Assembly (NCBI RefSeq): GCF_008370495.1 | Contig: NZ_VTUX01000007.1 | Coordinates: 310,001-374,000 of the forward strand | Length of the DNA: 64,000 nucleotides | From: Pseudohalioglobus sediminis | GTDB lineage: Bacteria > Pseudomonadota > Gammaproteobacteria > Pseudomonadales > Halieaceae | Direction: 5' to 3' | Shown: positions 1-64,000 of the stretch, one piece after another | How the letters are laid out: each line of letters begins with the position of its first letter | Numbering within the stretch: position 1 is the stretch's first letter | The notes under the pieces: model-generated | Told to the model about the DNA's origin: nothing | What the model saw: the letters and a program-made list of their open reading frames with translations, nothing else | Database searches by the model: none | Made by a program: the position numbers and the translations under genes

Positions 1-1
1 C

Positions 2-568
2 GAGGGCTTTGGCGTGCGCTGCGTGGAGGCTTTCGACCAGCACTTTGCCGTGGGCGATGACATCACCGTCGCCGACGGCGGCACCCAGGGCCTGTACCTG
101 GTTGACCTGCTGCGCGACCACAATCCCGTGGTCATCTTCGACGCGGTGGATTTCGGCGACGCTCCCGGCACCCTGCGGCTGGTGCGCGACGACGACATTC
201 CGGCATTCGTGGGCGCCCACAAGATGAGTTTGCACCAGGCCGGCCTGCAGGACGTGATTGCCTGCGCCAAACTGCTCGGCGGCTGCGCCAGCGACATGTT
301 GTTGATCGGTGTGCAGCCGGTGGAACTGGAAGACTATGGCGGCAGCCTGCGTGACGAGATCAAGGCCTGCATCCCCGCGGCCCTGGACAGGGCGGCGGAA
401 TACCTCGCTGAACGCGGCTACACGGTCACGCCGCGCAGTGCGCCGGCAGCGAGCGACGTGATCACCCCGGGGCTGGACCTGGCCAGTTACGAAACTGGTC
501 GCCCCAGCGACCACGCTGCCTGTCGCCACGGTGACGAGCGCGTCCTGCTACGCTCTGCCAAGGCCTGA
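2..568 (+). CDS. hupD: Hydrogenase maturation endopeptidase HupD/HyaD (5' partial)
   Basis: This is the C-terminal part of the protease that removes the C-terminal tail of the [NiFe]-hydrogenase large subunit after nickel insertion. The reading frame is open from base 2 and begins inside the conserved DEGFGV stretch, so only about 20 residues are missing. The family's nickel-sensing residues can be placed at the Glu of EGFG, the Asp of FDAVDFGD and the His of AHKMSLHQ. The true start lies left of the window. The GTG at base 14 is internal and not the start. It is followed one base later by hupF. The assignment is firm; HupD versus HyaD is only a naming choice, and hupD fits the hupF-K order downstream. 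Confidence 0.93.
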   Translation, partial: EGFGVRCVEAFDQHFAVGDDITVADGGTQGLYLVDLLRDHNPVVIFDAVDFGDAPGTLRLVRDDDIPAFVGAHKMSLHQAGLQDVIACAKLLGGCASDMLLIGVQPVELEDYGGSLRDEIKACIPAALDRAAEYLAERGYTVTPRSAPAASDVITPGLDLASYETGRPSDHAACRHGDERVLLRSAKA

Positions 569-569
569 T

Positions 570-881
570 ATGTGCGTTGGCGTGCCCATGCTGGTGACGG
601 ACATCCTGCCTTCAGGGGCGGCGCACTGCCTGCCTTACGGCGAACCCGGCGTGGCGCACACGGTAGAAGCTTCACTGCTGGACACGCCGCCTGCGGCAAA
701 TGACTGGCTACTGGTGCACGTGGACGTGGCAATACGCGCGCTGGACCCCACCGAGGCACAGCAGATCGGCGACGCGCTGAGGGCGGTAGAAGCTGCTGCC
801 GCGGGCCAGCCCTTCGAACACCTGCTGGCAGACCTGATTGAGCGGGAGCCGGAACTCCCGCCGCACTTGCGCAATGATTGA
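570..881 (+). CDS. hupF: HypC-family hydrogenase chaperone HupF
   Basis: A HypC paralogue of 103 aa that, in rhizobial and Ralstonia hup systems, protects the large subunit under oxygen and acts during maturation. The start is the ATG at 570, one base after the hupD stop, because this gives the obligatory N-terminal MCVGVP motif whose Cys2 binds the large subunit or the Fe cofactor. An upstream in-frame start at 531 would bury that cysteine. It is longer than HypC (77 aa, at 7349) because of an acidic C-terminal helix, as is typical of HupF. It overlaps the upstream possible start of hupG. Confidence 0.9.
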   Translation: MCVGVPMLVTDILPSGAAHCLPYGEPGVAHTVEASLLDTPPAANDWLLVHVDVAIRALDPTEAQQIGDALRAVEAAAAGQPFEHLLADLIEREPELPPHLRND

Positions 882-894
882 ACTCGAGGAATCC

Positions 895-1293
895 ATGGCT
901 GAAGAAAGCGTTGCCATTACTGACATGCTGGGTTGCGGACTGCTGCAGCTGGCCGCGGACGACGATATCGACACCATCAGTCGCGCCGAGGGCTTCAAGG
1001 TACTGTTTTTCAGCGGCGGCAAAAGCCGGCGCTCTGACGCCCACGATGTCGCCGTGGCGCTCAGGGAAATCCTCAAGGATTATCGCGGGCGCGTGCGCGC
1101 CCTGCTGGTACCCGGCGACGACAACCCCGAGCTCAGCGCGCGATATCGCGTGCTCGCTACTCCCAGCCTGGTGTTGTTGAAGGACGATGCCATACTGGAA
1201 GTGATCCCGCGGGTGCGTGACTGGGCAGACTATGCCGGGGCTTTCCAGCGCTACCTCGGCAAGCCCGGCGTTGCCGGCACGGAGACAAACTGA
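895..1293 (+). CDS. hupG: Hydrogenase accessory protein HupG/HyaE, thioredoxin-like
   Basis: A 132-aa HyaE/HupG-family protein. In other bacteria this family binds the Tat signal of the hydrogenase small subunit and supports assembly in oxygen. The fold is thioredoxin-like: a beta strand (KVLFFSG), a helix, and the cis-proline region ATPSLVLL. The CxxC redox motif is absent, with GGKSRRSD in its place, as is usual for the family, so it is a chaperone and not a reductase. The ATG at 895 is preferred because GAGGA lies five bases upstream. An in-frame ATG at 874 overlaps the hupF stop but has no ribosome binding site. It ends in a TGATG overlap with hupH. Confidence 0.87.
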   Translation: MAEESVAITDMLGCGLLQLAADDDIDTISRAEGFKVLFFSGGKSRRSDAHDVAVALREILKDYRGRVRALLVPGDDNPELSARYRVLATPSLVLLKDDAILEVIPRVRDWADYAGAFQRYLGKPGVAGTETN

Positions 1294-2210
1294 TGAACGA
1301 AACAGAAACGCAGGGCGCGGAGCTGATTCCACTGCAGGACCTGGATCGCGGCAACCCCATGATCTGGGAGGGAGAAGAACCCGCCCAGGGCGTATTTGTC
1401 GCACCCGGGGAGGACAGTGACCCGCTGGCACTGCTGGGGTCACCCTCGGTGACACTGCCGGTCGCGCCAAGACTGCCCTCCGACTTCGAGATTTCCGCCG
1501 CGCTGGGCGCCAGGCTCAGGGCCCTCGATGAGGCACTGCAGAGTGTCGCCGGCGGCGAGCGCAACGCTGCCAGGGTGTCACTGGAAACACTGGACCCTGC
1601 AGATCGGGAAGCGGTACCACTCCTGCTTGGCAACGGCGAGGTAAGCGGGTCACTGACACTGGATGCCATCGCCTACCAGTTCCAGGAAGCCGTGACCCCC
1701 GGTGTGTGGATGGTCACCGGGTCGGATGGCAGCAACTGGCTGGAAGTGGCCGCAGTGCCCGGCATCGTGGACAGCGCAGCCAGCAGCCTGCGCCAGGCCC
1801 CGATAGCGCTGCCACAGCATGTTCCCGAGGTCATGAACGGCCTCGCGGTGCTGGCAGAAGTCAACGAGCATGCTGCGCAATGGGACGGGGCCGCCCCCCA
1901 CAACCGCATACTCAACTTCACCCTGATGCCCATGAGTCCGCAGGACCAACAGCTACTGATTGACGTGCTTGGCCGCGCAGAGTTGGTGCTGGAATCCGGC
2001 GGCTTCGGCAATTGCCGGGTGATGGCCACAACGGTGCGCCATGTCTGGGCCGTGCAGTACGTCAACGCGATGGGCAACACCATCCTGGATACGCTGGAAA
2101 TCGGCCGCATCCCCGATGCAGTGCTGGCGGCGCAGGAGGACTTCGAAGACTCTGCAAAACGCCTGCGGCAGATACTGGACACCTACCTGGACCAGCACTG
2201 TGCGCAGTGA
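1293..2210 (+). CDS. hupH: Hydrogenase expression/formation protein HupH/HyaF
   Basis: A 305-aa protein of the HupH/HyaF family. HupH is needed for normal processing of the hydrogenase small subunit in Rhizobium; its biochemical role is not settled. The recognisable part is the C-terminal half: the ALPQHVPEVMNGLAVLAEVNEH and LGRAELVLESGGFGNCRV stretches, followed by TRVRHVWAVQYVN-like sequence (here TTVRHVWAVQYVN) and LDTLEIG. It starts by TGATG overlap with hupG, so translation is probably coupled. Twelve bases separate it from the next gene. Confidence 0.88.
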   Translation: MNETETQGAELIPLQDLDRGNPMIWEGEEPAQGVFVAPGEDSDPLALLGSPSVTLPVAPRLPSDFEISAALGARLRALDEALQSVAGGERNAARVSLETLDPADREAVPLLLGNGEVSGSLTLDAIAYQFQEAVTPGVWMVTGSDGSNWLEVAAVPGIVDSAASSLRQAPIALPQHVPEVMNGLAVLAEVNEHAAQWDGAAPHNRILNFTLMPMSPQDQQLLIDVLGRAELVLESGGFGNCRVMATTVRHVWAVQYVNAMGNTILDTLEIGRIPDAVLAAQEDFEDSAKRLRQILDTYLDQHCAQ

Positions 2211-2222
2211 TCCCGCGCTGAC

Positions 2223-2945
2223 ATGAACGGTTTCGAGGGCTCCTTCCTGGGCAACAGCGACCGCATCAGCCCGGACGCGGCGCTGGAATGCGGTGTGTGC
2301 TGGTGGGTGTACGATCCGACTCAAGGTGACGAGACCTGGCAGATACCCGCTGGCACCCCCTTTGCAGAGCTGCCCGCGCACTGGCGCTGCCCCAGCTGCG
2401 ATGCGGCCGCATCCCAGTTCATGGTGCTGCACGATGATGATGCGGAACTACAACAGAAGCCGAGGCCTGCTATCCCCGAAAGCCGCGCCCAACTGCGCCA
2501 GCGGGAACGGCAGATACTCGCCGCCTATACCGCGGTGGATGCGCGCATGCGCGACCTGCCTGTCTACAATGGCAAACTCACCATACAGGTTGTCGGCCTG
2601 CAGTCGTGGCAGGAATCCCTGCTCGCAGTGCTGGTCACGCCCTGGTGTATGAATATCCTGAGATTACCCGGCGACAGCGAGCGGCTACCCATTGAGGGCA
2701 GCTCTCGCGATATCGCGTTTCCCTCGGGCAGCTACAGCTTTACCAGCGGCCAGGTCGAAGGCCTGGGCGCGATTGAAAGCTGTTCGCTGTTCTCCCCCAT
2801 GGAGCAATTCGACGACCCGCTGGTCGCGCGGGAAGTCGCCGCACACGCACTGGAAGCACTACTGCAGGCGCCGGAGCCCGCTCCCATCAGCCGCCGTCAT
2901 TTCCTGCGCGGCGGCAGGAATTCGACGGATGACGCCGCTCGCTAG
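2223..2945 (+). CDS. Rubredoxin-HybE fusion (HupI+HupJ)
   Basis: This 240-aa protein joins two hydrogenase accessory proteins that are separate genes (hupI and hupJ, or hoxR and hoxT) in rhizobia and Ralstonia. Residues 20-65 are a rubredoxin domain with iron-ligand cysteines at 23, 26, 56 and 59 (CGVC, CPSC), the hydrogenase-type WxVYDPxxGD signature and the PAHWRCPSC end. Residues 85-225 match the HybE/HupJ assembly-chaperone family (DLPVYNGKLTIQVVG, LLAVLVTPWCMNILRLPG, FPSGSYSFTSG). A linker rich in Gln, Arg and Pro lies between. No stop or frameshift is seen between the parts. Rubredoxins of this type protect or reduce the maturing enzyme in oxygen. The end overlaps hupK by 17 bases. Confidence 0.88.
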   Translation: MNGFEGSFLGNSDRISPDAALECGVCWWVYDPTQGDETWQIPAGTPFAELPAHWRCPSCDAAASQFMVLHDDDAELQQKPRPAIPESRAQLRQRERQILAAYTAVDARMRDLPVYNGKLTIQVVGLQSWQESLLAVLVTPWCMNILRLPGDSERLPIEGSSRDIAFPSGSYSFTSGQVEGLGAIESCSLFSPMEQFDDPLVAREVAAHALEALLQAPEPAPISRRHFLRGGRNSTDDAAR

Positions 2946-3948
2946 CCAGGGCCCGCGTATCGAGGTGCGCCTGGGCCGGGGCCGCGTGGACATACACCAG
3001 CATCGACCCAACGTGCTGGCGCAACTCACCGGTATGCCACTGGCACAGGCGCTGGCCCTGGTTCCCAGGCTGCTGCCGGTATGCGGCGCAGCACAATCCA
3101 TAGCCGCCGCACGCGCGGTGGAGGCAGCCCGCGGCATGGCAGCTGAAGCGCCTGCTGAGGCGGAGAGAGAACAACAGCTCGTGCGAGAACAGGCCGCCGC
3201 AGCAGGCTGGCGGCTGGCGGTGGACTGGCCGGACATCACCGGTGCGCCGCGGCAGATGGCATGGCTCAAGCGTCTGCGCGACAGCAGCAGCGATGCACAG
3301 CGCGCAGCGCTGCTGATGGACGCACTACCGGGGCTTGCCGGGGTGCAGACAATGGCCGACCTGCTGGACTGGTCTGCAGCCGGCGACGGCGTTGCCGCAC
3401 AGCTGCTGGCGTCAATCGGCGCATTGCAGCAGGGCGCTGCAAGCCGCCGGCGCCGGGGCGATGCCCTGCTGGCGCGGGCGCGGGATATACTGGCAGGTCC
3501 GGAGTACGACCCATTGGCCCCCGGCGCGCAGGCGACAGAAGTCGGCCCGTATGCCATGGCGCGACACCACCTGGCGGCGCAATTGGAGCACGCCCCCGGG
3601 CAGGCCTTCCAGCGCACCGCGGCCCTGCTGCTGGACACACTGGCTATCGCGGAGACGCTTGCCGGGCAGGCAATGACAGCGCCCGAAGCCAACAGCTGGG
3701 CTGAGCCGGGCCGTTGCGGCACCGGGCGCGCCATTACCGCCCGGGGCCCGGTTTTTCACCGCGTACAGCTGGCCGAAGATGACTCCGTGGCGCATTGGCA
3801 CGCGCTGGCGCCCACCGACTGGCACTTCGCACCTGACGGGGCGGTGGCGAATACGCTGGCCGGATGCAGCGACACCGGCGAGGCCAGGTTGCTGCTTGCC
3901 GGTTTCGATCCCTGCGTGCCCTGCACGGTCACTGAAAAGGAGCGCTGA
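2929..3948 (+). CDS. hupK: Hydrogenase accessory protein HupK (degenerate large-subunit-like)
   Basis: A 339-aa HupK-family protein, related to the hydrogenase large subunit and thought to act as a scaffold for the metal centre. The N-terminal cysteine motif of the large subunit is degenerate (LLPVCGAAQSIAAARAVEAA, one Cys, no His). The C-terminal motif is kept in part as DPCVPC (about residues 327-332) without the following His. The middle is long, Ala-rich and helical. ATG 2929 is chosen because it gives the family N-terminus; the upstream open frame only shadows the fused rubredoxin gene. It ends seven bases before the hypA stop-to-start junction. Good confidence from motifs and position. 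Confidence 0.85.
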   Translation: MTPLASQGPRIEVRLGRGRVDIHQHRPNVLAQLTGMPLAQALALVPRLLPVCGAAQSIAAARAVEAARGMAAEAPAEAEREQQLVREQAAAAGWRLAVDWPDITGAPRQMAWLKRLRDSSSDAQRAALLMDALPGLAGVQTMADLLDWSAAGDGVAAQLLASIGALQQGAASRRRRGDALLARARDILAGPEYDPLAPGAQATEVGPYAMARHHLAAQLEHAPGQAFQRTAALLLDTLAIAETLAGQAMTAPEANSWAEPGRCGTGRAITARGPVFHRVQLAEDDSVAHWHALAPTDWHFAPDGAVANTLAGCSDTGEARLLLAGFDPCVPCTVTEKER

Positions 3949-3951
3949 AGC

Positions 3952-4293
3952 GTGCATGAAGTCGCCCTCTGCCAGAGCCTGGTAGACATTATTCGCGACC
4001 AGCAGCGGGCGCGCGGTTTTAAACGCGCGCGCCGGGTTTTCGTGGAGGTCGGTGTGCTGGGCCATGTGGACCCACACGCCCTGTCCTTCGCCTTTGACGT
4101 GGAAGCGCAGGGCTCCCCGGCTGAGGGCGCTGAACTGGTGATAGAGGAAATCGAGGGGCGGGCCTGGTGCATGGATTGCTCGGAACTGGTCACTGTTATG
4201 CGCCGCGGTGACCCCTGCCCCGGTTGCGGTGGCTTCGGTATGATTGTGGAACAGGGCGACGAGTTGCGCCTGAAAGAACTGGAGGTGGTGTGA
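3952..4293 (+). CDS. hypA: Nickel metallochaperone HypA
   Basis: HypA (113 aa) delivers nickel to the hydrogenase large subunit with HypB. The start is GTG 3952, fixed by the required N-terminal Met-His-Glu ([10 protein letters not shown]): the His2 amine and side chain bind nickel. The structural zinc site is visible as C73/C76 (WCMDC) and C89/C92 (CPGC). The length is normal. It is three bases after hupK and overlaps hypB by a TGATG junction. With hypB, F, C, D and E it completes the maturation set. Confidence 0.97.
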
Positions 4294-5060
4294 TGTGTGG
4301 AGTATGCGGGTGCGGCGAGGGAGAAGTGCGGATAGAACCGGAACACAGCCACGAGCACCATCAGCAAGAGGCCATCCGTGAGGATCCCAGCGAGCGTTCG
4401 CACCTGGTCAGGGTAGAACAGGATATCCTCGCCAAGAACGACGCACTGGCGGGACATAACCGTGCGCACTTTCGCAACCACCGGGTACTGGCATTGAACC
4501 TGGTTTCATCCCCCGGCGCCGGAAAGACCACCTTACTGGTCAGGACCCTTGAAGCCCTGCTCCCGGAGACCACGGCAGCGGTGATCGAGGGTGACCAGGA
4601 AACCACCGCTGACGCCGATCGCATACGCGAAACCGGCGCACCCGCGGTGCAGGTGAATACCGGCAAGGGCTGCCACCTGGACGCGCAGATGATCGACAGC
4701 GCGTTCAACCGCTTGCACTTTTCCGATGGCATCCTGTTCATCGAAAACGTGGGCAACCTGGTGTGCCCGGCCGGCTTCGACCTGGGAGAAGCGCACAAGG
4801 TGGTGATCGCCTCGGTGACCGAGGGCGAGGACAAACCGCTGAAATACCCGAACATGTTCGCCGCCTCCAGCCTGATGCTGGTGTCCAAGGTCGACCTGCT
4901 GCCACACCTGGATTTTGATGTGGATGCCCTGATTGCCAACGCGCGCCGGGTGAACCCCGCGATCGCGGTGATACAGGTATCGGCGAAGGATGCCACCGGC
5001 ATGGACAGTTGGCTGCAATGGCTGGCGGGAGCCCGGGGCATGATGGCGGCCACGGCCTGA
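4293..5060 (+). CDS. hypB: Nickel-binding GTPase HypB
   Basis: HypB (255 aa) is the SIMIBI-class GTPase that drives nickel insertion with HypA. The N-terminus MCGVCGCG is the high-affinity nickel motif, followed by a short His-rich stretch (EHSHEHH, residues 18-23). The P-loop SSPGAGKTT is at about 72-80, and the metal-binding Cys-His pair of the G domain is in NTGKGCHLD (C127, H128). Choosing ATG 4293 gives this motif at residue 1 and overlaps the hypA stop. The upstream extension of the open frame (to 4224) is inside hypA and is rejected. Confidence 0.97.
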
Positions 5061-5064
5061 ACGC

Positions 5065-7344
5065 GTGCGCGCAGAGGCCACCCCACAGGAGCACCCTGCG
5101 GAACGCCGCGCAATCCGCGTGCGCGGCCTGGTGCAGGGTGTTGGCTTTCGCCCCCATGTGTACCGCTGCGCACAGGCCTGCGCCGTATCGGGGTTTGTAT
5201 GCAATGACACACAGGGGGTTTTGATTGAGGCCGAGGGCCACGATCTCGACGCCTTTGTCGAGCTGCTGCAATGCGAACTGCCGCCACTGGCTCGCCTGGA
5301 CAGCCTGCTGCAGCAGCCGGTGCCCGCGCGCGGCGATAACGATTTTCACATCGCCCCAAGCCGCGGCGGAGCGGCCCGGGGTGCCGCTATTCCCGCGGAC
5401 GCGGCGATCTGCGATGACTGCCTGCAGGAACTGTTTGACCCTGGCGACCGCCGTTTCCTGCATCCCTTCATTGCCTGCTGCAACTGCGGGCCACGCTACA
5501 CCATGACCCGCGCACTGCCCTATGACCGGGGCCATACCGCGATGGCGGATTTCGACTTCTGCCCGGCGTGCGCAAGCGATTACACCGACCCCGGCAATCG
5601 CCGCTTCCACGCGGAGCCGCTGGCCTGCCACGATTGTGGACCGCAACTATCCAACAGCGTGGAGGCAGTGGCCAGGGCACTGGCAGCAGGCCAGATCGTG
5701 GCCATCAAGGGCGTGGGGGGTTATCACCTGGCCTGCGATGCGCGCAACGACGCTGCGGTGCAACAACTGCGCAGCCGCAAGCAGCGGGACGGCAAGCCCT
5801 TTGCTGTCATGGTGCTGAACACGCGGTGCGCGGCGCGCTACAGCGAGTTGGACGAGGGCGCCGTCCGGGCATTGCGCAGCCCGGAAAGGCCGGTGACCGT
5901 TGCGCCCGTCAACACCGGTAAGCCCGGACTTAGCGCGGAGCTGTCGCGCGACCTGGGTACGCTCGGGATAATGCTGCCCTATACCGCCGTGCACTACCTG
6001 TTGTTCCATGCTCTGCTTGGCTGTCCCGACACCAGCCGCTGGCTGCGGGAGGCAAATGACATCGCCCTGGTGATGACCAGCGCCAACATCAGCGGCGAAC
6101 CCCTGATTACTGATGCGGTCACTGCCGCAGCACGGCTGGGGGGCATCGCCGACTGCTTCCTGCACCACAATCGCGACATTCCCGCGCGCGCGGACGACTC
6201 GGTAGTGCGTGCCAGCGCGCGGCAATACACGGTCATTCGCCGCGCCCGGGGCTTCGCACCGCACGCCATCAAGCTGCACAGCGACGGCCCTGCTGTGCTC
6301 GCCCTGGGGGCACATCTCAAAACCACCGTCACACTCACCCGCGGCAACCGTGCGCATATTTCACCTCACGTGGGCGACCTCGACACAGCCGAAGCCATCG
6401 CCCTGCACAGGGAAACAGCGAACGCGCTGGAACAGATGCTGCAGACAGCGCCACAACGTGTGGCCTGCGACATGGCAGACGATTTCGCCTCGACCCGCCT
6501 GGCGACACAGCTCAGCGAACAGCGCAACCTGCCACTGCTGCGCGTGCAACACCACCACGCCCACGTGGCAGCGGTGCTGGCGGAGCACCGCGTGACGGGG
6601 CCGGTGCTGGGCATGGCCCTGGACGGCCACGGGCAGGGCCTGGATGGCGCAGCCTGGGGTGGCGAGTTACTCCGCGTGGACGGTGCTGAAATGCAGCGGG
6701 TTGGCCACCTGTCAGCCCTGTCGCTGCCCGGCGGCGATCGCGCCGCACGGGAGCCGTGGCGCATGGCCGCAGGCATCTTGCATCGGCTGGATCGAAGCGA
6801 CGAAATTGCCGACCGCTTCCGCGACCAGCCACTGGCGGCGGCGCTGGGCCAGTGGCTGCGAACCGGCGAAACCGGAGACACCACCTCGGCCGGGCGCCTG
6901 TTTGATGCCGCGGCGGGCTTACTGGGCATTTGCCCGGTAAGCCGTTTTGAAGGTGAAGCGCCGATGCTGCTGGAAGGTCTGGTGCGGGGCGAGTTGACCG
7001 ACGGCGATCACTACCAGCTGCTTGACGGGATACTGGATTTTACGCCACTGTTAACGCGACTGGCCGACTGCGCCGACCCAACACGGGGCGCGAGGGAATT
7101 TCACGGCACTCTGCTGCGCGGGCTCACCGACTGGGCGCTCGATGCCGCCGCACGGCAGCGAGTGGACACCATCGCACTCTGCGGCGGCTGCTTCATCAAT
7201 CACTACCTGGCGACGGAACTGCCTTTGCGGTTGCAGGCCGCGGGGCTGACCGTGCTGCAAGCGGTTGCCATGCCGCCCAACGACGGCGCTATCAGCCTGG
7301 GGCAAGCCTGGGTTGCCTGCCATCACGACACAGCGAGAGCATAA
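5065..7344 (+). CDS. hypF: Carbamoyltransferase HypF
   Basis: HypF (759 aa) converts carbamoyl phosphate and ATP into carbamoyl adenylate and transfers the carbamoyl group to the HypE C-terminal Cys, the source of cyanide ligands. Domains in order: acylphosphatase-like ([18 protein letters not shown], residues 14-100), two zinc-finger pairs of CxxC (CDDC, CNCG, CPAC, CHDC, about 118-200), YrdC-like ([12 protein letters not shown] onward) and a Kae1-like C-terminal domain with HHHAHVAAV. The length is normal. The GTG start at 5065 is four bases after hypB and no better start is visible. Confidence 0.97.
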
Positions 7345-7348
7345 GACC

Positions 7349-7582
7349 ATGTGTTTGGCCATACCGGTACAGATAGACCAGATCCTCGATGCAGAAAACG
7401 CCATCGCCTCGGTGGGCGGCATCCTGCGTGAAATCAACACCGCACTGGTGGATGACCTGCAGGTGGGCGACTACGTCATCCTGCATGTGGGTTATGCCCT
7501 GTCCAAACTGGACGAGGACGAGGCGCAGGAAACCCTGCGCAGCATGGCCGAGGCGGGCCTGCTGGAGGACACGCAGCCATGA
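7349..7582 (+). CDS. hypC: Hydrogenase assembly chaperone HypC
   Basis: HypC (77 aa) carries the Fe(CN)2CO unit with HypD and docks on the large-subunit precursor. ATG 7349 is chosen because it gives the invariant MCLAIP N-terminus with Cys2. The beta-barrel pattern ([32 protein letters not shown]) follows the family. It has about 5 bases of spacing after hypF and an ATGA overlap with hypD. It is the second HypC-family protein in this locus besides HupF. Confidence 0.97.
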
Positions 7583-8757
7583 AATACGTCGATGAATTTC
7601 GCGATGGCGAACGTGCCCGTGGCCTGGCCCGGGCGCTGCATGCAGAAGCAGACCCCGGCCGCCACTACCGACTGATGGAATTCTGCGGAGGCCATACCCA
7701 TGCCGTGTTTCGCTACGGCGTGCCGGACCTGTTGCCGGACAATATTGAATTGATCCACGGGCCTGGCTGCCCGGTCTGCGTGCTGCCCATTGGCCGCCTG
7801 GATATGGCCATTCGGTTGGTGGAGAAGCACCCGGAAGTCATCCTCGCCAGTTACGGCGATATGCTGCGGGTACCCGGCAGCGGGCGTCGCACACTGCTGC
7901 AGGCCAGGGCCGACGGTGCTGACGTGCGCATGGTCTATTCCGTCAGCGATGCACTGGCGCTGGCGCGCGCCAACCCTGAAAGACAGATGGTGTTCTTCGG
8001 CATTGGCTTTGAAACCACCACCCCGCCCACTGCCCTGGGTATCCTCGAGGCGCGGCGCAGCGGGCTGGAAAACTTTTCCGTGTTCTGCAATCACGTGCTC
8101 ACGCCGGCTGCGATGGGGGCGATCCTCGATGTGCCGGAGACCAGCGCGGAGACCGTGGACATAGACGGCTTTATCGGGCCCTCCCACGTCAGTGTCATTA
8201 TCGGTTCGGGCGCCTATCGCTTCTGCGCAGACGCTCACCACAAACCGGTGGTGATCGCCGGGTTCGAGCCACTGGACGTACTGCAGTCACTACTGATGCT
8301 GGTACGCCAGTTGAACGAGGGCCGCGCCGAGGTGGAGAACCAGTACATTCGTGCGGTGACGCCGACAGGCAATGAACGCGCGCAGGCCATCGTGGATGAC
8401 GTCTTCACCCTGCGCGACAGCTTCGAATGGCGCGGTCTGGGCCAGATACCGCACTCCGCCCTGGGCCTGTCTCCGGACTATGCGGAATTTGATGCCGAGC
8501 GACGCTTCGACATGGCCTACGTGGCGGCGGAGGGCACCAAGGGCTGTGAGTGCCCTGCGGTACTGCGCGGTGCGAAAAAGCCTGTCGACTGCAAACTGTT
8601 CGCCACCGCCTGTACGCCCGAGAATCCGCTGGGTTCCTGCATGGTCTCCGACGAGGGGGCCTGCGCCGCCTACTTTACCTACGGCCGCTTCCGCCAGGAT
8701 GCGCTGGAACGCCAACAGGCCCAGCGCCAGGCGCACCGGGAGGCCCGCGAGCAATGA
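7579..8757 (+). CDS. hypD: Fe-S protein HypD, Fe(CN)2CO assembly
   Basis: HypD (392 aa) is the [4Fe-4S] scaffold on which the iron, cyanide and CO ligands are assembled. Conserved motifs are all present: [12 protein letters not shown] near residue 35, [11 protein letters not shown] near 60, [13 protein letters not shown] near 140, and the C-terminal cluster-binding run [10 protein letters not shown]...[28 protein letters not shown]. It has a normal length and overlaps both neighbours by ATGA. Confidence 0.97.
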
Positions 8758-9818
8758 CCGCAGGCGAATTCAAGGCCGGCCAGCGGCAGGCGCGACGCCT
8801 GGATCTCAGGTCCGGCAGGGTGGAAATGAATCACGGCGCCGGCGGCCGCGCCATGGCGGACCTCGTCGACCTGTTGTTCCGCCAGGCTTTTGACAACCCG
8901 CTGCTGAACCAGGCCAACGACCAGGCGCGCTTTTCAGCGCCACAGGGCGACATGGTGATGACCACCGATTCCTTCGTGATATCACCCCTGTTTTTCCCGG
9001 GCGGCAACATCGGCAGCCTCGCAGTGCACGGCACCGTCAATGACCTCGCCATGGGCGGCGCGGAACCACTCTACCTCAGTGCGGGGTTTATTCTCGAGGA
9101 GGGTCTGCCCCTTGCCGACCTGGCGCGCATCGTCGAGGCGATGGCCGCCGCGGCGCGAGAAGCCGGGGTGCAGATTGTGACCGGCGACACCAAGGTGGTC
9201 GAACGCGGCAAGGGTGACGGCGTATTTATCAATACCACCGGGGTCGGCCGTGTGCTGCCCGGGATCCGGGTGTCCGGAGAACTGGCGCGCCCGGGCGACA
9301 GGGTTCTGGTCTCAGGCACCATCGGCGACCATGGCGTAGCCGTGATGTCGCAGCGCCAGGGCCTGGCCTTCGCCACCGAACTGCTGTCGGATTCCGCCGC
9401 GCTGAACGGCCTGGTCGCCACCATGGCCGAGTGCGCCGGCCCGTCCCTGCGGGTGCTGCGCGATCCCACCCGCGGCGGCGTGGCGGCGACACTCAACGAA
9501 CTGGCCCACCAGTCAGCTGTTGGCGTGCAACTGCACGAAAGCGCCCTGCCGGTGCGTACCGAAGTGCGCGGTGCCTGTGAACTGCTTGGCCTGGACCCGC
9601 TGACCGTGGCCAATGAGGGAAAGCTACTGGCCATCTGTGAAGCCAGCGTCGCGGAACCACTGCTGGCTGCCATGCAGCAACACCCGCTGGGCGTCAACGC
9701 CGCGATTATCGGCGAGGTTATCGAAGACCCGCTGCAACTGGTGCGCATGACCACGGCCATTGGCGGCGAACGCGTGGTGGACTGGCTGCACGGTGAGCAA
9801 TTGCCCCGTATCTGTTGA
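8754..9818 (+). CDS. hypE: Carbamoyl dehydratase HypE
   Basis: HypE (354 aa) uses ATP to dehydrate its carbamoylated C-terminal cysteine to a thiocyanate, the cyanide donor. The PurM-like N-terminal domain shows NHGAGGRAM and TTDSFVISPLFFPGGNIGSLAVHGTVNDLAMGGA; the core shows GDTKVVERGKGDGVFINTTG and RDPTRGGVAATLNELA. The protein ends in the essential PRIC. ATG 8754 overlaps the hypD stop; the open frame further upstream lies inside hypD. It is the last gene of the hydrogenase cluster. Confidence 0.97.
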   Translation: MTAGEFKAGQRQARRLDLRSGRVEMNHGAGGRAMADLVDLLFRQAFDNPLLNQANDQARFSAPQGDMVMTTDSFVISPLFFPGGNIGSLAVHGTVNDLAMGGAEPLYLSAGFILEEGLPLADLARIVEAMAAAAREAGVQIVTGDTKVVERGKGDGVFINTTGVGRVLPGIRVSGELARPGDRVLVSGTIGDHGVAVMSQRQGLAFATELLSDSAALNGLVATMAECAGPSLRVLRDPTRGGVAATLNELAHQSAVGVQLHESALPVRTEVRGACELLGLDPLTVANEGKLLAICEASVAEPLLAAMQQHPLGVNAAIIGEVIEDPLQLVRMTTAIGGERVVDWLHGEQLPRIC

Positions 9819-9828
9819 GTGGCCGGGT

Positions 9829-9846
9829 GCGCCTGGACCCAGGCGC
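9829..9846 (+). terminator. Hairpin after hypE
   Basis: A perfect stem of 8 bp (GCGCCTGG and CCAGGCGC) starts 11 bases after the hypE stop. There is no T-run, so it is a weak terminator or mRNA-stabilising hairpin at the end of the hyp operon. The next gene is convergent. Confidence 0.35.
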
Positions 9847-9936
9847 GAATCCCCACTACCACGGTCAAATCGTCTTTATCCTCGCCTTCACTACGGGCAA
9901 AGCGCGCGGCAAACAAAGCATCACCGTGGTGGCGGT

Positions 9937-10809
9937 TCAGCTATGCAGGGACTGCAGGAAACTGTCTATCGCCGCACGTGACACCGGCTCGTTGAGCGTC
10001 GGCGCGTGACCGCGATTAGGCACCTCCACGGCCTGCAGACCGGGGTGTTTTTCACGCATGGTCGCCACGCACTCCGGCGCCAGGATATCCGAGGTGGCCC
10101 CGCGCAGTACCAGCATGGGAATAGCGGCGCTGGCCTCGAACACCGGCCATAAATCGGCCGGTACCGCGCCGGACTCCTCATCCGCCATGGGCTGGGCGAT
10201 GGCCGGGTCATAAGCCAACACCGGGACGCCACCCTCGTCGCGATACAGGCCGCGGGTAAAATCTTCCCACTCCTGATCGCTGAAGTCGGGAAAGGCGATG
10301 GCATTGATCTCCCTGGCCTGGGCGATGGCCTCTTCCCAGTTTGTTACCGGCTTTGCTTTACCGACATAGGCCTTGATGCGATCGAGGCCCGCCTGGTCAA
10401 CTTCGGGGCCGATGTCGTTGATGATCATGCCGCGAATACGCGCCGGCTGCATCGCTGCCATCACGAACGACATCAGCCCGCCCATGGAAGTGCCGCAGAG
10501 TATGACCTGGTCTATATCCAGGCCTGCCAGCAGGGTGAACATGTCCTGTACATAAACCGCAGGCGTGTAATGACTGACGTCACTGTCGTAGGCCGACAAG
10601 CCGCGGCCGCGATTGTCCACCGAGATCACCCGGTAGCGCTGGCAAAGGTGTTCGGCGAGGCCGGCAAAGTCGGCAGAATTGCGCGTCAGACCGTGCATGC
10701 ACAGCACCGTGTCGGGGTCGGCGATAGTCGCATCGCGACAGCTGTAGTCGCGCGCATACAGGCGCAGGCCGTCGTCGCTCTGGTAGTAGTGATCGCGGTA
10801 ATCAGCCAT
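9937..10809 (-). CDS. Alpha/beta hydrolase
   Basis: A 290-aa alpha/beta-hydrolase-fold protein. Seen: oxyanion region LCMHGLTRNSADFAGLAEHL, nucleophile elbow CGTSMGG, a lid-like helical insert (residues 140-205) and the catalytic His in PNRGHAPTLNEP close to the end. The substrate cannot be told; epoxide-hydrolase-like, enol-lactonase-like and esterase roles are all possible. The start at 10809 gives MADYRDHYY and overlaps the upstream acyl-CoA ligase stop by 8 bases, so the two are co-transcribed and probably act in one catabolic route. No signal peptide, so cytoplasmic. Confidence 0.85.
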   Translation of the reverse strand: MADYRDHYYQSDDGLRLYARDYSCRDATIADPDTVLCMHGLTRNSADFAGLAEHLCQRYRVISVDNRGRGLSAYDSDVSHYTPAVYVQDMFTLLAGLDIDQVILCGTSMGGLMSFVMAAMQPARIRGMIINDIGPEVDQAGLDRIKAYVGKAKPVTNWEEAIAQAREINAIAFPDFSDQEWEDFTRGLYRDEGGVPVLAYDPAIAQPMADEESGAVPADLWPVFEASAAIPMLVLRGATSDILAPECVATMREKHPGLQAVEVPNRGHAPTLNEPVSRAAIDSFLQSLHS

Positions 10810-12358
10810 ATTTTCGGTCTCCGTACTCCACGCGTAACTCACGCTTGAGTATCTTGCCATTGGGGTTGCGTGGCAACTCCTCGCGCAGGATCACGTCCGC
10901 CAGGCGTTGCTGTTTACCAAGCCGGGCATTGGCCCACTCCAGAATTACGGCCGTGTCTGCGCCGCCCGCGACCGGCACCACCAGGGCCACTGGTGTTTCC
11001 CCCCACCGCTCGCTGGCCAGGCCGATGACGGCCACGTCGTCTATTTGCGGATGTTCGACCAGCACCGCCTCGATATCCTGCGGGTAAATATTCTGTCCGC
11101 CGGAGAGAATCATATCCTTCTTGCGATCAACGATGTACAGGTAACCCTCGTCATCGATGTAACCAATATCCCCGGAGCGCAGCCACTGCACGCCATCGGC
11201 ATCGACGAACCCAGCTTCCCGCGTAGCCTCCTCACGCCCCCAGTAGCAGGGCATGGAAATGCGCCCGCGGGATACGATTTCACCTGATTGATTGGGGCCG
11301 AGTACCGCGTCGTCGTCGCCAACTATACAGATATCGGTGCCCAGCAGCGGCGTGCCGACACTGGACCAGCGTCCGTCCGCGTCCTCGGGCTCCAGCGTGG
11401 TAATAATGCCCTCGGTAAGGCCATAGAGCTCGATAATGCCACAGGGGAAGGCCTTGAAGATGTCTCGCTTGAGGCTCTCGTGCAGCGGCGAGCCGCAACT
11501 CATCATCGCCTGCATACTGGTGACGTCACCACCCTGTGCCTGCAAAGCTTCGACAACGCGCTGGAACTGGATGGGCACCATGGCCGTGTGGGTGATGCGC
11601 TCCCGCGCTGTGGTGCGCAGGAACTCTCCCGCGTCGAACCGCGAGTGCACAACCAGCGTACCGCCAGCAAGCAGCGTGCACAGCATCGCCACCCAGGAGA
11701 TATTCGAGTACAGGCCGATAGTCAGCAGGGTTCTGGCAGACCCGTTGTAGCGCAGTGCGATGGACAGGTCATAGGCCCAGTCGCGGCGCCCCCGGTGTGT
11801 GTGCAGAATACCCTTGGGCAGTCCGGTCGTACCGGAGCTGTAGATGATATTGAGAGGGCTATCGACGCTCACGTTCGCCGCCGGCAAGGTCTCTGGCTGA
11901 CCCGCGCAGACGTCTTCCATGGCGACCCAATCGCCACCGGCTTCGCCGTCAGCTACCAGCAACTGCAGTGACTCCGGCAAGGCACCCGCCATGGCCTGCA
12001 CCCGCGCCACCTGGTCGCCCGTGGCCACCAGCGCCACCACGCCGGCGTCGACCAGCATGCCGGCCAGCGCTTCGTCACTGACCGACAGGTTAATGGGTAC
12101 CGAGCAGGCGCCGGCCGCCATGGTGCCGTAAATTGCCTGTACCATGGCCATGCCGTTGGCCATGACAATGGCGACCCGGTCACCAGGCCCTACCCCACGC
12201 TCGATCAGGCCGTGCGCAAAGCGATGATTTGCCGCGCAGAATTGTGCCCAGGTCCAACGCTGGTCGCCGCAGATAACGGCATCCTTGCTTCCGCGCCACT
12301 TGCCGTGCAGGGCAAAAATTTCAGGCAATAGCGGTGCGGCTGAGTCAAATTGGTACAC
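10802..12358 (-). CDS. AMP-forming acyl-CoA ligase (ANL superfamily)
   Basis: A 518-aa acyl- or aryl-CoA synthetase that would activate a carboxylic acid with ATP and CoA. Seen: the P-loop-like AMP motif IIYSSGTTGLPKGILHTHRG (about 169-190), GIIELYGLTEG, RSGDIGYIDDEGYLYIVDRKKDMILSGG, and the C-terminal catalytic lysine region RNPNGKILKREL. The family is certain, but the acid is not. It lies downstream of a TonB-dependent receptor and is followed by an overlapping hydrolase gene. A terminator-like hairpin lies just upstream, so expression may depend on read-through from the receptor gene or on its own promoter. Confidence 0.9.
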   Translation of the reverse strand: MYQFDSAAPLLPEIFALHGKWRGSKDAVICGDQRWTWAQFCAANHRFAHGLIERGVGPGDRVAIVMANGMAMVQAIYGTMAAGACSVPINLSVSDEALAGMLVDAGVVALVATGDQVARVQAMAGALPESLQLLVADGEAGGDWVAMEDVCAGQPETLPAANVSVDSPLNIIYSSGTTGLPKGILHTHRGRRDWAYDLSIALRYNGSARTLLTIGLYSNISWVAMLCTLLAGGTLVVHSRFDAGEFLRTTARERITHTAMVPIQFQRVVEALQAQGGDVTSMQAMMSCGSPLHESLKRDIFKAFPCGIIELYGLTEGIITTLEPEDADGRWSSVGTPLLGTDICIVGDDDAVLGPNQSGEIVSRGRISMPCYWGREEATREAGFVDADGVQWLRSGDIGYIDDEGYLYIVDRKKDMILSGGQNIYPQDIEAVLVEHPQIDDVAVIGLASERWGETPVALVVPVAGGADTAVILEWANARLGKQQRLADVILREELPRNPNGKILKRELRVEYGDRKYG

Positions 12359-12383
12359 AGCTGAATCCTACTGTTGTCTCTGG

Positions 12384-12411
12384 AAAAAGGGCCGCAGGTC
12401 ACCCTGCGGCC
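12384..12411 (-). terminator. Rho-independent terminator after the receptor gene
   Basis: A perfect 9-bp stem (GGCCGCAGG/CCTGCGGCC, loop TCAC) is followed on the minus strand by five T. A second GC-rich hairpin (CCGGGGC/GCCCCGG) lies immediately before it, at about 12419-12438. Together they should end or attenuate the receptor transcript 26 bases before the ligase start. Confidence 0.75.
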
Positions 12412-12451
12412 AGGGAGCCGGGGCACCGCAGCCCCGGGTTCTCGCACGCAA

Positions 12452-14725
12452 TCAGAAGCGGTATTCAACCGTGGCGCTGACCGTCAAAGGCGGCGCGTAG
12501 AAGATCGTGGTGTTGTCTTCCAGTCCCAGCGTGGACGGGCAACCGCCCGAGCCAAAGCAGTAACCAGCCGTCTTGATTTCTTCGTCGGTCAGGTTCTTGC
12601 CGTACAGCCCCAGCAGCCAGGTCTCGCTTTCGCTGACCCAGATCACGCTGGCATTGATCACGTCGTAGGCGTCCTGGTCCAGCACGGGTGCCGGCACCTC
12701 GAACTGCGTGATGTCGCCCTTGTACGACCAGTTGGCGTTCAGGGTCAGCTCACCGCTGAAGGCCATCGTGTTGTAAGTGAAACCGATGTAGGCCATCTCC
12801 TCCGGCGTATTCTGGATTTCGCGCTGGTCGGACACGTCCACGTCATTCACGATCCATTCCTTGATATCGGTATCAAGGAAGCTGGCGGCAAGTTGCATGC
12901 TGAAGTTCTCGGTAAAGAGGAAGTTACCCTCAATCTCGATACCGGAAATTTCCGCTTCACCGGCGTTGGTCAACGTACCCACAAAATCGTCGTTGATGCC
13001 ATCGCCATTGGTGTCGATGCCTACCGACCCCGGCACCTGCATATCGGTGTATTCAGAGTAGAAAACCGCCACATTGGTAATAGCACGGCCGTCCCAGTAC
13101 ATGGACTTGAAGCCAATCTCGTAGGAGTCGAGTTGCTCCGGGTCTACGCCCTCTTCCACGGCCGGCGTCACCAGGTTGGCGCCGCGGGGGTCGAACATAC
13201 CGGCCTTGAAGCCCTGGCTATAGCCGGCATACACGGTGATGTCGTCAGTCCAGAGATAGCTGAGGTTGATGCGCGGCGAGAAGTCGTAGAAAGTGCGTTC
13301 GGCTTCGTAGTCACTGGTTACTGCAATCAGCACTGCGTCATCATTGCCAAAGAACGGCGAGCCGCCCGCACCCAGGTAGCTGCCGCGGAAGACGTCGGCG
13401 CTGCGCTTGTCTTCCGTATAGCGACCGCCTACCGCAAGCGACAGCTTGTCAGTGAAGTTCCAGGTCAGGTCGGCAAATACCGACCAGGACTCGGTCTCAA
13501 CGGAGCCACCGGTGTAAGCCGTGAGCTCAGCACCATAGGCAGAGCGCCCCAGTTGCCCGAGGACCACGTCGAAGTCGTTTGAGGCTTCAGCGTCAAGGTA
13601 ATAGAAGCCGGTCACCAGGTTCATTTTCTCGCCATTGAAGAGCAGCTGGAATTCCTGGCTGAACTGGTCATTGTCGTAGATCACCGGGGCATCAAAGTCA
13701 TCCACCTCGAGGCTGTCGAAGTCGATCACTGACTCGGTGTAGTCCTCGCGATCAGCCGTGATGGACCGGAATGTCCAGTAGTCACCGAGGTTCCAGTCCA
13801 GGGAGACCATCCAGCCTTCCGACTCCACCTCGTTGTTACCATTGATCCCACTGGTGGAAATATTATCCTTCGCGCCCGCGAGGGAATCGTAGATATCATT
13901 GAGCACAGGCGCGCCTGATACAGCGCCGGGGAACGGGCGGTAACCCGCTACCGGGCTGGAATCATCCTGGGTGTCGTCGTAGGAGAAACGCACCAGGATA
14001 TCTTCCGTGGGCAGCCACTCGGCGCTCAGGCGGTAGCCGAAGATGTCCTTGTCGTACTGGTCGTCGCCGGTGGTTTTATTCTCTCCGTAACCGTCCCGCT
14101 GGAAGGACGCCACGGCGCCACCCACTCGGAAGCTCTCACCCAGCGGTACCGACACGGTGCCAACCAGGTCGATCTGGTCATAGGAGCCGTAGGTACCCTT
14201 GAGCGAGCCGGTGAACTCGTCGCTGAGCCTCCGGGTCACGTACTTGATAGCGCCACCGACGGTGTTGCGGCCGTAGAGCGTACCCTGCGGCCCACGCAAC
14301 ACTTCGATCCGCTCCACATCGTAAATGTCCAGCACGGCACCCTGTGGGCGTGCCAGGAACACATCGTCGAGGTACAGGCCCACACCCTGCTCGTAGCCGG
14401 CCAGGGGATCCTGTTGGCCCACGCCGCGGATAAAGGCCGTCAGCGTTGTGTTGGTGGCGCGCGATGGCTCCAGGGTGACACTGGGCACGGATTGGGCCAG
14501 CTCTGTGATATCAGAGGCGCCTTTGAGGGTCAGGGCATCGCCTGACAGCGCGGTCACTGCGATGGGCACGTCCTGCAGGCTCTCAGAGCGCCGGCGGGCG
14601 GTCACAACCACCTCTTCCAGTTGCAGTTTCTGCTCATCACTCTGGGCGACAACGGCCGGCGCGCTGACGGCGGTGGCCAGGGTGAGGGCATAGAAAATCG
14701 GTGTTCGGGCGATACGTGGTGTCAT
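12452..14725 (-). CDS. TonB-dependent outer-membrane receptor
   Basis: A 757-aa TonB-dependent receptor. Signal peptide: residues 1-27 ([28 protein letters not shown]). The TonB box-like LQLEEVVVTARRR follows, then a plug domain (LQDVPIAVTALSGDAL, FIRGVGQQDP, VEVLRGPQGTLYGRNTVGGAIKYV-type motif) and a beta-barrel ending in aromatic VEYRF. The plug is of the type common in sphingomonad and marine receptors for hydrophobic or aromatic compounds and iron chelates; the substrate is not known. ATG 14725 has GAGG upstream; the upstream extension is rejected. The promoter contains two TetR-type palindromes (see 14801-14855). It is probably energised by the TonB system at 37233-42321. Confidence 0.93.
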   Translation of the reverse strand: MTPRIARTPIFYALTLATAVSAPAVVAQSDEQKLQLEEVVVTARRRSESLQDVPIAVTALSGDALTLKGASDITELAQSVPSVTLEPSRATNTTLTAFIRGVGQQDPLAGYEQGVGLYLDDVFLARPQGAVLDIYDVERIEVLRGPQGTLYGRNTVGGAIKYVTRRLSDEFTGSLKGTYGSYDQIDLVGTVSVPLGESFRVGGAVASFQRDGYGENKTTGDDQYDKDIFGYRLSAEWLPTEDILVRFSYDDTQDDSSPVAGYRPFPGAVSGAPVLNDIYDSLAGAKDNISTSGINGNNEVESEGWMVSLDWNLGDYWTFRSITADREDYTESVIDFDSLEVDDFDAPVIYDNDQFSQEFQLLFNGEKMNLVTGFYYLDAEASNDFDVVLGQLGRSAYGAELTAYTGGSVETESWSVFADLTWNFTDKLSLAVGGRYTEDKRSADVFRGSYLGAGGSPFFGNDDAVLIAVTSDYEAERTFYDFSPRINLSYLWTDDITVYAGYSQGFKAGMFDPRGANLVTPAVEEGVDPEQLDSYEIGFKSMYWDGRAITNVAVFYSEYTDMQVPGSVGIDTNGDGINDDFVGTLTNAGEAEISGIEIEGNFLFTENFSMQLAASFLDTDIKEWIVNDVDVSDQREIQNTPEEMAYIGFTYNTMAFSGELTLNANWSYKGDITQFEVPAPVLDQDAYDVINASVIWVSESETWLLGLYGKNLTDEEIKTAGYCFGSGGCPSTLGLEDNTTIFYAPPLTVSATVEYRF

Positions 14726-14800
14726 TTTGGTGCCTCTTTTACAGGTTTTTATAGTGATACAAAGTTTCTTGTTATTAGCCGGGACATGCCGCACGGCTTT

Positions 14801-14816
14801 TTCAACATGTGTTGAA
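14801..14816. promoter_or_regulatory. TetR-type operator site 1 (downstream of the promoter)
   Basis: The palindrome TTCAACATGTGTTGAA (7-bp arms, 2-bp centre) lies just after the predicted transcription start of the receptor gene, 32 bp from site 2, about three helical turns away. It matches sites 2 and 3. Confidence 0.75.
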
Positions 14817-14826
14817 TTTGGTGAAA

Positions 14827-14855
14827 AATCTATTCAACATTTGTTGAACTGTCAA
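14827..14855 (-). promoter_or_regulatory. Receptor promoter with operator site 2 in its spacer
   Basis: On the minus strand, a perfect -35 TTGACA (14850-14855) and a -10 TAGATT (14827-14832) are separated by exactly 17 bp. The spacer is almost wholly the palindrome TTCAACATTTGTTGAA (14833-14848, 7-bp arms). A repressor bound here would block RNA polymerase. Confidence 0.8.
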
Positions 14856-14878
14856 CCCCGGTGGTAAATATTTATCAA

Positions 14879-16318
14879 TCAGCTTTGCTGCGCCGGCATG
14901 GCATTGCGCGTCACCGCGAGGCCGAAAAGGCCAAATGCAAGGGACGCGAAAATAGCATAAGTAGCTGAAACAGCTGGATTTTCGACACCGCCAAAGAGGT
15001 TGAACCAGAGGTGCAGAAGCAGTCCTATGGCGGCCGAGCCCATAACTACCCAGAGCGGGATGTGGCGTCTCACCAACACCCCGAACAGCACCGGCACCAG
15101 CGATGCGGCCGCCAGCCCATAAACACCCTTTTGCGCAAACAGGCCAATAAGGGACGGCGGGTTCCAGGCGAGTACTACACCCACCACCCCCACGCCAACC
15201 AGCACCCAGCGCGACAGTAGCAACCCATCCACGCGGTCCCCGGCAAGGGGCTGCACGATGTCGTTCACCACCATTGCCGACAGTGACACCAGGATGCCGT
15301 CAAGGGTGCTCATGCCCGCAGCCAACAGGGTGATAAAAATGAATACCAGTACGTACTCGCCCCACACCGAACTGCCAAACTCCTGTAGCAGGTACTCTCG
15401 CACGACCGTGTCCTGGGCGTCGACTTCCAGCCCCGAGAGCCGCGCATAGAAGCCGATCATCAACATCAACATGAACAGGGAACCCACGACCACGGTGGTA
15501 CCAATGAACTTGTTGATGTCGCGCTCACTGCGCAGGTACAGCACCTTGGTCAGGATGTGCGGCTGCAGCATCAGCGCGAAAGTGATTACAAAGCCACTCA
15601 GGAATACCGAGAAGAAATCAGAATACAGGTTGCTGTCGGCGTTGTAGGCGGAGGCATACTCTTCGCCGATGCTGCGCAAGGCACCAAAAAAATCACCGTT
15701 GAAGTATTTCCAGCCCTGCACAAACAATACCGCCGTTACCAGCATCATCATGATGCCCTGCAGCGAGTTGGTGTAGGCGTGGGCGTAAGTACCGCCCATC
15801 AACACGTAGGAAAATACGAACACCAGCACGACCACCAGTGCCGTCTTCTGCTCGATGGGGAACAGCCCGGTCACCAACAGGCTGCAACCCACGAGTATCA
15901 GCACTACGAAGGTGATGGACAGCAGATTGATAAAGGCAAAGAACAGGCTGAAGCCGCGATGGTTATAGCGGTAGAAAATCCATTGCGGGATAGTAACGGC
16001 CGCGCCACTTTCACCCAGGCGCAAAAAGCCGCGCGTCAGCACCAGGAACGCAGTAAGAATACCGAGCGAACCGGCCACGCCATAATGCAGATAGGCGGAC
16101 AGACCGTGTGTGTAAACAAAACCCGGGTTAATAACGAAGGTCGCCGTTGAGGAGATGGACGCTGCCAGGGTGATACCCACGATGTAGGGGCTCATATCCT
16201 TGTTGCCGATGGCAAAGCCCTCCACCGAACGTGTGCGCCGCATACCCAGCCAGGACAACCAGTAAACCAGCAGGGCATAGGCCCCCACTACCAGGTACTT
16301 GAAAATCTCTGCCGTCAT
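14879..16318 (-). CDS. Sodium:solute symporter family protein
   Basis: A 479-aa inner-membrane protein with about 13 hydrophobic segments and sodium:solute symporter signatures (SWLGMRRTRSVEGFAIGNKDMSPYIVGITLAASISSTATF near the N-terminus, then YVLMGGTYAHAYTNSLQG). It probably imports a small organic acid or similar solute with Na+. The start MTAEIFKYL at 16318 places the first helix properly; the longer frame to 16399 would run through its promoter. It is transcribed divergently from the TetR gene and shares an operator type with the TonB receptor, which suggests that the receptor, this permease and the acyl-CoA ligase handle one substrate across both membranes. Confidence 0.9.
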   Translation of the reverse strand: MTAEIFKYLVVGAYALLVYWLSWLGMRRTRSVEGFAIGNKDMSPYIVGITLAASISSTATFVINPGFVYTHGLSAYLHYGVAGSLGILTAFLVLTRGFLRLGESGAAVTIPQWIFYRYNHRGFSLFFAFINLLSITFVVLILVGCSLLVTGLFPIEQKTALVVVLVFVFSYVLMGGTYAHAYTNSLQGIMMMLVTAVLFVQGWKYFNGDFFGALRSIGEEYASAYNADSNLYSDFFSVFLSGFVITFALMLQPHILTKVLYLRSERDINKFIGTTVVVGSLFMLMLMIGFYARLSGLEVDAQDTVVREYLLQEFGSSVWGEYVLVFIFITLLAAGMSTLDGILVSLSAMVVNDIVQPLAGDRVDGLLLSRWVLVGVGVVGVVLAWNPPSLIGLFAQKGVYGLAAASLVPVLFGVLVRRHIPLWVVMGSAAIGLLLHLWFNLFGGVENPAVSATYAIFASLAFGLFGLAVTRNAMPAQQS

Positions 16319-16354
16319 GCAATCACCCGATTGTTCTACTCTTATTGGTCGTGC

Positions 16355-16383
16355 AGCATATTCAACAAGCGTTGAATTATCAA
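16355..16383 (-). promoter_or_regulatory. Symporter promoter with operator site 3 in its spacer
   Basis: On the minus strand, -35 TTGATA (16378-16383) and -10 TATGCT (16355-16360) are 17 bp apart. The spacer contains TTCAACAAGCGTTGAA (16361-16376, 6-bp arms). The layout is the same as in the receptor promoter. The site is also about 47 bp upstream of the tetR start on the other strand, so it could serve autoregulation. Confidence 0.8.
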
Positions 16384-16422
16384 CTATGCTAATCTTCATC
16401 GCGTCGAATAACAGGGGTACTT

Positions 16423-17070
16423 ATGAGCAGGAAAACGCCGAGCGCCAAGAGCGAACGCATTCTCGATGTCGCCGAGGAACTGTTCGCACTGCGCGGGTAC
16501 GATGGTGTCACCCTGCGCCAGATCGCTAACGGCGCCGGCGTGGATGTCGCCCTGGCCAGTTACCACTTCGGGAAAAAAATCGACTTGTTCAATGCGGTTT
16601 TCCAGCGGCGCGCCGTGGAGCTGAACGAATCTCGCCTGAGTGCACTGCGCGCCTGCCAGGACAGCAGCGGCAAGGCCGGCCCTTCTGTGGAACAGATTAT
16701 CGAGGCCTTTTTGCGCCCCCTGGAGATTGCCCAGGAAACAGGCGACAAGGGCTGGACCAATTACCTCGCGCTGATTGCCTACATCAACAACTCGCCCTAC
16801 TGGGGCAAACGCATGATGTCGAAACTGTTCGACAAACTGGTGCTGGAATTCATCGACGCCCTGCGCAAGGCCCTACCGGACGCCCGCGATGAAGACCTGT
16901 TCTGGTGTTATCACAATTTATCCGGCGCACTGACCCTGACTCTGGCCCAGACCGGGCGCATCGACACGCTCTCCGGCGGCAGCTGCCGCTCCAGTGACTT
17001 CCGGGCCGCCTATGATCACATGATTCCGTTTACGGCGGCGGGGTTTCGCCAGGTCTGTGGCGGCCAATAA
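16423..17070 (+). CDS. TetR/AcrR-family transcriptional regulator
   Basis: A 215-aa one-component regulator. Residues 10-58 are a TetR DNA-binding domain: SERILDVAEELFALRGYDGVTLRQIANGAGVDVALASYHFGKKIDLFNAVF, with the recognition helix around VALASYHFG. The rest is an all-helical ligand-binding and dimerisation domain. It is divergent from the symporter gene, with a palindromic operator between them. The inference is that it represses the symporter, the TonB receptor and possibly itself, and is released by the transported compound or its CoA ester. A candidate -10 (TATGCT, 16385-16390) lies upstream of its own start. Confidence 0.93.
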   Translation: MSRKTPSAKSERILDVAEELFALRGYDGVTLRQIANGAGVDVALASYHFGKKIDLFNAVFQRRAVELNESRLSALRACQDSSGKAGPSVEQIIEAFLRPLEIAQETGDKGWTNYLALIAYINNSPYWGKRMMSKLFDKLVLEFIDALRKALPDARDEDLFWCYHNLSGALTLTLAQTGRIDTLSGGSCRSSDFRAAYDHMIPFTAAGFRQVCGGQ

Positions 17071-17084
17071 GCAAGGCCCAGCCT

Positions 17085-17450
17085 CTAGAGGCTGAGGGAG
17101 GCCTGGTAATAGTCGCCGTCGCCGCAGGATTCACTGGAAGCGAAATCCTGTAAGCGTTCATCCACCAGCACCTTGTCAGCCGCATCGATAGAGAACATCA
17201 AACCGTCCACGTAACCCAGCGCCTTGGACAGGATGTTATCTTTTTCAGATTCCTCAAACCCCTCCAGCACACTGTGAGTGCGAGCGCCGTACTCCTTTTC
17301 GCTGAGATACCCGAGCGACTGTTGCGCCAGAACACAGGCCAGGGCCCGTGATGCCGTGAACTCTTCCGGCGCCAGCGACAGGCCGGCGGCCGTCTGCGTG
17401 GTCAGCGCGGTAAACATTGCGGTGATCAGTAACTGTTTGCGCATAGTCAT
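17085..17450 (-). CDS. Small secreted hypothetical protein
   Basis: A 121-aa protein of no recognised family. Residues 1-23 form a Sec signal peptide (MTMRKQLLITAMFTALTTQTAAG). The mature part is helical and acidic (EESEKDNILSKALGYVDGLMFSIDAADK) and contains two cysteines (ACVLAQQ and SESCGDGD) that could form a disulfide. It may start at 17450 or, two codons later, at 17444. It is convergent with the tetR gene, 14 bases apart. No functional call is made. Confidence 0.7.
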   Translation of the reverse strand: MTMRKQLLITAMFTALTTQTAAGLSLAPEEFTASRALACVLAQQSLGYLSEKEYGARTHSVLEGFEESEKDNILSKALGYVDGLMFSIDAADKVLVDERLQDFASSESCGDGDYYQASLSL

Positions 17451-17616
17451 TCAATCGGCTCATTAACACTTCGCGGGCGATGTGGCATTGCGTTTCGACG
17501 TCACTGTACCGCCGGTTGTTTACAGTTATGTGACCATTTTCTTACAGGCGGACCGACCTGGAACGCACGCCGGGTGCCACCCCAAAGCGTTACAAAACCA
17601 TGACTCTATTATGAAT

Positions 17617-17697
17617 TTTTTATTACAAAGATAGATGCTCGCGCACATTGTGAGTACTCTCGGGACATAGCAATTTGCTGTGATAGTTTTTATTACA
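17617..17697. repeat. Two direct repeats TTTTTATTACA
   Basis: The 11-mer TTTTTATTACA occurs at 17617-17627 and 17687-17697, 70 bp apart, in an AT-rich 304-bp gap between two divergent secreted-protein genes (17451-17754). The region also holds several other TTACA motifs. It is probably a promoter and regulator region; no protein is named. Confidence 0.5.
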
Positions 17698-17754
17698 GTT
17701 GCGTGAAAGCTGCACAGGCAGCTAGTGGTAACCAGTAGCAAGGAGACCAACATA

Positions 17755-18084
17755 ATGAAAACATTACTTACCGCAATCAGTACCGTAACCCTGCTCACCG
17801 TGGCGGGCTCCGTGCACGCAGGCCCCGAGAAAGACTGCCTGCTGGAGGGCACCGTGTATAAGTCCGGCGAGGCGGGCCAGGAACAGACTGATATCAAGTT
17901 CCATTCTGCCAAGCGCTACGATGAAGATGCGAATTGCCGGGTACGCCGCGGCGAAAAGCTGGAGTTCAAGCTTCCGGAAGACCCGCGTTTGCAGGATGCA
18001 CCCTCAGGATCTTCGGTAAAGTACCGGTACCAGAAACATGAGGACGGCTCCAGCAAGACAGAACTGGTTTCTGTCGGCGCCTGA
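17755..18084 (+). CDS. Small secreted hypothetical protein
   Basis: A 109-aa exported protein. The signal peptide is MKTLLTAISTVTLLTVAGSVHAG, with cleavage after VHA. The mature part is charged, with two cysteines (KDCLLEG, ANCRVRRG) likely to pair, and a strand-rich C-terminus (SSVKYRYQKHEDGSSKTEL). ATG 17755 is decided by a strong AAGGAG (17740-17745). The longer frame from 17725 is rejected. No family is recognised. It is monocistronic; the next 560 bases hold no convincing gene. Confidence 0.78.
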   Translation: MKTLLTAISTVTLLTVAGSVHAGPEKDCLLEGTVYKSGEAGQEQTDIKFHSAKRYDEDANCRVRRGEKLEFKLPEDPRLQDAPSGSSVKYRYQKHEDGSSKTELVSVGA

Positions 18085-18511
18085 ATCCTGCTTCCCTTTG
18101 GGCCACTCGCTATCAGCAATGGTGACGAGCGGGATAGTACTACCCCGTAGAAAGTGAGTTCGCCCATCACCAGTGATGATGCAAGCTGCGGAGGCTGAGG
18201 GGCGCTATCAGAACCGCCGTCATCCACCCCTCGGTCTCCGCCATCGAAGTGAAGCAGGAGCAAACCTTAAGGGCGCCCCCATAGCAACTCTCCCGGCCCC
18301 GGGAGGCGCGACGGCCTGGCGGCAAACAACGCGAAATCGCCCCAGCTCCTCGAGCGAGACGGCCAGCCCATCAAGGGCAACGCAATACCACGGGTCACCG
18401 TAGACTCCGCCAGGGATTGCCGCACTGCGTTTGCCCAACCCACTCGCCATGTTTTCGAGAAGTCCCAGGTCCGGGCACGTGCAATGAAAATGTAGTCGAA
18501 CCGAAACCCAA
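18085..18511. other. Intergenic stretch without a convincing gene
   Basis: No open frame here has a ribosome binding site or a recognisable product. Two minor palindromes are present: CATCACCAGTGATG near 18165 and CTCCCGGCCCCGGGAG near 18291. Base composition is like the neighbours. A minus-strand open frame crossing from 18905 into this stretch is mostly antisense to phoX and was not accepted. Confidence 0.5.
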
Positions 18512-18556
18512 CCTTCATCGCGCTTTCACGGTACAGACATTTTTCCTTTCTACACT
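18512..18556 (+). promoter_or_regulatory. Candidate Pho-box promoter of phoX
   Basis: Three 7-mers resembling CTGTCAT lie with exact 11-bp spacing: CCTTCAT (18512), CTTTCAC (18523) and CAGACAT (18534), each matching 5 of 7. Ten bases later is TACACT (18551-18556), a -10-like hexamer. This is the geometry of PhoB-activated promoters, where the boxes replace the -35. The inference rests on spacing and on the similar arrangement upstream of the 27698 operon. Confidence 0.5.
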
Positions 18557-18645
18557 CACGCTCTGTAGCGTTGGCAGGGGCCCGGAAGGACCCCTGGACA
18601 ACGTCACACAACGCCCCCTCACCACCGCATGCATGGAGATCTGCC

Positions 18646-20517
18646 GTGATCCACGACGAAGAAAGCAGCAACAAGTCAGACAATCGTAAGTTTTCCGAGA
18701 TTCTGGAAGCCGCCTCATCACGCCGTTCATTTATGACCGGCACGATCAGCCTGGCGGCCGCCACGTTCATCGCACCCAGTCTCGCCACGGGCGCGACCCT
18801 GAACAATACGGTCGGCTCCCGCGGCAGCGGCGAGAACCGCCTGCGTAAGGGCGGGATCAATTTTGAGCCCGTACCGGTGAGCGCGGGAACCGGCCCAATG
18901 CCCACGATCTCCAGCGACTACGAATACCAGGTGTTGATCCCCTGGGGTACACCGCTGGAATCGGGCATCGCGGAATACACCGGCGACCCCACCACCCGCC
19001 CGAGCGCTGCAGACCAGGAGCGCATGATCGGCGTGGGCCACGACGGCATGCACTTCTTCCCCATCGAGGGCCGTAATAGTGAAGGCATACTGGCCATAAA
19101 CCACGAATTCGGCAGCAATAGCCATGTATTGGGCAAGGAAGCCCCGGAAAACGACGAGGATATCCGGCTGTCGCAGGCGGCCCACGGCGTGGCCATGGTG
19201 CATATCAAACGCGGCAGGCAGGGCTGGAAGGTGGTGACAGACAGCCCCTACAACCGCCGTATCACGCCCAATACACCGGTGGTCTTTGCCGGTCCTGCGC
19301 AGGGGTCCTCCGCGATCGCGCCTGAAGCCGGGGCCAGGGGCACCGTCAACAACTGTTCCAGCGGCCACACGCCCTGGGGGACCTACCTGACCTGTGAAGA
19401 AAACTTCAACGGCTATTTTGGCGACAACCAGGGCACATGGACGCCCACAGAAGAACAGGAACGTTACGGTTTCTCTTCCACGGGCTTTGGTTACGGTTGG
19501 GAAACCCACTCTTCCGACAGGCGTTTCGACCTCGGCAGTAATGCGCATCCTAACGAAGACAACCGCTTCGGCTGGGTAGTGGAAATTGACCCCATGGCGC
19601 CGGACCAGCCGCCGGTCAAGCGCACTGCACTGGGGCGCTTCAAGCACGAAGGCGTCGCTATCGTAGAGGGCAAGAACGGCCACATTGTCGCCTACATGGG
19701 CGACGACCAGCGCTTCGACTACATCTACAAGTACGTCTCCAGCGGCAACTGGGAAGAGATGCTCGCCGAAGGCATCAGCCCGCTGGACAGGGGGCGCCTG
19801 CACGTGGCGAAATTCAATGATGACGGCACCGGCGAGTGGCTCCGGCTGACAATCAACAACCCGATACTGGCTGAACGCTTCAGCAGCCAGGCCGAGGTAC
19901 TGACCTACGCCCGGGTCGCCGCCGACCTGCTCGGCGCCACCCCAATGGACCGTCCGGAGTGGACTACCGTGGCACCGAACGGAGATGTGTATTGCACGCT
20001 GACCAACAACAGCCGTCGCGAAGAACCCAACGCAGCCAATCCCCTGGCACCAAATGCGGACGGTCACATTATCCGCTGGCGCGACTCTGCGAACCATGTG
20101 GGCAACCGCTTCGTCTGGGACATCTTCGCCTTCGCGCAGGACACGCACGCCGAAGGAGATGAACGCAGCTTCAGCGATCCCGACGGCCTATGGGTCGATC
20201 CGGGCGGTCGCATGTTCATCCAGACCGACGGTGACCAGGTAAAAGGCCTCAACAACCAGTTGCTGGTATGCAGCGTGTATGACAATGGCGGCGCCCGGAG
20301 CATGGATATAAGACGTCTTTTCACCGGCGTAACGGGCGATGAGATCACCGGTCTTACCACAACGCCGAATCGCCGCACCCTGTTCATCAACACCCAGCAT
20401 CCGGGCAACGGCGATCCACTGCTCAGTAGTTTCCCCGCCGAGCCGGACGGGGTCACCATCCCCCGGGACAGCACATTCGTTATCACTCGCAAGGACGGCT
20501 GGGTTGTCGGTAGCTGA
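18646..20517 (+). CDS. phoX: PhoX-family alkaline phosphatase, Tat-exported
   Basis: A 623-aa PhoX-type enzyme, an Fe/Ca-dependent monoesterase that releases phosphate from organic phosphates in the periplasm or outside. The N-terminus has a twin-arginine signal (SRRSFMTG, RR at 26-27, then a hydrophobic stretch ending SLATGA). Family motifs are present: INHEFGSNSHVLG, WGTYLTCEENFNGYFG (metal-binding Cys and Glu), LGRFKHEGVAI, YMGDDQRFDYIYKY and PNGDVYCTLTNN. The GTG start at 18646 is fixed by GGAG seven bases upstream; the longer frame from 18571 has no such site. A small tatA follows directly. The promoter has Pho-box-like repeats. Confidence 0.93.
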   Translation: MIHDEESSNKSDNRKFSEILEAASSRRSFMTGTISLAAATFIAPSLATGATLNNTVGSRGSGENRLRKGGINFEPVPVSAGTGPMPTISSDYEYQVLIPWGTPLESGIAEYTGDPTTRPSAADQERMIGVGHDGMHFFPIEGRNSEGILAINHEFGSNSHVLGKEAPENDEDIRLSQAAHGVAMVHIKRGRQGWKVVTDSPYNRRITPNTPVVFAGPAQGSSAIAPEAGARGTVNNCSSGHTPWGTYLTCEENFNGYFGDNQGTWTPTEEQERYGFSSTGFGYGWETHSSDRRFDLGSNAHPNEDNRFGWVVEIDPMAPDQPPVKRTALGRFKHEGVAIVEGKNGHIVAYMGDDQRFDYIYKYVSSGNWEEMLAEGISPLDRGRLHVAKFNDDGTGEWLRLTINNPILAERFSSQAEVLTYARVAADLLGATPMDRPEWTTVAPNGDVYCTLTNNSRREEPNAANPLAPNADGHIIRWRDSANHVGNRFVWDIFAFAQDTHAEGDERSFSDPDGLWVDPGGRMFIQTDGDQVKGLNNQLLVCSVYDNGGARSMDIRRLFTGVTGDEITGLTTTPNRRTLFINTQHPGNGDPLLSSFPAEPDGVTIPRDSTFVITRKDGWVVGS

Positions 20518-20534
20518 ATCAGTCGCGCACTCGA

Positions 20535-20554
20535 GGGCGCCCGGCAGGGCGCCC
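20535..20554 (+). terminator. Hairpin between phoX and tatA
   Basis: A perfect 7-bp stem (GGGCGCC/GGCGCCC, loop of 6) follows the phoX stop by 17 bases, with only AATTTC after it. It is likely an attenuator or stabiliser that lowers tatA relative to phoX rather than a full stop. Confidence 0.45.
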
Positions 20555-20586
20555 AATTTCAACTCAATTAACCAGGAGACAGCGCA

Positions 20587-20763
20587 GTGGGAATTGGCGG
20601 TATTAGCGTATGGCAGCTTCTTATTATCCTGTTGATCGTCATCATGCTCTTTGGCACCAAACGCCTCGGTTCAATAGGCGCAGACCTCGGCAGTGCAATC
20701 AAGGGGTTTCGCAATAGTGTGAAGGACGACGAGTCCAATGGCCCCGGGAACAGCTCCAGGTGA
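20587..20763 (+). CDS. tatA: Small TatA/E-type protein linked to phoX
   Basis: A 58-aa Tat translocase subunit. The N-terminus [20 protein letters not shown] is one short membrane helix, followed by the FG hinge ([10 protein letters not shown]) and an amphipathic helix ([14 protein letters not shown]) and a short acidic hydrophilic tail, as in TatA/TatE. The GTG start at 20587 has AGGAG (20574-20578) eight bases upstream. It is not part of a tatABC operon. It stands directly after a gene for a large Tat substrate, PhoX, which suggests a dedicated or booster pore component expressed when PhoX is made. Confidence 0.85.
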
Positions 20764-21085
20764 TCTTCGAAAAACCTGTTTGGCCTGCAGCAACACCTCT
20801 CGAAACAGCTCGCGCATCAACGTTCTCCTCACTTTAACTTCTATTGCCCTGTAGCCTTAAACTACTGGGCAATACCTCCCTGTCGATTGCGAAGTGTCCT
20901 GTCCGGCTAACACCCAATGCTGCAGGCGTGTCAGTTGGAGTATGACGATGCCCGCCATATTCATCTCAAGGGTAGCGGAGCAGACCGGGAACGATAAATA
21001 AGGGTTCAGTTAATCTTTGGGCCTGATGCAGCAGCCGGACCGGCCAGCTCTGTTCCGGAACCTTGGCCGCTACATGGCGTGATAC
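20764..21085. other. Intergenic stretch without a convincing gene
   Basis: Between convergent tatA and the TonB receptor gene. One imperfect hairpin (TTGCCC...GTAG...CTAC.GGGCAA, about 20849-20874) could end the phoX-tatA transcript, but it has no T-run. Nothing else is recognised. Confidence 0.45.
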
Positions 21086-21112
21086 AAAAAAAGGGGTGCA
21101 TTCGCACCCCTC
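21086..21112 (-). terminator. Rho-independent terminator of the receptor operon
   Basis: A 7-bp stem (GGGGTGC/GCACCCC, loop ATTC, extended by one A-T pair), followed on the minus strand by seven T, lies within 10 bases of the receptor stop. It is a strong terminator. Confidence 0.9.
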
Positions 21113-21116
21113 GGAT

Positions 21117-23756
21117 TCAGAAGCTCGCCTTGAGCCCGATGCTGTAAGTCACACCCGGGTCCCAGCGTTCATACAACTGGCCACCCTGGGTCCACTCTAC
21201 TTCTTCGTCAAAGATGTTCGCCGCTTTGGCTTCAACTTCGAGTTCGGAGTTGCGCCACTCAAACGCATACTTGAGCAGCAGGTCTACCCGGTGACGATCT
21301 TCCTCGATGATATCCGGGGAGTTGTTGTCCCCCACCAGGATGATGCGATCACCGGTAAAGTTATAGGCGATACTACCGGTGATGCCGCTGTCGTATTCCT
21401 GGTAGGAAAACAGCAGGTTACCCAGCAGGTCTGACTGGCCGGTCATACGGCGCTCGTTGGCAAACAGGGGAGCGATCTGGCGACCACCAGTGAGTGGCAC
21501 ATCCGCAGCGGTCTCACCACTGCCCAGCAGTGTGACCTCGGAGTCGATCCAGGATATGTTCGCCGACAGCCGGAAACCATCCCAGGCCGGGGCCATATCG
21601 AACCAGGTACCAAAGTAGAGATCCTTGCGCACATCGAACTCTACACCCTCGAGCGTGGCCTCCTCGGCGTTGAACCAGGTGAAGATATCACCCTGCGCCT
21701 GTATCTTGGCCAGCTCAATGGGATCAGTGAAATCCTTCCTGAACAAACCGACAGACATCTCGTCCGCTGCACCGAAATACCATTCCCAGCGCAGGTCCAG
21801 GTTCTCCACATCCGCAGGCTCAAGGAACACGTTACCGCGATAGAGGTTCTGGTCCTCAGGATTACGCAGGGTAGAGCCGGTGATTTCCAGCAGGCTGGGG
21901 CGGTTCACCGTCTCCGAGTAGGCCACGCGCAGCTGCATGTTTTCCACGAACTCCCAGGTGATGGAACCACCTGGCAGGGTGTCGGAATAGTCGCGCTTGA
22001 CCAGGTTATCGGTACCCGGGTCGGTATTGCCACCCCAGGCGTCGGCGGTGATATCGGTATCTTCGTCGCGCACGCCGAGCTGAACTCGCACTGTGGGCAA
22101 CACTTGCGCGTCTATGGAACCGTAAAAGGCCGTGACCTCTTCAGAGGATTCGGCAAAGGGGAAGATACCCGAGGCATTGGCCTGACCCGCAGAGAAATCG
22201 CGCACCGTCAGGTACTGATCGGCCCAGTTCTGGTCACGGAACAATTGCCGCGGCGTCATCCAGGCGATGTACTCGGGCGCAGCAGGCTGCAGGCCGAAGC
22301 GGAACAGGCGGTCCTCGCTCTCGCGCGTACGCTCGTAGTTCGAGTAACCAGCCTTAACCACGCTGTCGAGGAAGCTGAAGGGCACCTCGATATCAAAGCC
22401 GTAGTCCTCGATGTCATCCTGCAACTCACTGTAGTTTCGGTCCGGAGCCTGATACACATCGCGCAGGTCACCCGCCGCCTGCCGGCTCGGGTCCACGATC
22501 GCCATGATGCCGTCGTTGTTCTCAGCGTAGGTGTAGGTACGTGTATCCGGCGCCTCGCGCGAACCCGACCCGTCAACCAGCCGCCATTCCAGTAACATGT
22601 CGTTCAGACTGCTGAAGTAGTGCTCGCCGGTGAGCTGGAAGGACTCGATCTCGTTCTCCGTCCACTGCAGCCTATAACTCTCGACAAAGGTACCGTCGTT
22701 GACATCGTCCTCCGAGGAGAAACCTCGGTCCTGCTGCACCTCGTCTTCTGATTGACGCAGGTTAAGCGCCGTAAACGAAATGGCGTTGTCCTGGTTCAGC
22801 TCCAGGCCGACGTTGAGGAAACCGGACAGGTTGACAGTCTGCCTGGTGATCCAGCGGGTGTAGTCGACAGTCTGGTTGCTGCCGCCATCGACGCCGGTGA
22901 ATTCGTAGCGCGCCAGATCCTTGATGGTGTTGGTCCAAAGGTTGCTGTACTTGACGTTCGCCAGCACCCCCAGTGCCATGCCATTGTCAAAGTCCAGGCG
23001 TTTACCGAATTCCGCCTCGCCACTGTAGAGGGGCTTGAGATCCTTCTCGTAAATATCCCACTTGTTGTAGAAGCTGGCGCCCAGGTTGGCTTTTTCGGGG
23101 TAATCGACAGCCTCGAATTCCTCGCTGGTCAGCCCCTGTATATTCCGGGGAATCTTGCGAGTACCGTCATCCCAGCCCCAGTTATCGTTCTCTCCGCCGC
23201 GATAGAAGAGGCCGTCCCCGCCCGTCGATTCTGAATTCCCGCCCGCTGTAAGCTTGGCGGAAAAGTAATCCTCATCCGGAATGGTCTTGGTGCGGATATC
23301 CACCACACCACCGGAAAAGTCACCCGGGTACTGCGCAGAATAGGTCTTCTGCACCAGCAGGCTCTTGACGATGTTGTTGGGTACGATATCCAGGGGCACG
23401 GTTTTCTGGAAGGGCACCGGCGAGGAGATACGCGAGCGATTAAGCAGCGTGGATGAATAACGCTCGCCCAGTCCGCGAACATAAACGTACTTTCCCCCTA
23501 CCAGGCTGAGGCCCGACACCCTCGACAGGGTCGCACCGACATTGGTTTCGGGAACGATGTTCATGTCTTCTTCACCCACCACATTGGAGATTTCAGACGT
23601 ATCGCGCTTTTCGTCAGGAATAAACTCGCCGGTTACGAAAACCTCTTCCAGCTGAGGCGCAGGCGCATTCACCTGCACATCAGTATCCTGGGCGGAAGCG
23701 CCGGCGGAGATGCCCGCCAACGCTGCCACAGCGAGTGATAGTTGCTTACGTTTCAT
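21117..23756 (-). CDS. TonB-dependent outer-membrane receptor
   Basis: An 879-aa receptor. Signal peptide MKRKQLSLAVAALAGISAGASAQ, TonB-box-like LEEVFVTGEF, then a plug with LSRVSGLSLVGGKYVYVRGLGERYSSTLLNRSRISSPVPF, VPLDIVPNNIVKSLLVQKTYSAQYPGDFSGGVVDIRTK, and a barrel ending in ITYSIGLKASF-like sequence (VTYSIGLKASF). This plug type (VRGLGxRYSSTLLN) is shared by a distinct receptor group in marine gammaproteobacteria and alphaproteobacteria; the substrate is unknown. It lies 15 bases downstream of a giant beta-helix protein gene and in one operon with a lipoprotein gene. ATG 23756 is preferred over an upstream GTG. Confidence 0.93.
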   Translation of the reverse strand: MKRKQLSLAVAALAGISAGASAQDTDVQVNAPAPQLEEVFVTGEFIPDEKRDTSEISNVVGEEDMNIVPETNVGATLSRVSGLSLVGGKYVYVRGLGERYSSTLLNRSRISSPVPFQKTVPLDIVPNNIVKSLLVQKTYSAQYPGDFSGGVVDIRTKTIPDEDYFSAKLTAGGNSESTGGDGLFYRGGENDNWGWDDGTRKIPRNIQGLTSEEFEAVDYPEKANLGASFYNKWDIYEKDLKPLYSGEAEFGKRLDFDNGMALGVLANVKYSNLWTNTIKDLARYEFTGVDGGSNQTVDYTRWITRQTVNLSGFLNVGLELNQDNAISFTALNLRQSEDEVQQDRGFSSEDDVNDGTFVESYRLQWTENEIESFQLTGEHYFSSLNDMLLEWRLVDGSGSREAPDTRTYTYAENNDGIMAIVDPSRQAAGDLRDVYQAPDRNYSELQDDIEDYGFDIEVPFSFLDSVVKAGYSNYERTRESEDRLFRFGLQPAAPEYIAWMTPRQLFRDQNWADQYLTVRDFSAGQANASGIFPFAESSEEVTAFYGSIDAQVLPTVRVQLGVRDEDTDITADAWGGNTDPGTDNLVKRDYSDTLPGGSITWEFVENMQLRVAYSETVNRPSLLEITGSTLRNPEDQNLYRGNVFLEPADVENLDLRWEWYFGAADEMSVGLFRKDFTDPIELAKIQAQGDIFTWFNAEEATLEGVEFDVRKDLYFGTWFDMAPAWDGFRLSANISWIDSEVTLLGSGETAADVPLTGGRQIAPLFANERRMTGQSDLLGNLLFSYQEYDSGITGSIAYNFTGDRIILVGDNNSPDIIEEDRHRVDLLLKYAFEWRNSELEVEAKAANIFDEEVEWTQGGQLYERWDPGVTYSIGLKASF

Positions 23757-23771
23757 TGCGTGCACTCTCGC

Positions 23772-26700
23772 TTACAGGCCAAATACCCAGCTACCTTTCC
23801 AGCTGTCGATGTCGGAGCCGACAATGTCAGACTGCTCGAAGAACCCGTCTGAGGGCAGGGTCGCCGCAGGTGGCATGCTGCCGTCCTGGGTGACGTTCAC
23901 CGCACCGTCGAGGTAGGTCTGCAGATCGGGATTGTCTCCGTCCACCACCTCCGCGCAGGCGAAGGATGTACTCTCGATGTTGATATCCATACCAATCAGG
24001 CCGACAGAAGTATCGCCATCCACATCAAGACAGGTCGCGGAACCGGAGACCATCACGTTGTAGAGGTCGGCGCCGGTGCCGCGGCGCAGGCGTATGGCAC
24101 GCTCGCCACTGTTACCGATGATCGACATGTTGGCGATGGTCGGGTTGGAGCGCGGTTCGGCGTTCTCGTCACCCTCACGGTTGTCGGCCTCGATGCCGTT
24201 GTCTGCGGAGTCGGCGCCTTGTTCGATGTGCACGAACTGCAGGCTACCAGTCCAGCCGTCGGTCCAGTCGAGGGAGTCGTCGGCGTTGCCGGTCAGGGCC
24301 AAGTACCTGGCGCTCACCGTACCGCCGAAGAACTCGATGCCGTCATCCAGGTTGTTGTGCACCTGGATAAAGTTCACCTCGGTGCCGGAACCCACGCCCT
24401 GGAAGGCGATTCCGTTGAGCTGGTTCTCAGGATCAACATTGGAACCCGCGTACTTGACCACGACATAGTTGAGCTTGCCGCTGGAGTCCGCCGCATCCGC
24501 GCCACCGAACAGGCCGGAGTTGGCTTCACCTTCCTTGGTACACTCCACAGTGCCCCCGGTGGCGCCTTCCGGGCAGTCGTTGATCGGCGCGTTGCCGTTG
24601 ATCACCAGGCCGCCCCAGAGACCGCGCGCGTTGTCCAGATTGGTGGCGCCGTCCACGTCAGCCAGCGCGGTAAATGTTACCGGCATGGAGGCCGTGCCGT
24701 TGGCGACAATCTGCGAGCCGCGGGAGATCACCAGGAAGTCCTCTGCGTCGTTGCCGACGATGGTCGTACCAGCGTCAACCGTCAGCACTGCGGAATCGGT
24801 GTTGTCGCCGCCTACTGTGGTCTTGCCGCTGAGGATGTAGAAATTGCCTGACGTCAGTCGCAGATCGGCGATGATGTTCTCGGGCAGCAGACAGGTCGGC
24901 GTGCCGGCAATCGGCGCACCGTCTGTGGTGCCGTCGGGACAGCCGTCGACTACCGGGAAGTCCGGCACCCCTGTATCCAGGGTGCCTACAGTCCAGCCGG
25001 CGGTCCAGTTGCTGCCTTCCTCAACAGCGCCGATAAAGCCGCTGTTCTCAAGGTCGCCGATACCGGCCACGTCGACCGGGTTCACCGCGCTGCCGTCCTG
25101 TGACACGTTGTCCTGACCGTCGAGGTAGGACTGCAGATCCGGGTTATCGCCATCGACGACCTCCGGACAGTCGAAGGCCACGCCATCAACTGCCAGCTCA
25201 TTGCCCAATAAGCCCAGTGACTCACCGGACACGTCGATACAAGTCGCGTTGCCGGTGATGTAGGAGTTGTAGAGCCCTACACCGGTGCCGCGGCGGAAGC
25301 GCACACCGCACTCACCCGGGTTACCCACGATCGTCATGTTGGAAATATCGGGCATTGACCGCGGCTGGGCGTTCTCGTCACCCTCGCGGTTGTCGGCCTC
25401 GATACCGTTGTCGGCAGAGTCATCGGCCTGGTTGATCAACAGGTACTGTATGGAGCCCTGCCAACCGTCAGTCCAGTCCAGGGAATCGTCGGCATTGCCG
25501 GTGAGCACCACGTGGGTGGCGCTGACGTTGCCGCCGAAGAACTCGATACCGTCATCCAGGTTGTTGTGCACCTGCACGAAGTCCACCTCGGTGCCGGAGC
25601 CCACGCCCTGGAAGGCGATACCGTTGAGCTGGTTTTCCGGGTCCACGTTGGAACCGGCGTACTTCACCACCATGTACTTCAGGCTGCCGCTGGAGTCGGC
25701 AGGATCGTCACCACCGAACAGGCCGGAGTTGGCCTCGCCTTCCTTGGTGCACGCCAAAGTGCCGCCTACCGCGCCTTCCGGGCAGTCGTTGATCGGCGCG
25801 TTACCGTTTATGACAACGCCACCCCAGAGGCCGCGCGTAGTCTCGATATCCGCATTGCCCAACAGGTCGTCGATACCAGTGAAGGTCACCGGTGCATTGG
25901 CGGTACCATCAACAACCAGTTCGGAACCGCGGGAAATGACCAGGAAGTCGCTGCTGGTGCCGCCGTAAACCGTCACGCCGGCCTGCACGTTCAGCGTCGC
26001 GGAGTCGGTGTTGTCGCCACCTATGACCACCTTACCGTTCAACTGGTAAAGCTTGCCCGGAACCAGCGTAAGGTCCTGGGTGATAGTACCTTCAAGCTCG
26101 CAGACGCTTTGGCCAGCGACCTCTTCCGAGGCTTCAGTAGTGCCCTCAGGGCAGCCCACGCCGGGATTGCCGCCATCCGGGTTACTGACAGAGCCGGGGA
26201 CCGTCCATCCCTGCGTCCAGTTATCCCCGCCAATCGCGCCAATAAAGCTGGCGGATTCGAAAAAATCGCCCATGGGGGTAACCGGATTGACGCTGCCGCC
26301 GGTGGTGGAGACCTCGTCGGCGGTGGCCAGGTAATCCGCCACCACACCGCCTTCGTCATCGACGACGGCTTCTTCGCAACCGAAGCTGGTGCCTGCAATA
26401 GTCAGGTCTGCACCCAGCAGGTTCAGCGACTCGCCGCCGATGCGCAGACAGCTGCCTGAGTCAACAACGAAGCTGTTGGTGAGGTGGATGCCGGTACCGC
26501 GACGGAAGCGCAGGCCATTCTCCCCGGCCAGGCCGAAGCCGGACATGTTGCTGATAGACGGCAGGGAGCGCGGCTGGGCATTTTCATCGCCCTCGCGGTT
26601 ATCGGCCTCGATCAGATTGTCGCCTGAACCCGACTGCTCGATGTAGAGATACTGGATGTTACCCTGCCAACCATCAGTCCAGTCCAGCGAATCGTCGGCA

Positions 26701-27287
26701 TTGCCGGTCAGTACCACGTAACGCGCACTCACGGTTCCGCCGAAAAACTCTATGCCATCATCCAGGTTGTTGTGCACCTGTACATACTCGACCTCGGTGC
26801 CGGAGCCCACACCCTGGAAGGCGATACCGTTGAGCTGGTTTTCCGGGTCGACGTTGGATCCGGCGTAGCTTACAACCACATACTTGAGAACACCGGAGTT
26901 GTCCTCGGGGTTGTCGCCGCCGAACAGGCCGGAGTTGGCCTCACCTTCCTTGGTGCACTCCGCACTGCCGCCCTCTACGCCCTCAGGGCAGTCGTTGATC
27001 GGGGCAAAGCCGTTGATGACCAGGCCGCCCCAGAGTCCGCGAGCGTTGTCTTCCACCTCACCGGTGACCGCACTGGCAGCGGTGAAGTTGATAGGCTGCT
27101 CGGCCGTCCCCTCGGCATCAATCTGGCAGCCCTGCTCGATAACGATAAAGTCTTCGTTGGTGGCGCCGACAATAGTGGCGCCGGGCGCGATTTCCAGAAC
27201 GCAGGATTGTGCCCGGGCATGGACACTGTAGCCGGTGGTAAGCAACAGGCCCGCTGCAACGGCGCTATACAATTTGGTGTGTTTCAT
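23772..27287 (-). CDS. Secreted triple-repeat beta-helix protein (1171 aa)
   Basis: An exported protein of no named function. Signal peptide MKHTKLYSAVAAGLLLTTGYSVHARA. The rest is three tandem copies of a module of about 400 aa; the landmark GLWGG falls near residues 84, 486 and 889. Each copy repeats INGxAPINDCPEG, CTKEGEANSGLFGG, YAGSNVDPENQLNGIAFQGVGSGTEV, VHNNLDDGIEFFGG, LTGNADDSLDWTDGW and EADNREGDENA, with paired cysteines. The short Asn/Asp/Gly-rich turns and regular strands point to a right-handed parallel beta-helix, with many Asp that could bind calcium. Copy 1 lacks the first 30 residues found in copies 2 and 3. Encoded between a lipoprotein gene and a TonB receptor gene, it is probably a surface or periplasmic partner of that receptor. 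Confidence 0.85.
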   Translation of the reverse strand: MKHTKLYSAVAAGLLLTTGYSVHARAQSCVLEIAPGATIVGATNEDFIVIEQGCQIDAEGTAEQPINFTAASAVTGEVEDNARGLWGGLVINGFAPINDCPEGVEGGSAECTKEGEANSGLFGGDNPEDNSGVLKYVVVSYAGSNVDPENQLNGIAFQGVGSGTEVEYVQVHNNLDDGIEFFGGTVSARYVVLTGNADDSLDWTDGWQGNIQYLYIEQSGSGDNLIEADNREGDENAQPRSLPSISNMSGFGLAGENGLRFRRGTGIHLTNSFVVDSGSCLRIGGESLNLLGADLTIAGTSFGCEEAVVDDEGGVVADYLATADEVSTTGGSVNPVTPMGDFFESASFIGAIGGDNWTQGWTVPGSVSNPDGGNPGVGCPEGTTEASEEVAGQSVCELEGTITQDLTLVPGKLYQLNGKVVIGGDNTDSATLNVQAGVTVYGGTSSDFLVISRGSELVVDGTANAPVTFTGIDDLLGNADIETTRGLWGGVVINGNAPINDCPEGAVGGTLACTKEGEANSGLFGGDDPADSSGSLKYMVVKYAGSNVDPENQLNGIAFQGVGSGTEVDFVQVHNNLDDGIEFFGGNVSATHVVLTGNADDSLDWTDGWQGSIQYLLINQADDSADNGIEADNREGDENAQPRSMPDISNMTIVGNPGECGVRFRRGTGVGLYNSYITGNATCIDVSGESLGLLGNELAVDGVAFDCPEVVDGDNPDLQSYLDGQDNVSQDGSAVNPVDVAGIGDLENSGFIGAVEEGSNWTAGWTVGTLDTGVPDFPVVDGCPDGTTDGAPIAGTPTCLLPENIIADLRLTSGNFYILSGKTTVGGDNTDSAVLTVDAGTTIVGNDAEDFLVISRGSQIVANGTASMPVTFTALADVDGATNLDNARGLWGGLVINGNAPINDCPEGATGGTVECTKEGEANSGLFGGADAADSSGKLNYVVVKYAGSNVDPENQLNGIAFQGVGSGTEVNFIQVHNNLDDGIEFFGGTVSARYLALTGNADDSLDWTDGWTGSLQFVHIEQGADSADNGIEADNREGDENAEPRSNPTIANMSIIGNSGERAIRLRRGTGADLYNVMVSGSATCLDVDGDTSVGLIGMDINIESTSFACAEVVDGDNPDLQTYLDGAVNVTQDGSMPPAATLPSDGFFEQSDIVGSDIDSWKGSWVFGL

Positions 27288-27302
27288 TTTCTTCTGTCTC
27301 CC

Positions 27303-27698
27303 TTAACCGTTGCTCACACTGAGGGCGCCGCCCTTGATGCGAAAGATCACGTCGTTCCCCAGCAGCAGACCTTCGGGATTGAGCTTGCCGCCCGGCAACT
27401 CAGTCACATCGATGTCATAGATCTCGCGGCCATCATTAGCAGTCTCGCCAGAAGGCGCTATCGCCGATTCGAGCGCTGCAGGAATCACACTGCGCACGAC
27501 GTCACCATTGCCATCGCCGCCACCGTCGCCACCTCCGTCTCCGCCACCGTCGCCATCACCGTCCCCATCCCCGCTGCCGGGTACCTCTACCACGATGTTT
27601 CCCGGTGAAACGTTGTCAGACGAGGAACCGCCACAAGCCGTGAGCGAGACCACGAAGAGAGCGAGCAGGAACTGCTTCATTCTTGTTTCAGACGCCAT
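27303..27698 (-). CDS. Small lipoprotein with Gly-Asp linker
   Basis: A protein of about 131 aa with a lipoprotein signal (MKQFLLALFVVSLTACGGSSSD, lipobox LTAC). After the Cys comes a flexible linker of alternating Gly and Asp (about 25 residues) encoded by a GC-rich tandem repeat near 27505-27570. Then follows a compact C-terminal region (GREIYDIDVTELPGGKLNPEGLLLGNDVIFRIKGGALSV). Start uncertain: ATG 27698 or ATG 27680, the latter giving the more typical signal. It is the first gene of the operon with the beta-helix protein (15 bases downstream) and the TonB receptor. Function unknown; an outer-membrane-anchored accessory protein is likely. Confidence 0.75.
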   Translation of the reverse strand: MASETRMKQFLLALFVVSLTACGGSSSDNVSPGNIVVEVPGSGDGDGDGDGGGDGGGDGGGDGNGDVVRSVIPAALESAIAPSGETANDGREIYDIDVTELPGGKLNPEGLLLGNDVIFRIKGGALSVSNG

Positions 27699-27775
27699 GT
27701 TTAAACCCTGTAAATGTTTGTAAAAAATGCGTGGCGAGCGATGTGCCCGACAGCCAAGCCGTGAATTCAGCGGGT

Positions 27776-27820
27776 ATGTTAGGGAGGAAAAATGACACCA
27801 AGGTGATGCTATTGTTGCAG
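27776..27820 (-). promoter_or_regulatory. Candidate Pho-box promoter of the lipoprotein/beta-helix/receptor operon
   Basis: On the minus strand, CTGCAAC, GCATCAC and GTGTCAT follow one another with 11-bp spacing (matches to CTGTCAT of 4, 3 and 6 of 7), then 10 bases, then TAACAT (27776-27781) as a -10. The layout is the same as that upstream of phoX, and both have TTTTCC after the last box. Individually weak; the shared geometry is the support. Confidence 0.4.
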
Positions 27821-27929
27821 TAAGATGAAATTCCCGGCGCCTGGAAGTCACCGCGGTGGCATGGAAATGGGCCGCTTGTTATGCGCGCGATGAGCAGATG
27901 CGCGACCCCCGGCTCGGGAGTTCACAAAA

Positions 27930-27958
27930 GTTTCACCTGCACTTATTGGCTCTGTAAT
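27930..27958 (+). promoter_or_regulatory. Possible promoter of the SutA-like gene
   Basis: TTTCAC (27931-27936) and TGTAAT (27953-27958) are 16 bp apart and 48 bases before the start at 28006. Weak matches to a sigma-70 promoter. The rest of the 27699-28005 gap holds only the divergent operon's promoter. Confidence 0.35.
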
Positions 27959-28005
27959 GTGGCCCCGCGATCCTGTTCGAAAACCCACATCACAGGAAGC
28001 CAATC

Positions 28006-28200
28006 ATGCGCCGCGATGACCACAAGTACGACGTCACTGAAAAGAGCCGAATCCGCGACGAGATCGACGAGCAGATTCGCGAGTACCTGAAACAGGGTGG
28101 CAGGATCGACACTCTGGCAAAGCAGCAGCACGCCTCGAACAACGCCAAAGCCGACGCGACCGCCTGGGGCGGAATAGAAGAACTGCCAGTCGGTGAGTAG
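28006..28200 (+). CDS. Small charged protein, SutA-like
   Basis: A 64-aa cytoplasmic protein. The central helix IRDEIDEQIREYLKQGGRIDTL resembles the RNA-polymerase-binding segment of SutA, a Pseudomonas slow-growth transcription factor (there, an EFLSRGGKV-type sequence). The N-terminus is highly charged and the C-terminus flexible. SutA itself is longer and has an acidic tail that this lacks. It stands alone, divergent from the lipoprotein operon. The gene is likely real; the functional comparison is a suggestion from memory of the motif only. Confidence 0.65.
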   Translation: MRRDDHKYDVTEKSRIRDEIDEQIREYLKQGGRIDTLAKQQHASNNAKADATAWGGIEELPVGE

Positions 28201-28411
28201 CGGGCCGGCCAGGAACATCTTGCCGGACTAACCCGGGGCCCGGTCAGCTCCCGCCGTTGTCACTGGTTGCTGCCGGTCCCCTGTACGGGCGGCAGGCAAT
28301 GGGGCTCCACTGCCGGGGAGCAGGCGCCGGATATTACGGGCGGATAGTGCGATTGCATTGCTACCGTTTCCGGCTTGCGGCTCGGTTCAGGCACAACAGG
28401 TGGCAGAGGAA

Positions 28412-28759
28412 TTACAGTTCCGTCTCGGTACGAAATTCTCGCTCGATTTTTTGCTGCTGCTCATACCTGCTGCCGCCGGACCGGGATTGCGTGTCTCGCA
28501 TACGTTGCTGAAAGCGCTTCTTACGATAATGGGCAACCAGGTTCGGAAAGCGCTGGGCCTCCAGTTCACCGGCAATGAGTGCTTCGATAAAAGCAATATC
28601 GATACCGACACGATAAGCGATGCGGCTGGGACGAATCTTGTGCGCGTGGAACTCAGCCACGATATGTATTTGTTGCTCGCGACTGTGGGTGCACTCCCGC
28701 GAATAGCCGTAAGGCGGCGATGGCGTGCGCGTGTCCGGTTTATCTGCGGCGCTAGTCAT
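28412..28759 (-). CDS. Hypothetical protein, helix-turn-helix-like core
   Basis: A 115-aa basic protein. The core (QQIHIVAEFHAHKIRPSRIAYRVGIDIAFIEALIAGELEAQRFPNLVAHYRKKRFQQR) has the alternation of a homeodomain-like helix-turn-helix, with RPSRIAYRVGID as the possible turn and recognition helix. The ends are low complexity (Pro-rich N-terminus, Arg/Gln-rich C-terminus). Start ATG 28759; an upstream extension is not supported. No family is named, and DNA binding is only a guess. It is divergent from the orphan exbD. Confidence 0.6.
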   Translation of the reverse strand: MTSAADKPDTRTPSPPYGYSRECTHSREQQIHIVAEFHAHKIRPSRIAYRVGIDIAFIEALIAGELEAQRFPNLVAHYRKKRFQQRMRDTQSRSGGSRYEQQQKIEREFRTETEL

Positions 28760-28931
28760 GCACCTACTTTTAGCAGTTGGCGCCGGTGTTGCCAAGAAGT
28801 GACAGGGTCTTAAGGCGCACAAATCCCCTCTCCCGCCCTGCCTTAACAGGTCCAAACGCGAAAAAGGCCCTGATTCTCACTGGCGACAGCACGCGAACCT
28901 TGACGGTGATCAATATTTGTCCGATCCGGCA

Positions 28932-28960
28932 TTGGCTCGGTCGCAAAGCTTACTTATGCT
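28932..28960 (+). promoter_or_regulatory. Possible promoter of the orphan exbD
   Basis: TTGGCT (28932-28937) and TATGCT (28955-28960) are 17 bp apart, 45 bases before the ATG at 29005. Confidence 0.45.
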
Positions 28961-29004
28961 TTGTACTCGATCTTCACCTGAATAACCGCAACGAGGGCAT
29001 GGTC

Positions 29005-29457
29005 ATGGAAATGTGGATGGACCACACCGGCGTCGATGATCGCGGCATTCACCGGAAACGCCCCCGTCCACCCAAGGGTGACGGCGCGCTTGATATCGAC
29101 CTGACCCCGATGCTGGACGTGGTGATGATTATGCTCATCTTTTTTATCGTCGCGGGATCTTTTGTGCGCGAGGTCGCGATCGACGTGGAACGCAAGCAGA
29201 CCAGTAACGCCCAGAGTAACGAGCCCTCGGAAAACATCACCGTCCAGATCAGCGCCAACAATGAAATCTGGATCAAGGGCCGCAGAGTGGATGATCGCGC
29301 CGTGCGCGCCAACATAAGCCGCCTGCGCGCCGAAAATCCCAAGGCCTCTGTCATCATCAAGGCCCACAACAAGTCCACCGTCGACAGCGTGGCCTCGGTG
29401 CTGGATTCCTCCAGGGAAGCAGGCATCTATAACGTCTCCCTCTCCACCGGAGAATAA
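29005..29457 (+). CDS. exbD: ExbD/TolR-family protein (orphan)
   Basis: A 150-aa ExbD-type subunit of a proton-driven energy-transducing complex. It has a cytoplasmic basic N-terminus (HRKRPRPPKGDG), one membrane helix with the functional Asp (DIDLTPMLDVVMIMLIFFIVAGSF), and a periplasmic domain. It is closely related to the ExbD of the Ton operon at 39201: both share IDLTPMLDVV, NNEIW, RAVRANI, AENPK and DNKS/HNKS stretches. No exbB or tonB is adjacent, so it probably pairs with a distant ExbB. Start 29005 has GAGGG seven bases upstream; the ATG at 28999 is too close to it. Confidence 0.9.
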   Translation: MEMWMDHTGVDDRGIHRKRPRPPKGDGALDIDLTPMLDVVMIMLIFFIVAGSFVREVAIDVERKQTSNAQSNEPSENITVQISANNEIWIKGRRVDDRAVRANISRLRAENPKASVIIKAHNKSTVDSVASVLDSSREAGIYNVSLSTGE

Positions 29458-29535
29458 TCCGCACACGACACTGGCGACTTCAACGATCAGGTGCAATACT
29501 TCTTGCCAGCACCCGATACCAGAAGGAGTCCCAAC

Positions 29536-29799
29536 ATGAAGCACCTGCTCGTCATTTCCAGCCTGATCTTCCTGGCCGCCTGCAGCGCGGAGCCGGGCAG
29601 CGAAAAATGGTGTGCCGCGAAAAAAGAACAGCCCAAGTCTGAATGGACCGGTTCCGATGCGGCCACCTACGCCAAGCACTGCATCATCGACGGCCTGGAA
29701 GTGGGCTCAGAAAAGTGGTGTGAAGACCTGGCTGGCAAAGACAAGGGCGAGTGGACAGCCGACGAGGCTGCCAGCTATGCCAAACACTGCGTAATGTAA
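29536..29799 (+). CDS. Small lipoprotein with two DUF3012 repeats
   Basis: An 87-aa lipoprotein. Signal MKHLLVISSLIFLAACSAEPG with lipobox LAAC. The mature part holds two copies of a 35-40-aa unit: GSEKWCAAKKEQPKSEWTGSDAATYAKHC and GSEKWCEDLAGKDKGEWTADEAASYAKHC, matching the DUF3012 family pattern (WC...W T..EA..YAKHC). The two cysteines per unit probably form a disulfide. AAGGAG (29523-29528) fixes the ATG at 29536. Function unknown. The solute-binding protein gene follows by 19 bases. Confidence 0.85.
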   Translation: MKHLLVISSLIFLAACSAEPGSEKWCAAKKEQPKSEWTGSDAATYAKHCIIDGLEVGSEKWCEDLAGKDKGEWTADEAASYAKHCVM

Positions 29800-29818
29800 C
29801 CGGGACGGAGCCTTCCCC

Positions 29819-30622
29819 ATGCATAAGTTTTTTCGTCCATTCCTGCTGGGAGTGGGTCTCCTGCTTGCCTGTGCGCAACTGGCAAGCGCAGGGGAAACAC
29901 TTCAGCGCATAATCGACTTCAAGGTACTCAAGGTCGGCATGTCCGCTGACCAACCGCCAATGACCGCCCTGAACAAGCAGGGGGGCGTGATGGGTTATGA
30001 CGTCGACCTGGCAAGGGCCATGGCGCGGGCGATGCGTGTGCAGCTGGACATCAAGGTGATCCCCTTCGGCGGCCTGCTCGAGGCACTGGAGAAGGGCGAA
30101 GTAGACATGGTCATTTCCAACATCTCCATCACGCCGGAGCGCACTGAAAGTGCCTATTTTGTTGGCCCCTACATGATGGCGGGGAAATCTATCCTGACCC
30201 GCGATTCGGTCCTGGCCGAGGCCAAGGACAGCGGGGCGCTCAACCGGGAAGACCTGAAACTGGCGGCGCTGAAAAACTCCACCAGCGCAATATTCGTACG
30301 TGAAAACCTGCCAGACGCACAACTGATAGAGGTGGCAAGCAACGATGACGGCGTATCAGGGCTGATCAAGGGAGACTTCGATGCCATGCTGGCGGATATG
30401 GCAACCTGCAAACTCGCAGTGCTGCGACACCCGGACGCGGGCCTGGTCACTCTCAAGGAGCCACTGACCATCGAGCCAGTGGGCATCGCCATCAGTGGCG
30501 ACGACCCGCAGTTCAAGAACCTGGTGGACAACTACCTCGAGGCCTATGCCAAGACCGGCATTCTCGGCAAGCTGAGGGAGAAGTGGTTCGAGCAGGGAGA
30601 CTGGGTAGGCGCCCTGCCCTGA
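29819..30622 (+). CDS. Periplasmic solute-binding protein, family 3
   Basis: A 267-aa amino-acid-type binding protein. Signal peptide MHKFFRPFLLGVGLLLACAQLASAG. The mature protein shows the two-lobe family-3 pattern: VLKVGMSADQPPMTALNKQGGVMGYDVDLARAMARAM, VIPFGGLLEALEKGEVDMVISNISITPER, YFVGPYMMAGKS, and GVSGLIKGDFDAMLADMATCKLAVLRHP. It would bind a polar amino acid or organic anion. No ABC permease or ATPase is adjacent, so it may serve a distant transporter or a sensor. Operon-like with the DUF3012 gene before it and glpQ after it (22 bases). Confidence 0.88.
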   Translation: MHKFFRPFLLGVGLLLACAQLASAGETLQRIIDFKVLKVGMSADQPPMTALNKQGGVMGYDVDLARAMARAMRVQLDIKVIPFGGLLEALEKGEVDMVISNISITPERTESAYFVGPYMMAGKSILTRDSVLAEAKDSGALNREDLKLAALKNSTSAIFVRENLPDAQLIEVASNDDGVSGLIKGDFDAMLADMATCKLAVLRHPDAGLVTLKEPLTIEPVGIAISGDDPQFKNLVDNYLEAYAKTGILGKLREKWFEQGDWVGALP

Positions 30623-30644
30623 AGCCGGCCTGCCGCGCGCGACC

Positions 30645-31643
30645 ATGCGCTGTTGCAATGCGCTTGCTGCCCTTCTGATCATGCTTGCGACTCCCACCCT
30701 GGCTGACCCTATTGTCATCGCCCACCGTGGCGCCAGCGGCTATCTCCCGGAGCACACTCTCGAAGCCAAAACACTGGCCCATGCAATGGGCGCCGATTAC
30801 ATTGAGCAGGATGTGGTGCTGACGCGTGATGGCGAGCCGCTGGTATTGCACGACATCTACCTACAGAACACGACCGACGTGGAACAGCGCTTCCCCGGGC
30901 GCGGGCGCGATGACGGCAATTACTATGCCCTGGATTTCACCCTCGCGGAGCTACGACAGTTGCGCGCCCACGAGCGCAGCTACCGGGACAGCGACGGTAC
31001 CGAGCGCGCCCACTACCCGCAACGTTTTCCACTGCACCAGGGGCACTTTCGCCTGGCGACGCTGCGCGAGGAGATCGACCTGCTATCGGGACTGGACCGC
31101 AGCCGTGGCACCACGACGGGTCTCTACATAGAGCTGAAAGCGCCCAACTGGCATCGTGAGCAGGGTCATGACCTCGCCGCTGCGGTGCTGCGTGTTCTCG
31201 AGCAAACCGGTTACCTGCAGAGGCCCGGGCAGGTCTTCCTGCAGTGTTTCGACGCCGCCACCCTGCTCGAGCTCAAAGCAAAAACGACCCTGCCACTGAT
31301 CCAGTTAATCGGCGAAAACGACTGGCAGGAAGATGGCGGCATGGATTACGACGCCATGCGCACGGAGTCCGGAATCCAGCGCGTGGCTGCTTACGCCAGC
31401 GGCATCGGCCCATGGATACCCCATGTACTGGATGCGCAATTGCGCCCGACAGCATTGACCGGGCTCGCTCACAAGTACGGCCTGCTGGTGCACCCCTATA
31501 CGCTGCGGGCAGACGAGTTACCCCCCGCAGCAAACAGCGTCGACACGCTGCACGAGGCCCTGTTCAACGCGGCGGGAGTAGACGGATTGTTTACCGACTT
31601 TCCCGACCTCACCAGGAACTTCCTTAACCGCGGGAAACACTGA
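30645..31643 (+). CDS. glpQ: Glycerophosphodiester phosphodiesterase GlpQ
   Basis: A 332-aa periplasmic enzyme that hydrolyses glycerophosphodiesters to glycerol-3-phosphate and an alcohol. Signal peptide MRCCNALAALLIMLATPTLA. Active-site motifs: IAHRGASGYLPEHT (HRG catalytic), DYIEQDVVLTRDGEPLVLHD (Glu, Asp for Ca2+ and a catalytic His), and LYIELKAP. The length is that of the GlpQ subgroup. It extends the phosphate-ester theme of the phoX region. It ends two bases before the YjbR-family gene. Confidence 0.93.
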   Translation: MRCCNALAALLIMLATPTLADPIVIAHRGASGYLPEHTLEAKTLAHAMGADYIEQDVVLTRDGEPLVLHDIYLQNTTDVEQRFPGRGRDDGNYYALDFTLAELRQLRAHERSYRDSDGTERAHYPQRFPLHQGHFRLATLREEIDLLSGLDRSRGTTTGLYIELKAPNWHREQGHDLAAAVLRVLEQTGYLQRPGQVFLQCFDAATLLELKAKTTLPLIQLIGENDWQEDGGMDYDAMRTESGIQRVAAYASGIGPWIPHVLDAQLRPTALTGLAHKYGLLVHPYTLRADELPPAANSVDTLHEALFNAAGVDGLFTDFPDLTRNFLNRGKH

Positions 31644-31645
31644 AG

Positions 31646-32038
31646 ATGGACTTTCAGCAAGCCAGGACCTACCTGCTGTCCAAACCGGAAGCGGAGGAAG
31701 ACTTCCCCTTCGGCCCCGAAGTAGCGGTTATGAAGATCCGCGGCAAGATGTTCGCCACCCTGGGGCATGAACAGGACCACGCGCGCATGAATCTCAAGTG
31801 CGAGCCCCAGGAAGCGTTGATGCTGCGCGATATTTTCGACGCGGTATTACCCGGCTACCACATGAACAAACGCCACTGGAATACGCTGGTGCTGGATGGC
31901 AGCATTCCGCGCGGTGAAATTGAACGCATGATCGACAATTCCTATGCCCTGGTCGTTGCCGGGCTGACCAGGCGCCAGCGGCAGGCACTGGAGATCGCGC
32001 ATGGCTACGAACTGATCCACGGCAAACCACGCGCATAG
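31646..32038 (+). CDS. MmcQ/YjbR family protein
   Basis: A 130-aa cytoplasmic protein of the MmcQ/YjbR (CyaY-like fold) family, whose function is unknown and which may bind DNA. Family features: TYLLSKPEAEEDFPFGPEVAVMKIRGKMFATLG at the N-terminus, LMLRDIFDAVLPGYHMNKRHWNTLVLDG in the middle, and IERMIDNSYALVVAGLTRRQR near the end. Normal length. It starts two bases after glpQ, so it is probably co-transcribed. The gap to pyk is 134 bases with nothing recognisable. Confidence 0.9.
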   Translation: MDFQQARTYLLSKPEAEEDFPFGPEVAVMKIRGKMFATLGHEQDHARMNLKCEPQEALMLRDIFDAVLPGYHMNKRHWNTLVLDGSIPRGEIERMIDNSYALVVAGLTRRQRQALEIAHGYELIHGKPRA

Positions 32039-32172
32039 GCGCCGCAACAGGCTTTGCTACTGGCACTGGGTGGCACAAACGGGCATTATCTTCATTCTCG
32101 CTCGCGCCCTGTCCAAGTGCAGCAAATGCAACTCGGAGAGCGCCGGGACAGCAACTCAATCTGGAAAACAGC

Positions 32173-33621
32173 GTGACTCCAAAGGTAAACAGACGCACCA
32201 AAATTGTCGCTACCGTCGGCCCGGGCAGCGAGTCTGCGGACATGATCGCCAGGCTGATCCAGGCCGGCGTGAACGTATTTCGCCTTAATTTCAGCCACGG
32301 CACCGCCGACCAGCACACTCGCGTGGCGAAACGCATACGCAAGCAGGCGTCTATTGCCGGGGTATACGTTGGCATCCTCGCGGACCTCCAGGGGCCGAAA
32401 ATCCGCATCAGCTCTTTTCGCGACGAAGCTATTCAGCTGGCCCAGGGAGATCGCTTCCGTCTCGACCTGAATCTTGGCGAGGGCGAGGGTGACAGCCACG
32501 GTGTCGGGCTGGATTACCGCGAGCTCTGCACCAGTGTCTCACGCGGCGACATCCTGTTGCTGGACGACGGACGCTTGCGACTGCGCGTGGAAACAGTGAC
32601 GGAATCTGCCGTTGACTGCACGGTACTGATAGGCGGCAAACTGAGTTCGCGGAAAGGCATCAACCGGCTTGGCGGCGGTCTCGCGGCCCCTGCGCTCACC
32701 AGCAAGGATATGGCCGACATTGACGATCTTGCGCGGGTGGAACCTGATTTCGTTGCAGTGTCGTTCGTCTCGTCGGCCGAGGATATCTACCAGACGCGGA
32801 AACTGCTGCAGAAGCATAACCTGGAATCCGGCATCATCGCCAAGATTGAACGGGCCGAAGTGGTGGCCGATGAGAATGTACTCAATGGCATTATCAGGGC
32901 ATCTCTCGGCGTCATGGTGGCACGGGGAGACCTCGGTGTGGAAGTGGGTGACGCGCAGCTGATCGGTATCCAGAAATCGCTGATTGCCAAGGCACGCGCC
33001 ATGGACCGCGTGGTCATCACCGCGACGCAAATGATGGAATCCATGATCGATAACCCGATGCCGACACGAGCCGAGGTCTTCGACGTCGCCAACGCCGTGC
33101 TCGACGGTACCGACGCCGTGATGCTGTCAGCGGAGACCGCGGTCGGCAAATATCCGGTTGAGGTGGTTACCGCGATGTCGGAAGCCGCCCTCGGTGCCGA
33201 GCGGCAGTCGGTGACCCGTACATCACGCTACCGGCTGGACCGGCAGTTTGCTGATGCCCAGGAAACCATTGCCATGTCGGCAATCTATGCGGCCAATCAC
33301 TATGGCAGTGTGCGCGGCATCGCCTGCCTCACCGAGTCGGGGAGTACGCCGTTGCTGATGTCGCGACTGAGCTCTGGACTGCCGATCTTTGGCCTCAGCA
33401 GCAATGCCCAGACCCTGCAGAAACTCAGCCTTTGCCGCGGCGTGGTACCGCTTTTCTTCGACGCCAGTGTCTTCGCCGCAGACGAGGTGGAGTCGCGCGC
33501 CATCGAGTTCCTCATGGATGACGGTTACCTGTTCAAGGGTGATTCCATACTGTTGACCAAGGGCACGGAGATGGGGCAGTCCGGTTCCACCAACATCATG
33601 AAAATACTCCCGGTTAACTGA
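32173..33621 (+). CDS. pyk: Pyruvate kinase
   Basis: A 482-aa pyruvate kinase, converting phosphoenolpyruvate and ADP to pyruvate and ATP. Motifs: TKIVATVGPGSES, VFRLNFSHGT (substrate and K+), LADLQGPKIRI, the active-site region IIAKIERAEVV, GVMVARGDLGVEVG, and TQMMESMIDNPMPTRAEVFDVANAVLDGTDAVMLSAETAVGKYP. The C-terminal effector domain is complete. The GTG start at 32173 gives the normal N-terminus. It overlaps glk by TGATG; the pair forms a small glycolytic operon. Confidence 0.97.
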   Translation: MTPKVNRRTKIVATVGPGSESADMIARLIQAGVNVFRLNFSHGTADQHTRVAKRIRKQASIAGVYVGILADLQGPKIRISSFRDEAIQLAQGDRFRLDLNLGEGEGDSHGVGLDYRELCTSVSRGDILLLDDGRLRLRVETVTESAVDCTVLIGGKLSSRKGINRLGGGLAAPALTSKDMADIDDLARVEPDFVAVSFVSSAEDIYQTRKLLQKHNLESGIIAKIERAEVVADENVLNGIIRASLGVMVARGDLGVEVGDAQLIGIQKSLIAKARAMDRVVITATQMMESMIDNPMPTRAEVFDVANAVLDGTDAVMLSAETAVGKYPVEVVTAMSEAALGAERQSVTRTSRYRLDRQFADAQETIAMSAIYAANHYGSVRGIACLTESGSTPLLMSRLSSGLPIFGLSSNAQTLQKLSLCRGVVPLFFDASVFAADEVESRAIEFLMDDGYLFKGDSILLTKGTEMGQSGSTNIMKILPVN

Positions 33622-34589
33622 TGGGTGATCGGACGCGGCTTGTCGCCGATGTGGGCGGGACCAATACACGCCTGGCAGTCTACGACCCGGAGCACGATGA
33701 GTTTCGCCACGTGGCCCGCTTTACCAACAGCGAATATGCCTCGTTGGCGGCTGTTATCGACAGCTGGCGCGGGGCACTGAACGAGGCCCTGCCAACCACC
33801 GCCTGCCTGGCCATTGCCGCCCCACCCGGCAATGATGTCGTCACCATGTTCAATATCGGCTGGTCTTTCTCCTGCCGGGACCTGGCCACTCAATTCGGTT
33901 TTGCCCGGCTGCACTGCATCAATGACTTCCAGGCCAATGCCTACGCGCTGCCGCACCTGGACGCGACGGAAGTGCAGCCACTGTATGCGGGCGGCTCGCC
34001 CGCCAACAGCTGCCTGGCTACCGTGGGCCCGGGAACAGGCCTGGGTGGGGCAACCCTGCGCCGACTGGGCGAGCATACTGTGGCAGTCGCCGCAGAGCCG
34101 GGGCACATGAGCCTGTCTCCGGCGTCGAGCCTGGAGCTGGATATCTTCAGGCACCTGCTGCGTGGTCACAGCAACATTTACGCAGAGCTGCTGGTATCCG
34201 GCGCCGGCCTGGCAAGACTGTACCAGGCGATCTGTGAGCTTGCCGGTGATGCTCCGCAACAGCTTACCCCCGCCGAGGTATCAGCGCGCGCGCTGGACGG
34301 CAGCGACAAACACTGCCTGCAGGCGCTGCAGGTCTTCTGTGCCTTGCTCGGCTCGGTATGTGGCGACTTCCTGCTCGCCAATGGCTGCTATGGCGGACTC
34401 TACCTCGCGGGCGGCATCGTACCGCAACTTGGCAGCTTTCTGCAGGACAGCGATTTTCTGCACCGCCTGCAGGACAAGGGCGCCATGGCGGGCCAGCTGC
34501 GAGAGACTCCGGTGTATGTCGTGGTCACCGACCACCCCGGACTGAAGGGAGCCGCCCATGCACCAGCTCAGCTCAACCGGGGAATGTAA
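33621..34589 (+). CDS. glk: Glucokinase
   Basis: A 322-aa bacterial glucokinase of the Glk family (not the ROK family). It has the phosphate-1 motif LVADVGGTNTRLAVYD, the sugar-binding CINDFQANAYALPHL, GPGTGLGGATL, and EPGHMSLSP. Its start is coupled to pyk by overlap. Its 3' end overlaps the convergent histidine kinase gene by 22 bases, so both genes use the same DNA for their C-termini. Substrate: glucose with ATP. Confidence 0.95.
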   Translation: MGDRTRLVADVGGTNTRLAVYDPEHDEFRHVARFTNSEYASLAAVIDSWRGALNEALPTTACLAIAAPPGNDVVTMFNIGWSFSCRDLATQFGFARLHCINDFQANAYALPHLDATEVQPLYAGGSPANSCLATVGPGTGLGGATLRRLGEHTVAVAAEPGHMSLSPASSLELDIFRHLLRGHSNIYAELLVSGAGLARLYQAICELAGDAPQQLTPAEVSARALDGSDKHCLQALQVFCALLGSVCGDFLLANGCYGGLYLAGGIVPQLGSFLQDSDFLHRLQDKGAMAGQLRETPVYVVVTDHPGLKGAAHAPAQLNRGM

Positions 34590-35959
34590 ACCCTCGCGCA
34601 AAAACCCCTGTCACCCTCGCCAGCCCCGGTTACCAGGCGACCGCGATGTAACTCGGCTATACGCTTGACAATGGAGAGCCCCAGGCCGGCTCCCTGGCCG
34701 GCGCTGCCGGGCACCCGGTAAAAGCGATCACTGAGCTTCGCTCGCTCTGACTCGGAAAGCGGCTCACAATCATTACAGATTTCCAGGACGGCGTTTTCCC
34801 CTACGGCAAAGAGGCTGATGTTAATTGTTGGAGTCCCACTACAGTAGCGAAACGCGTTGACCAGGAGATTGCGTACCAATATTGCCAGCGCCTCGCTATT
34901 ACCCCGCACGCTGATCTCCAGCACATTGTCCAAAGAGACCTCCAGCCCCCTGTCTGCTGCCAGATGCGCTGTCTCCGCCAGTACCTCGGTCAGCAATTGT
35001 GCCAGCCTGACTTCGGTTGTGCTCACGGGCGCCTCAGGATCGACCCTGGCCAGGGTCAGCAATTGCGTTACCGTATGGCTGGCCCGGTCGACACGCTGGG
35101 TAATGCGCTCCAGCATTTCACCCGCTGGCTGGCCCCGCAGCTGGCGCTGGCACAGCTGCACCTCGGTCTTGATGGCGGCGAGCGGGGTCAACAGTTCGTG
35201 GGCCGCGTTCGCGGTAAAGCGCTGCTCGCTCTCCAGGGCCACTGCCAGGCGCGCAAACAATCGATTCAGGGATGAGACCACCGCGTCAAGCTCCTCCGGG
35301 ACACTCTCCGTGTCGACCGGATCCAGCAGGCCCGGCTTGCGTTGGGATATTTCCCGGGCGAGGCGGCGCAGGGGGAGCAGGCCGCGAAACACCCCCAGGT
35401 ACAACAGGCCGATAGTCAGCGGAAGCACTATCAGCAGCGGTTGCAGCGCGCTGGCCAGAGTACCTAGCATATCCCGCCTGGCGGCGCCGAGCTCAATGCC
35501 AACCTGTATCCAGACCGCGGTCGGTTCATCCCAGCGACTGAGGATGCGCCAATGGCTGGCATCGTCCTCCAGGTCCAGGCGCTGAAAGCCCTCGGCAGAA
35601 GGCAGCGGAAACGTTGGCGAGCCCTCTACCAGCGCAATAAGACTGCCGTTCTCCCAGATGTTGATGGCGGGTGCCAGCCCCTCGTAGACGATACCCTCAA
35701 TAAGGATGGGTTCCACATGGGCCTGGTCGTAATCGAATCCACTCCATGCTTCGTAAAGCGGCTGGCCCTGTGCCAACTGCCTTTCAAAAACCCGGGTGAC
35801 ATAGGTCACCAGGTCGACATATTGCCCCAATTGCCGGTCAACCTGTTCCAGCAACGCGCGGTTGGCATAGAAATAGGTCACCGCAGCCGACGTGATCCAG
35901 GCGAACAGCGTCAGTAGCAGTAAAATCCCGGTCAGACGTTTTTGCAGGGAAACTGTCAT
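34568..35959 (-). CDS. Sensor histidine kinase (QseC/PmrB type)
   Basis: A 463-aa inner-membrane sensor kinase. Membrane helices at about 10-30 and 160-182 flank a periplasmic domain of about 130 aa that contains the 2CSK-type WSGFDYDQAHVEPILIEGIV. A HAMP-like region follows, then the H-box RFTANAAHELLTPLAAIKTE (His at about 240), an N-box VRNLLVNAFRYCSG and a G-box GQGAGLGLSIVKRIAELH. It overlaps its response regulator by ATGA. The signal is unknown; relatives answer to metals, cations or quorum-like signals. Confidence 0.92.
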   Translation of the reverse strand: MTVSLQKRLTGILLLLTLFAWITSAAVTYFYANRALLEQVDRQLGQYVDLVTYVTRVFERQLAQGQPLYEAWSGFDYDQAHVEPILIEGIVYEGLAPAINIWENGSLIALVEGSPTFPLPSAEGFQRLDLEDDASHWRILSRWDEPTAVWIQVGIELGAARRDMLGTLASALQPLLIVLPLTIGLLYLGVFRGLLPLRRLAREISQRKPGLLDPVDTESVPEELDAVVSSLNRLFARLAVALESEQRFTANAAHELLTPLAAIKTEVQLCQRQLRGQPAGEMLERITQRVDRASHTVTQLLTLARVDPEAPVSTTEVRLAQLLTEVLAETAHLAADRGLEVSLDNVLEISVRGNSEALAILVRNLLVNAFRYCSGTPTINISLFAVGENAVLEICNDCEPLSESERAKLSDRFYRVPGSAGQGAGLGLSIVKRIAELHRGRLVTGAGEGDRGFCARVYIPRLS

Positions 35960-36624
35960 TTGGGTACGCGGTAACCTACGCCGCGCATGGTTTCTATAGC
36001 TTTACTGCCAAAGCGCTTGCGCAGCCTGGATATATACACCTCTACGGTATTGGAACCCACCTCTTCTCCCCAGCTGTATATGCCCTCCTCGAGCCTGGCA
36101 CGGGAGACAAACCTCCCGGCATTGCGCAGCAGAATCTCGAGAATGGCGTATTCTCGTGCGGTCAGGTCAAGTTGTTCGCCGGAAAAGATGACCACCCGGT
36201 CGACAGGATCCAGCGCAATCCCGCTCGCCTGCAAATGCTGGCTGCGACTTGCACCTTTCCTGCGCAACAGGGTGCGCACCCGGGCAAACAGCTCTTCAAT
36301 TTCAAATGGCTTGGTGAGGTAGTCATCGGCGCCGGAATCCAGCCCGTCCACCTTGTCTTCAAGGGTGTGCCGCGCCGTCAGCAGCAAAACCGGAAGTTCA
36401 TGTTTGTCTGCACGCAGCTGCCTGAGGATCTGCATGCCCGGCGTGCCGGGCAAGCCCAGGTCCAGTATGAGCAGGTCGTAGGGGGTCGATCCCAACGTGC
36501 TGCGCACGCCATCACCATGGCGCAGCCAATCCACCGCATACTGCTCCAGCCGCAATGCCGTTTCCAGCGACTCGCCGAGCTGAAGGTCGTCCTCCACCAA
36601 CAGTATCCGCACAGTCGTTTCCAT
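35956..36624 (-). CDS. OmpR-family response regulator
   Basis: A 222-aa DNA-binding regulator. Receiver domain: RILLVEDDLQLGESL with the acidic pocket, LLILDLGLPGTPG (phosphorylated Asp at about 51), LLLTARHTLEDKVDGLDSGADDYLTKPF (Thr, Lys). C-terminal winged helix: LTAREYAILEILLRNAGRFVSRARLEE, GSNTVEVYISRLRKRFG, IETMRGVGYRV. METTVRIL at 36624 is the start; the longer frame is unsupported. QseB/PmrA-like. Targets are not evident. Transcribed with the kinase. Confidence 0.95.
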   Translation of the reverse strand: METTVRILLVEDDLQLGESLETALRLEQYAVDWLRHGDGVRSTLGSTPYDLLILDLGLPGTPGMQILRQLRADKHELPVLLLTARHTLEDKVDGLDSGADDYLTKPFEIEELFARVRTLLRRKGASRSQHLQASGIALDPVDRVVIFSGEQLDLTAREYAILEILLRNAGRFVSRARLEEGIYSWGEEVGSNTVEVYISRLRKRFGSKAIETMRGVGYRVPK

Positions 36625-36902
36625 CCCCGATTCACCAGCCAAAAGGGTATACCCTCGTCCACCAAGATGAAACCGCGCTGAAGGGCACTGCAGTGGTACG
36701 AGAAATCGCATTATTGCCGAAATTTATTTTTTTTCGGGCGCAGCATCGTCCGTAATCTGGTGCTACACTCAAAAAAGCTGATTCGTCAGCGAGATGTGGC
36801 AAACGGTCGAAGTTCCCTATAGTTCCTCGGTGCGTATTCCATAAAACACTCAGATAAACAGCTGGGCCCCCAGTGGCGCGGCACGTAACACAGGTAAAAT
36901 TT

Positions 36903-37109
36903 ATGTCTTCAACTACCGGCACCGTTAAATGGTTTAACGAAAGTAAGGGCTTCGGCTTCATCGAGCGCGAGGACGGTCCCGACGTATTCGTACACTTCAG
37001 CGCCATCAAAGGTGATGGCTTCCGCACACTGGCAGATGGCCAGAAGGTGCAATTCGACGTCACTGATGGCCAGAAAGGGCCGCAGGCGGAGAACGTGGTC
37101 GCGATTTAA
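36903..37109 (+). CDS. Cold-shock domain protein (CspA family)
   Basis: A 68-aa single-stranded nucleic-acid-binding protein and RNA chaperone. The cold-shock domain is complete: [18 protein letters not shown] (RNP1 KGFGFI), VFVHFSAI (RNP2) and [19 protein letters not shown]. The start ATG at 36903 gives the standard MSSTTG-type N-terminus. A long untranslated leader is likely, as a -10-like TACACT sits at 36764-36769. That is usual for csp genes, whose leaders act in cold induction. It has its own strong terminator. Confidence 0.95.
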
Positions 37110-37133
37110 CACGCCCACGCAGCAAACAAGAAA

Positions 37134-37159
37134 GGGAGCTCAATGAGCTCCCTTTTTTT
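37134..37159 (+). terminator. Bidirectional rho-independent terminator
   Basis: Perfect 8-bp stem GGGAGCTC/GAGCTCCC with loop AAT, followed by seven T on the plus strand. On the minus strand it is followed by TTTCTTGTTT. It ends the csp mRNA and probably also the convergent Ton operon. Confidence 0.93.
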
Positions 37160-37232
37160 GTTCTTCCCGCGTGCTGAATGGTTTTACATCACCCAGCCGC
37201 GTGTTGACACATCAGGCCATGAGTCCCGGGCC

Positions 37233-38570
37233 TCAACCCTCAGCGAGGCTGCGTTGACGCTCCAGTTCGGAATCCATGTACTTGATCCACTGGGCGGCAT
37301 ACTTCGCTGAGCGCTCATCCCGCGCAGCAGCTTTGAACGCTTCCCGTGCCTTGTCATACTGCTTGGTGTTGAAGTAGGCCATACCCAGCACCAGTCTAGC
37401 GTTATCCGGACGTTTCACCCCGCCTCGGGAAAGCCCCTTGTTGATCGCGGAGATCGCTTTCTTGTTTTCGTCACCATCGAGGTAGATGTTCCCGAGGCGC
37501 GCGTACAGTTCTCCGGTATCAGAAAGCTCAGCCGCCTTCTCCATCGCGGGAATGGATTTGTCGACTTCCTGCGCCTGGCGCCAGGCACTACCCGCTACTT
37601 CCCAGTTCTTGGATTTGCCTTCAATGCTGCCGTCTTTCAAACCCTTGTCCATGACTTTGGCAGCCTTGTAGGGTACGTCGCTATTCAGATAGAGGTAGGC
37701 CATGGTGACCTGCTCGGTACCCTTGTCCAGCATGCCCTGGACATAAGCCGTCTCCATGGCGGACAACTGTTCTGAGTCCTTTTTCTGCTCGCCATACATA
37801 TGCGAGATCTGCACCCAGTATTGCTTCTTGGGGTAATGGGTGAGCAAAATTTCCAGTACATCGACAGTCTTGTTGATATCACCCTTTTCAAAGTACAGGA
37901 AGCGAGCAAGGTTGTACCACTGCTCTTTAGGCAGCTTGCCCTTTTCGTTGTACATGCTGATCGCTTTTTCCACGTTGCTCAGCGCTTTGTTGTAATCCTT
38001 GAGCTGGTAGTAACCCTGCGCCAGCAACACGTAGGCGTTGGCGTTGGGTGAATCGGTCATGTCAAACCACTTCTGCAGCGCATTGATGCCCTGCTGCCAT
38101 TGCTCCTGCACAAAATAAAGCTGGGCTATGGTGAACCGGGTGTTGATCTCCATCGCCAGGGGTATATCCGGCTGCGCAACCACATTTTCATATGCCTGCA
38201 ACGCCTTGGCGTAGTTTTCCTGGCTGTAATAAATGAAGGCATACAGGTTGTAGACGTTGGCCAGCTCGTAGCTGTTGAGGGCCTTTTTACCACCTGCGGC
38301 AACCATGCCGTCGAGTATCTTCTCGGCCTGTCTCAGGTCCTTGGCCTCTGCCGCTGCCTGCGCCTCGGCCAGTTTTTCATACACCTTGTTCCGCAGCGCC
38401 GGCGTTCTGCGCGTCTCGCGCGTATCCTTCTTCTGCTCCTGCGCCTGGGCGGCTGCCAGAGGAGCCCAACCGGCGTCACGCTGTAACTGGGTGACTGCGA
38501 CCTGCGCAACCAGGACAGGTACAGCCACCAGCGCGGCGCGGGTCCAGGTCTGGTATTTCAGCAATTTCAT
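37233..38570 (-). CDS. TPR protein of the TonB2-like operon
   Basis: A 445-aa periplasmic tetratricopeptide-repeat protein. The N-terminus holds a signal peptide (AALVAVPVLVAQVAVTQLQRDAGWA). Repeated helical pairs with the A, G, Y and A pattern run through most of the length (for example LYAFIYYSQENYAKALQAYENVV, YYQLKDYNKALSNVEKAI, YARLGNIYLDGDENKKAISAI, MAYFNTKQYDKAREAFKAA). The equivalent gene in Vibrio TonB2 loci (ttpB) lies at the same place and is needed for full activity. It is the last gene, 15 bases after tonB. Confidence 0.9.
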   Translation of the reverse strand: MKLLKYQTWTRAALVAVPVLVAQVAVTQLQRDAGWAPLAAAQAQEQKKDTRETRRTPALRNKVYEKLAEAQAAAEAKDLRQAEKILDGMVAAGGKKALNSYELANVYNLYAFIYYSQENYAKALQAYENVVAQPDIPLAMEINTRFTIAQLYFVQEQWQQGINALQKWFDMTDSPNANAYVLLAQGYYQLKDYNKALSNVEKAISMYNEKGKLPKEQWYNLARFLYFEKGDINKTVDVLEILLTHYPKKQYWVQISHMYGEQKKDSEQLSAMETAYVQGMLDKGTEQVTMAYLYLNSDVPYKAAKVMDKGLKDGSIEGKSKNWEVAGSAWRQAQEVDKSIPAMEKAAELSDTGELYARLGNIYLDGDENKKAISAINKGLSRGGVKRPDNARLVLGMAYFNTKQYDKAREAFKAAARDERSAKYAAQWIKYMDSELERQRSLAEG

Positions 38571-38585
38571 AACGCGTAAGCCCTG

Positions 38586-39194
38586 TTACTGTTCCAGTTC
38601 ATAGGTGAACTTGTTCTGCACACCGGCGACCTCAATGGCCTCACCGTCTACCACCCGGGGCTTGTACTTGAACTTGAGAGCCGCCTTCACAGACGCCTTC
38701 TCAAACACACCGGAAGGCTGGCAATCTACCGCCACGGGATCGCGGATCGCACCGGATGTCGTCACCGTATACTCAACGATGCAGTAGCCGGTAATACCGC
38801 GCGTCTGTGCGCGACGGGGATATATCGGAGCCACCTTCACAATTGGCAGGTATTCCCCGTCACCAGAGGACATGCCGGTTGTGGAAATTTCCACGTCGAC
38901 CGATGCCTGCGGCGCCGTGTTCACTACCTCGACATCCATATCCATATCCAGATCTGGCGTATCCAGATCCGGCGGAGGCTCTTCCGGATCGTCTACCTTA
39001 TCCGGCTTCTGCTCTTTTACATTGGTTTCGATCTCGCGCTCTGGCATGTGGATGTCAGCCACCTTGCGACCCTTGTCGTCGTCGATCTTGGGATCGGCGG
39101 TTGCAATCAGGTACTGCATGATGAAGAACAGGCCGCCGGCAACGGGCAACGCCAGCAGGGCGCCGAGAATCAACCTGGTTAGATTACGACTCAT
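38586..39194 (-). CDS. tonB: Energy transducer TonB (TonB2 type)
   Basis: A 202-aa TonB that passes proton-motive force to TonB-dependent receptors. One N-terminal membrane helix (LILGALLALPVAGGLFFIMQYLIA), a short acidic and proline-rich spacer (EEPPPDLDTPDLDMDMDVEV), and a C-terminal TonB domain with VAPIYPRRAQTRGITGYCIVEYTVTTSG and FKYKPRVVDGEAIEV. The spacer is short, as in the TonB2 group. Seven bases after exbD. It probably serves both receptors in this window. Confidence 0.93.
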   Translation of the reverse strand: MSRNLTRLILGALLALPVAGGLFFIMQYLIATADPKIDDDKGRKVADIHMPEREIETNVKEQKPDKVDDPEEPPPDLDTPDLDMDMDVEVVNTAPQASVDVEISTTGMSSGDGEYLPIVKVAPIYPRRAQTRGITGYCIVEYTVTTSGAIRDPVAVDCQPSGVFEKASVKAALKFKYKPRVVDGEAIEVAGVQNKFTYELEQ

Positions 39195-39200
39195 AGCAGA

Positions 39201-39605
39201 TCAATCATCCTCGGTGGCCAGGGAGACATCATAGACTCCCGCTTCGCGAGCGGCGTCAAGCACCGCAGCGACCGTTTCAGTATTGGATTTGTTGTCCGCC
39301 TGGATCACGACCGCACCCTTGGGGTTTTCCGCATGCAAGCGTTCTATGTTGGCGCGTACAGCGCGCACATCGATGCGACGCTTGTCCATCCAGATTTCGT
39401 TGTTGGCATTGATCGCCACCAGGATATTCACGTTTTCCTTGGGTTGCGACGTTGACGCCTCAGGCCGGTTCACTTCGATACCCGCTTCCTTGATAAAGGA
39501 AGCCGTCACGATGAAGAAAATCAGCATGATGAAGACGACGTCCAGCATGGGTGTCAAGTCGATCTGGGCTTCGTCTTCGGCAGCTGCTTGATTGTTCCTG
39601 CGCAT
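39201..39605 (-). CDS. exbD: Biopolymer transporter ExbD
   Basis: A 134-aa ExbD of the Ton complex. One membrane helix with the essential Asp (AQIDLTPMLDVVFIMLIFFIVTASF), then the periplasmic domain (VNILVAINANNEIWMDKRRID, RAVRANIERLHAENPKGAVVIQADNKS). Normal length. Lies between exbB and tonB with short gaps. Close paralogue of the ExbD at 29005. Confidence 0.95.
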   Translation of the reverse strand: MRRNNQAAAEDEAQIDLTPMLDVVFIMLIFFIVTASFIKEAGIEVNRPEASTSQPKENVNILVAINANNEIWMDKRRIDVRAVRANIERLHAENPKGAVVIQADNKSNTETVAAVLDAAREAGVYDVSLATEDD

Positions 39606-39618
39606 TATCTGTGCTCTC

Positions 39619-40146
39619 TTAGTGATCGGTGGTCAGGTTGTCTTCCAGAAACTCGCTCTCGCGCTGGGCAACCCGGGTAACGTAGGTATTCGCGAACACC
39701 CCGGACAGGGCGGCGACCATGCCCGCCATGGTGGGGATGGTAGCCCGCGACACACCGCCGGCCATGGATTTGGCGTCGCCGCCACCGGTGACCGCCATGA
39801 TGTTGAATACTTCAATCATGCCGGTAACAGTACCGAGCAGACCCAGCAGCGGACACAGTGCCACCAGGGTCTTGATAACCGGAAGATACTGGTTGATCTG
39901 CATCCGGCACTGGGAAATCAGCTTTTCACGAATAGCTTGCGCTTCCCAGGACTTGCGTTCGCTGCGCCCCTCCCAGGTCGCAATCGCCGTAGCCACGTCC
40001 TTCTTCCAGCCGGCCTTGAAATACCAGGCGCGCTCGAAAATCAGTGCCCACATCACGAACAGCAGTATGGCGATCAGCCAGAGGACGTTCCCGCCCATGT
40101 CCATAAAGCGGGAAACAGCCTCATACGCACTATCAAACCAGTACAT
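39619..40146 (-). CDS. exbB: Biopolymer transporter ExbB (short)
   Basis: A 175-aa ExbB/TolQ/MotA-family channel protein. Three membrane segments: WLIAILLFVMWALIFERAWYF at 23-43, VALCPLLGLLGTVTGMIEVF and ATIPTMAGMVAALSGVFANTYV. This is the short form seen as the second ExbB in TonB2 loci. It is one base after the TtpC-like gene. It forms the proton channel with ExbD. Confidence 0.94.
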   Translation of the reverse strand: MYWFDSAYEAVSRFMDMGGNVLWLIAILLFVMWALIFERAWYFKAGWKKDVATAIATWEGRSERKSWEAQAIREKLISQCRMQINQYLPVIKTLVALCPLLGLLGTVTGMIEVFNIMAVTGGGDAKSMAGGVSRATIPTMAGMVAALSGVFANTYVTRVAQRESEFLEDNLTTDH

Positions 40147-40147
40147 A

Positions 40148-41536
40148 TCAGCTCCTCTGGTTGGCCTCAGTGTGCTCCGCGATGATGCCTGTGGTTTGCT
40201 CGTTCAGCACATGGATGATGCGCTGCGCGCGCCCGTTCACAATGGTGTGCAGCAGTACAGTCGGAATCGCTACCAACAGGCCCAGCACCGTGGTTACCAG
40301 GGCGCCGGAGATACCGCCGGCCATCGCCTTGGGATCACCCGCACCGAAAATAGTGATTGCCTGGAAGGTAATGATCATACCTGTCACCGTACCCAACAGC
40401 CCCATCAGCGGAGCGACTGCAGAAATAATCTTCAGTAGTGTGAGACCCGCTTCGAGCTTGGGAGTTTCCTTGAGAATACCCTCGGACAGCTTCAATTCCA
40501 GAGTCTCGGGATCCATGGTCGGGTTGTCCTCGTGGATCTTGAGCACACGACCCAGCGGGTTGTTCTCGTTGGCTTTGTCGCTCTTGAGCTGCTTGCTGAC
40601 CTTGGAGCTCACAGACGCCAGGTAACCCAGTCGCACCAGCGCCAGCAGGAAGGCAAAGGCGCCCACGGCGGTGATGGCGTAACCGATGTAACCACCCTGG
40701 TGCCAACGCTCCTCGAGATTGGGGCTGTTGATCAAGGCCGCCAGGAATGAGCCGCCGGTCGGACCTGTGGGGTCTACACCGAACTTGTGCATGCCGTCAG
40801 AAGCATTGGCCAGGCCCCGGGCCCAACCGATGTAGGGGCCGGAGGGCTGGCGCGCCAGCTCTTCCAGACTACCTTTCTCGGGCACATACTGCAGGTACTT
40901 GCCTTCTTCAGACACGATATTGAAGGTACCCACACGGACCACCTTCTGCTCACCCTTGTCACCATTGGGCTTGGCCACTTCGGCGCTGAAGGACACGACC
41001 TTGCCGGACTCGACCATTTCGCGATTCAGTTCGTACCAGACGCGCTCGATCTCTTCGATGCTGGGCAGCGTGTCAGAGCCGCTCATCTTCGCGATCAGCT
41101 CCTGCAGGAACGCCTCACGGCCAGGGTACTGGGCGCTGGTAAGCGAATTTTCCAGATTCGTGGACAGGTCACCTGCTGTAGACGTCAGGTGGCCGAACAG
41201 TTCGGCAAGCGTACCCAGCTTTTCCTTGAGCTGCTGCTGCTTGGCAACAACCAGCAGTTCGTTCTCTTCGAACTGGTCTTCGAGCTGGGTAGATATCTGC
41301 TCCTGGCGAGCACGCTCGGCCTCGGCCTTGCGCAGTTCAGCAGCCTGGTTCGCCTTGTCCTTGGCAAAGCGCTGTTCACGGGCGCGGTTTTCTTTCTGCT
41401 CCTGCACCTGGCCACGCTTTACAAAGTCAAGCAGCTCATCCAGCGACTTGGCTTCCTGTGCCAGCACAGAGCCGGCGGAAAAGGTCAGGGCTCCCGCCAT
41501 TGCGAACGCGGCGACCTTTACAAATTTAATGCTCAT
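40148..41536 (-). CDS. TtpC-like long ExbB/TolQ-family protein
   Basis: A 462-aa protein with a signal peptide (MSIKFVKVAAFAMAGALTFSAGSVLAQ) and a periplasmic coiled-coil (about 30-130, KENRAREQRFAKDKANQAAELRKAEAERARQEQ), then a MotA/TolQ/ExbB domain with membrane segments at about 285-310, 370-395 and 415-435 (VAPLMGLLGTVTGMIITFQAI). This matches TtpC, the extra component of Vibrio TonB2 systems. It overlaps the DUF3450 gene by one base (TAATG-type junction). Confidence 0.92.
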   Translation of the reverse strand: MSIKFVKVAAFAMAGALTFSAGSVLAQEAKSLDELLDFVKRGQVQEQKENRAREQRFAKDKANQAAELRKAEAERARQEQISTQLEDQFEENELLVVAKQQQLKEKLGTLAELFGHLTSTAGDLSTNLENSLTSAQYPGREAFLQELIAKMSGSDTLPSIEEIERVWYELNREMVESGKVVSFSAEVAKPNGDKGEQKVVRVGTFNIVSEEGKYLQYVPEKGSLEELARQPSGPYIGWARGLANASDGMHKFGVDPTGPTGGSFLAALINSPNLEERWHQGGYIGYAITAVGAFAFLLALVRLGYLASVSSKVSKQLKSDKANENNPLGRVLKIHEDNPTMDPETLELKLSEGILKETPKLEAGLTLLKIISAVAPLMGLLGTVTGMIITFQAITIFGAGDPKAMAGGISGALVTTVLGLLVAIPTVLLHTIVNGRAQRIIHVLNEQTTGIIAEHTEANQRS

Positions 41537-42321
41537 TATTTGGCCTCCGGTGCGGCGATTGGCAGATTCAGCAGATCGATAGAGGCCTCTTTACGCGCGA
41601 TGCGCAGCCCCTTCATGATGGCATTACGGTATTCACCGCGCTCCAGCGGAACCCAGCTCCGGCTCTGCTGGTCCCAGGCGCCGGAGATTTCGGTATCAGT
41701 TGTCTGGTAGAGCAGGGCCACACGACCCACGCGGAAGAAGTTGACGTCACGCTCCACGCCATCGATCTCCACAGCACCTTTATAAGCATCGATCTTGCGA
41801 CCGTACTCATTCTCAATTTTGTAGGCTTCAAGTACCTGGCGGAACTTCTCCGCGACAGACACATCGGAGCGATCCAGGTTGGCTCGCAGGAAAGCGATTC
41901 GCTGCTGGCGCTCATCCATATGGAAGGGCACATCCAGCTCGACGAACTTTTCCAGACCGTCGATCATGCGGATTACCAGCGGCGTCATCTGACGCTGGAT
42001 CACGGTGACCTGGTCGATGGACTGATCGATCTGGCCGATGCGCTTCACCTGGTTATCGATCTGGCGCTGCAGGCGCGCGTTGTAGACCTTGAGGCCATCG
42101 ATCTGCTTGTTGACCGTCTTGTAATCGCTCAGCAAGTCACGGGTTTCGTCGGCGAGCCGATCAATCTTCGCCTGGGACTTGCGTGCGGCGTTGTTCTTGG
42201 CTTCGCCCACCTCAAGAATGGAATCCAGCGTACTGGCCTGCACTGCTACCGCGGCACCCAGGAGGGCGCCTGCGGAAACCAGCGCAGCGATCAATGCGTT
42301 TTTCAATCGATGCATAGTCAT
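41536..42321 (-). CDS. DUF3450 periplasmic coiled-coil protein
   Basis: A 261-aa DUF3450 protein, usually the first gene of TonB2-type operons. Signal peptide MTMHRLKNALIAALVSAGALLGAAVAVQA. Long coiled-coil (35-125: KIDRLADETRDLLSDYKTVNKQIDGLKVYNARLQRQIDNQVKRIGQIDQSI), then a globular part with GRVALLYQTTDTEISGAWD and a conserved W. Start ATG 42321 has AGGAAA about 11 bases upstream; ATG 42315 is the alternative. The exact job is unknown; it probably links the inner-membrane motor to the envelope. Confidence 0.9.
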   Translation of the reverse strand: MTMHRLKNALIAALVSAGALLGAAVAVQASTLDSILEVGEAKNNAARKSQAKIDRLADETRDLLSDYKTVNKQIDGLKVYNARLQRQIDNQVKRIGQIDQSIDQVTVIQRQMTPLVIRMIDGLEKFVELDVPFHMDERQQRIAFLRANLDRSDVSVAEKFRQVLEAYKIENEYGRKIDAYKGAVEIDGVERDVNFFRVGRVALLYQTTDTEISGAWDQQSRSWVPLERGEYRNAIMKGLRIARKEASIDLLNLPIAAPEAK

Positions 42322-42387
42322 GGGGATTAGTTTTCCTGTGTCCAACAAAAAAGAAGCGGCTCTGATAAAACCGATATCGGAACTAGT

Positions 42388-42416
42388 TATATAGTGGATA
42401 ATCCAGTGTCGGTAAA
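42388..42416 (-). promoter_or_regulatory. Promoter of the TonB2-like operon
   Basis: On the minus strand TTTACC (-35, 42411-42416), exactly 17 bp, and TATATA (-10, 42388-42393), 67 bases before the DUF3450 start. Each hexamer matches 4 of 6. No Fur-box-like palindrome was seen near it. Confidence 0.55.
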
Positions 42417-42567
42417 CCGAGGATCGAAATTTAAACCAATTGCACCGGGTATTTCAATTGCTGCACACCCCAGACGGGGCATGGGTGCCAGTTTGAGTAG
42501 TAAGGTAACACAATTGCACTGGTTATGTAGCCCCGGTAACGATGCAACCCTCAGTGCCGGCAGACAC

Positions 42568-43074
42568 TCACGAACGCTCGTAAACTTCGAAACTGTAGTC
42601 ATAGGGATTGTCGCCGCCGGCGGCATGGCGCTCGCTGGAAACTTTGCACCAGACCGACCAATCGACCTCGGGTAGCACGGCATCGCCAGCCACGCTGGCG
42701 TGAACGCGGGTGAGATACAGCCGCCGTGCCTGCGGAATCACCGCCGCATAAATTTCCGCCCCCCCTATCACCATCATCTCGTCCACGTCGTCACGCTGCG
42801 CGACCTCGGCACCGAGCGCCATGGCGTCGTCCAGTGAATGCACCACCTGGACACCGGGCGCCTGCCAGGCCGGATCCCGCGTGATAACGATGTTGGTGCG
42901 CCCGGGTAGCGGCCTCCCGATTGACTCGTAGGTCTTGCGCCCCATTAGCAGCGGCTTGCCCATTGTCACGCGCTTGAAATATCGAAGATCCTCCGGCAGG
43001 TGCCACGGCAAGGCATTGTCGCGCCCAATAACCCCGTTATCGGCCACGGCAACGATCACTGCCACCACCGACAC
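42568..43074 (-). CDS. folA: Dihydrofolate reductase
   Basis: A 168-aa DHFR reducing dihydrofolate to tetrahydrofolate with NADPH. Motifs: VAVADNGVIGRDNALPWHLPEDLRYFK with the PWHLP substrate loop and the Asp or Glu in it, GKPLLMGRKTYESIGRPLPGRTNIVITRD, and VIGGAEIYAAVIPQARRLYLTRV. Normal length. Six bases after thyA; the two enzymes work together, since thymidylate synthase makes the dihydrofolate. Confidence 0.97.
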   Translation of the reverse strand: MSVVAVIVAVADNGVIGRDNALPWHLPEDLRYFKRVTMGKPLLMGRKTYESIGRPLPGRTNIVITRDPAWQAPGVQVVHSLDDAMALGAEVAQRDDVDEMMVIGGAEIYAAVIPQARRLYLTRVHASVAGDAVLPEVDWSVWCKVSSERHAAGGDNPYDYSFEVYERS

Positions 43075-43080
43075 CGCTGA

Positions 43081-43914
43081 CTACACCGCAACCGGCGCAG
43101 CGATGTGCGCGTGGGGATGATAGTCCAGCAATTCGAAGTCTTCGAAGCGGTAGTCGTAAATACTGTCCGGCCGGCGCAGTATGCGCAGCCGTGGCAAAGC
43201 GCGCGGTTCCCGCGACAGTTGCTCACGCACCTGATCGAGGTGATTCAGGTAGAGATGCGAATCACCGGTGGTGATAACGATCTCGCCCGGTTCCAGGTCA
43301 CACTGCTGGGCCAGCATCATGGTCAGCACCGCCAGGCTTGCCGTGTTGTAGGGCAGGCCGAGGAACGAGTCGCTGGAACGGATATACAACTGCGCGGACA
43401 ACCTGCCGGCGGCCACGTAAAACTGGTACAAGAGGTGGCAGGGCGGCAATGCCATGCGCCCGGCCGCGGCGTTTTCCTGCGGGCTGACTTTTTCGTCCGG
43501 GAGGTACTCCACGTTCCAGCCGTGGAAAAGGATACGCCGGCTGTCGGGGTTATTGCGCAGGCACTCCACGACATAATCAATCTGGTTGATGCTGGCACCA
43601 TCGCTGGTTGGCCAGTTGGTCCACTGGGCGCCGTAAATAGGGCCCAGATCTCCGGTTTCGGTGGCCCACTCATCCCAGATGGACACCCCATTGGCTTTCA
43701 ACCAGGCCGTGTTGGTATCGCCGCTGAGGAACCAGATCAGCTCATTGATGATGCTTTTCAGGTGCAGCTTCTTGGTCGTCAGCAGGGGAAAACCTTCGGC
43801 CAGGTCGTGACGGTACTGCCGCCCGAATACGGAAAGCGTGCCCGTGCCGGTGCGGTCGTCCTTACGCACGCCGTTGTCGAGGATGTCTTGCAACAGGTCC
43901 AGGTAGGGTCTCAT
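43081..43914 (-). CDS. thyA: Thymidylate synthase
   Basis: A 277-aa ThyA making dTMP from dUMP and methylene-tetrahydrofolate. Motifs: [46 protein letters not shown], the active-site region [13 protein letters not shown] (catalytic Cys), [17 protein letters not shown], and [14 protein letters not shown]. Between lgt (9 bases) and folA (6 bases) in one operon. Confidence 0.97.
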
Positions 43915-43922
43915 CGTATTGA

Positions 43923-44720
43923 TCAGCTCTCTCTTTTCTTGCCGCCCCGGTAGGCGACGACTAACAGGGTAATCCCCACCACAATCATGGGCAGGCTGAG
44001 AATCTGGCCGCGCGTCAGCCAGCCAAACGCCTCGTACCCGATATGGGCGTCGGGTTCCCGGAAAAACTCGACGAAGAAGCGGGCGGCGCCATAACCCAGG
44101 GAGAATATGCCGGAGACTGCACAGGTTGGCCGCGGCCTGGAAGAGAACCAGTACAGCACCGCAAACAGCAGCAGGCCCTCGAGAGCAAACTCATACAGCT
44201 GGGAAGGATGGCGTGGCAGCTGCAATGGATCGGCGGGGAAGATCATCGCCCATGGCATCTCTGTCGGCTTGCCCCATAGTTCCTGGCCAATGAAGTTACC
44301 CAGGCGCCCCAGCCCGAGGCCAATGGGGACAAAAGGTGCGATAAAATCCATCAGCCGCCAGAAGGCGATCTTGTGCTTGCGCCCGAACAGGTACATGGCG
44401 AACAGGACGCCGAGGAAGCCACCGTGGAATGACATGCCGCCTTCCCAGAGTCGCAGGGCCCAACCGGGATCATCCACCAGGCGATCGCCGCCGTAGAACA
44501 GCGTGTAACCCACGCGGCCGCCCAGCACCACGCCCAGGGCCACGTAAAATACCAGGTCATCCACCTGCTCGCGCTGTACCGGGCACCAGGGCAGGCGACT
44601 GCGGCGCAGCGCCAGCCACCAGCCAGCGGCAATACCGGTGAGGTAGGCCAGGCCATACCAGTGGATTTTCAGCGGCCCGAGGGCAACGGCGACGGGATCG
44701 ATTTCAGGATAAGGGAGCAT
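43923..44720 (-). CDS. lgt: Phosphatidylglycerol-prolipoprotein diacylglyceryl transferase
   Basis: A 265-aa inner-membrane enzyme that adds diacylglycerol to the lipobox cysteine of prolipoproteins, including the lipoproteins in this window. About seven membrane segments. Lgt motifs: [58 protein letters not shown], and the signature [20 protein letters not shown]. The start MLPYPEID at 44720 matches family length; an ATG at 44753 is possible. The exact start is the only doubt. Confidence 0.94.
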
Positions 44721-44809
44721 GGGCAGACCAACTGGACCAGCACGTATTATCATGCAGCTGTCCCGCTTTCTCAATTCTTTCACGTGCAGCGCGGAGTAAT
44801 TGCCGATTT

Positions 44810-45574
44810 ATGTGCCTGATACTGTTTGCCCATCGCGCCAGCGCCGAGTACCCCTTGCTGGTTGCCGCCAATAGAGACGAGTTTCACGCCCGCCCCACCG
44901 CGGCATCCGATTTCTGGCAGGAGCACCCGGGCGTGCTCGCCGGCAGGGACCTGGAGGCCGGCGGCACCTGGATGGGCATCAGCGCTGACAGGCGCTTCGC
45001 TGCTGTCACCAACTACCGGGACCCACAACGCACCGCGCCCGCGCCGCGGTCACGCGGCGAGCTGACCAGCCTGTATCTCACCGGGGACCAGTCGCCACGG
45101 GACTATCTGCTGGAACTCGAAGATCGGGCCGATGACTATGCCGGTTTCAACCTGCTGCTCGGCGACGGCAAAGACCTGTGGTATTTCAGCAACCAGCGCA
45201 CGGGCAACGGTGGCCCGCGTGCGCTTGCGCCCGGCATCTACGGCCTGAGCAACGCCGCGCTGGATACACCGTGGCCAAAAGTCACACGGGGCAAGCAGGC
45301 GCTGCAACAGTTGCTGGCCGGGGCCCCGACTCACGAGCGCCTGGCGGTGACGGTTTCAGACCGTGAACTGGCCACCCCCGGACAGCTTTCCGGCCAGGGA
45401 CTGCACGGCGAAATGGACCAGTTGCTCTCCGCGCAGTTCATAGTCAACCCGACCTATGGAACCCGAGCCACGACCACCCTGTGGCAGGATGCGACGGGAC
45501 GCCGGCACTGGCGCGAAACCAGTTTCGCGCCAACAGGCGAGCCCAGCGGGGCGGTGGAGAAGGTAGTGCCCTGA
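44810..45574 (+). CDS. NRDE family protein (TANGO2-like)
   Basis: A 254-aa protein with an N-terminal MCLILFAHRASAEYPLLVAANRDEF carrying the NRDE motif that names the family. Further TANGO2-like stretches are GGTWMGISADRRFAAVTNYRDP, YAGFNLLLGD and YGLSNAALDTPWPKV. Human TANGO2 is linked to lipid and heme handling, but the bacterial role is not established. Cytoplasmic, no signal. It is divergent from lgt and convergent with ptsP (8 bases). Confidence 0.92.
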   Translation: MCLILFAHRASAEYPLLVAANRDEFHARPTAASDFWQEHPGVLAGRDLEAGGTWMGISADRRFAAVTNYRDPQRTAPAPRSRGELTSLYLTGDQSPRDYLLELEDRADDYAGFNLLLGDGKDLWYFSNQRTGNGGPRALAPGIYGLSNAALDTPWPKVTRGKQALQQLLAGAPTHERLAVTVSDRELATPGQLSGQGLHGEMDQLLSAQFIVNPTYGTRATTTLWQDATGRRHWRETSFAPTGEPSGAVEKVVP

Positions 45575-45582
45575 AAGCCCGC

Positions 45583-47847
45583 TCAGTCGACGGGGTTGTG
45601 AATGAACTTTTCCATACCATGAGTGGCCAGAAAGGACTCCAGGCGGTGGTGTATTTCGGCTGCGTCATCCATGGTCACAACCTCCTCGAGCAGGCTCTTT
45701 GCTTCGATGAGGTTGACATTGCGCAGGGCCTTTTTGACTTTGGGCAGGCTGGTGGCATTCATGGACAGGATGTCATAGCCCATCGCGAGCAACAGCACCG
45801 CCCCCTCCGGCTCGCCTGCGAGCTCGCCGCAGATACCCACATTCTTGCCCTCGGCATGGGCAGCATCCGCCACCAGCCGAAGCGCCTGCAGTACCGCCGG
45901 ATGCATGGAATGGTAAAGGTCCGCCACGCGGGCATTGTTGCGATCCACGGCCAGCAGGTACTGGGTCAGGTCATTGGAACCAACAGAGAGAAAATCCACC
46001 CGCTTGGCCAACGCCCTGGCCTGGTAGACGGCTGAGGGCACCTCGACCATCACCCCGATCAGGGGCATTTCCGCCTCAATGCCTTCCTGGATGATCTCAC
46101 GGTGGCTGCGGTGAATCAGCTCCAGGGCCTCATCAACCTCCGGGATACTGCAGATCATCGGCAGCATAATACGCAGATTCCCCAGCCCGGCGTTGGCCTT
46201 GAGCATGGCGCGCACCTGGGCCAGAAATATTTCCGGATGATCCAGGGTCACGCGAATGCCGCGCCAGCCCAGGAACGGGTTGTCCTCCTCAATGGGGAAA
46301 TAGGGCAGCGCCTTGTCACCACCAATATCCAGCGTACGCATGGTAACGGGCCGCGGCGCGAAGGCCTGCAGCTGGTTGCGGTAAATCTGCCGCTGCTCTT
46401 CCTCCGAGGGGAAACGCTCACGCAGCAGGAAAGGGACCTCGGTGCGATACAGGCCAACGCCCTCTGCACCCTGCTCCAGCGAGCGCGTTACATCAGCCAT
46501 CAGGCCGGTATTCACCCACAGCGGCATGCGGTGACCATCGAGGGTAATACAGGGCTGGTCACGCAGCGCTTCCAGGTCCTTGTTCAACTCGCGATCGGAA
46601 ACCAGCACCTCTTCAAACTTTGCCAGCACGTCGGGTCGTGGATTCAGGTGCACGGTTCCGTTGTAGCCGTCGATGACCACATCACGCCCTTCCAGCCGGG
46701 TATAGGGCAGGTCAACCGCACCCATCACCGTGGGAACACCCATGGCGCGGGCGAGAATGGCAACATGGGAATTGCCGGAGCCGCGCACCGAGATCAACCC
46801 GGCCAGGCGTTCCCGGGGAATCTCGCCGAGGGATGATGCGGTCAGTTCCTCACCGACGAGGATGGTCTGCTCGGGGAACTGTGTTTCGCGCTTGTCGGAG
46901 TCCTGCAAGTAAGCAAGCACTCGCGTACCAAGGTCCTTCACATCCACGGCACGCTCTTTCAGGTAGCTGTGCTCCATGCGCTCAAAGTGACGGATGTGCT
47001 CGATCATGACCTGGCTCAGTGCGCCCTGGGCCCAGTGCCCCTCGCGAATCAGGCTGACCACCTCGCGACCGATCGAAGAGTCGTCGAGAATACCCAGGTA
47101 AACGTCAAACAGGGCGTGGTCCTCGCGGCTCAACTCTCCGCCGAGGTTGTCTGCCACCGCCTCGATATCCTCGCGCACGCGGTACAGCGCATGCCGGAAG
47201 GCACTCAGTTCCGCGCGCCGGTCATCGACCATACGCTGGGGTACGGCATAGAGATCGGCGATAGGCGATACCACCACTGCCGTGCCGATAGCGATGCCCG
47301 GGGCGCCGGGTACGCCACCAATTTTAGCCGGGGCGCTGGCGGACCTGGCATCGGCAAGCACCGCACCTGTTACCCGCGCGTGGGCAATCACCGCGGCGAG
47401 TTGCGCGGACATGGTAACGAGGAAAGCCTCCTCGCTCTCGTCAAAACGACGGCGCTGCGCCTGCTGCACCACCAGCACCCCGAGCACGTCGCGCTGGTGA
47501 ATAATGGGCACGCCAAGGAATGCGTGGAAAGATTCTTCGCCAATATCCGGAAAGAAACGGAAGTTGGGGTGGGTTTCCGCGTTTTCGAGGTTCAACGGCT
47601 CTTCACGCTCGGCAACGGTACCGACCAATCCCTCTCCGGCGGCGAGGCTGGCAATTCCTACCTGCTCAGGATTAAGGCCCTCGGTGGCACGAAAAATAAA
47701 GCGCTCTTCACCCGGGTCGCGGAGATAGATACTGCACACTTCGGTACCCATGGCATCACGGACACGGCGCACGATGATCTCCAGCGCGTCCTGCAAACCA
47801 CTGGCTGCGTTAACCTCCTGTGTGATGTGGCGCAGTATATTCAGCAT
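45583..47847 (-). CDS. ptsP: Phosphoenolpyruvate-protein phosphotransferase PtsP (EI-Ntr)
   Basis: A 754-aa enzyme I of the nitrogen PTS. N-terminal GAF domain (1-150: AMGTEVCSIYLRDPGEERFIFRATEGL), then the EI phosphotransfer domains with the active-site His region GSGNSHVAILARAMGVPTVMG, and the PEP-binding barrel (GVGLYRTEVPFLLRERFPSEEEQ, RTLDIGGDKALPYF, ENPFLGWRGIRV, SVGSNDLTQYLLAVDRNNARV, GICGELAGEP). It starts directly after rppH, a conserved pair. It phosphorylates NPr/EIIA-Ntr in answer to glutamine and 2-oxoglutarate. Confidence 0.97.
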   Translation of the reverse strand: MLNILRHITQEVNAASGLQDALEIIVRRVRDAMGTEVCSIYLRDPGEERFIFRATEGLNPEQVGIASLAAGEGLVGTVAEREEPLNLENAETHPNFRFFPDIGEESFHAFLGVPIIHQRDVLGVLVVQQAQRRRFDESEEAFLVTMSAQLAAVIAHARVTGAVLADARSASAPAKIGGVPGAPGIAIGTAVVVSPIADLYAVPQRMVDDRRAELSAFRHALYRVREDIEAVADNLGGELSREDHALFDVYLGILDDSSIGREVVSLIREGHWAQGALSQVMIEHIRHFERMEHSYLKERAVDVKDLGTRVLAYLQDSDKRETQFPEQTILVGEELTASSLGEIPRERLAGLISVRGSGNSHVAILARAMGVPTVMGAVDLPYTRLEGRDVVIDGYNGTVHLNPRPDVLAKFEEVLVSDRELNKDLEALRDQPCITLDGHRMPLWVNTGLMADVTRSLEQGAEGVGLYRTEVPFLLRERFPSEEEQRQIYRNQLQAFAPRPVTMRTLDIGGDKALPYFPIEEDNPFLGWRGIRVTLDHPEIFLAQVRAMLKANAGLGNLRIMLPMICSIPEVDEALELIHRSHREIIQEGIEAEMPLIGVMVEVPSAVYQARALAKRVDFLSVGSNDLTQYLLAVDRNNARVADLYHSMHPAVLQALRLVADAAHAEGKNVGICGELAGEPEGAVLLLAMGYDILSMNATSLPKVKKALRNVNLIEAKSLLEEVVTMDDAAEIHHRLESFLATHGMEKFIHNPVD

Positions 47848-48348
47848 TCAGTTGCCCGCCAGATTCTCGGTGTGGCGACCCAGCGGCAGGGACAGCTCTT
47901 TCATCGCCCGCCGGTACACCTCACGCTTGAAGGAGATAACCTGGTTCAGGGGATACCAGTAACTCACCCACTGCCAGTGATCGAATTCGGGCTTGTCATT
48001 ATGGTCCAGGCGCACGGCATGGTCTTCCGCGAGCATGCGCAGCAGGTACCACTTCTGCTTCTGGCCAATGCACAGGGGCTTCTGGCCCTTGCGCACGAAG
48101 CGACGGGGCAGTCGATACCGCAGCCAGCCCCGGGTCACGCCCAGCACCTCGACCGCATCGGCAGTCAGGCCTATCTCCTCTTCCAGCTCGCGATACAGCG
48201 CATCCTCGGGCGATTCACCACGGTTAATGCCACCCTGCGGGAACTGCCAGGCATCGCGGCCGCCGACCCGCCTGGCCCACAGAACCTGGCCCAGGTCATT
48301 GGCTACCACGATACCCACGTTGGGGCGAAAGCCATCCTTATCGATCAC
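47848..48348 (-). CDS. rppH: RNA pyrophosphohydrolase RppH
   Basis: A 166-aa Nudix enzyme that removes pyrophosphate from the 5' end of mRNAs and so starts their decay. Nudix box [24 protein letters not shown]-terminus [40 protein letters not shown] is typical of RppH. Later [30 protein letters not shown]. Adjacent to ptsP, as in E. coli and Pseudomonas. Confidence 0.96.
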
Positions 48349-48467
48349 GATTCGTCTTATTTCTTATGTCAGGGACGTTTCATTGTTCCACACTTTAGCG
48401 TACCTGAGAAATTTACTCAGCAAGCACCAACCGCTATGCTGGCGCCCCTTTACACGGAGCCACCTCC

Positions 48468-49130
48468 ATGGCGCTGGCTATTTTCGACCTGGACAACACC
48501 CTGATCGGCGGTGACAGTGACCACCTCTGGGGTGAATTCCTGTGCGACCAGCAGCTGGTGGACGCTGACGCCTTTGCCGAACGCAATGACCAGTTCTATG
48601 AGGACTACAAGGCTGGTCAGCTGGATATTCACGCTTACCTGCGCTTCGCCCTCGATCCCTTGAAAGGCCAGCCGAGGGAGGTGCTTGATAACTGGCATCG
48701 CGAGTTCATGACCGCGAAAATCGAGCCGATTATGCTGCCGAAGGCCCACGAGCTGATACAGCAGCACCGTGATCGCGGGGACACCCTGCTGATTATCACC
48801 GCCACCAATGAGTTTATCACCCGGCCCATCGCCAACTTCCTGGGCGTTGATGAACTGCTGGCATCCGAGGCGGAGCAAATCGACGGCGTGTACACCGGCG
48901 AGCCCGCCGGCATACCTTCCTATAAAGAGGGGAAAATCACCCGCCTGCAGCAGTGGCTGGCGGGGCGCGATCTGTCCCTGGCGGGCGCCTGTTTCTACAG
49001 CGATTCGCACAACGACCTGCCATTGCTGGAGCTGGTGGACCATCCGGTGGCGGTGGATCCGGACGAGACCCTGCTGGCTCGCGCCAAGGAGGCGGGCTGG
49101 CCGGTGATCTCCCTGCGCCAGGCCACTTAG
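48468..49130 (+). CDS. HAD-IB family phosphatase
   Basis: A 220-aa HAD hydrolase related to SerB. Motif I is LAIFDLDNTLIGGDSD (nucleophile Asp), motif II LLIITATNEFITRP, motif III K in IPSYKEGKITRLQ and motif IV CFYSDSHNDLPLLE. The helical cap of the IB subgroup lies between (QLVDADAFAERNDQFYEDYKAGQLD). The substrate is likely a phosphomonoester such as a phosphoserine or glycerophosphate analogue, but it cannot be told here. Divergent from rppH; the same pair occurs in Pseudomonas. Confidence 0.9.
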   Translation: MALAIFDLDNTLIGGDSDHLWGEFLCDQQLVDADAFAERNDQFYEDYKAGQLDIHAYLRFALDPLKGQPREVLDNWHREFMTAKIEPIMLPKAHELIQQHRDRGDTLLIITATNEFITRPIANFLGVDELLASEAEQIDGVYTGEPAGIPSYKEGKITRLQQWLAGRDLSLAGACFYSDSHNDLPLLELVDHPVAVDPDETLLARAKEAGWPVISLRQAT

Positions 49131-49160
49131 ATCTGCTCTCTACGCGCCGCGCCGCGCAGA

Positions 49161-49440
49161 CCTGATATCCCCTCCCGAAAACCGGTAGTGCGCCGTCCAT
49201 GGCACCTTGGCTTCGGCCATCCATGGCCTCAGACATTTTCGGGAGGGGATATCAGGCCCACACGACGCTAACCAAGGCGACAGGCTCGATTCAGGATAAA
49301 ATACCTACCGAGTGTATAACCTCTGCCTGCGACATGTACCCCGATACAGTTCCTCCGGGGCGTCTGAGGCCATGGATGGCCGAAGTCGAGCCTGACATGG
49401 ATGTCTGCTTTTGGCGGTCCCGGGGGAGCTGTATCGGGGT
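49161..49440. repeat. Array of nested inverted repeats between convergent genes
   Basis: Three inverted pairs are interleaved. Pair A: a perfect 21-bp arm at 49161-49181 (core GATATCCCCTCCCGAAAA) and 49236-49256. Pair B: a perfect 24-bp arm at 49211-49234 (core GGCCATCCATGGCC) and 49362-49385. Pair C: an imperfect 23-bp arm at about 49336-49358 (core CCCCGATACAG) and 49421-49443, with three mismatches. Inside are short palindromic units around CATGGATG, at 49371-49378 and 49396-49403. The stretch has no gene. It looks like a REP/BIME-like or MITE-derived element at a convergent junction, and could also act as terminator. Confidence 0.85.
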
Positions 49441-49463
49441 GCAGGGCGCGGCGAGTAGAGAAC

Positions 49464-50654
49464 CTACCCCACACGGCGTGCGAATATGGCCTTGAGATAT
49501 TCGGTCTCCGGAATAGCCGGGTGGATCGGGTGGTCCGGGCCCTGCGCGCCCTGCTCCACCACACGCAACTGGCAACCAGCACGCACCGCTGCCTGTTGCA
49601 TGGCAGTCATCAGGTCGGCCCTGGACAGGTGCATCGAACAGGAGCCCGAGACCAGCAACCCGCCCGGGCGCAGCAGCTGCAGCCCCAGTTCATTGATGCG
49701 GCGGTAAGCGGCAATGCCCTTTTTCAGGTCCTTGCGGCGCTGGATGAACGCCGGAGGATCCAGGATCACCACGTCGTGGGACACCCCCTCGGCGCGCATT
49801 TGTTGCATCGTCTCCGCCGCCGGGCCCTGGCGCACGGAAACTATGTCGGCGATATCGTTGAGCCGGGCGTTGACCATCACCCCCTCCAGCGCTGCACTGG
49901 AACTGTCGAGACAACAGACATCAGTGGCGCCAAATACGCCCGCCTGGATCCCCCAGCCACCGATGTAACTGTACACATCAAGCACCGACTTGCCCTTCAC
50001 CCAGGAAGACAGGCGGGCGCGAGCCATGCGGTGGTCGTAAAACCAGCCCGTCTTCTGGCCACTGAAAACGGGGGCGCTGAAGCGCACGCCATTTTCCTCC
50101 AGCAGCACCTGCTCCGGCACGGTGCCCAGGACCACCTCGTTGTCCGCGACGAGGCCACTGTCGCGCCGTGCACGACTATCGCCACGCAATAACACGCCGT
50201 CGGGGGACAACACCGCCTGCAGTGCATCGATGAGCGGCTGTCGGTAACGCTCCGCTCCGGCATTGTTGAGCTGTACAACCAGGTATGGGCCGAAGCGGTC
50301 AATGACGATGCCCGGCAACAAGTCACTGTCGCCATAGGCCAGGCGATAAAACGGGCGATCGAATATCGCCTCGCGCGCTTCAAGGGCAGATTGCAAGCGG
50401 GACTGAAACAACGCCTCATCGAGCTGTGCCTGCTCGCCGGGCGCGAACACCCTGGCACAGATCAGGGCCTGGGGCTCCATGTACGCCGAGCCCAGCATTC
50501 TGCCTTCGGCATTGCGTACCTGCACCACGTCGCCCGGGGCGAACTGATTCAGCGGGCAGCGGCCGGTATCGACCTCATTGGAGTAAACCCACAGGTGCCC
50601 GCCGCGCAGACGGCGGTCGGCGCCCTTGCGCAGGTACAGGTCAGTGGTGGTCAC
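49464..50654 (-). CDS. rlmI: Class I rRNA methyltransferase, RlmI/PUA family
   Basis: A 396-aa SAM-dependent methyltransferase. N-terminal PUA-like domain (YLRKGADRRLRGGHLWVYSNEVD, GDVVQVRNAEGRMLGSAYMEP), then the RlmI-type core: VRFSAPVFSGQKTGWFYDHRMAR, KSVLDVYSYIGGWGIQAGVFGA (SAM), and the catalytic-type DVVILDPPAFIQRRKDL. The C-terminus contains GLLVSGSCSMHLSRADL. It probably methylates a cytosine of 23S rRNA (C5). 30 bases after gcvH on the same strand. Confidence 0.92.
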   Translation of the reverse strand: MTTTDLYLRKGADRRLRGGHLWVYSNEVDTGRCPLNQFAPGDVVQVRNAEGRMLGSAYMEPQALICARVFAPGEQAQLDEALFQSRLQSALEAREAIFDRPFYRLAYGDSDLLPGIVIDRFGPYLVVQLNNAGAERYRQPLIDALQAVLSPDGVLLRGDSRARRDSGLVADNEVVLGTVPEQVLLEENGVRFSAPVFSGQKTGWFYDHRMARARLSSWVKGKSVLDVYSYIGGWGIQAGVFGATDVCCLDSSSAALEGVMVNARLNDIADIVSVRQGPAAETMQQMRAEGVSHDVVILDPPAFIQRRKDLKKGIAAYRRINELGLQLLRPGGLLVSGSCSMHLSRADLMTAMQQAAVRAGCQLRVVEQGAQGPDHPIHPAIPETEYLKAIFARRVG

Positions 50655-50684
50655 AGTGGTGGCGTCGGGTAGCGCGCGTTGCGC

Positions 50685-51077
50685 TCAATCGTCCTCGTCG
50701 CAACGGGCCTGGTAGTCGGCGGCGTTGAGCAGCGCATCCAGTTCACTGGCGTCTGTGGGTTGCAGCTTGAAGAACCAGCCGTCGTTGTACGGATCAGAAT
50801 TTACTGTCTCCGGCTCATCTTCGAGCTGGGGATTGACCGCCAGCACCTCGCCGCCCACGGGGGCGTAGATATCCGAGGCCGCCTTCACGGATTCCACCAC
50901 GCCGGCCTCTTCACCCGCGGCAATATTGCTGCCTACCTCAGGCAGCTCCACGAATACGACGTCTCCAAGCGCTTCCTGCGCGTGATCTGTAATGCCGACG
51001 GTAACGCTGCCATCCTCTTCCAGACGAGCCCACTCATGGCTGCTGGCGTATTTCAGTTCGCTGGGGGTCTGGCTCAT
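50685..51077 (-). CDS. gcvH: Glycine cleavage system H protein
   Basis: A 130-aa lipoyl carrier of the glycine cleavage system. Lipoyl-lysine motif is [20 protein letters not shown] (Lys in VKAAS). N-terminus [42 protein letters not shown] and C-terminus [11 protein letters not shown] fit the family. The other gcv genes are not in the window, so this is a stand-alone copy, which may also serve lipoate transfer to other complexes. Confidence 0.96.
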
Positions 51078-51154
51078 GGAGGCGTCCTCTCTGGGTTATA
51101 GGAGCGATAACAAGCCGCTCATTCTAACCGGCAACAGGTGAAAAACAATACGGA

Positions 51155-52372
51155 CTAATCTATACCCATCGCGTGGCGCATCAGCCGCTGCTTCACCGGC
51201 GCGACCTGTGCCACACCCCGCATGCCGGCATTGCGCAGCCAGCGCAGGGGCAGGGAGCGTTGCTCAAACAGGCGCTTGAAACCGTCCATGGCTCCCATCA
51301 TCAACAGGTTCTCGGCCTTGCGCCGGCGCTGGTACCTGCGCAGCACGTCGAGTTCGCCGGGTGCCTGGGCGCGGCCGTGCGCGCTGAGCACCTCCTCAAC
51401 CAGCACGGCAACATCCTGCAGGCCCAGGTTGATGCCCTGCCCTGCCAGCGGATGGATCGTATGCGCGGCGTCGGCTACCAGGGCAACTCCCGGCTGCACG
51501 TAATCCACCGCATGCCGCTGGCGCAATGGAAACGCGAAGCGGGGACTGGCCGCCAGCACATCGCCCAGGCGATGCTCCAGCGCGTCGGCAATGGCCTCAC
51601 AGAATGCCGCGTCGTCCAGTTCCAGTATGGACTCTACCGCGGAGTCCTGCAGCGACCACACCACGGAGCAGTAGTGCGCATCGTCTTTCCCCGGTAGCGG
51701 CAGGAAGGCCAACGGACCGGTCGGCAGGAAGCGCTGCCAGGCAGTGTCAGTATGGGGCCTGGCCACCATGACGGTGCAGACAATGGCACGGTGTCCGTAA
51801 TCCCACTCGCGTGTGCGGAAACCGCACATCTCGCGCACGCGCGACATGGCCCCGTCTGCCCCGATCACCAGGCTGGCTGTCAACGCGACACCGGTGCCCA
51901 GGGTGACCTGCATCGCGCCATGGTCATCGCGCTCACAGGCCGTGACCGTGTCCGGGCTGAAAACCTGTATATCCTTTGCCGCCTCTACCCGTTGCAACAG
52001 GGCCTCGACAATGGCGCGATTTTCTACGATGTGGCCCAGCGCCGGCACGTTCAGTTCGGCGGCGGCAAAGTCGATCTCGCCAGTGCCCTCTGCGTCCCAG
52101 ACGGTCATGTGCTGATACGGGCACTGCCGGTAGTCCGCCACACTTGCCCAGGCGTCCAGGCCCTGCAAAAACTGCACTGACCTGGGCGTCAGCGCGCTGA
52201 CGCGGGCGTCAAAATGCTGCAGGTCCAGCTCTGCGGGCAAGGGCTTGCGCACCATGGACTGGGCTTCGACGATGGCGATGGACAGCCCATGGCCACTGAG
52301 CCCGGCCGCCATCGCACTGCCGGCGATGCCGGCTCCAACAATGACCACGTCGAAGTGCTGGCTGGCGGGCAA
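51155..52372 (-). CDS. Ubiquinone biosynthesis FAD monooxygenase (UbiI/VisC-like)
   Basis: A 405-aa class A flavoprotein hydroxylase. FAD-binding GxGxxG motif DVVIVGAGIAGSAMAAGL, the DG motif VIGADGAMSRVRE, and the second FAD motif VALVADAAHTIHPLAGQGINLGLQDVAVL (GD replaced by ADAAH, as usual). The position next to ubiH and pepP suggests UbiI (VisC), C5 hydroxylation of the quinone ring, though UbiF is also possible. It ends in KQRLMRHAMG, a family C-terminal pattern. Two bases after the ubiH gene. Confidence 0.9.
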   Translation of the reverse strand: MPASQHFDVVIVGAGIAGSAMAAGLSGHGLSIAIVEAQSMVRKPLPAELDLQHFDARVSALTPRSVQFLQGLDAWASVADYRQCPYQHMTVWDAEGTGEIDFAAAELNVPALGHIVENRAIVEALLQRVEAAKDIQVFSPDTVTACERDDHGAMQVTLGTGVALTASLVIGADGAMSRVREMCGFRTREWDYGHRAIVCTVMVARPHTDTAWQRFLPTGPLAFLPLPGKDDAHYCSVVWSLQDSAVESILELDDAAFCEAIADALEHRLGDVLAASPRFAFPLRQRHAVDYVQPGVALVADAAHTIHPLAGQGINLGLQDVAVLVEEVLSAHGRAQAPGELDVLRRYQRRRKAENLLMMGAMDGFKRLFEQRSLPLRWLRNAGMRGVAQVAPVKQRLMRHAMGID

Positions 52373-52374
52373 GT

Positions 52375-53619
52375 TTACTCTCCCATCGCGGCAACGCCTG
52401 CCGCATAGTTAACGAAATTACGCTTGAATGCCGGTAGCACATCAAGCCCGGAGAGCGCCAGGTCACGCAGCAAGCCCACCACGGGGTCACCGGGCATAAA
52501 CAGGGAGGGCAGCCTGTCGCTGAAGGTGATGGTGCGCTGTTGGTCCTCGCGCTGCTGGTGTTCGTAGCGTTTTAATACGCGCAGATCGCCCGGCGAATGC
52601 CCCTGTTCCACCGCCTCGGCCAGCACCCTGGCCAACTCTGCTACATCCCGCAGCGCCAGGTTATAACCCTGACCGGCTACCGGGTGCAGTGCGTGTGCGG
52701 CATTGCCCATCAAAACCATGCCCTGGCGCACCTGCTCGCCGGATTTTACCAACGCCAACGGATAGCTGTGACGCTCCCCGACCTGCTGCATACGCCCGAG
52801 ACGATAGCCAAACCGCTCCTGCAAGGCGTTAAGGAACTCCTGTTCCGGACAGTGCAGCAGCTGTTCTGCCTCCTCGGGTGAGACCGTCCACACCAGGCCG
52901 CTGCGATGCGCCGCTGCGCTCACGCCCAGCAGCGGTAACAGGGCAAGGGGCCCCTTGTCGGTGAAACGCTCAAAGGCCCGGCCCTGGTGTGGCTGGGCAA
53001 ACGCGACATTGGCAACCAGCGCGTGCTGGGCATAGGGTTTTTCGGTAACCGCAAAGCCCAGTTTCTCGCGCAGACCCGACGCGGCACCATCGGCGACCAC
53101 CAGCAGGCTGGCCTCGAGTGAATGCACGTCCGCGCCCTCGAGGGTAATACTGGTGCCTCCCGGCGTTGCGCGGGCGTCGACCACACGTGCCGGGCTGATC
53201 AGCTCGACCCGGGCCTGCCTGTGCAAGGCCTGCACCAGGCTGTTGCCCAACCAGGCATTCTCCACCACGTAACCGAGGGCAGACCAACCGTGATCCCCGG
53301 CGTGCATGAGCGTGCTGCCAAAGTGGCCCCGGTTGGACACGTGGATACTGTCGATGGGACATACCCACTGCAGCAGGTCCTGCCACAGGCCGAGGCGCTC
53401 GTATATCAGCTTGCTGCTGTAGCTGAGAGCGGTTGAACGCGCATCGAACGCCGGGTGGTATTCGGGCCGGTGCCCGGGCGCCGGCTGTGGAAAGGGAAAC
53501 CCCTCCACCAGGCAGATCCGGGTATCCTCCGGTAGCACCTCGGCGAGATACAGCGCCAGGCTGATGCCTACCATGCCACCGCCGGCGATAACGATGTCCC
53601 TGTGTTGCGTCGTACTCAT
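52375..53619 (-). CDS. ubiH: Ubiquinone biosynthesis hydroxylase UbiH
   Basis: A 414-aa FAD monooxygenase. Motifs: DIVIAGGGMVGISLALYL, LEASLLVVADGAASGLREKLGF, VLMGNAAHALHPVAGQGYNLALRDVAELA. The YNLALRD variant and the gene order pepP-ubiH-visC point to UbiH (C1 hydroxylation). It is a paralogue of the next gene and together they cover two ring hydroxylations of aerobic ubiquinone synthesis. Overlaps pepP by 4 bases. Confidence 0.92.
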   Translation of the reverse strand: MSTTQHRDIVIAGGGMVGISLALYLAEVLPEDTRICLVEGFPFPQPAPGHRPEYHPAFDARSTALSYSSKLIYERLGLWQDLLQWVCPIDSIHVSNRGHFGSTLMHAGDHGWSALGYVVENAWLGNSLVQALHRQARVELISPARVVDARATPGGTSITLEGADVHSLEASLLVVADGAASGLREKLGFAVTEKPYAQHALVANVAFAQPHQGRAFERFTDKGPLALLPLLGVSAAAHRSGLVWTVSPEEAEQLLHCPEQEFLNALQERFGYRLGRMQQVGERHSYPLALVKSGEQVRQGMVLMGNAAHALHPVAGQGYNLALRDVAELARVLAEAVEQGHSPGDLRVLKRYEHQQREDQQRTITFSDRLPSLFMPGDPVVGLLRDLALSGLDVLPAFKRNFVNYAAGVAAMGE

Positions 53620-54929
53620 GCCGCCATTAACGCCTCGATCTCATCAGCCTTGCGCGGCACACCCTCGGTGAGAATGTCACAGCCTTTTGCAGTGACCAGC
53701 ACATCGTCCTCAATGCGCACACCGATGCCGCGCCATTTCCGGGCAACAGCCTGGTTGTCGGGAGCAATATAGATACCCGGTTCCACCGTCATGACCATGC
53801 CCGCTTCCAGCTGGCGCCATTCACTGCCCACGCGGTAATCGCCCACGTCGTGCACGTCCAGCCCCAGCCAGTGCCCGACGCGGTGCATGTAGAAATCCCT
53901 GTACGCCTCGGCCACGATCAATTCGTCGACATCGCCCTCCAGCAAACCCAGCTCCACCAGGCCGGCCGTAATAATCCGCACGCTGGCGTCATGGGGCTGG
54001 TTCCAGTGATTGCCGGCCCTGATCTGCGCGATCGCGGCATCGTGCGCCGCCAACACGAGATCGTAGATCGCGCGCTGCTCCGGCTTGAAGCGCCCGTTGA
54101 CGGGAAAGGTACGGGTAACATCCGCGGCGTAGTATTCAAACTCACAACCGGCATCCACCAGCACCAGGTCACCATCGCGCATTTTCGCGCCGTTCTCCAC
54201 GTAGTGCAGGGTGCAGGCATTGCGACCGCTGCCAACAATGCTGCAATAGGCAGGGTAGCGGGCGCCGCCGAGCGCGAACTGGTGGTGTAATTCACCCTCG
54301 AGCTGATACTCAAACATGCCCGGCTCGCAGAATCGCATGATGTGCCGATGCGCGGTCGCAGTGATTTCACCGGCACGACGCATCAGCTTTTGCTCGGCTG
54401 CACTCTTGACCAGGCGCAGGTCATGCAGCATGTGGTCGAGATCCGTGAACTCACCGGGAGGCACGGCGCCGCTGGACTCCTTGCTGCGGATGGTATTGAC
54501 CCATTCCATGATCTGGCGGTCGAACCGGGTGGAGCGCCCCATCGAGTAATAAACCCGGTCACGGCCCTCGATCAGCCCCGGCAAAATGTCATCGATATCG
54601 CTGATAGGGAAGGCGTCGTCGGCGCCGAACTGCGCGCAAACCCCGTCGGGTCCGGCACAGCGCCCGTGCCACAGCTCCATGGCAGGATCACGCTCTCGAC
54701 AAAACACCACAAACTCGCCGTGCCCTCGATTCGGCACCAGCACCAGCACCGCATCGGGCTCCTTGAAACCGCTCAGGTAATAGAAATCGCTGTCCTGACG
54801 GAAGGGGTACTCGGTGTCGCGCCCGCGCAATACCTCTCTCGCCGATGGAATAATGGCAATGCTGTTGGGCTCCATCAGCGCCATCAGGTTGCGACGGCGG
54901 CGTGCGTATTCGCTATTGGTGATCTTCAT
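53616..54929 (-). CDS. pepP: Xaa-Pro aminopeptidase
   Basis: A 437-aa M24 metallopeptidase that removes the N-terminal residue before proline. N-terminal domain with YPFRQDSDFYYLSGFKEPDAVLVLVP; catalytic domain with the metal ligands in LVLVDAGCEFEYYAADVTRTFPVNG (two Asp), HRVGHWLGLDVHDVGDY (His), MVMTVEPGIYI (Glu) and GVRIEDDVLVT (Glu). ATG 54929 gives the standard start; the TTG at 54938 is less likely. First of the run pepP-ubiH-ubiI. Confidence 0.95.
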   Translation of the reverse strand: MKITNSEYARRRRNLMALMEPNSIAIIPSAREVLRGRDTEYPFRQDSDFYYLSGFKEPDAVLVLVPNRGHGEFVVFCRERDPAMELWHGRCAGPDGVCAQFGADDAFPISDIDDILPGLIEGRDRVYYSMGRSTRFDRQIMEWVNTIRSKESSGAVPPGEFTDLDHMLHDLRLVKSAAEQKLMRRAGEITATAHRHIMRFCEPGMFEYQLEGELHHQFALGGARYPAYCSIVGSGRNACTLHYVENGAKMRDGDLVLVDAGCEFEYYAADVTRTFPVNGRFKPEQRAIYDLVLAAHDAAIAQIRAGNHWNQPHDASVRIITAGLVELGLLEGDVDELIVAEAYRDFYMHRVGHWLGLDVHDVGDYRVGSEWRQLEAGMVMTVEPGIYIAPDNQAVARKWRGIGVRIEDDVLVTAKGCDILTEGVPRKADEIEALMAA

Positions 54930-54974
54930 CGCAGGCAATTGGCTGGTGCATGGTTCGGGTGCGGAGATGGCGGC

Positions 54975-55547
54975 TCAGTGCAGTGACGGTGTCTCAGTGT
55001 TCGGTGCATTGCTGCGACTGTCCATGAAAACATTCAGCGCAGCGAAGCGCAGGTACTCGGTGACCTCGAGGTAGCTGGCTTCAGACTCATCTTCCTCGGC
55101 ATGTTCATCAATTTCAGCCTCGGCAATTGCGGCGAAGTCTCTCAGTATCTCGCTGCTGTCACCCTCCACCTGCTCGCGATTCACCTGGGCGAATCCACTC
55201 AGGAAGCCGCCGGCCCAGGCGGCCAGGGACGTGGTGCGCACGGTTATGTCCGCCTCGTCATCCGGCAACAGCGGGTGGAAATCGAATTCCTCGTCGACAA
55301 AAGCCGCGGCAGTCACGGTATACAGCTGCATCATCTGCGCTGCCAGCTCACCGTGGAAATCCAGATCCAGCGCCTGTGTCAGCAAGGCGAGACCCGCTTC
55401 CGCCTGTGCCGGGGCCCCGGCGGCGAGAAGCCCGCAAAGGCAGCCGTGCAGCGTCGACGGCGAGGCGTCCTGTCCCTGCTCCAGCAGGTGATCCGCCAGT
55501 TCATCGAAGTCGAACACGGCGACGTCTTCATCGGTATATTCCAGCAT
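54975..55547 (-). CDS. UPF0149 family protein (YgfB-like)
   Basis: A 190-aa YgfB/YecA-family protein. Features: ADHLLEQGQDASPSTLHGCLCGLLAAG, FHPLLPDDEADITVRTTSLAAWAGGFLSGFAQV and ATEYLRFAALNVFM-like C-terminus (VTEYLRFAALNVFMD). It is always near pepP. In Pseudomonas YgfB affects beta-lactamase expression; the general role is unclear. It lacks the C-terminal SEC-C zinc motif of longer YecA proteins. Cytoplasmic. Confidence 0.92.
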   Translation of the reverse strand: MLEYTDEDVAVFDFDELADHLLEQGQDASPSTLHGCLCGLLAAGAPAQAEAGLALLTQALDLDFHGELAAQMMQLYTVTAAAFVDEEFDFHPLLPDDEADITVRTTSLAAWAGGFLSGFAQVNREQVEGDSSEILRDFAAIAEAEIDEHAEEDESEASYLEVTEYLRFAALNVFMDSRSNAPNTETPSLH

Positions 55548-55640
55548 GGCGACTTCCCGAACTTCCCCCGCACAGGCGGAAGTTACAAAAATAAGCTAAA
55601 AAAGTATGGCAGGCCTTTGATTTTCATTACTTTTGTTCCG

Positions 55641-55669
55641 TTGACCTCAACCAGAAGCGCCCTTATAGT
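55641..55669 (+). promoter_or_regulatory. Sigma-70 promoter of the zapB-like/zapA operon
   Basis: TTGACC (55641-55646) and TATAGT (55664-55669) with exactly 17 bp between; 5 of 6 matches in each. The start codon of the first gene is 35 bases downstream. Confidence 0.82.
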
Positions 55670-55703
55670 AAAGTCCCATCCAGACTAACACCAGTAAAAC
55701 TCC

Positions 55704-55904
55704 ATGGCAGAAAAGCAACTGCAGGCGCTGGAACAAAAGATCGACCAGCTGATAGAGCTCTGCAATGAGCTGAACCGGGAGAACCAGCTGCTCAAGGCAG
55801 AAAACGCCGGCTGGCAGCAGGAAAGACAGGACCTGATCGACAAGAACGAGCTGGCCCGCTCCAAGGTGGAAGCCATGATCAACCGTCTGCGCACAATGGA
55901 GTGA
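55704..55904 (+). CDS. TIGR02449-type coiled-coil protein (ZapB-like)
   Basis: A 66-aa protein that is almost wholly one coiled coil: LQALEQKIDQLIELCNELNRENQLLKAENAGWQQERQDLIDKNELARSKVEAMINRLRTME, with leucine/isoleucine heptads. This is the small gene found before zapA in Pseudomonas-type genomes and it resembles ZapB, a division-site protein. It ends four bases before zapA, so the two are co-expressed. Confidence 0.88.
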   Translation: MAEKQLQALEQKIDQLIELCNELNRENQLLKAENAGWQQERQDLIDKNELARSKVEAMINRLRTME

Positions 55905-55908
55905 ACCA

Positions 55909-56226
55909 GTGAGCCAAGCCAATACCGTCACCGTCAAGATCCTCGACAAGGAGTACCAGGTGGCCTGCCCGGAAGAGCAGGAAGCCGAGCTCGTGGTCTC
56001 AGCCAAGTACCTGGACAAGCAGATGCGCAGCATTCGCGAGACCGGCAAGGTGATCGGCCTGGAACGCATTGCCGTCATGGCTGCCCTGAACATCAGCTAC
56101 GAGCTGCTGCAGGCCTCTGAGCACGGCGACGCACAGCGGCCGGCGCTTGATACAGGTGCTGTCGATTCCCTTAACCGCAAGCTTGACGATGCCCTGTACC
56201 AGCTGCGCCAGCTGGAAATCGGCTGA
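55909..56226 (+). CDS. zapA: Cell division protein ZapA
   Basis: A 105-aa FtsZ-bundling protein. N-terminal domain VTVKILDKEYQVACPEEQEAELVVSAKYLDKQMRSIRETGKVIGLERIAVMAALNISYELL, then a coiled coil (SLNRKLDDALYQLRQLEIG). GTG start at 55909, coupled closely to the upstream gene. 6S RNA follows, a conserved order. Confidence 0.96.
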   Translation: MSQANTVTVKILDKEYQVACPEEQEAELVVSAKYLDKQMRSIRETGKVIGLERIAVMAALNISYELLQASEHGDAQRPALDTGAVDSLNRKLDDALYQLRQLEIG

Positions 56227-56280
56227 GCCATCCTCAAAACGCAGCAAATTTCAAGGGCGAACTGACCCCGCTGCCTGCGT

Positions 56281-56286
56281 TATACT
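56281..56286 (+). promoter_or_regulatory. -10 element of the 6S RNA gene
   Basis: TATACT lies about seven bases before the expected 5' end of 6S RNA. No clear -35 is seen 17 bp upstream. Confidence 0.55.
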
Positions 56287-56292
56287 CTGCCC

Positions 56293-56472
56293 TGATCCCT
56301 GGCGTATGCGCCAGGCAGACAGTCCTCGAGCCGATAATGTTATATCCGGGGGCGTCTCGCCGCTGTTGGTGTGCAAGTCCGGCATGACCGGGAAGCCTTA
56401 TGCAGTGCAGGTGCCTCCTCCTTGAACCATCGGGTTCAAGGGCAGCGCTGTCAGCGGTACGCCGGGAATCTC
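56293..56472 (+). ncRNA. ssrS: 6S RNA
   Basis: A non-coding RNA that binds the sigma-70 RNA polymerase holoenzyme and lowers transcription in stationary phase. Seen: conserved blocks CAGTCCTCGAGCCGATA near the 5' side, TTGGTGTGCAAGTCC and GAAGCCTTA in the centre, and CCTTGAACCATCGGGTTCAAGG at the 3' side. The ends pair (GATCCCTGGCGTA near 56294 with TACGCCGGGAATC near 56458), giving the usual long rod with a central bubble. It lies between zapA and fau, the standard location. The ends are approximate. Confidence 0.93.
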
Positions 56473-56477
56473 TTTTC

Positions 56478-57065
56478 ATGCCATCTACACCTGACCTGAA
56501 GCTCGCCCTGCGTCGGCAACTGCGCCAGCGGCGCAGGGATATCGATGCCACTTCGCGCCTGCGCGCAGCAGAGCGCATTGCGGCAATACTCGAAGAGCTG
56601 CCGGGATTGGGCGAAGCCAGGCATATCGCCACCTACATCGCCGCCGACGCAGAGATCGACCCCGACATCGCCAACCGCTCACTGCACAAACTGGGCAAAG
56701 ATATTTACCTGCCGGTTATTCGACCCGGCAACCAACTGGAATTTGCTCGCTGGCAGCTAAACGATGCACTTGTGCCCAATAAGCTGGGCATCCCCGAACC
56801 GCCCCCTGCTGCGGAGCGGCGCGCGGCACAGGCCCTCGACCTGGTACTACTGCCCCTGGTGGGCTGGAGCCCCGGCGGCACCCGCCTGGGGATGGGTGGT
56901 GGCTTTTACGACCGCAGTCTAGGGAATGCGCCGGGGCTGACCAAGGTAGGCCTGGCTTTCGAGGTGCAGAGAATGGAGTCACTGCCGCAAGAGCAGTGGG
57001 ACGTGCGTATGGATTTTGTCGTCACGGAAACCGCCCTGCATGATTGCAGGGATGGCGGGCCCTAG
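56478..57065 (+). CDS. fau: 5-formyltetrahydrofolate cyclo-ligase
   Basis: A 195-aa enzyme that turns 5-formyl-THF into 5,10-methenyl-THF with ATP. Motifs: KLALRRQLRQRRRDI, IYLPVIRPGNQLEFARW, NKLGIPEP, and the ATP-binding LVLLPLVGWSPGGTRLGMGGGFYDRSL. ATG 56478 lies immediately after the 6S RNA; the two are often co-transcribed. The longer frame from 56400 runs inside the RNA and is rejected. Confidence 0.95.
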   Translation: MPSTPDLKLALRRQLRQRRRDIDATSRLRAAERIAAILEELPGLGEARHIATYIAADAEIDPDIANRSLHKLGKDIYLPVIRPGNQLEFARWQLNDALVPNKLGIPEPPPAAERRAAQALDLVLLPLVGWSPGGTRLGMGGGFYDRSLGNAPGLTKVGLAFEVQRMESLPQEQWDVRMDFVVTETALHDCRDGGP

Positions 57066-57080
57066 ACCGCGATCGCCCGG

Positions 57081-57227
57081 TCAGTCTCCCAGGAGAACGC
57101 CGGCCTGCAGGCCAGATGCGGGTTCTGCCACTGTGTTGTTGGCCGCCATCGGCAGCATCAGTGTGATCACCATGCCAAGACCAAAAACCGCCATGACAAT
57201 TACCATCAGGTCCGGTTTACGCTTCAC
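57081..57227 (-). CDS. Small membrane protein (48 aa)
   Basis: A short gene that reads MKRKPDLMVIVMAVFGLGMV, then ITLMLPMAANN, and ends LQAGVLLGD. It has a basic N-terminus, one hydrophobic helix (residues 7-28) and a short hydrophilic tail. GTG start at 57227 with GAGAG about 10 bases upstream. Proteins beginning MKRKPDL with this pattern are found as small hypotheticals in Pseudomonas-type genomes. It is convergent with fau and downstream of ilvA. Function unknown. Confidence 0.65.
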   Translation of the reverse strand: MKRKPDLMVIVMAVFGLGMVITLMLPMAANNTVAEPASGLQAGVLLGD

Positions 57228-57358
57228 TTTTCGACACTCTCTCTAATTGCTGTAGAAGCAGGGCTATTCTTCGAAGCCCTTGCCGTTATTATTGTTAGCT
57301 GGAAACAAGCACTAACTTTTGTGATTATTTCACAACCGAGAGAAATGTCTACACGCAA

Positions 57359-57389
57359 GCGCAGAAATCCGGACTTTTCTGCGCTTTTT
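57359..57389 (+). terminator. Rho-independent terminator, plus strand
   Basis: A perfect 9-bp stem GCGCAGAAA/TTTCTGCGC, loop of 8, followed by five T on the plus strand. It faces the fau direction. It also sits 15 bases past the ilvA stop, but on that strand there is no T-run. Confidence 0.6.
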
Positions 57390-57403
57390 CAGCAGCCACG
57401 ATA

Positions 57404-58933
57404 TCAGTCCTGACGTTGGCCAAGATAGATCTGGTAGGCCAGGTTGTCAGTTTCATCCCAGTAGCGGTAGCCAATGTCCTCGAGGGCTGCATCAAAGGCC
57501 TTTTTCTCGGCCTCGGGCACCTGCAAACCCACCATGATACGACCGTAAGCGGCGCCGTGATTACGGTAGTGGAACATGGATATATTCCAGTTCTGGCCCA
57601 GTGCAGACAGGAACTTTGCCAGCGCGCCGGGGCGCTCCGGGAACTCCACTCGATACACACGCTCGTGTTCAAGCACAGCCGGCGCGTGCCCTCCGACCAT
57701 GTAACGCACATGCAACTTGGCCACTTCGTTATCAGTGAGATCCACTACTTCGTAGCCTTTCCTGGCAAGCGCGGCCAGCAGGTCGGCCAGGTCTTCGCCT
57801 CCAGGCACCACAGAGAGCCCGACGAACACCTGGGCAGACGCGGCGTCTGCATAGCGGTAATTGAACTCGGTGATATTGCGTCGCCCCAGCGCAGTGCAGA
57901 AGCGGCGAAAGCTGCCCGGTTTCTCGGGAATGGTTACCGAGAGCACGGCCTCGCGGCGCTCGCCTATTTCGGTGCGCTCGGATATATAACGCAGGCGATC
58001 AAAATTGGTGTTGGCCCCGCTGACGATGGCCAGCAGGTCGGCCCCCTGAACCTGCTCTCGTTCCACATAGAGCTTGAGACCGGCAAGGGCAAGCGCTCCA
58101 GCAGGTTCGGCAATACTGCGCGTATCCTCGAAGATGTCCTTGATAGCGGCGCACATTTCATCCGTACCCACGGTGATCACCTCGTCCACCAGGTCACGCA
58201 CCACGCGAAACGTTTCCTTGCCTACCTGCGCCACTGCGCAACCATCGGCAAACAAACCCACCTCCGGTAACACGGCGCGTCGACCGCGTTCGAGCGCGAG
58301 TTTAAGGCAGGCTGCATCCTCCGGTTCCACGCCAATCACCTTGGTATCGGGCCAGACATACTTCACATAGGCGGCGACGCCGGCAAGCAACCCGCCACCG
58401 CCCACGGGCACAAAGATGGCGTCGAGGGGCTTCTGGTGCTGGCGCACAATTTCCATGCCCACTGTTCCCTGCCCGGCGATGACATCCGGGTCGTCGAAGG
58501 GATGCACATAGGTCATGCCTTTTTCTTCTACCAGCTGCTGGGCGTAGTCCGCGGCCTCATCATAGGAGTCGCCGCGCAGCACCACACGAGCACCGCGTCG
58601 CCTGACCGCGTCGACCTTTATTTGCGGTGTCGTGCGCGGCATGACAATCGTCGCCTTGACGCCCAGTTTCTCTGCTGCCATGGCCAGACCCTGGGCGTGA
58701 TTGCCGGCGGATGCAGCCACCACGCCCAGCGCCCTCTGGGCGTCACTGAGCCGATTCATCTTGTTGTAGGCACCGCGCAGCTTGAAAGAAAAAACCGGCT
58801 GCAAATCCTCGCGCTTAAGCCAGACCGCATTGCCCAGGCGCCGCGACATGAGCTCGGCCCTGTCGACGGGCGTTTCCCTGGCCACGTCGTAAACGCGGGC
58901 ATCAAGGATGCGTTTTATGTAGGACTGCGGCAT
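57404..58933 (-). CDS. ilvA: Threonine ammonia-lyase, biosynthetic
   Basis: A 509-aa PLP enzyme converting threonine to 2-oxobutanoate, the first step to isoleucine. The PLP lysine is in PVFSFKLRGAYNKM; further motifs are ASAGNHAQGLAMAAEKLG, VPVGGGGLLAGVAAYVK and IVSGANTNFDRLRYISERTEIGE. Two C-terminal ACT-like regulatory modules (about 325-420 and 420-509) bind isoleucine and valine, so it is feedback-controlled. Divergent from rpiA. Confidence 0.97.
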   Translation of the reverse strand: MPQSYIKRILDARVYDVARETPVDRAELMSRRLGNAVWLKREDLQPVFSFKLRGAYNKMNRLSDAQRALGVVAASAGNHAQGLAMAAEKLGVKATIVMPRTTPQIKVDAVRRRGARVVLRGDSYDEAADYAQQLVEEKGMTYVHPFDDPDVIAGQGTVGMEIVRQHQKPLDAIFVPVGGGGLLAGVAAYVKYVWPDTKVIGVEPEDAACLKLALERGRRAVLPEVGLFADGCAVAQVGKETFRVVRDLVDEVITVGTDEMCAAIKDIFEDTRSIAEPAGALALAGLKLYVEREQVQGADLLAIVSGANTNFDRLRYISERTEIGERREAVLSVTIPEKPGSFRRFCTALGRRNITEFNYRYADAASAQVFVGLSVVPGGEDLADLLAALARKGYEVVDLTDNEVAKLHVRYMVGGHAPAVLEHERVYRVEFPERPGALAKFLSALGQNWNISMFHYRNHGAAYGRIMVGLQVPEAEKKAFDAALEDIGYRYWDETDNLAYQIYLGQRQD

Positions 58934-59078
58934 TGGACTGCTACCAAACTCTGGGCGAAGCGGCCATGTTAAAGAAGCGCGGTGAGATTTCCAGCCCCCT
59001 GACAGCGCAATAATGCTGCTCCGGGCCGGCCTCTCCCCTATACTTACGTTTTTACCGCCCCAGTTGGAGCAGCAAGAG

Positions 59079-59759
59079 ATGAATCAGGACCAGTTAAAGC
59101 AGGCAGTAGCCGCAGCCGCTCTGGACTATATCAGGCCCAGAATCGACGATGACACCGTCATTGGCATTGGCACCGGGTCAACAGCCAACCTGTTTATCGA
59201 CTGTCTCGCAGAAATTCGCGGCCTCATAAACGCCACCGTGGCCAGTTCCGAAGCCTCTGCCCAGCGCCTTAAAAACCACGGTATCCCGGTTTACGATCTG
59301 AATGCGGTCGACCAGGTGGATTTCTATATCGATGGCGCCGATGAAGCCAATCGCGCACTGCAACTGATCAAGGGCGGCGGCGCCGCGCTGACCCGGGAAA
59401 AGATCGTTACCGCCGTGGCGCAGGAGTTCATCTGTATTGCCGATGAATCCAAGTTGGTGCATACACTGGGCAAGTTTCCGCTGCCGGTGGAAGTGATACC
59501 GATGGCGAGAAGTCACGTTGCCAGGGAACTGGTCAAGCTCGGCGGCGACCCCGTCTACCGGGACGGCGTGGTCACAGACAACGGCAACATCATCCTCGAC
59601 GTATACAACTTCTCGATACCGCAGCCACTGGCCACAGAGGAAAAAATAAACGGCATTACAGGCGTGGTAACCAATGGCCTGTTCGCGCTCAAACCGGCCG
59701 ACGTGCTCCTGCTTGGCACCGCCAGTGGGGTGGACACACTGCGCGCCGAGGCGCCCTGA
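59079..59759 (+). CDS. rpiA: Ribose-5-phosphate isomerase A
   Basis: A 226-aa enzyme of the pentose phosphate pathway. Motifs: [67 protein letters not shown] (catalytic Asp and Lys), and [13 protein letters not shown] 59079 has GGAG nine bases upstream. A -10-like TATACT (59039-59044) precedes it by 35 bases. Divergent from ilvA, convergent with the acyltransferase, with zero gap. Confidence 0.97.
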
Positions 59760-60488
59760 TCAGCGGCGGCGCTTTGATGGCGGATACACAACCGACCATA
59801 GCCAGCGCCAGAAGCTGTTGCCCGCCAACACCTCCGCGTTGATGGCATCGAAGAAACGCTCCAACTCTTCCGGGTCGGCAAAATAGTCCATCCGGGTGAC
59901 GAAACCGCGCTCAGGGTCCAGTTCCTTGACCACTTTCGCGGGGTTACCGGCGACCACCACGTTGGCCGGCACGTCGCGCGTCACCACCGCACGCGCAGCA
60001 ACTACCGAGTTTTCCCCAATGGTGACGCCCTTCAGCACGCAGGAGCCATCGCCCAGCCACACGTTGCGCCCGATGTGCACCGGCGTCGCCCTCGGGTCAC
60101 GCTCAGTGCGATCGTATATCATGTGCCAGTCCGAGTCGGTGACATAGGCGCCATTGGCGAACATTGTGCCATCGCCGATCACCACCTCATCGCTGGCGCT
60201 GATCCGCGAACCCGGGCTCATCAGCACACAATCCCCGATCTCGACGCGCCCCTGGCCCTGTTCCCGGCCCCATACCCCGATCTCCACCTGGTGCATAGGC
60301 TCGCCAATAGCCGTGAAACTGCGCCCAATCCGGATATTGTTACCGGAAATGTTGACATACCAGGGCTTCATGATGGTGTGATAGGGTCCCAGCGACTCAC
60401 ACTCCGGACGCAGGTAATACTCTGCGTACCAGTGGCGAAACCGGAGGTAGAGTTTTTTCAACCACCAGGGGCGTAGGTCTTGGCGCAT
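59760..60488 (-). CDS. Left-handed beta-helix acyltransferase
   Basis: A 242-aa protein with hexapeptide repeats (from about residue 45: VNISGNNIRIGRSFTAIGE, VEIGDCVLMSPGSRISASDEVVIGDGTMFANGAYVTDSDWHM, VHIGRNVWLGDGSCVLKGVTIGENSVVAARAVVTRDVPANVVVAGNPAKVV), the fold of maltose/galactoside acetyltransferases. A basic N-terminus (WWLKKLYLRFRHWYAEYYLRPE) may touch the membrane. Start ATG 60488 has AAGAG upstream; ATG 60554 is an alternative. The substrate is unknown; a sugar or lipid-linked sugar is plausible. Confidence 0.85.
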   Translation of the reverse strand: MRQDLRPWWLKKLYLRFRHWYAEYYLRPECESLGPYHTIMKPWYVNISGNNIRIGRSFTAIGEPMHQVEIGVWGREQGQGRVEIGDCVLMSPGSRISASDEVVIGDGTMFANGAYVTDSDWHMIYDRTERDPRATPVHIGRNVWLGDGSCVLKGVTIGENSVVAARAVVTRDVPANVVVAGNPAKVVKELDPERGFVTRMDYFADPEELERFFDAINAEVLAGNSFWRWLWSVVYPPSKRRR

Positions 60489-60598
60489 GGCAAGCTCTTC
60501 TTGGTCAGGCAGGTTTACAACTTTTCTGTCTACTGCATTATGTGCCGGTATCATGGCAACGCCAGTGATGAACATCAACGGATACCTGACCGAAAAAC

Positions 60599-61282
60599 AT
60601 GAACCGACAGCTCACCGGGGTGTCCCGGCCAATCATCAGCAACCAGCAGGGTGTGCATCCACAACTGGCGCGGGTGGTCAGCCGCCACCTGGGCAGCAGC
60701 TTTCGCCGACCTGTGGCCAGGCACTCGGAAGTGGCCTATATCCCTTTGGCGGAGCGGATCGCCGCCGATGGCAGGCCACTTATACTGGATTCGTTTTGCG
60801 GCACCGGGCAGAGCACAGCGCTGTTGGCTGAACGCCACCCGGACTGCCTGGTAGTAGGTGTAGACCAGTCTGCACACCGTCTGCATAAACATGTGGAGGG
60901 CCCTGCTGAAAACTACCTGCTGCTGCGGGCGCAGGCGGAGGATATCTGGCAACTGCTGCTGCGAGATGAACGCCAGCTGTACCAGCACTACCTGCTGTAC
61001 CCCAACCCCTGGCCGAAGGGCAAACACCTGCAACGGCGCGTACATGGTCACGGCAGTTTTGGCTGGCTTTTGCGCCTGGGCGGCAGTATCGAGGTGCGCA
61101 GCAACTGGCAGCTGTATGTAGAGGAATTCGGCCTGGCCATGCACCTGGCGGGCCATCGCGGTGTGGTTTCCCGGGTTCCCGATGAGCCGGCTTTGACGCT
61201 ATTCGAGGAAAAGTACCGGCAAAGCGGGCACAGCCTGTGGCGATACCAGTATCGCGCCGCCGTGACGAGTCGGGGTTTATAA
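60599..61282 (+). CDS. TrmB-like SAM-dependent methyltransferase
   Basis: A 227-aa Rossmann-fold methyltransferase. SAM-binding region LILDSFCGTGQSTALLAERHPDCLVVGVDQS; then the TrmB-type signature YLLYPNPWPKGKHLQRRVHGHGSFGWLLRLGG and SNWQLYVEEF. The N-terminus (SRPIISNQQGVHPQLARVV) differs from the classical tRNA (guanine-46-N7) methyltransferase, so it is probably a divergent paralogue and may not modify tRNA. It ends shortly before cysE (33 bases). Confidence 0.82.
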   Translation: MNRQLTGVSRPIISNQQGVHPQLARVVSRHLGSSFRRPVARHSEVAYIPLAERIAADGRPLILDSFCGTGQSTALLAERHPDCLVVGVDQSAHRLHKHVEGPAENYLLLRAQAEDIWQLLLRDERQLYQHYLLYPNPWPKGKHLQRRVHGHGSFGWLLRLGGSIEVRSNWQLYVEEFGLAMHLAGHRGVVSRVPDEPALTLFEEKYRQSGHSLWRYQYRAAVTSRGL

Positions 61283-61315
61283 GCTAAAGTCCGTCGTCCA
61301 CGAGGAGATAAAGTC

Positions 61316-62131
61316 ATGTCCACGCAGCACAACGACCCGGTATGGGATCGCATTCGCTCGGAAACCGAGAAACACGCTCAGGAAGAGCCGGTGCTGGCCA
61401 GCTTCCTGCACTCCACTATTCTCAATCACGACAGCCTGGAATGTGCCCTGAGCTTCCACCTGGCCAGTCAGCTGGACAGCCCCACCGTGACGTCGCTGCT
61501 GTTACGTGAGGTGATGCTGCAGGCCATGCGCACCGATGCCTCTATCTCCGACGCCGTGCGCGCAGACCTGCTGGCCGTCGTGGACCGCGATTCCGCCTGT
61601 CATGAACTCTACATACCCTTCCTGTACTTCAAGGGTTTCCATGCCCTGCAGAGCCATCGCATCGGACATTGGCTGTGGCAGAACAACCGCCAGTCCATGG
61701 GTCTATTTTTCCAGAATCGTGTCTCGGTAAAATTCGGCGTTGATATCCACCCCGCTGCGCAGATGGGACGCGGCATCATGCTGGACCACGCTACCGGACT
61801 GGTAATCGGCGAGACCGCCGTTGTCGGTAACAACGTTTCGATCCTGCAGTCCGTCACGCTTGGCGGCACCGGTAAGGAAGATGGCGACCGACACCCGAAA
61901 ATCGGCGATGGCGTATTAATCAGCGCCGGCGCCAAAATTCTCGGTAATATCAAGGTAGGGGAAGGCGCCAAGGTGGGTGCCGGCAGCGTTGTGCTCGAAG
62001 ACGTGCCACCGCACACAACCGTCGCCGGCGTACCCGCGAAGGTCGTGGGCAGGCCGGCAACCGAAGCACCGGCGCTGGATATGAATCACGATTTCTGCTG
62101 TGACGGCAACGGGCTCTCGGAAACGGGCTAA
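61316..62131 (+). CDS. cysE: Serine O-acetyltransferase
   Basis: A 271-aa CysE, making O-acetylserine from serine and acetyl-CoA for cysteine synthesis. N-terminal helical domain (WDRIRSETEKHAQEEPVLASFLHSTILNHDSLECALSFHLA), then hexapeptide repeats with the catalytic histidines (VDIHPAAQMGRGIMLDHATGLVIGETAVVGNNVSILQSVTLGGTGKEDGDRHPKIGDGVLISAGAKILGNIKVGE). The C-terminus MNHDFCCDGNGLSETG would be the part that docks on cysteine synthase, although its last residue is Gly and not Ile. Confidence 0.96.
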   Translation: MSTQHNDPVWDRIRSETEKHAQEEPVLASFLHSTILNHDSLECALSFHLASQLDSPTVTSLLLREVMLQAMRTDASISDAVRADLLAVVDRDSACHELYIPFLYFKGFHALQSHRIGHWLWQNNRQSMGLFFQNRVSVKFGVDIHPAAQMGRGIMLDHATGLVIGETAVVGNNVSILQSVTLGGTGKEDGDRHPKIGDGVLISAGAKILGNIKVGEGAKVGAGSVVLEDVPPHTTVAGVPAKVVGRPATEAPALDMNHDFCCDGNGLSETG

Positions 62132-62138
62132 ACCGGGC

Positions 62139-62157
62139 GCCAGCCCTGCAGGCTGGC
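62139..62157. terminator. Hairpin between cysE and hemE
   Basis: A perfect 7-bp stem (GCCAGCC/GGCTGGC, loop of 5) seven bases after the cysE stop in the convergent gap. There is no T-run on either side. Confidence 0.3.
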
Positions 62158-62227
62158 TGCCGATACCCGGCGATATTGCATAGCCCCGGGCCTTGCTAGC
62201 GCGAAGCCACGGAGCCCGCGGGCACGT

Positions 62228-63298
62228 TCAGTCGTTCTGGTGGTACTGGGGTGAAAGCTCCTGCACCGCATCGACGAAGGCGGTAACGTGATCGGGATTG
62301 ACCCCGGGAGTGATGCCGTGGCCGAGGTTGAACACGTGGCCACTGCCATGCCCGAAGCCCGCCAGAATGGACGCTACTTCCTCGCGTATCCGTGCCGGAG
62401 AAGCGAACAGCATCGCCGGGTCCATATTGCCCTGCAGGCACACGCGGTCACCCACCTGGCTGCGCGCCACGTTGATATCAGTCGTCCAGTCTATACCCAC
62501 CGCCTGCGCGCCACAGCCGGCAATTGCACTGAGCCATTGGCCGCCGCCCTTGGTGAAGACAATGACCGGCACGCTTTGCGTCTCGGCACTCGCCTGCAGG
62601 CGGGAGACGATGCGCTGCATGTACTTCAGGGAGAACTCCTTGTATGCGGCTGCAGTAAGGCTGCCACCCCAGGTATCAAAAATCTGCACGGCCTGCGCGC
62701 CGGCGCGAATTTGCGCCGCCAGGTAATCAGCGACAGCGTCCGCCAGCAGGGACAGCAGGTTGTGCATTAATTCGGGCTTGTCGTAGGCCATACCCTTGAC
62801 GTTGGCGAAGTCCTTCGACGATCCGCCCTCCACCATGTAGGTAGCGAGAGTCCACGGGCTACCGGAAAAACCAATAAGCGGGACAGTGCCGTTGAGCTCG
62901 GCGCGGATAGTGCGCACCGCATTCATTACATAGTCGAGATCATCGTCTGCGGAAATCGTGTTCAGACCAGCGAGGTCGGATTCACTACGCACTGTCTTGC
63001 GAAACTTCGGCCCTTCCCCCTCCTCGAAGTAAAGCCCGAGACCCAGGGCGTCCGGCACGGTGAGAATATCCGAGAACAGGATGGCCGCGTCCATGGGGTA
63101 GCGGCGTAGCGGTTGCATGGTGACTTCGCACGCCAGCTCGGCATTCTTGCACAGGTCAAGAAATGAGCCGGCCTGCTTGCGAGTGGCACGGTACTCGGGC
63201 AGATAACGGCCCGCCTGGCGCATCATCCATATAGGCGTGCGATCGACCGGCTGACGCTGCAGCGCTCTCAGGAAGCGGTCATTTTTCAATTCAGTCAT
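62228..63298 (-). CDS. hemE: Uroporphyrinogen decarboxylase
   Basis: A 356-aa heme-pathway enzyme that turns uroporphyrinogen III into coproporphyrinogen III. Motifs: [28 protein letters not shown] (signature with the substrate arginines), [19 protein letters not shown] (catalytic Asp), [23 protein letters not shown] and [17 protein letters not shown]. Fifteen bases after gltD on the same strand, an order seen also in Pseudomonas. Confidence 0.97.
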
Positions 63299-63313
63299 CG
63301 GGCTTTTCCCACG

Positions 63314-64000
<687 letters not shown>

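Follow-up and report, generated by a model that had tools for sequence, protein, structure and literature searches.

Does a single local repressor control both the import and the breakdown of one compound in Pseudohalioglobus sediminis and, if so, which compound? The question arises from a 64,000-nucleotide stretch of its genome (the window, to which all coordinates refer), in which a tetR gene encoding a presumed repressor (16423..17070, plus strand; 215 aa, TetR_N and TetR_C_30 domains) is divergent from the gene for a sodium:solute symporter (14879..16318, minus strand; 479 aa, PF00474). On the same minus strand lie the genes for a TonB-dependent receptor with Plug and beta-barrel domains (12452..14725; 757 aa), an AMP-forming acyl-CoA ligase downstream of it (10802..12358; 518 aa) and an alpha/beta hydrolase (9937..10860; 307 aa as listed), whose best-scoring solved chain is 3bwx. 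The symporter start, placed by homology, is most likely the ATG at 16318, from which the orthologues align and which lies 42 bp after a dyad described below; the longer open reading frame from 16399, which runs through that dyad, is an unlikely start for the same reason. The listed start of the hydrolase gene overlaps the end of the ligase gene; its true start may lie later, as the alignment of many relatives to the hydrolase begins only near residue 17. Lying on the same strand at a short distance after the receptor, the ligase and hydrolase genes are probably carried on its transcript.

Profile searches assigned the regulator to the TetR family (TetR_N 51.3 bits, cut-off 24; TetR_C_30 125.4 bits, cut-off 26.3), the receptor to the TonB-dependent receptors (Plug PF07715, 67.6 bits; barrel PF00593, 162.2 bits) and the symporter to the SSS family (PF00474 101.4 bits, cut-off 22.8). 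The symporter reached no NCBIfam cut-off, so that its substrate is not given by its family. Among the matches listed for the ligase and the hydrolase, no NCBIfam model scored above its cut-off and only broad families were hit; the best NCBIfam match of the hydrolase, 3-oxoadipate enol-lactonase, reached 58.4 bits where 255.85 are required. Searches of solved structures with both enzymes returned no relative with a telling substrate, and plasmid homologues of the hydrolase gave no hint of one. One of these homologues, on a Novosphingobium plasmid, adjoins a TetR gene amid MFS and arsenic transporters.

Three dyads lie in the intergenic regions of the cluster. A preliminary description had given them as TTCAACA-N2-TGTTGAA, a form found exactly in operator 1 (14833..14848, TTCAACATTTGTTGAA) and operator 2 (14801..14816, TTCAACATGTGTTGAA); operator 3 (16361..16376, TTCAACAAGCGTTGAA) departs from it at one position. 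TTCAAC-N4-GTTGAA, which all three match, is the better statement of the motif. Operator 1 fills the spacer of the receptor promoter, between a −35 TTGACA (14850..14855, minus strand) and a −10 TAGATT (14827..14832, minus strand), and operator 3 that of the symporter promoter, with a −35 TTGATA (16378..16383, minus strand) and, 17 bp from it, a −10 TATGCT (16355..16360, minus strand). The hexamers are those originally reported, as is the exact fit: in each case the 16-bp dyad and one further base make up the 17-bp spacer. Operator 2, likewise reported as a second receptor copy close to the transcript start, is 32 bp from operator 1, dyad to dyad, and would cover approximately +4 to +19 of the receptor transcript, taking the predicted start. 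A point absent from that description is that tetR itself may share operator 3. A possible tetR −10 (TATGCT, 16385..16390, plus strand) lies 8 nt after this operator, which would also cover a possible weak −35 (TCAACA, 16362..16367, plus strand) that lies inside the dyad and resembles the consensus poorly.

Short inverted repeats are common in general, and the dyads could be chance or structural repeats, such as transcript hairpins, with no regulatory role. Within the window, allowing up to three mismatches, four matches were found against a shuffled mean of 1.13, a test that is weak by itself because four were reached in 2 of 100 shuffles. Across the organism's own genome (4,431,436 bases in 23 contigs) the exact 12-base core occurs three times, always at this locus and within 1.6 kb, and the reversed control pattern has no exact copy; when up to two mismatches to the 14-base pattern are tolerated, the count rises to 12 (these three and nine others) against four for the reversed control. 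Many random copies of the palindrome in the genome had been named as an observation that would speak against regulation, and such scattering is not seen.

We extended the counts to 140 genomes of the Halieaceae from 28 genera, 53 of which contain the exact core. A TetR orthologue (at least 66 percent identity) is present in 42 genomes, and all 42 carry the core, with 119 sites in total and exactly three sites in 27 of them. The symporter, searched at E 1e-120, was found in 40 family genomes, all among these 42. The core also occurs in 11 of the 98 other genomes (among them G025, which retains a remnant of TetR, and six genomes whose TetR matches are weak, at 29–33 percent); the 12 sites found there are about the rate of the reversed control, which has 17 sites in the 140 genomes. 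Beyond the family, 16 further genomes reached through more distant loci gave the core in 15, with 41 sites against 8 for the reversed control. The sixteenth, the Microbulbifer genome of locus L110, keeps TetR (66 percent) and has degenerate sites only, with no exact core.

The stray sites at the loci fetched vary in character. At L036–L038, three of the cases among the 11 genomes without intact TetR, we read the sequence as placing the core shortly behind the beginning of an open reading frame, and at L197 it lies within an open frame; at L166, L168, L169, L171–L174 and L178 we found nothing at the loci that favours regulation. The site of L175 (genome G138) is near a contig end. The lone site of L199, before a FabG-like SDR gene, and the sites of L195 and L198, before the depolymerase genes discussed below, look real.

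The position of the sites relative to gene starts was measured at 57 loci (L070–L119, L129, the window, four family loci and L196), accepting up to one mismatch to the 12-base core; as the loci partly overlap the 140 genomes, these counts are not independent of the family counts. Receptor-like genes below 34 percent identity were dropped, except at L119, a rule that affects only L112, where a receptor-like gene (29 percent identity) with no nearby site went uncounted. A site precedes all 48 symporter genes and all 51 receptor genes, with two or more sites at 48 of the latter. Because L011–L014 and L196 were fetched through the operator, and are therefore circular, 46 of 46 receptors (43 with at least two sites) is the fair count. 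Loss of the sites from orthologous loci that keep the genes, also named beforehand as contrary evidence, is thus not observed at TetR-fetched loci, for either the symporter or the receptor.

Spacing is conserved as well. Using the best site per gene, TTGAC[A/T] stands at the offset seen in the window in 48 of 51 receptor genes, and both hexamers are present by a strict count in 41 of the 51. The distance from one site to the next is 32 bp in 21 of 50 cases and 29–34 bp in 44. On our reading of the table, symporter promoters take two forms. In one, to which the window belongs and which accounts for 25 of 48, the spacer is occupied by the dyad (TTGnnn, dyad, TAnnnT; 15 by the strict count). In the other, found at 20 genes from Haliea and elsewhere, a TTGAAA or TTGAAT −35 would come from the right half of the dyad itself, with a CAGAAT-, CACAAT- or TATAGT-like −10 lying 16–17 bp on. 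The remaining three fit neither form clearly. If the second form is read correctly, the operator would have stayed while the symporter promoter slid along it. Of the 53 sites within 260 bp of tetR, 16, the window's among them, are followed on the tetR strand by a TAnnnT box at a distance of exactly 8 nt, against a background of 0.6 percent per position. As tetR must start elsewhere in the other relatives, autoregulation is proposed for the window and its near kin only.

The fixed placement relative to −35 and −10 in receptor promoters, the confinement of the core to this locus in its own genome and its recurrence beyond the family all weigh against meaningless repeats, in whose favour stand the core sites in the 11 genomes without intact TetR and those just after a reading-frame start. 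The genome-wide counts with the reversed-pattern control rule out a chance origin of the dyads, and we give virtually no credence to the wider reading that they are chance or structural repeats of no regulatory role.

Relatives of the locus form a clear natural series, in which the operators stay put while promoters and surrounding genes change. At L088 and L089 other genes separate the symporter from the receptor, and both genes keep their sites. The receptor is inverted at L104, with sites at both receptor and ligase; it is only about 43 percent identical to that of the window at L083 and L097, where both sites remain; and at L106 and L107, which have no symporter in the fetched locus, a receptor with its sites faces tetR directly. 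Receptors away from tetR carry two sites at L011–L013 and L196; as these were found through the sites, they indicate further targets rather than a rule. The opposite case is provided by G025, of the same genus, where a tetR remnant (residues 115–213) adjoins a hydrolase gene whose first 41 codons are missing, and where searches found neither a symporter (E 1e-120) nor a receptor (E 1e-150) nor a core site. Cluster and sites appear to have been lost there as a unit. G028, also of the same genus, yielded no match for TetR (E 1e-20), for the symporter or for the receptor, and no core site.

The co-occurrence of core and TetR, the sites that follow moved genes and their absence along with the deleted cluster point to a conserved TetR regulon, as had been proposed before. 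Is the neighbouring TetR the protein that binds? Its AlphaFold model is all-helical (mean pLDDT 92.8), and the best-matching folds are NicR2 (TM-score 0.78) and PA3006/PsrA (TM-score 0.71), at 24 percent identity each. PsrA, a TetR-family fatty-acid regulator of Pseudomonas, was also matched by phmmer (E 3.8e-15 to 2fbq, residues 7–212). Among 29 aligned relatives from loci with the dyad, 24 keep the recognition-helix stretch VDVALA[S/N]YHFG unchanged, and it is altered at L121–L123, loci without the dyad. Published PsrA sites are given as GAAAC-N4-GTTTC and TTCAAAC-N4-GTTTGAA, and a site at the psrA promoter lies between −18 and +20, with self-repression in P. putida (PMC13104628). These sites have an AAC-N4-GTT core in common with the locus dyads (PMC13104628, PMC10304680).

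A different regulator could nevertheless bind the dyad, the neighbouring TetR having another operator, and L101 and L105, which have no site within 260 bp before tetR, would fit this. Set against it are the tight co-occurrence (42 of 42 genomes versus 11 of 98), the joint absence in G025 and G028, the recognition helix that is conserved with the dyad and changed without it, and the shared core of the dyads bound by PsrA, the nearest characterised relative. Together these make binding by another protein very improbable. The best reading is that TetR itself acts at the dyads; co-occurrence and conserved sites support the original proposal that one local repressor would govern outer- and inner-membrane import together with the ligase and hydrolase.

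The preliminary description left the compound open. We suggest that it is 3-hydroxybutyrate or its oligomers, on the evidence of genes that accompany the operators in relatives. At L195 (in G140, the genome of L101) an operator pair precedes the gene for a PhaZ7 depolymerase of poly-3-hydroxybutyrate (PHB), identified by NF050060 (500.2 bits, cut-off 450) and by PDB 2vtv (E 9e-114); the promoter has TTGACT-dyad-TAGTCT spacing, with the second site upstream, not downstream. Type-1 PHB depolymerases (NF050058, cut-off 150) follow operator pairs at L198 in G047 (174.4 bits; TTGACA with a poor −10) and, next to tetR, at L105 (171.5 bits; a TTGAC −35, 18-bp spacer, TATGAT). As a monooxygenase gene is divergent from the depolymerase gene at L198, that pair could serve either gene or both.

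Enzyme replacement points the same way. The 39 loci with both receptor and hydrolase have the ligase only (28), a 3-hydroxybutyrate dehydrogenase only (6) or neither (5), and never both. At L096 the dehydrogenase, which passes PRK12429 and not TIGR01963, lies between receptor and hydrolase, the usual place of the ligase. Those of L108, L112, L113, L114, L115 and L117, all passing TIGR01963, each lie after tetR on the same strand; the independent events are fewer than these counts, since the scores at L114 and L115 are identical and the others are close (66–71 percent). At L119, where TetR is 51 percent identical, genes for a receptor, a 3-hydroxybutyrate-oligomer hydrolase (PF10605, 473.6 bits), a 3-hydroxybutyrate dehydrogenase and a GntP permease stand in line beside tetR, at a locus with one site carrying one core mismatch. 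FabG-like reductases occur in the cluster at L096, L101 and L105, together with an acetoacetyl-CoA reductase at L096, and in G014 another FabG-like gene lies behind a lone site.

Other counts bear on how far this assignment can be carried. The PHB-specific genes behind operators belong to relatives (L195, L198 and L105); in the window genome all three core sites are owned by the cluster and no type-1 depolymerase match was found at E 1e-25. At that threshold 38 of the 140 family genomes match, five of them passing the model cut-off, so that most carriers would have to rely on oligomers produced by other bacteria, or the compound would be broader than 3-hydroxybutyrate. Among 30 depolymerase-like loci fetched, one has an operator; nine come from TetR-bearing genomes, and the figure there is one in nine. 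Counting only genes above the cut-off in TetR-bearing family genomes, it is one in four (two in G047, one each in G113 and G054). Searches for PF10605 and PhaZ7 gave no matches in the 140 genomes, where their controls were silent too. The dehydrogenase genes have no operator of their own, and most follow tetR on the same strand.

The regulon could be real and serve a short acid, ester or lactone of another kind (for example a medium-chain or branched hydroxy acid, or a dicarboxylic or aromatic acid), the PHB genes of a few relatives being late additions. The ligase and hydrolase match broad families only, most family genomes show no type-1 depolymerase, and many loci that keep the operators have a receptor of only 36–44 percent identity, so that receptor specificity may vary. 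This alternative does not readily account for the three depolymerase genes behind operator pairs, which represent two families and come from three genomes, or for a 3-hydroxybutyrate dehydrogenase that replaces the ligase, once in the same gene position. We regard it as unlikely, while allowing it appreciable weight. On balance we think it probable that a PsrA/NicR-related TetR protein represses through the dyads, and that its regulon imports and breaks down 3-hydroxybutyrate or short oligomers of it.

Under this preferred reading, a TetR dimer on operator 1 would occupy the spacer of the receptor promoter, from −35 to −10, and a further dimer, bound to operator 2 directly behind the start, would add occupancy or a block. 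At operator 3, TetR would lie over the promoter of the symporter and probably over the −35 of its own gene. Activation is also within the range of TetR proteins; the simplest reading is exclusion, with RNA polymerase kept out until an effector releases the repressor. The TonB receptor would then carry oligomers from PHB decay over the outer membrane, and the symporter oligomers or monomer over the inner membrane. The alpha/beta hydrolase would cut the oligomer esters, and the ligase would activate 3-hydroxybutyrate (or acetoacetate) to its CoA ester.

A broader proposal, which we consider evenly poised between true and false, is that this is a polyester utilisation locus, with a TonB receptor importing 3-hydroxybutyrate oligomers under a PsrA-like TetR, that has spread in the Halieaceae and neighbouring marine gammaproteobacteria. 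Most carriers would have only the import and intracellular part and would live on oligomers that others release from PHB. The kind of switch is well known; the new element is the probable compound. Among the matches listed, the titles and opening lines of abstracts gave no description of the regulon or of TonB uptake of 3-hydroxybutyrate oligomers. If the proposal is true, TonB receptors gain a substrate class not found in that part of the literature, among the matches listed. The locus would also be a marker for marine scavengers of PHB and similar biodegradable plastics, and TetR with a 16-bp operator that fits a promoter spacer would form a compact 3-hydroxybutyrate sensor.

Comparison with known systems places the locus near several of them. 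In other proteobacteria 3-hydroxybutyrate utilisation involves genes for a dehydrogenase, a GntP permease and an oligomer hydrolase, and genes of these kinds occur within or beside the cluster in the relatives at L119, L096, L108, L112–L115 and L117. The 3-hydroxybutyrate utilisation systems known to us have no TonB receptor and have other regulators, whereas uptake at this locus would run through a TonB receptor and an SSS symporter controlled by TetR. NicR2, the best structural match, is a TetR-family repressor of nicotine catabolism, with different target genes, judging by its entry name only. The target genes and presumed ligand of PsrA likewise differ from those of the locus TetR, which scores 92.7 bits against the PsrA equivalog model NF053516, well short of its cut-off of 300. 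The PsrA operator form (G/C)AAAC-N2-4-GTTT(G/C) does not describe TTCAAC-N4-GTTGAA at this locus, the outer bases being different. There is a parallel in organisation with the TonB-receptor utilisation loci for glycans (PUL-like), which likewise combine a receptor, an inner-membrane transporter, a hydrolase and a local repressor as a unit (PMC10100682). Among the cluster proteins scanned there were no glycan-specific genes; unlike those of glycan PULs, the enzymes of this cluster point to an ester-linked hydroxy acid.

Three relatives show an incomplete or interrupted match to the symporter. In L031/L085 (genome G042), L091/L017 (G013) and contig C126 of G138, the match to the symporter is partial in two cases and interrupted by a stop codon in the third, and the operators are retained in all three. 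G138, a genome that encodes the TetR, has a fourth exact core site (TTCAAC-N4-GTTGAA) close to a contig end (L175, positions 150-165), with no clear target at that locus. Exact dyads were also found at L036, L037 and L038, from three genomes of one genus, where each lies just past the start of what seems to be the same open reading frame. These genomes lack the TetR despite the exact dyad, which is probably a conserved codon run rather than an operator. At L198, where an operator pair precedes a type-1 PHB depolymerase gene, the divergent neighbour of that gene encodes a flavin monooxygenase (FMO-like; 4841-6700, + strand), which may or may not come under the same control.

Several further genes surround the cluster in the window. 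Convergent with the hydrolase gene are two plus-strand genes (7579-9818) that appear to be the hydrogenase maturation genes hypD and hypE. A PhoX-type alkaline phosphatase gene (18571-20517, + strand; PF05787, 446.4 bits) lies away from every operator. Located after tetR, a minus-strand gene (17085-17450) encodes a secreted-looking protein of 121 amino acids, which had no match in a Pfam scan; its relatives occur in L070, L071, L073 and L082, and beside the tetR remnant of the same-genus genome G025. A secreted-looking protein of 1171 amino acids (23772-27287, - strand) appears to consist of three similar stretches, each of roughly 350 residues, and gave nothing above the Pfam cut-off. Its gene adjoins that of an 882-residue TonB receptor (21117-23765), and relatives of both again adjoin the cluster in L071, L073 and L082.
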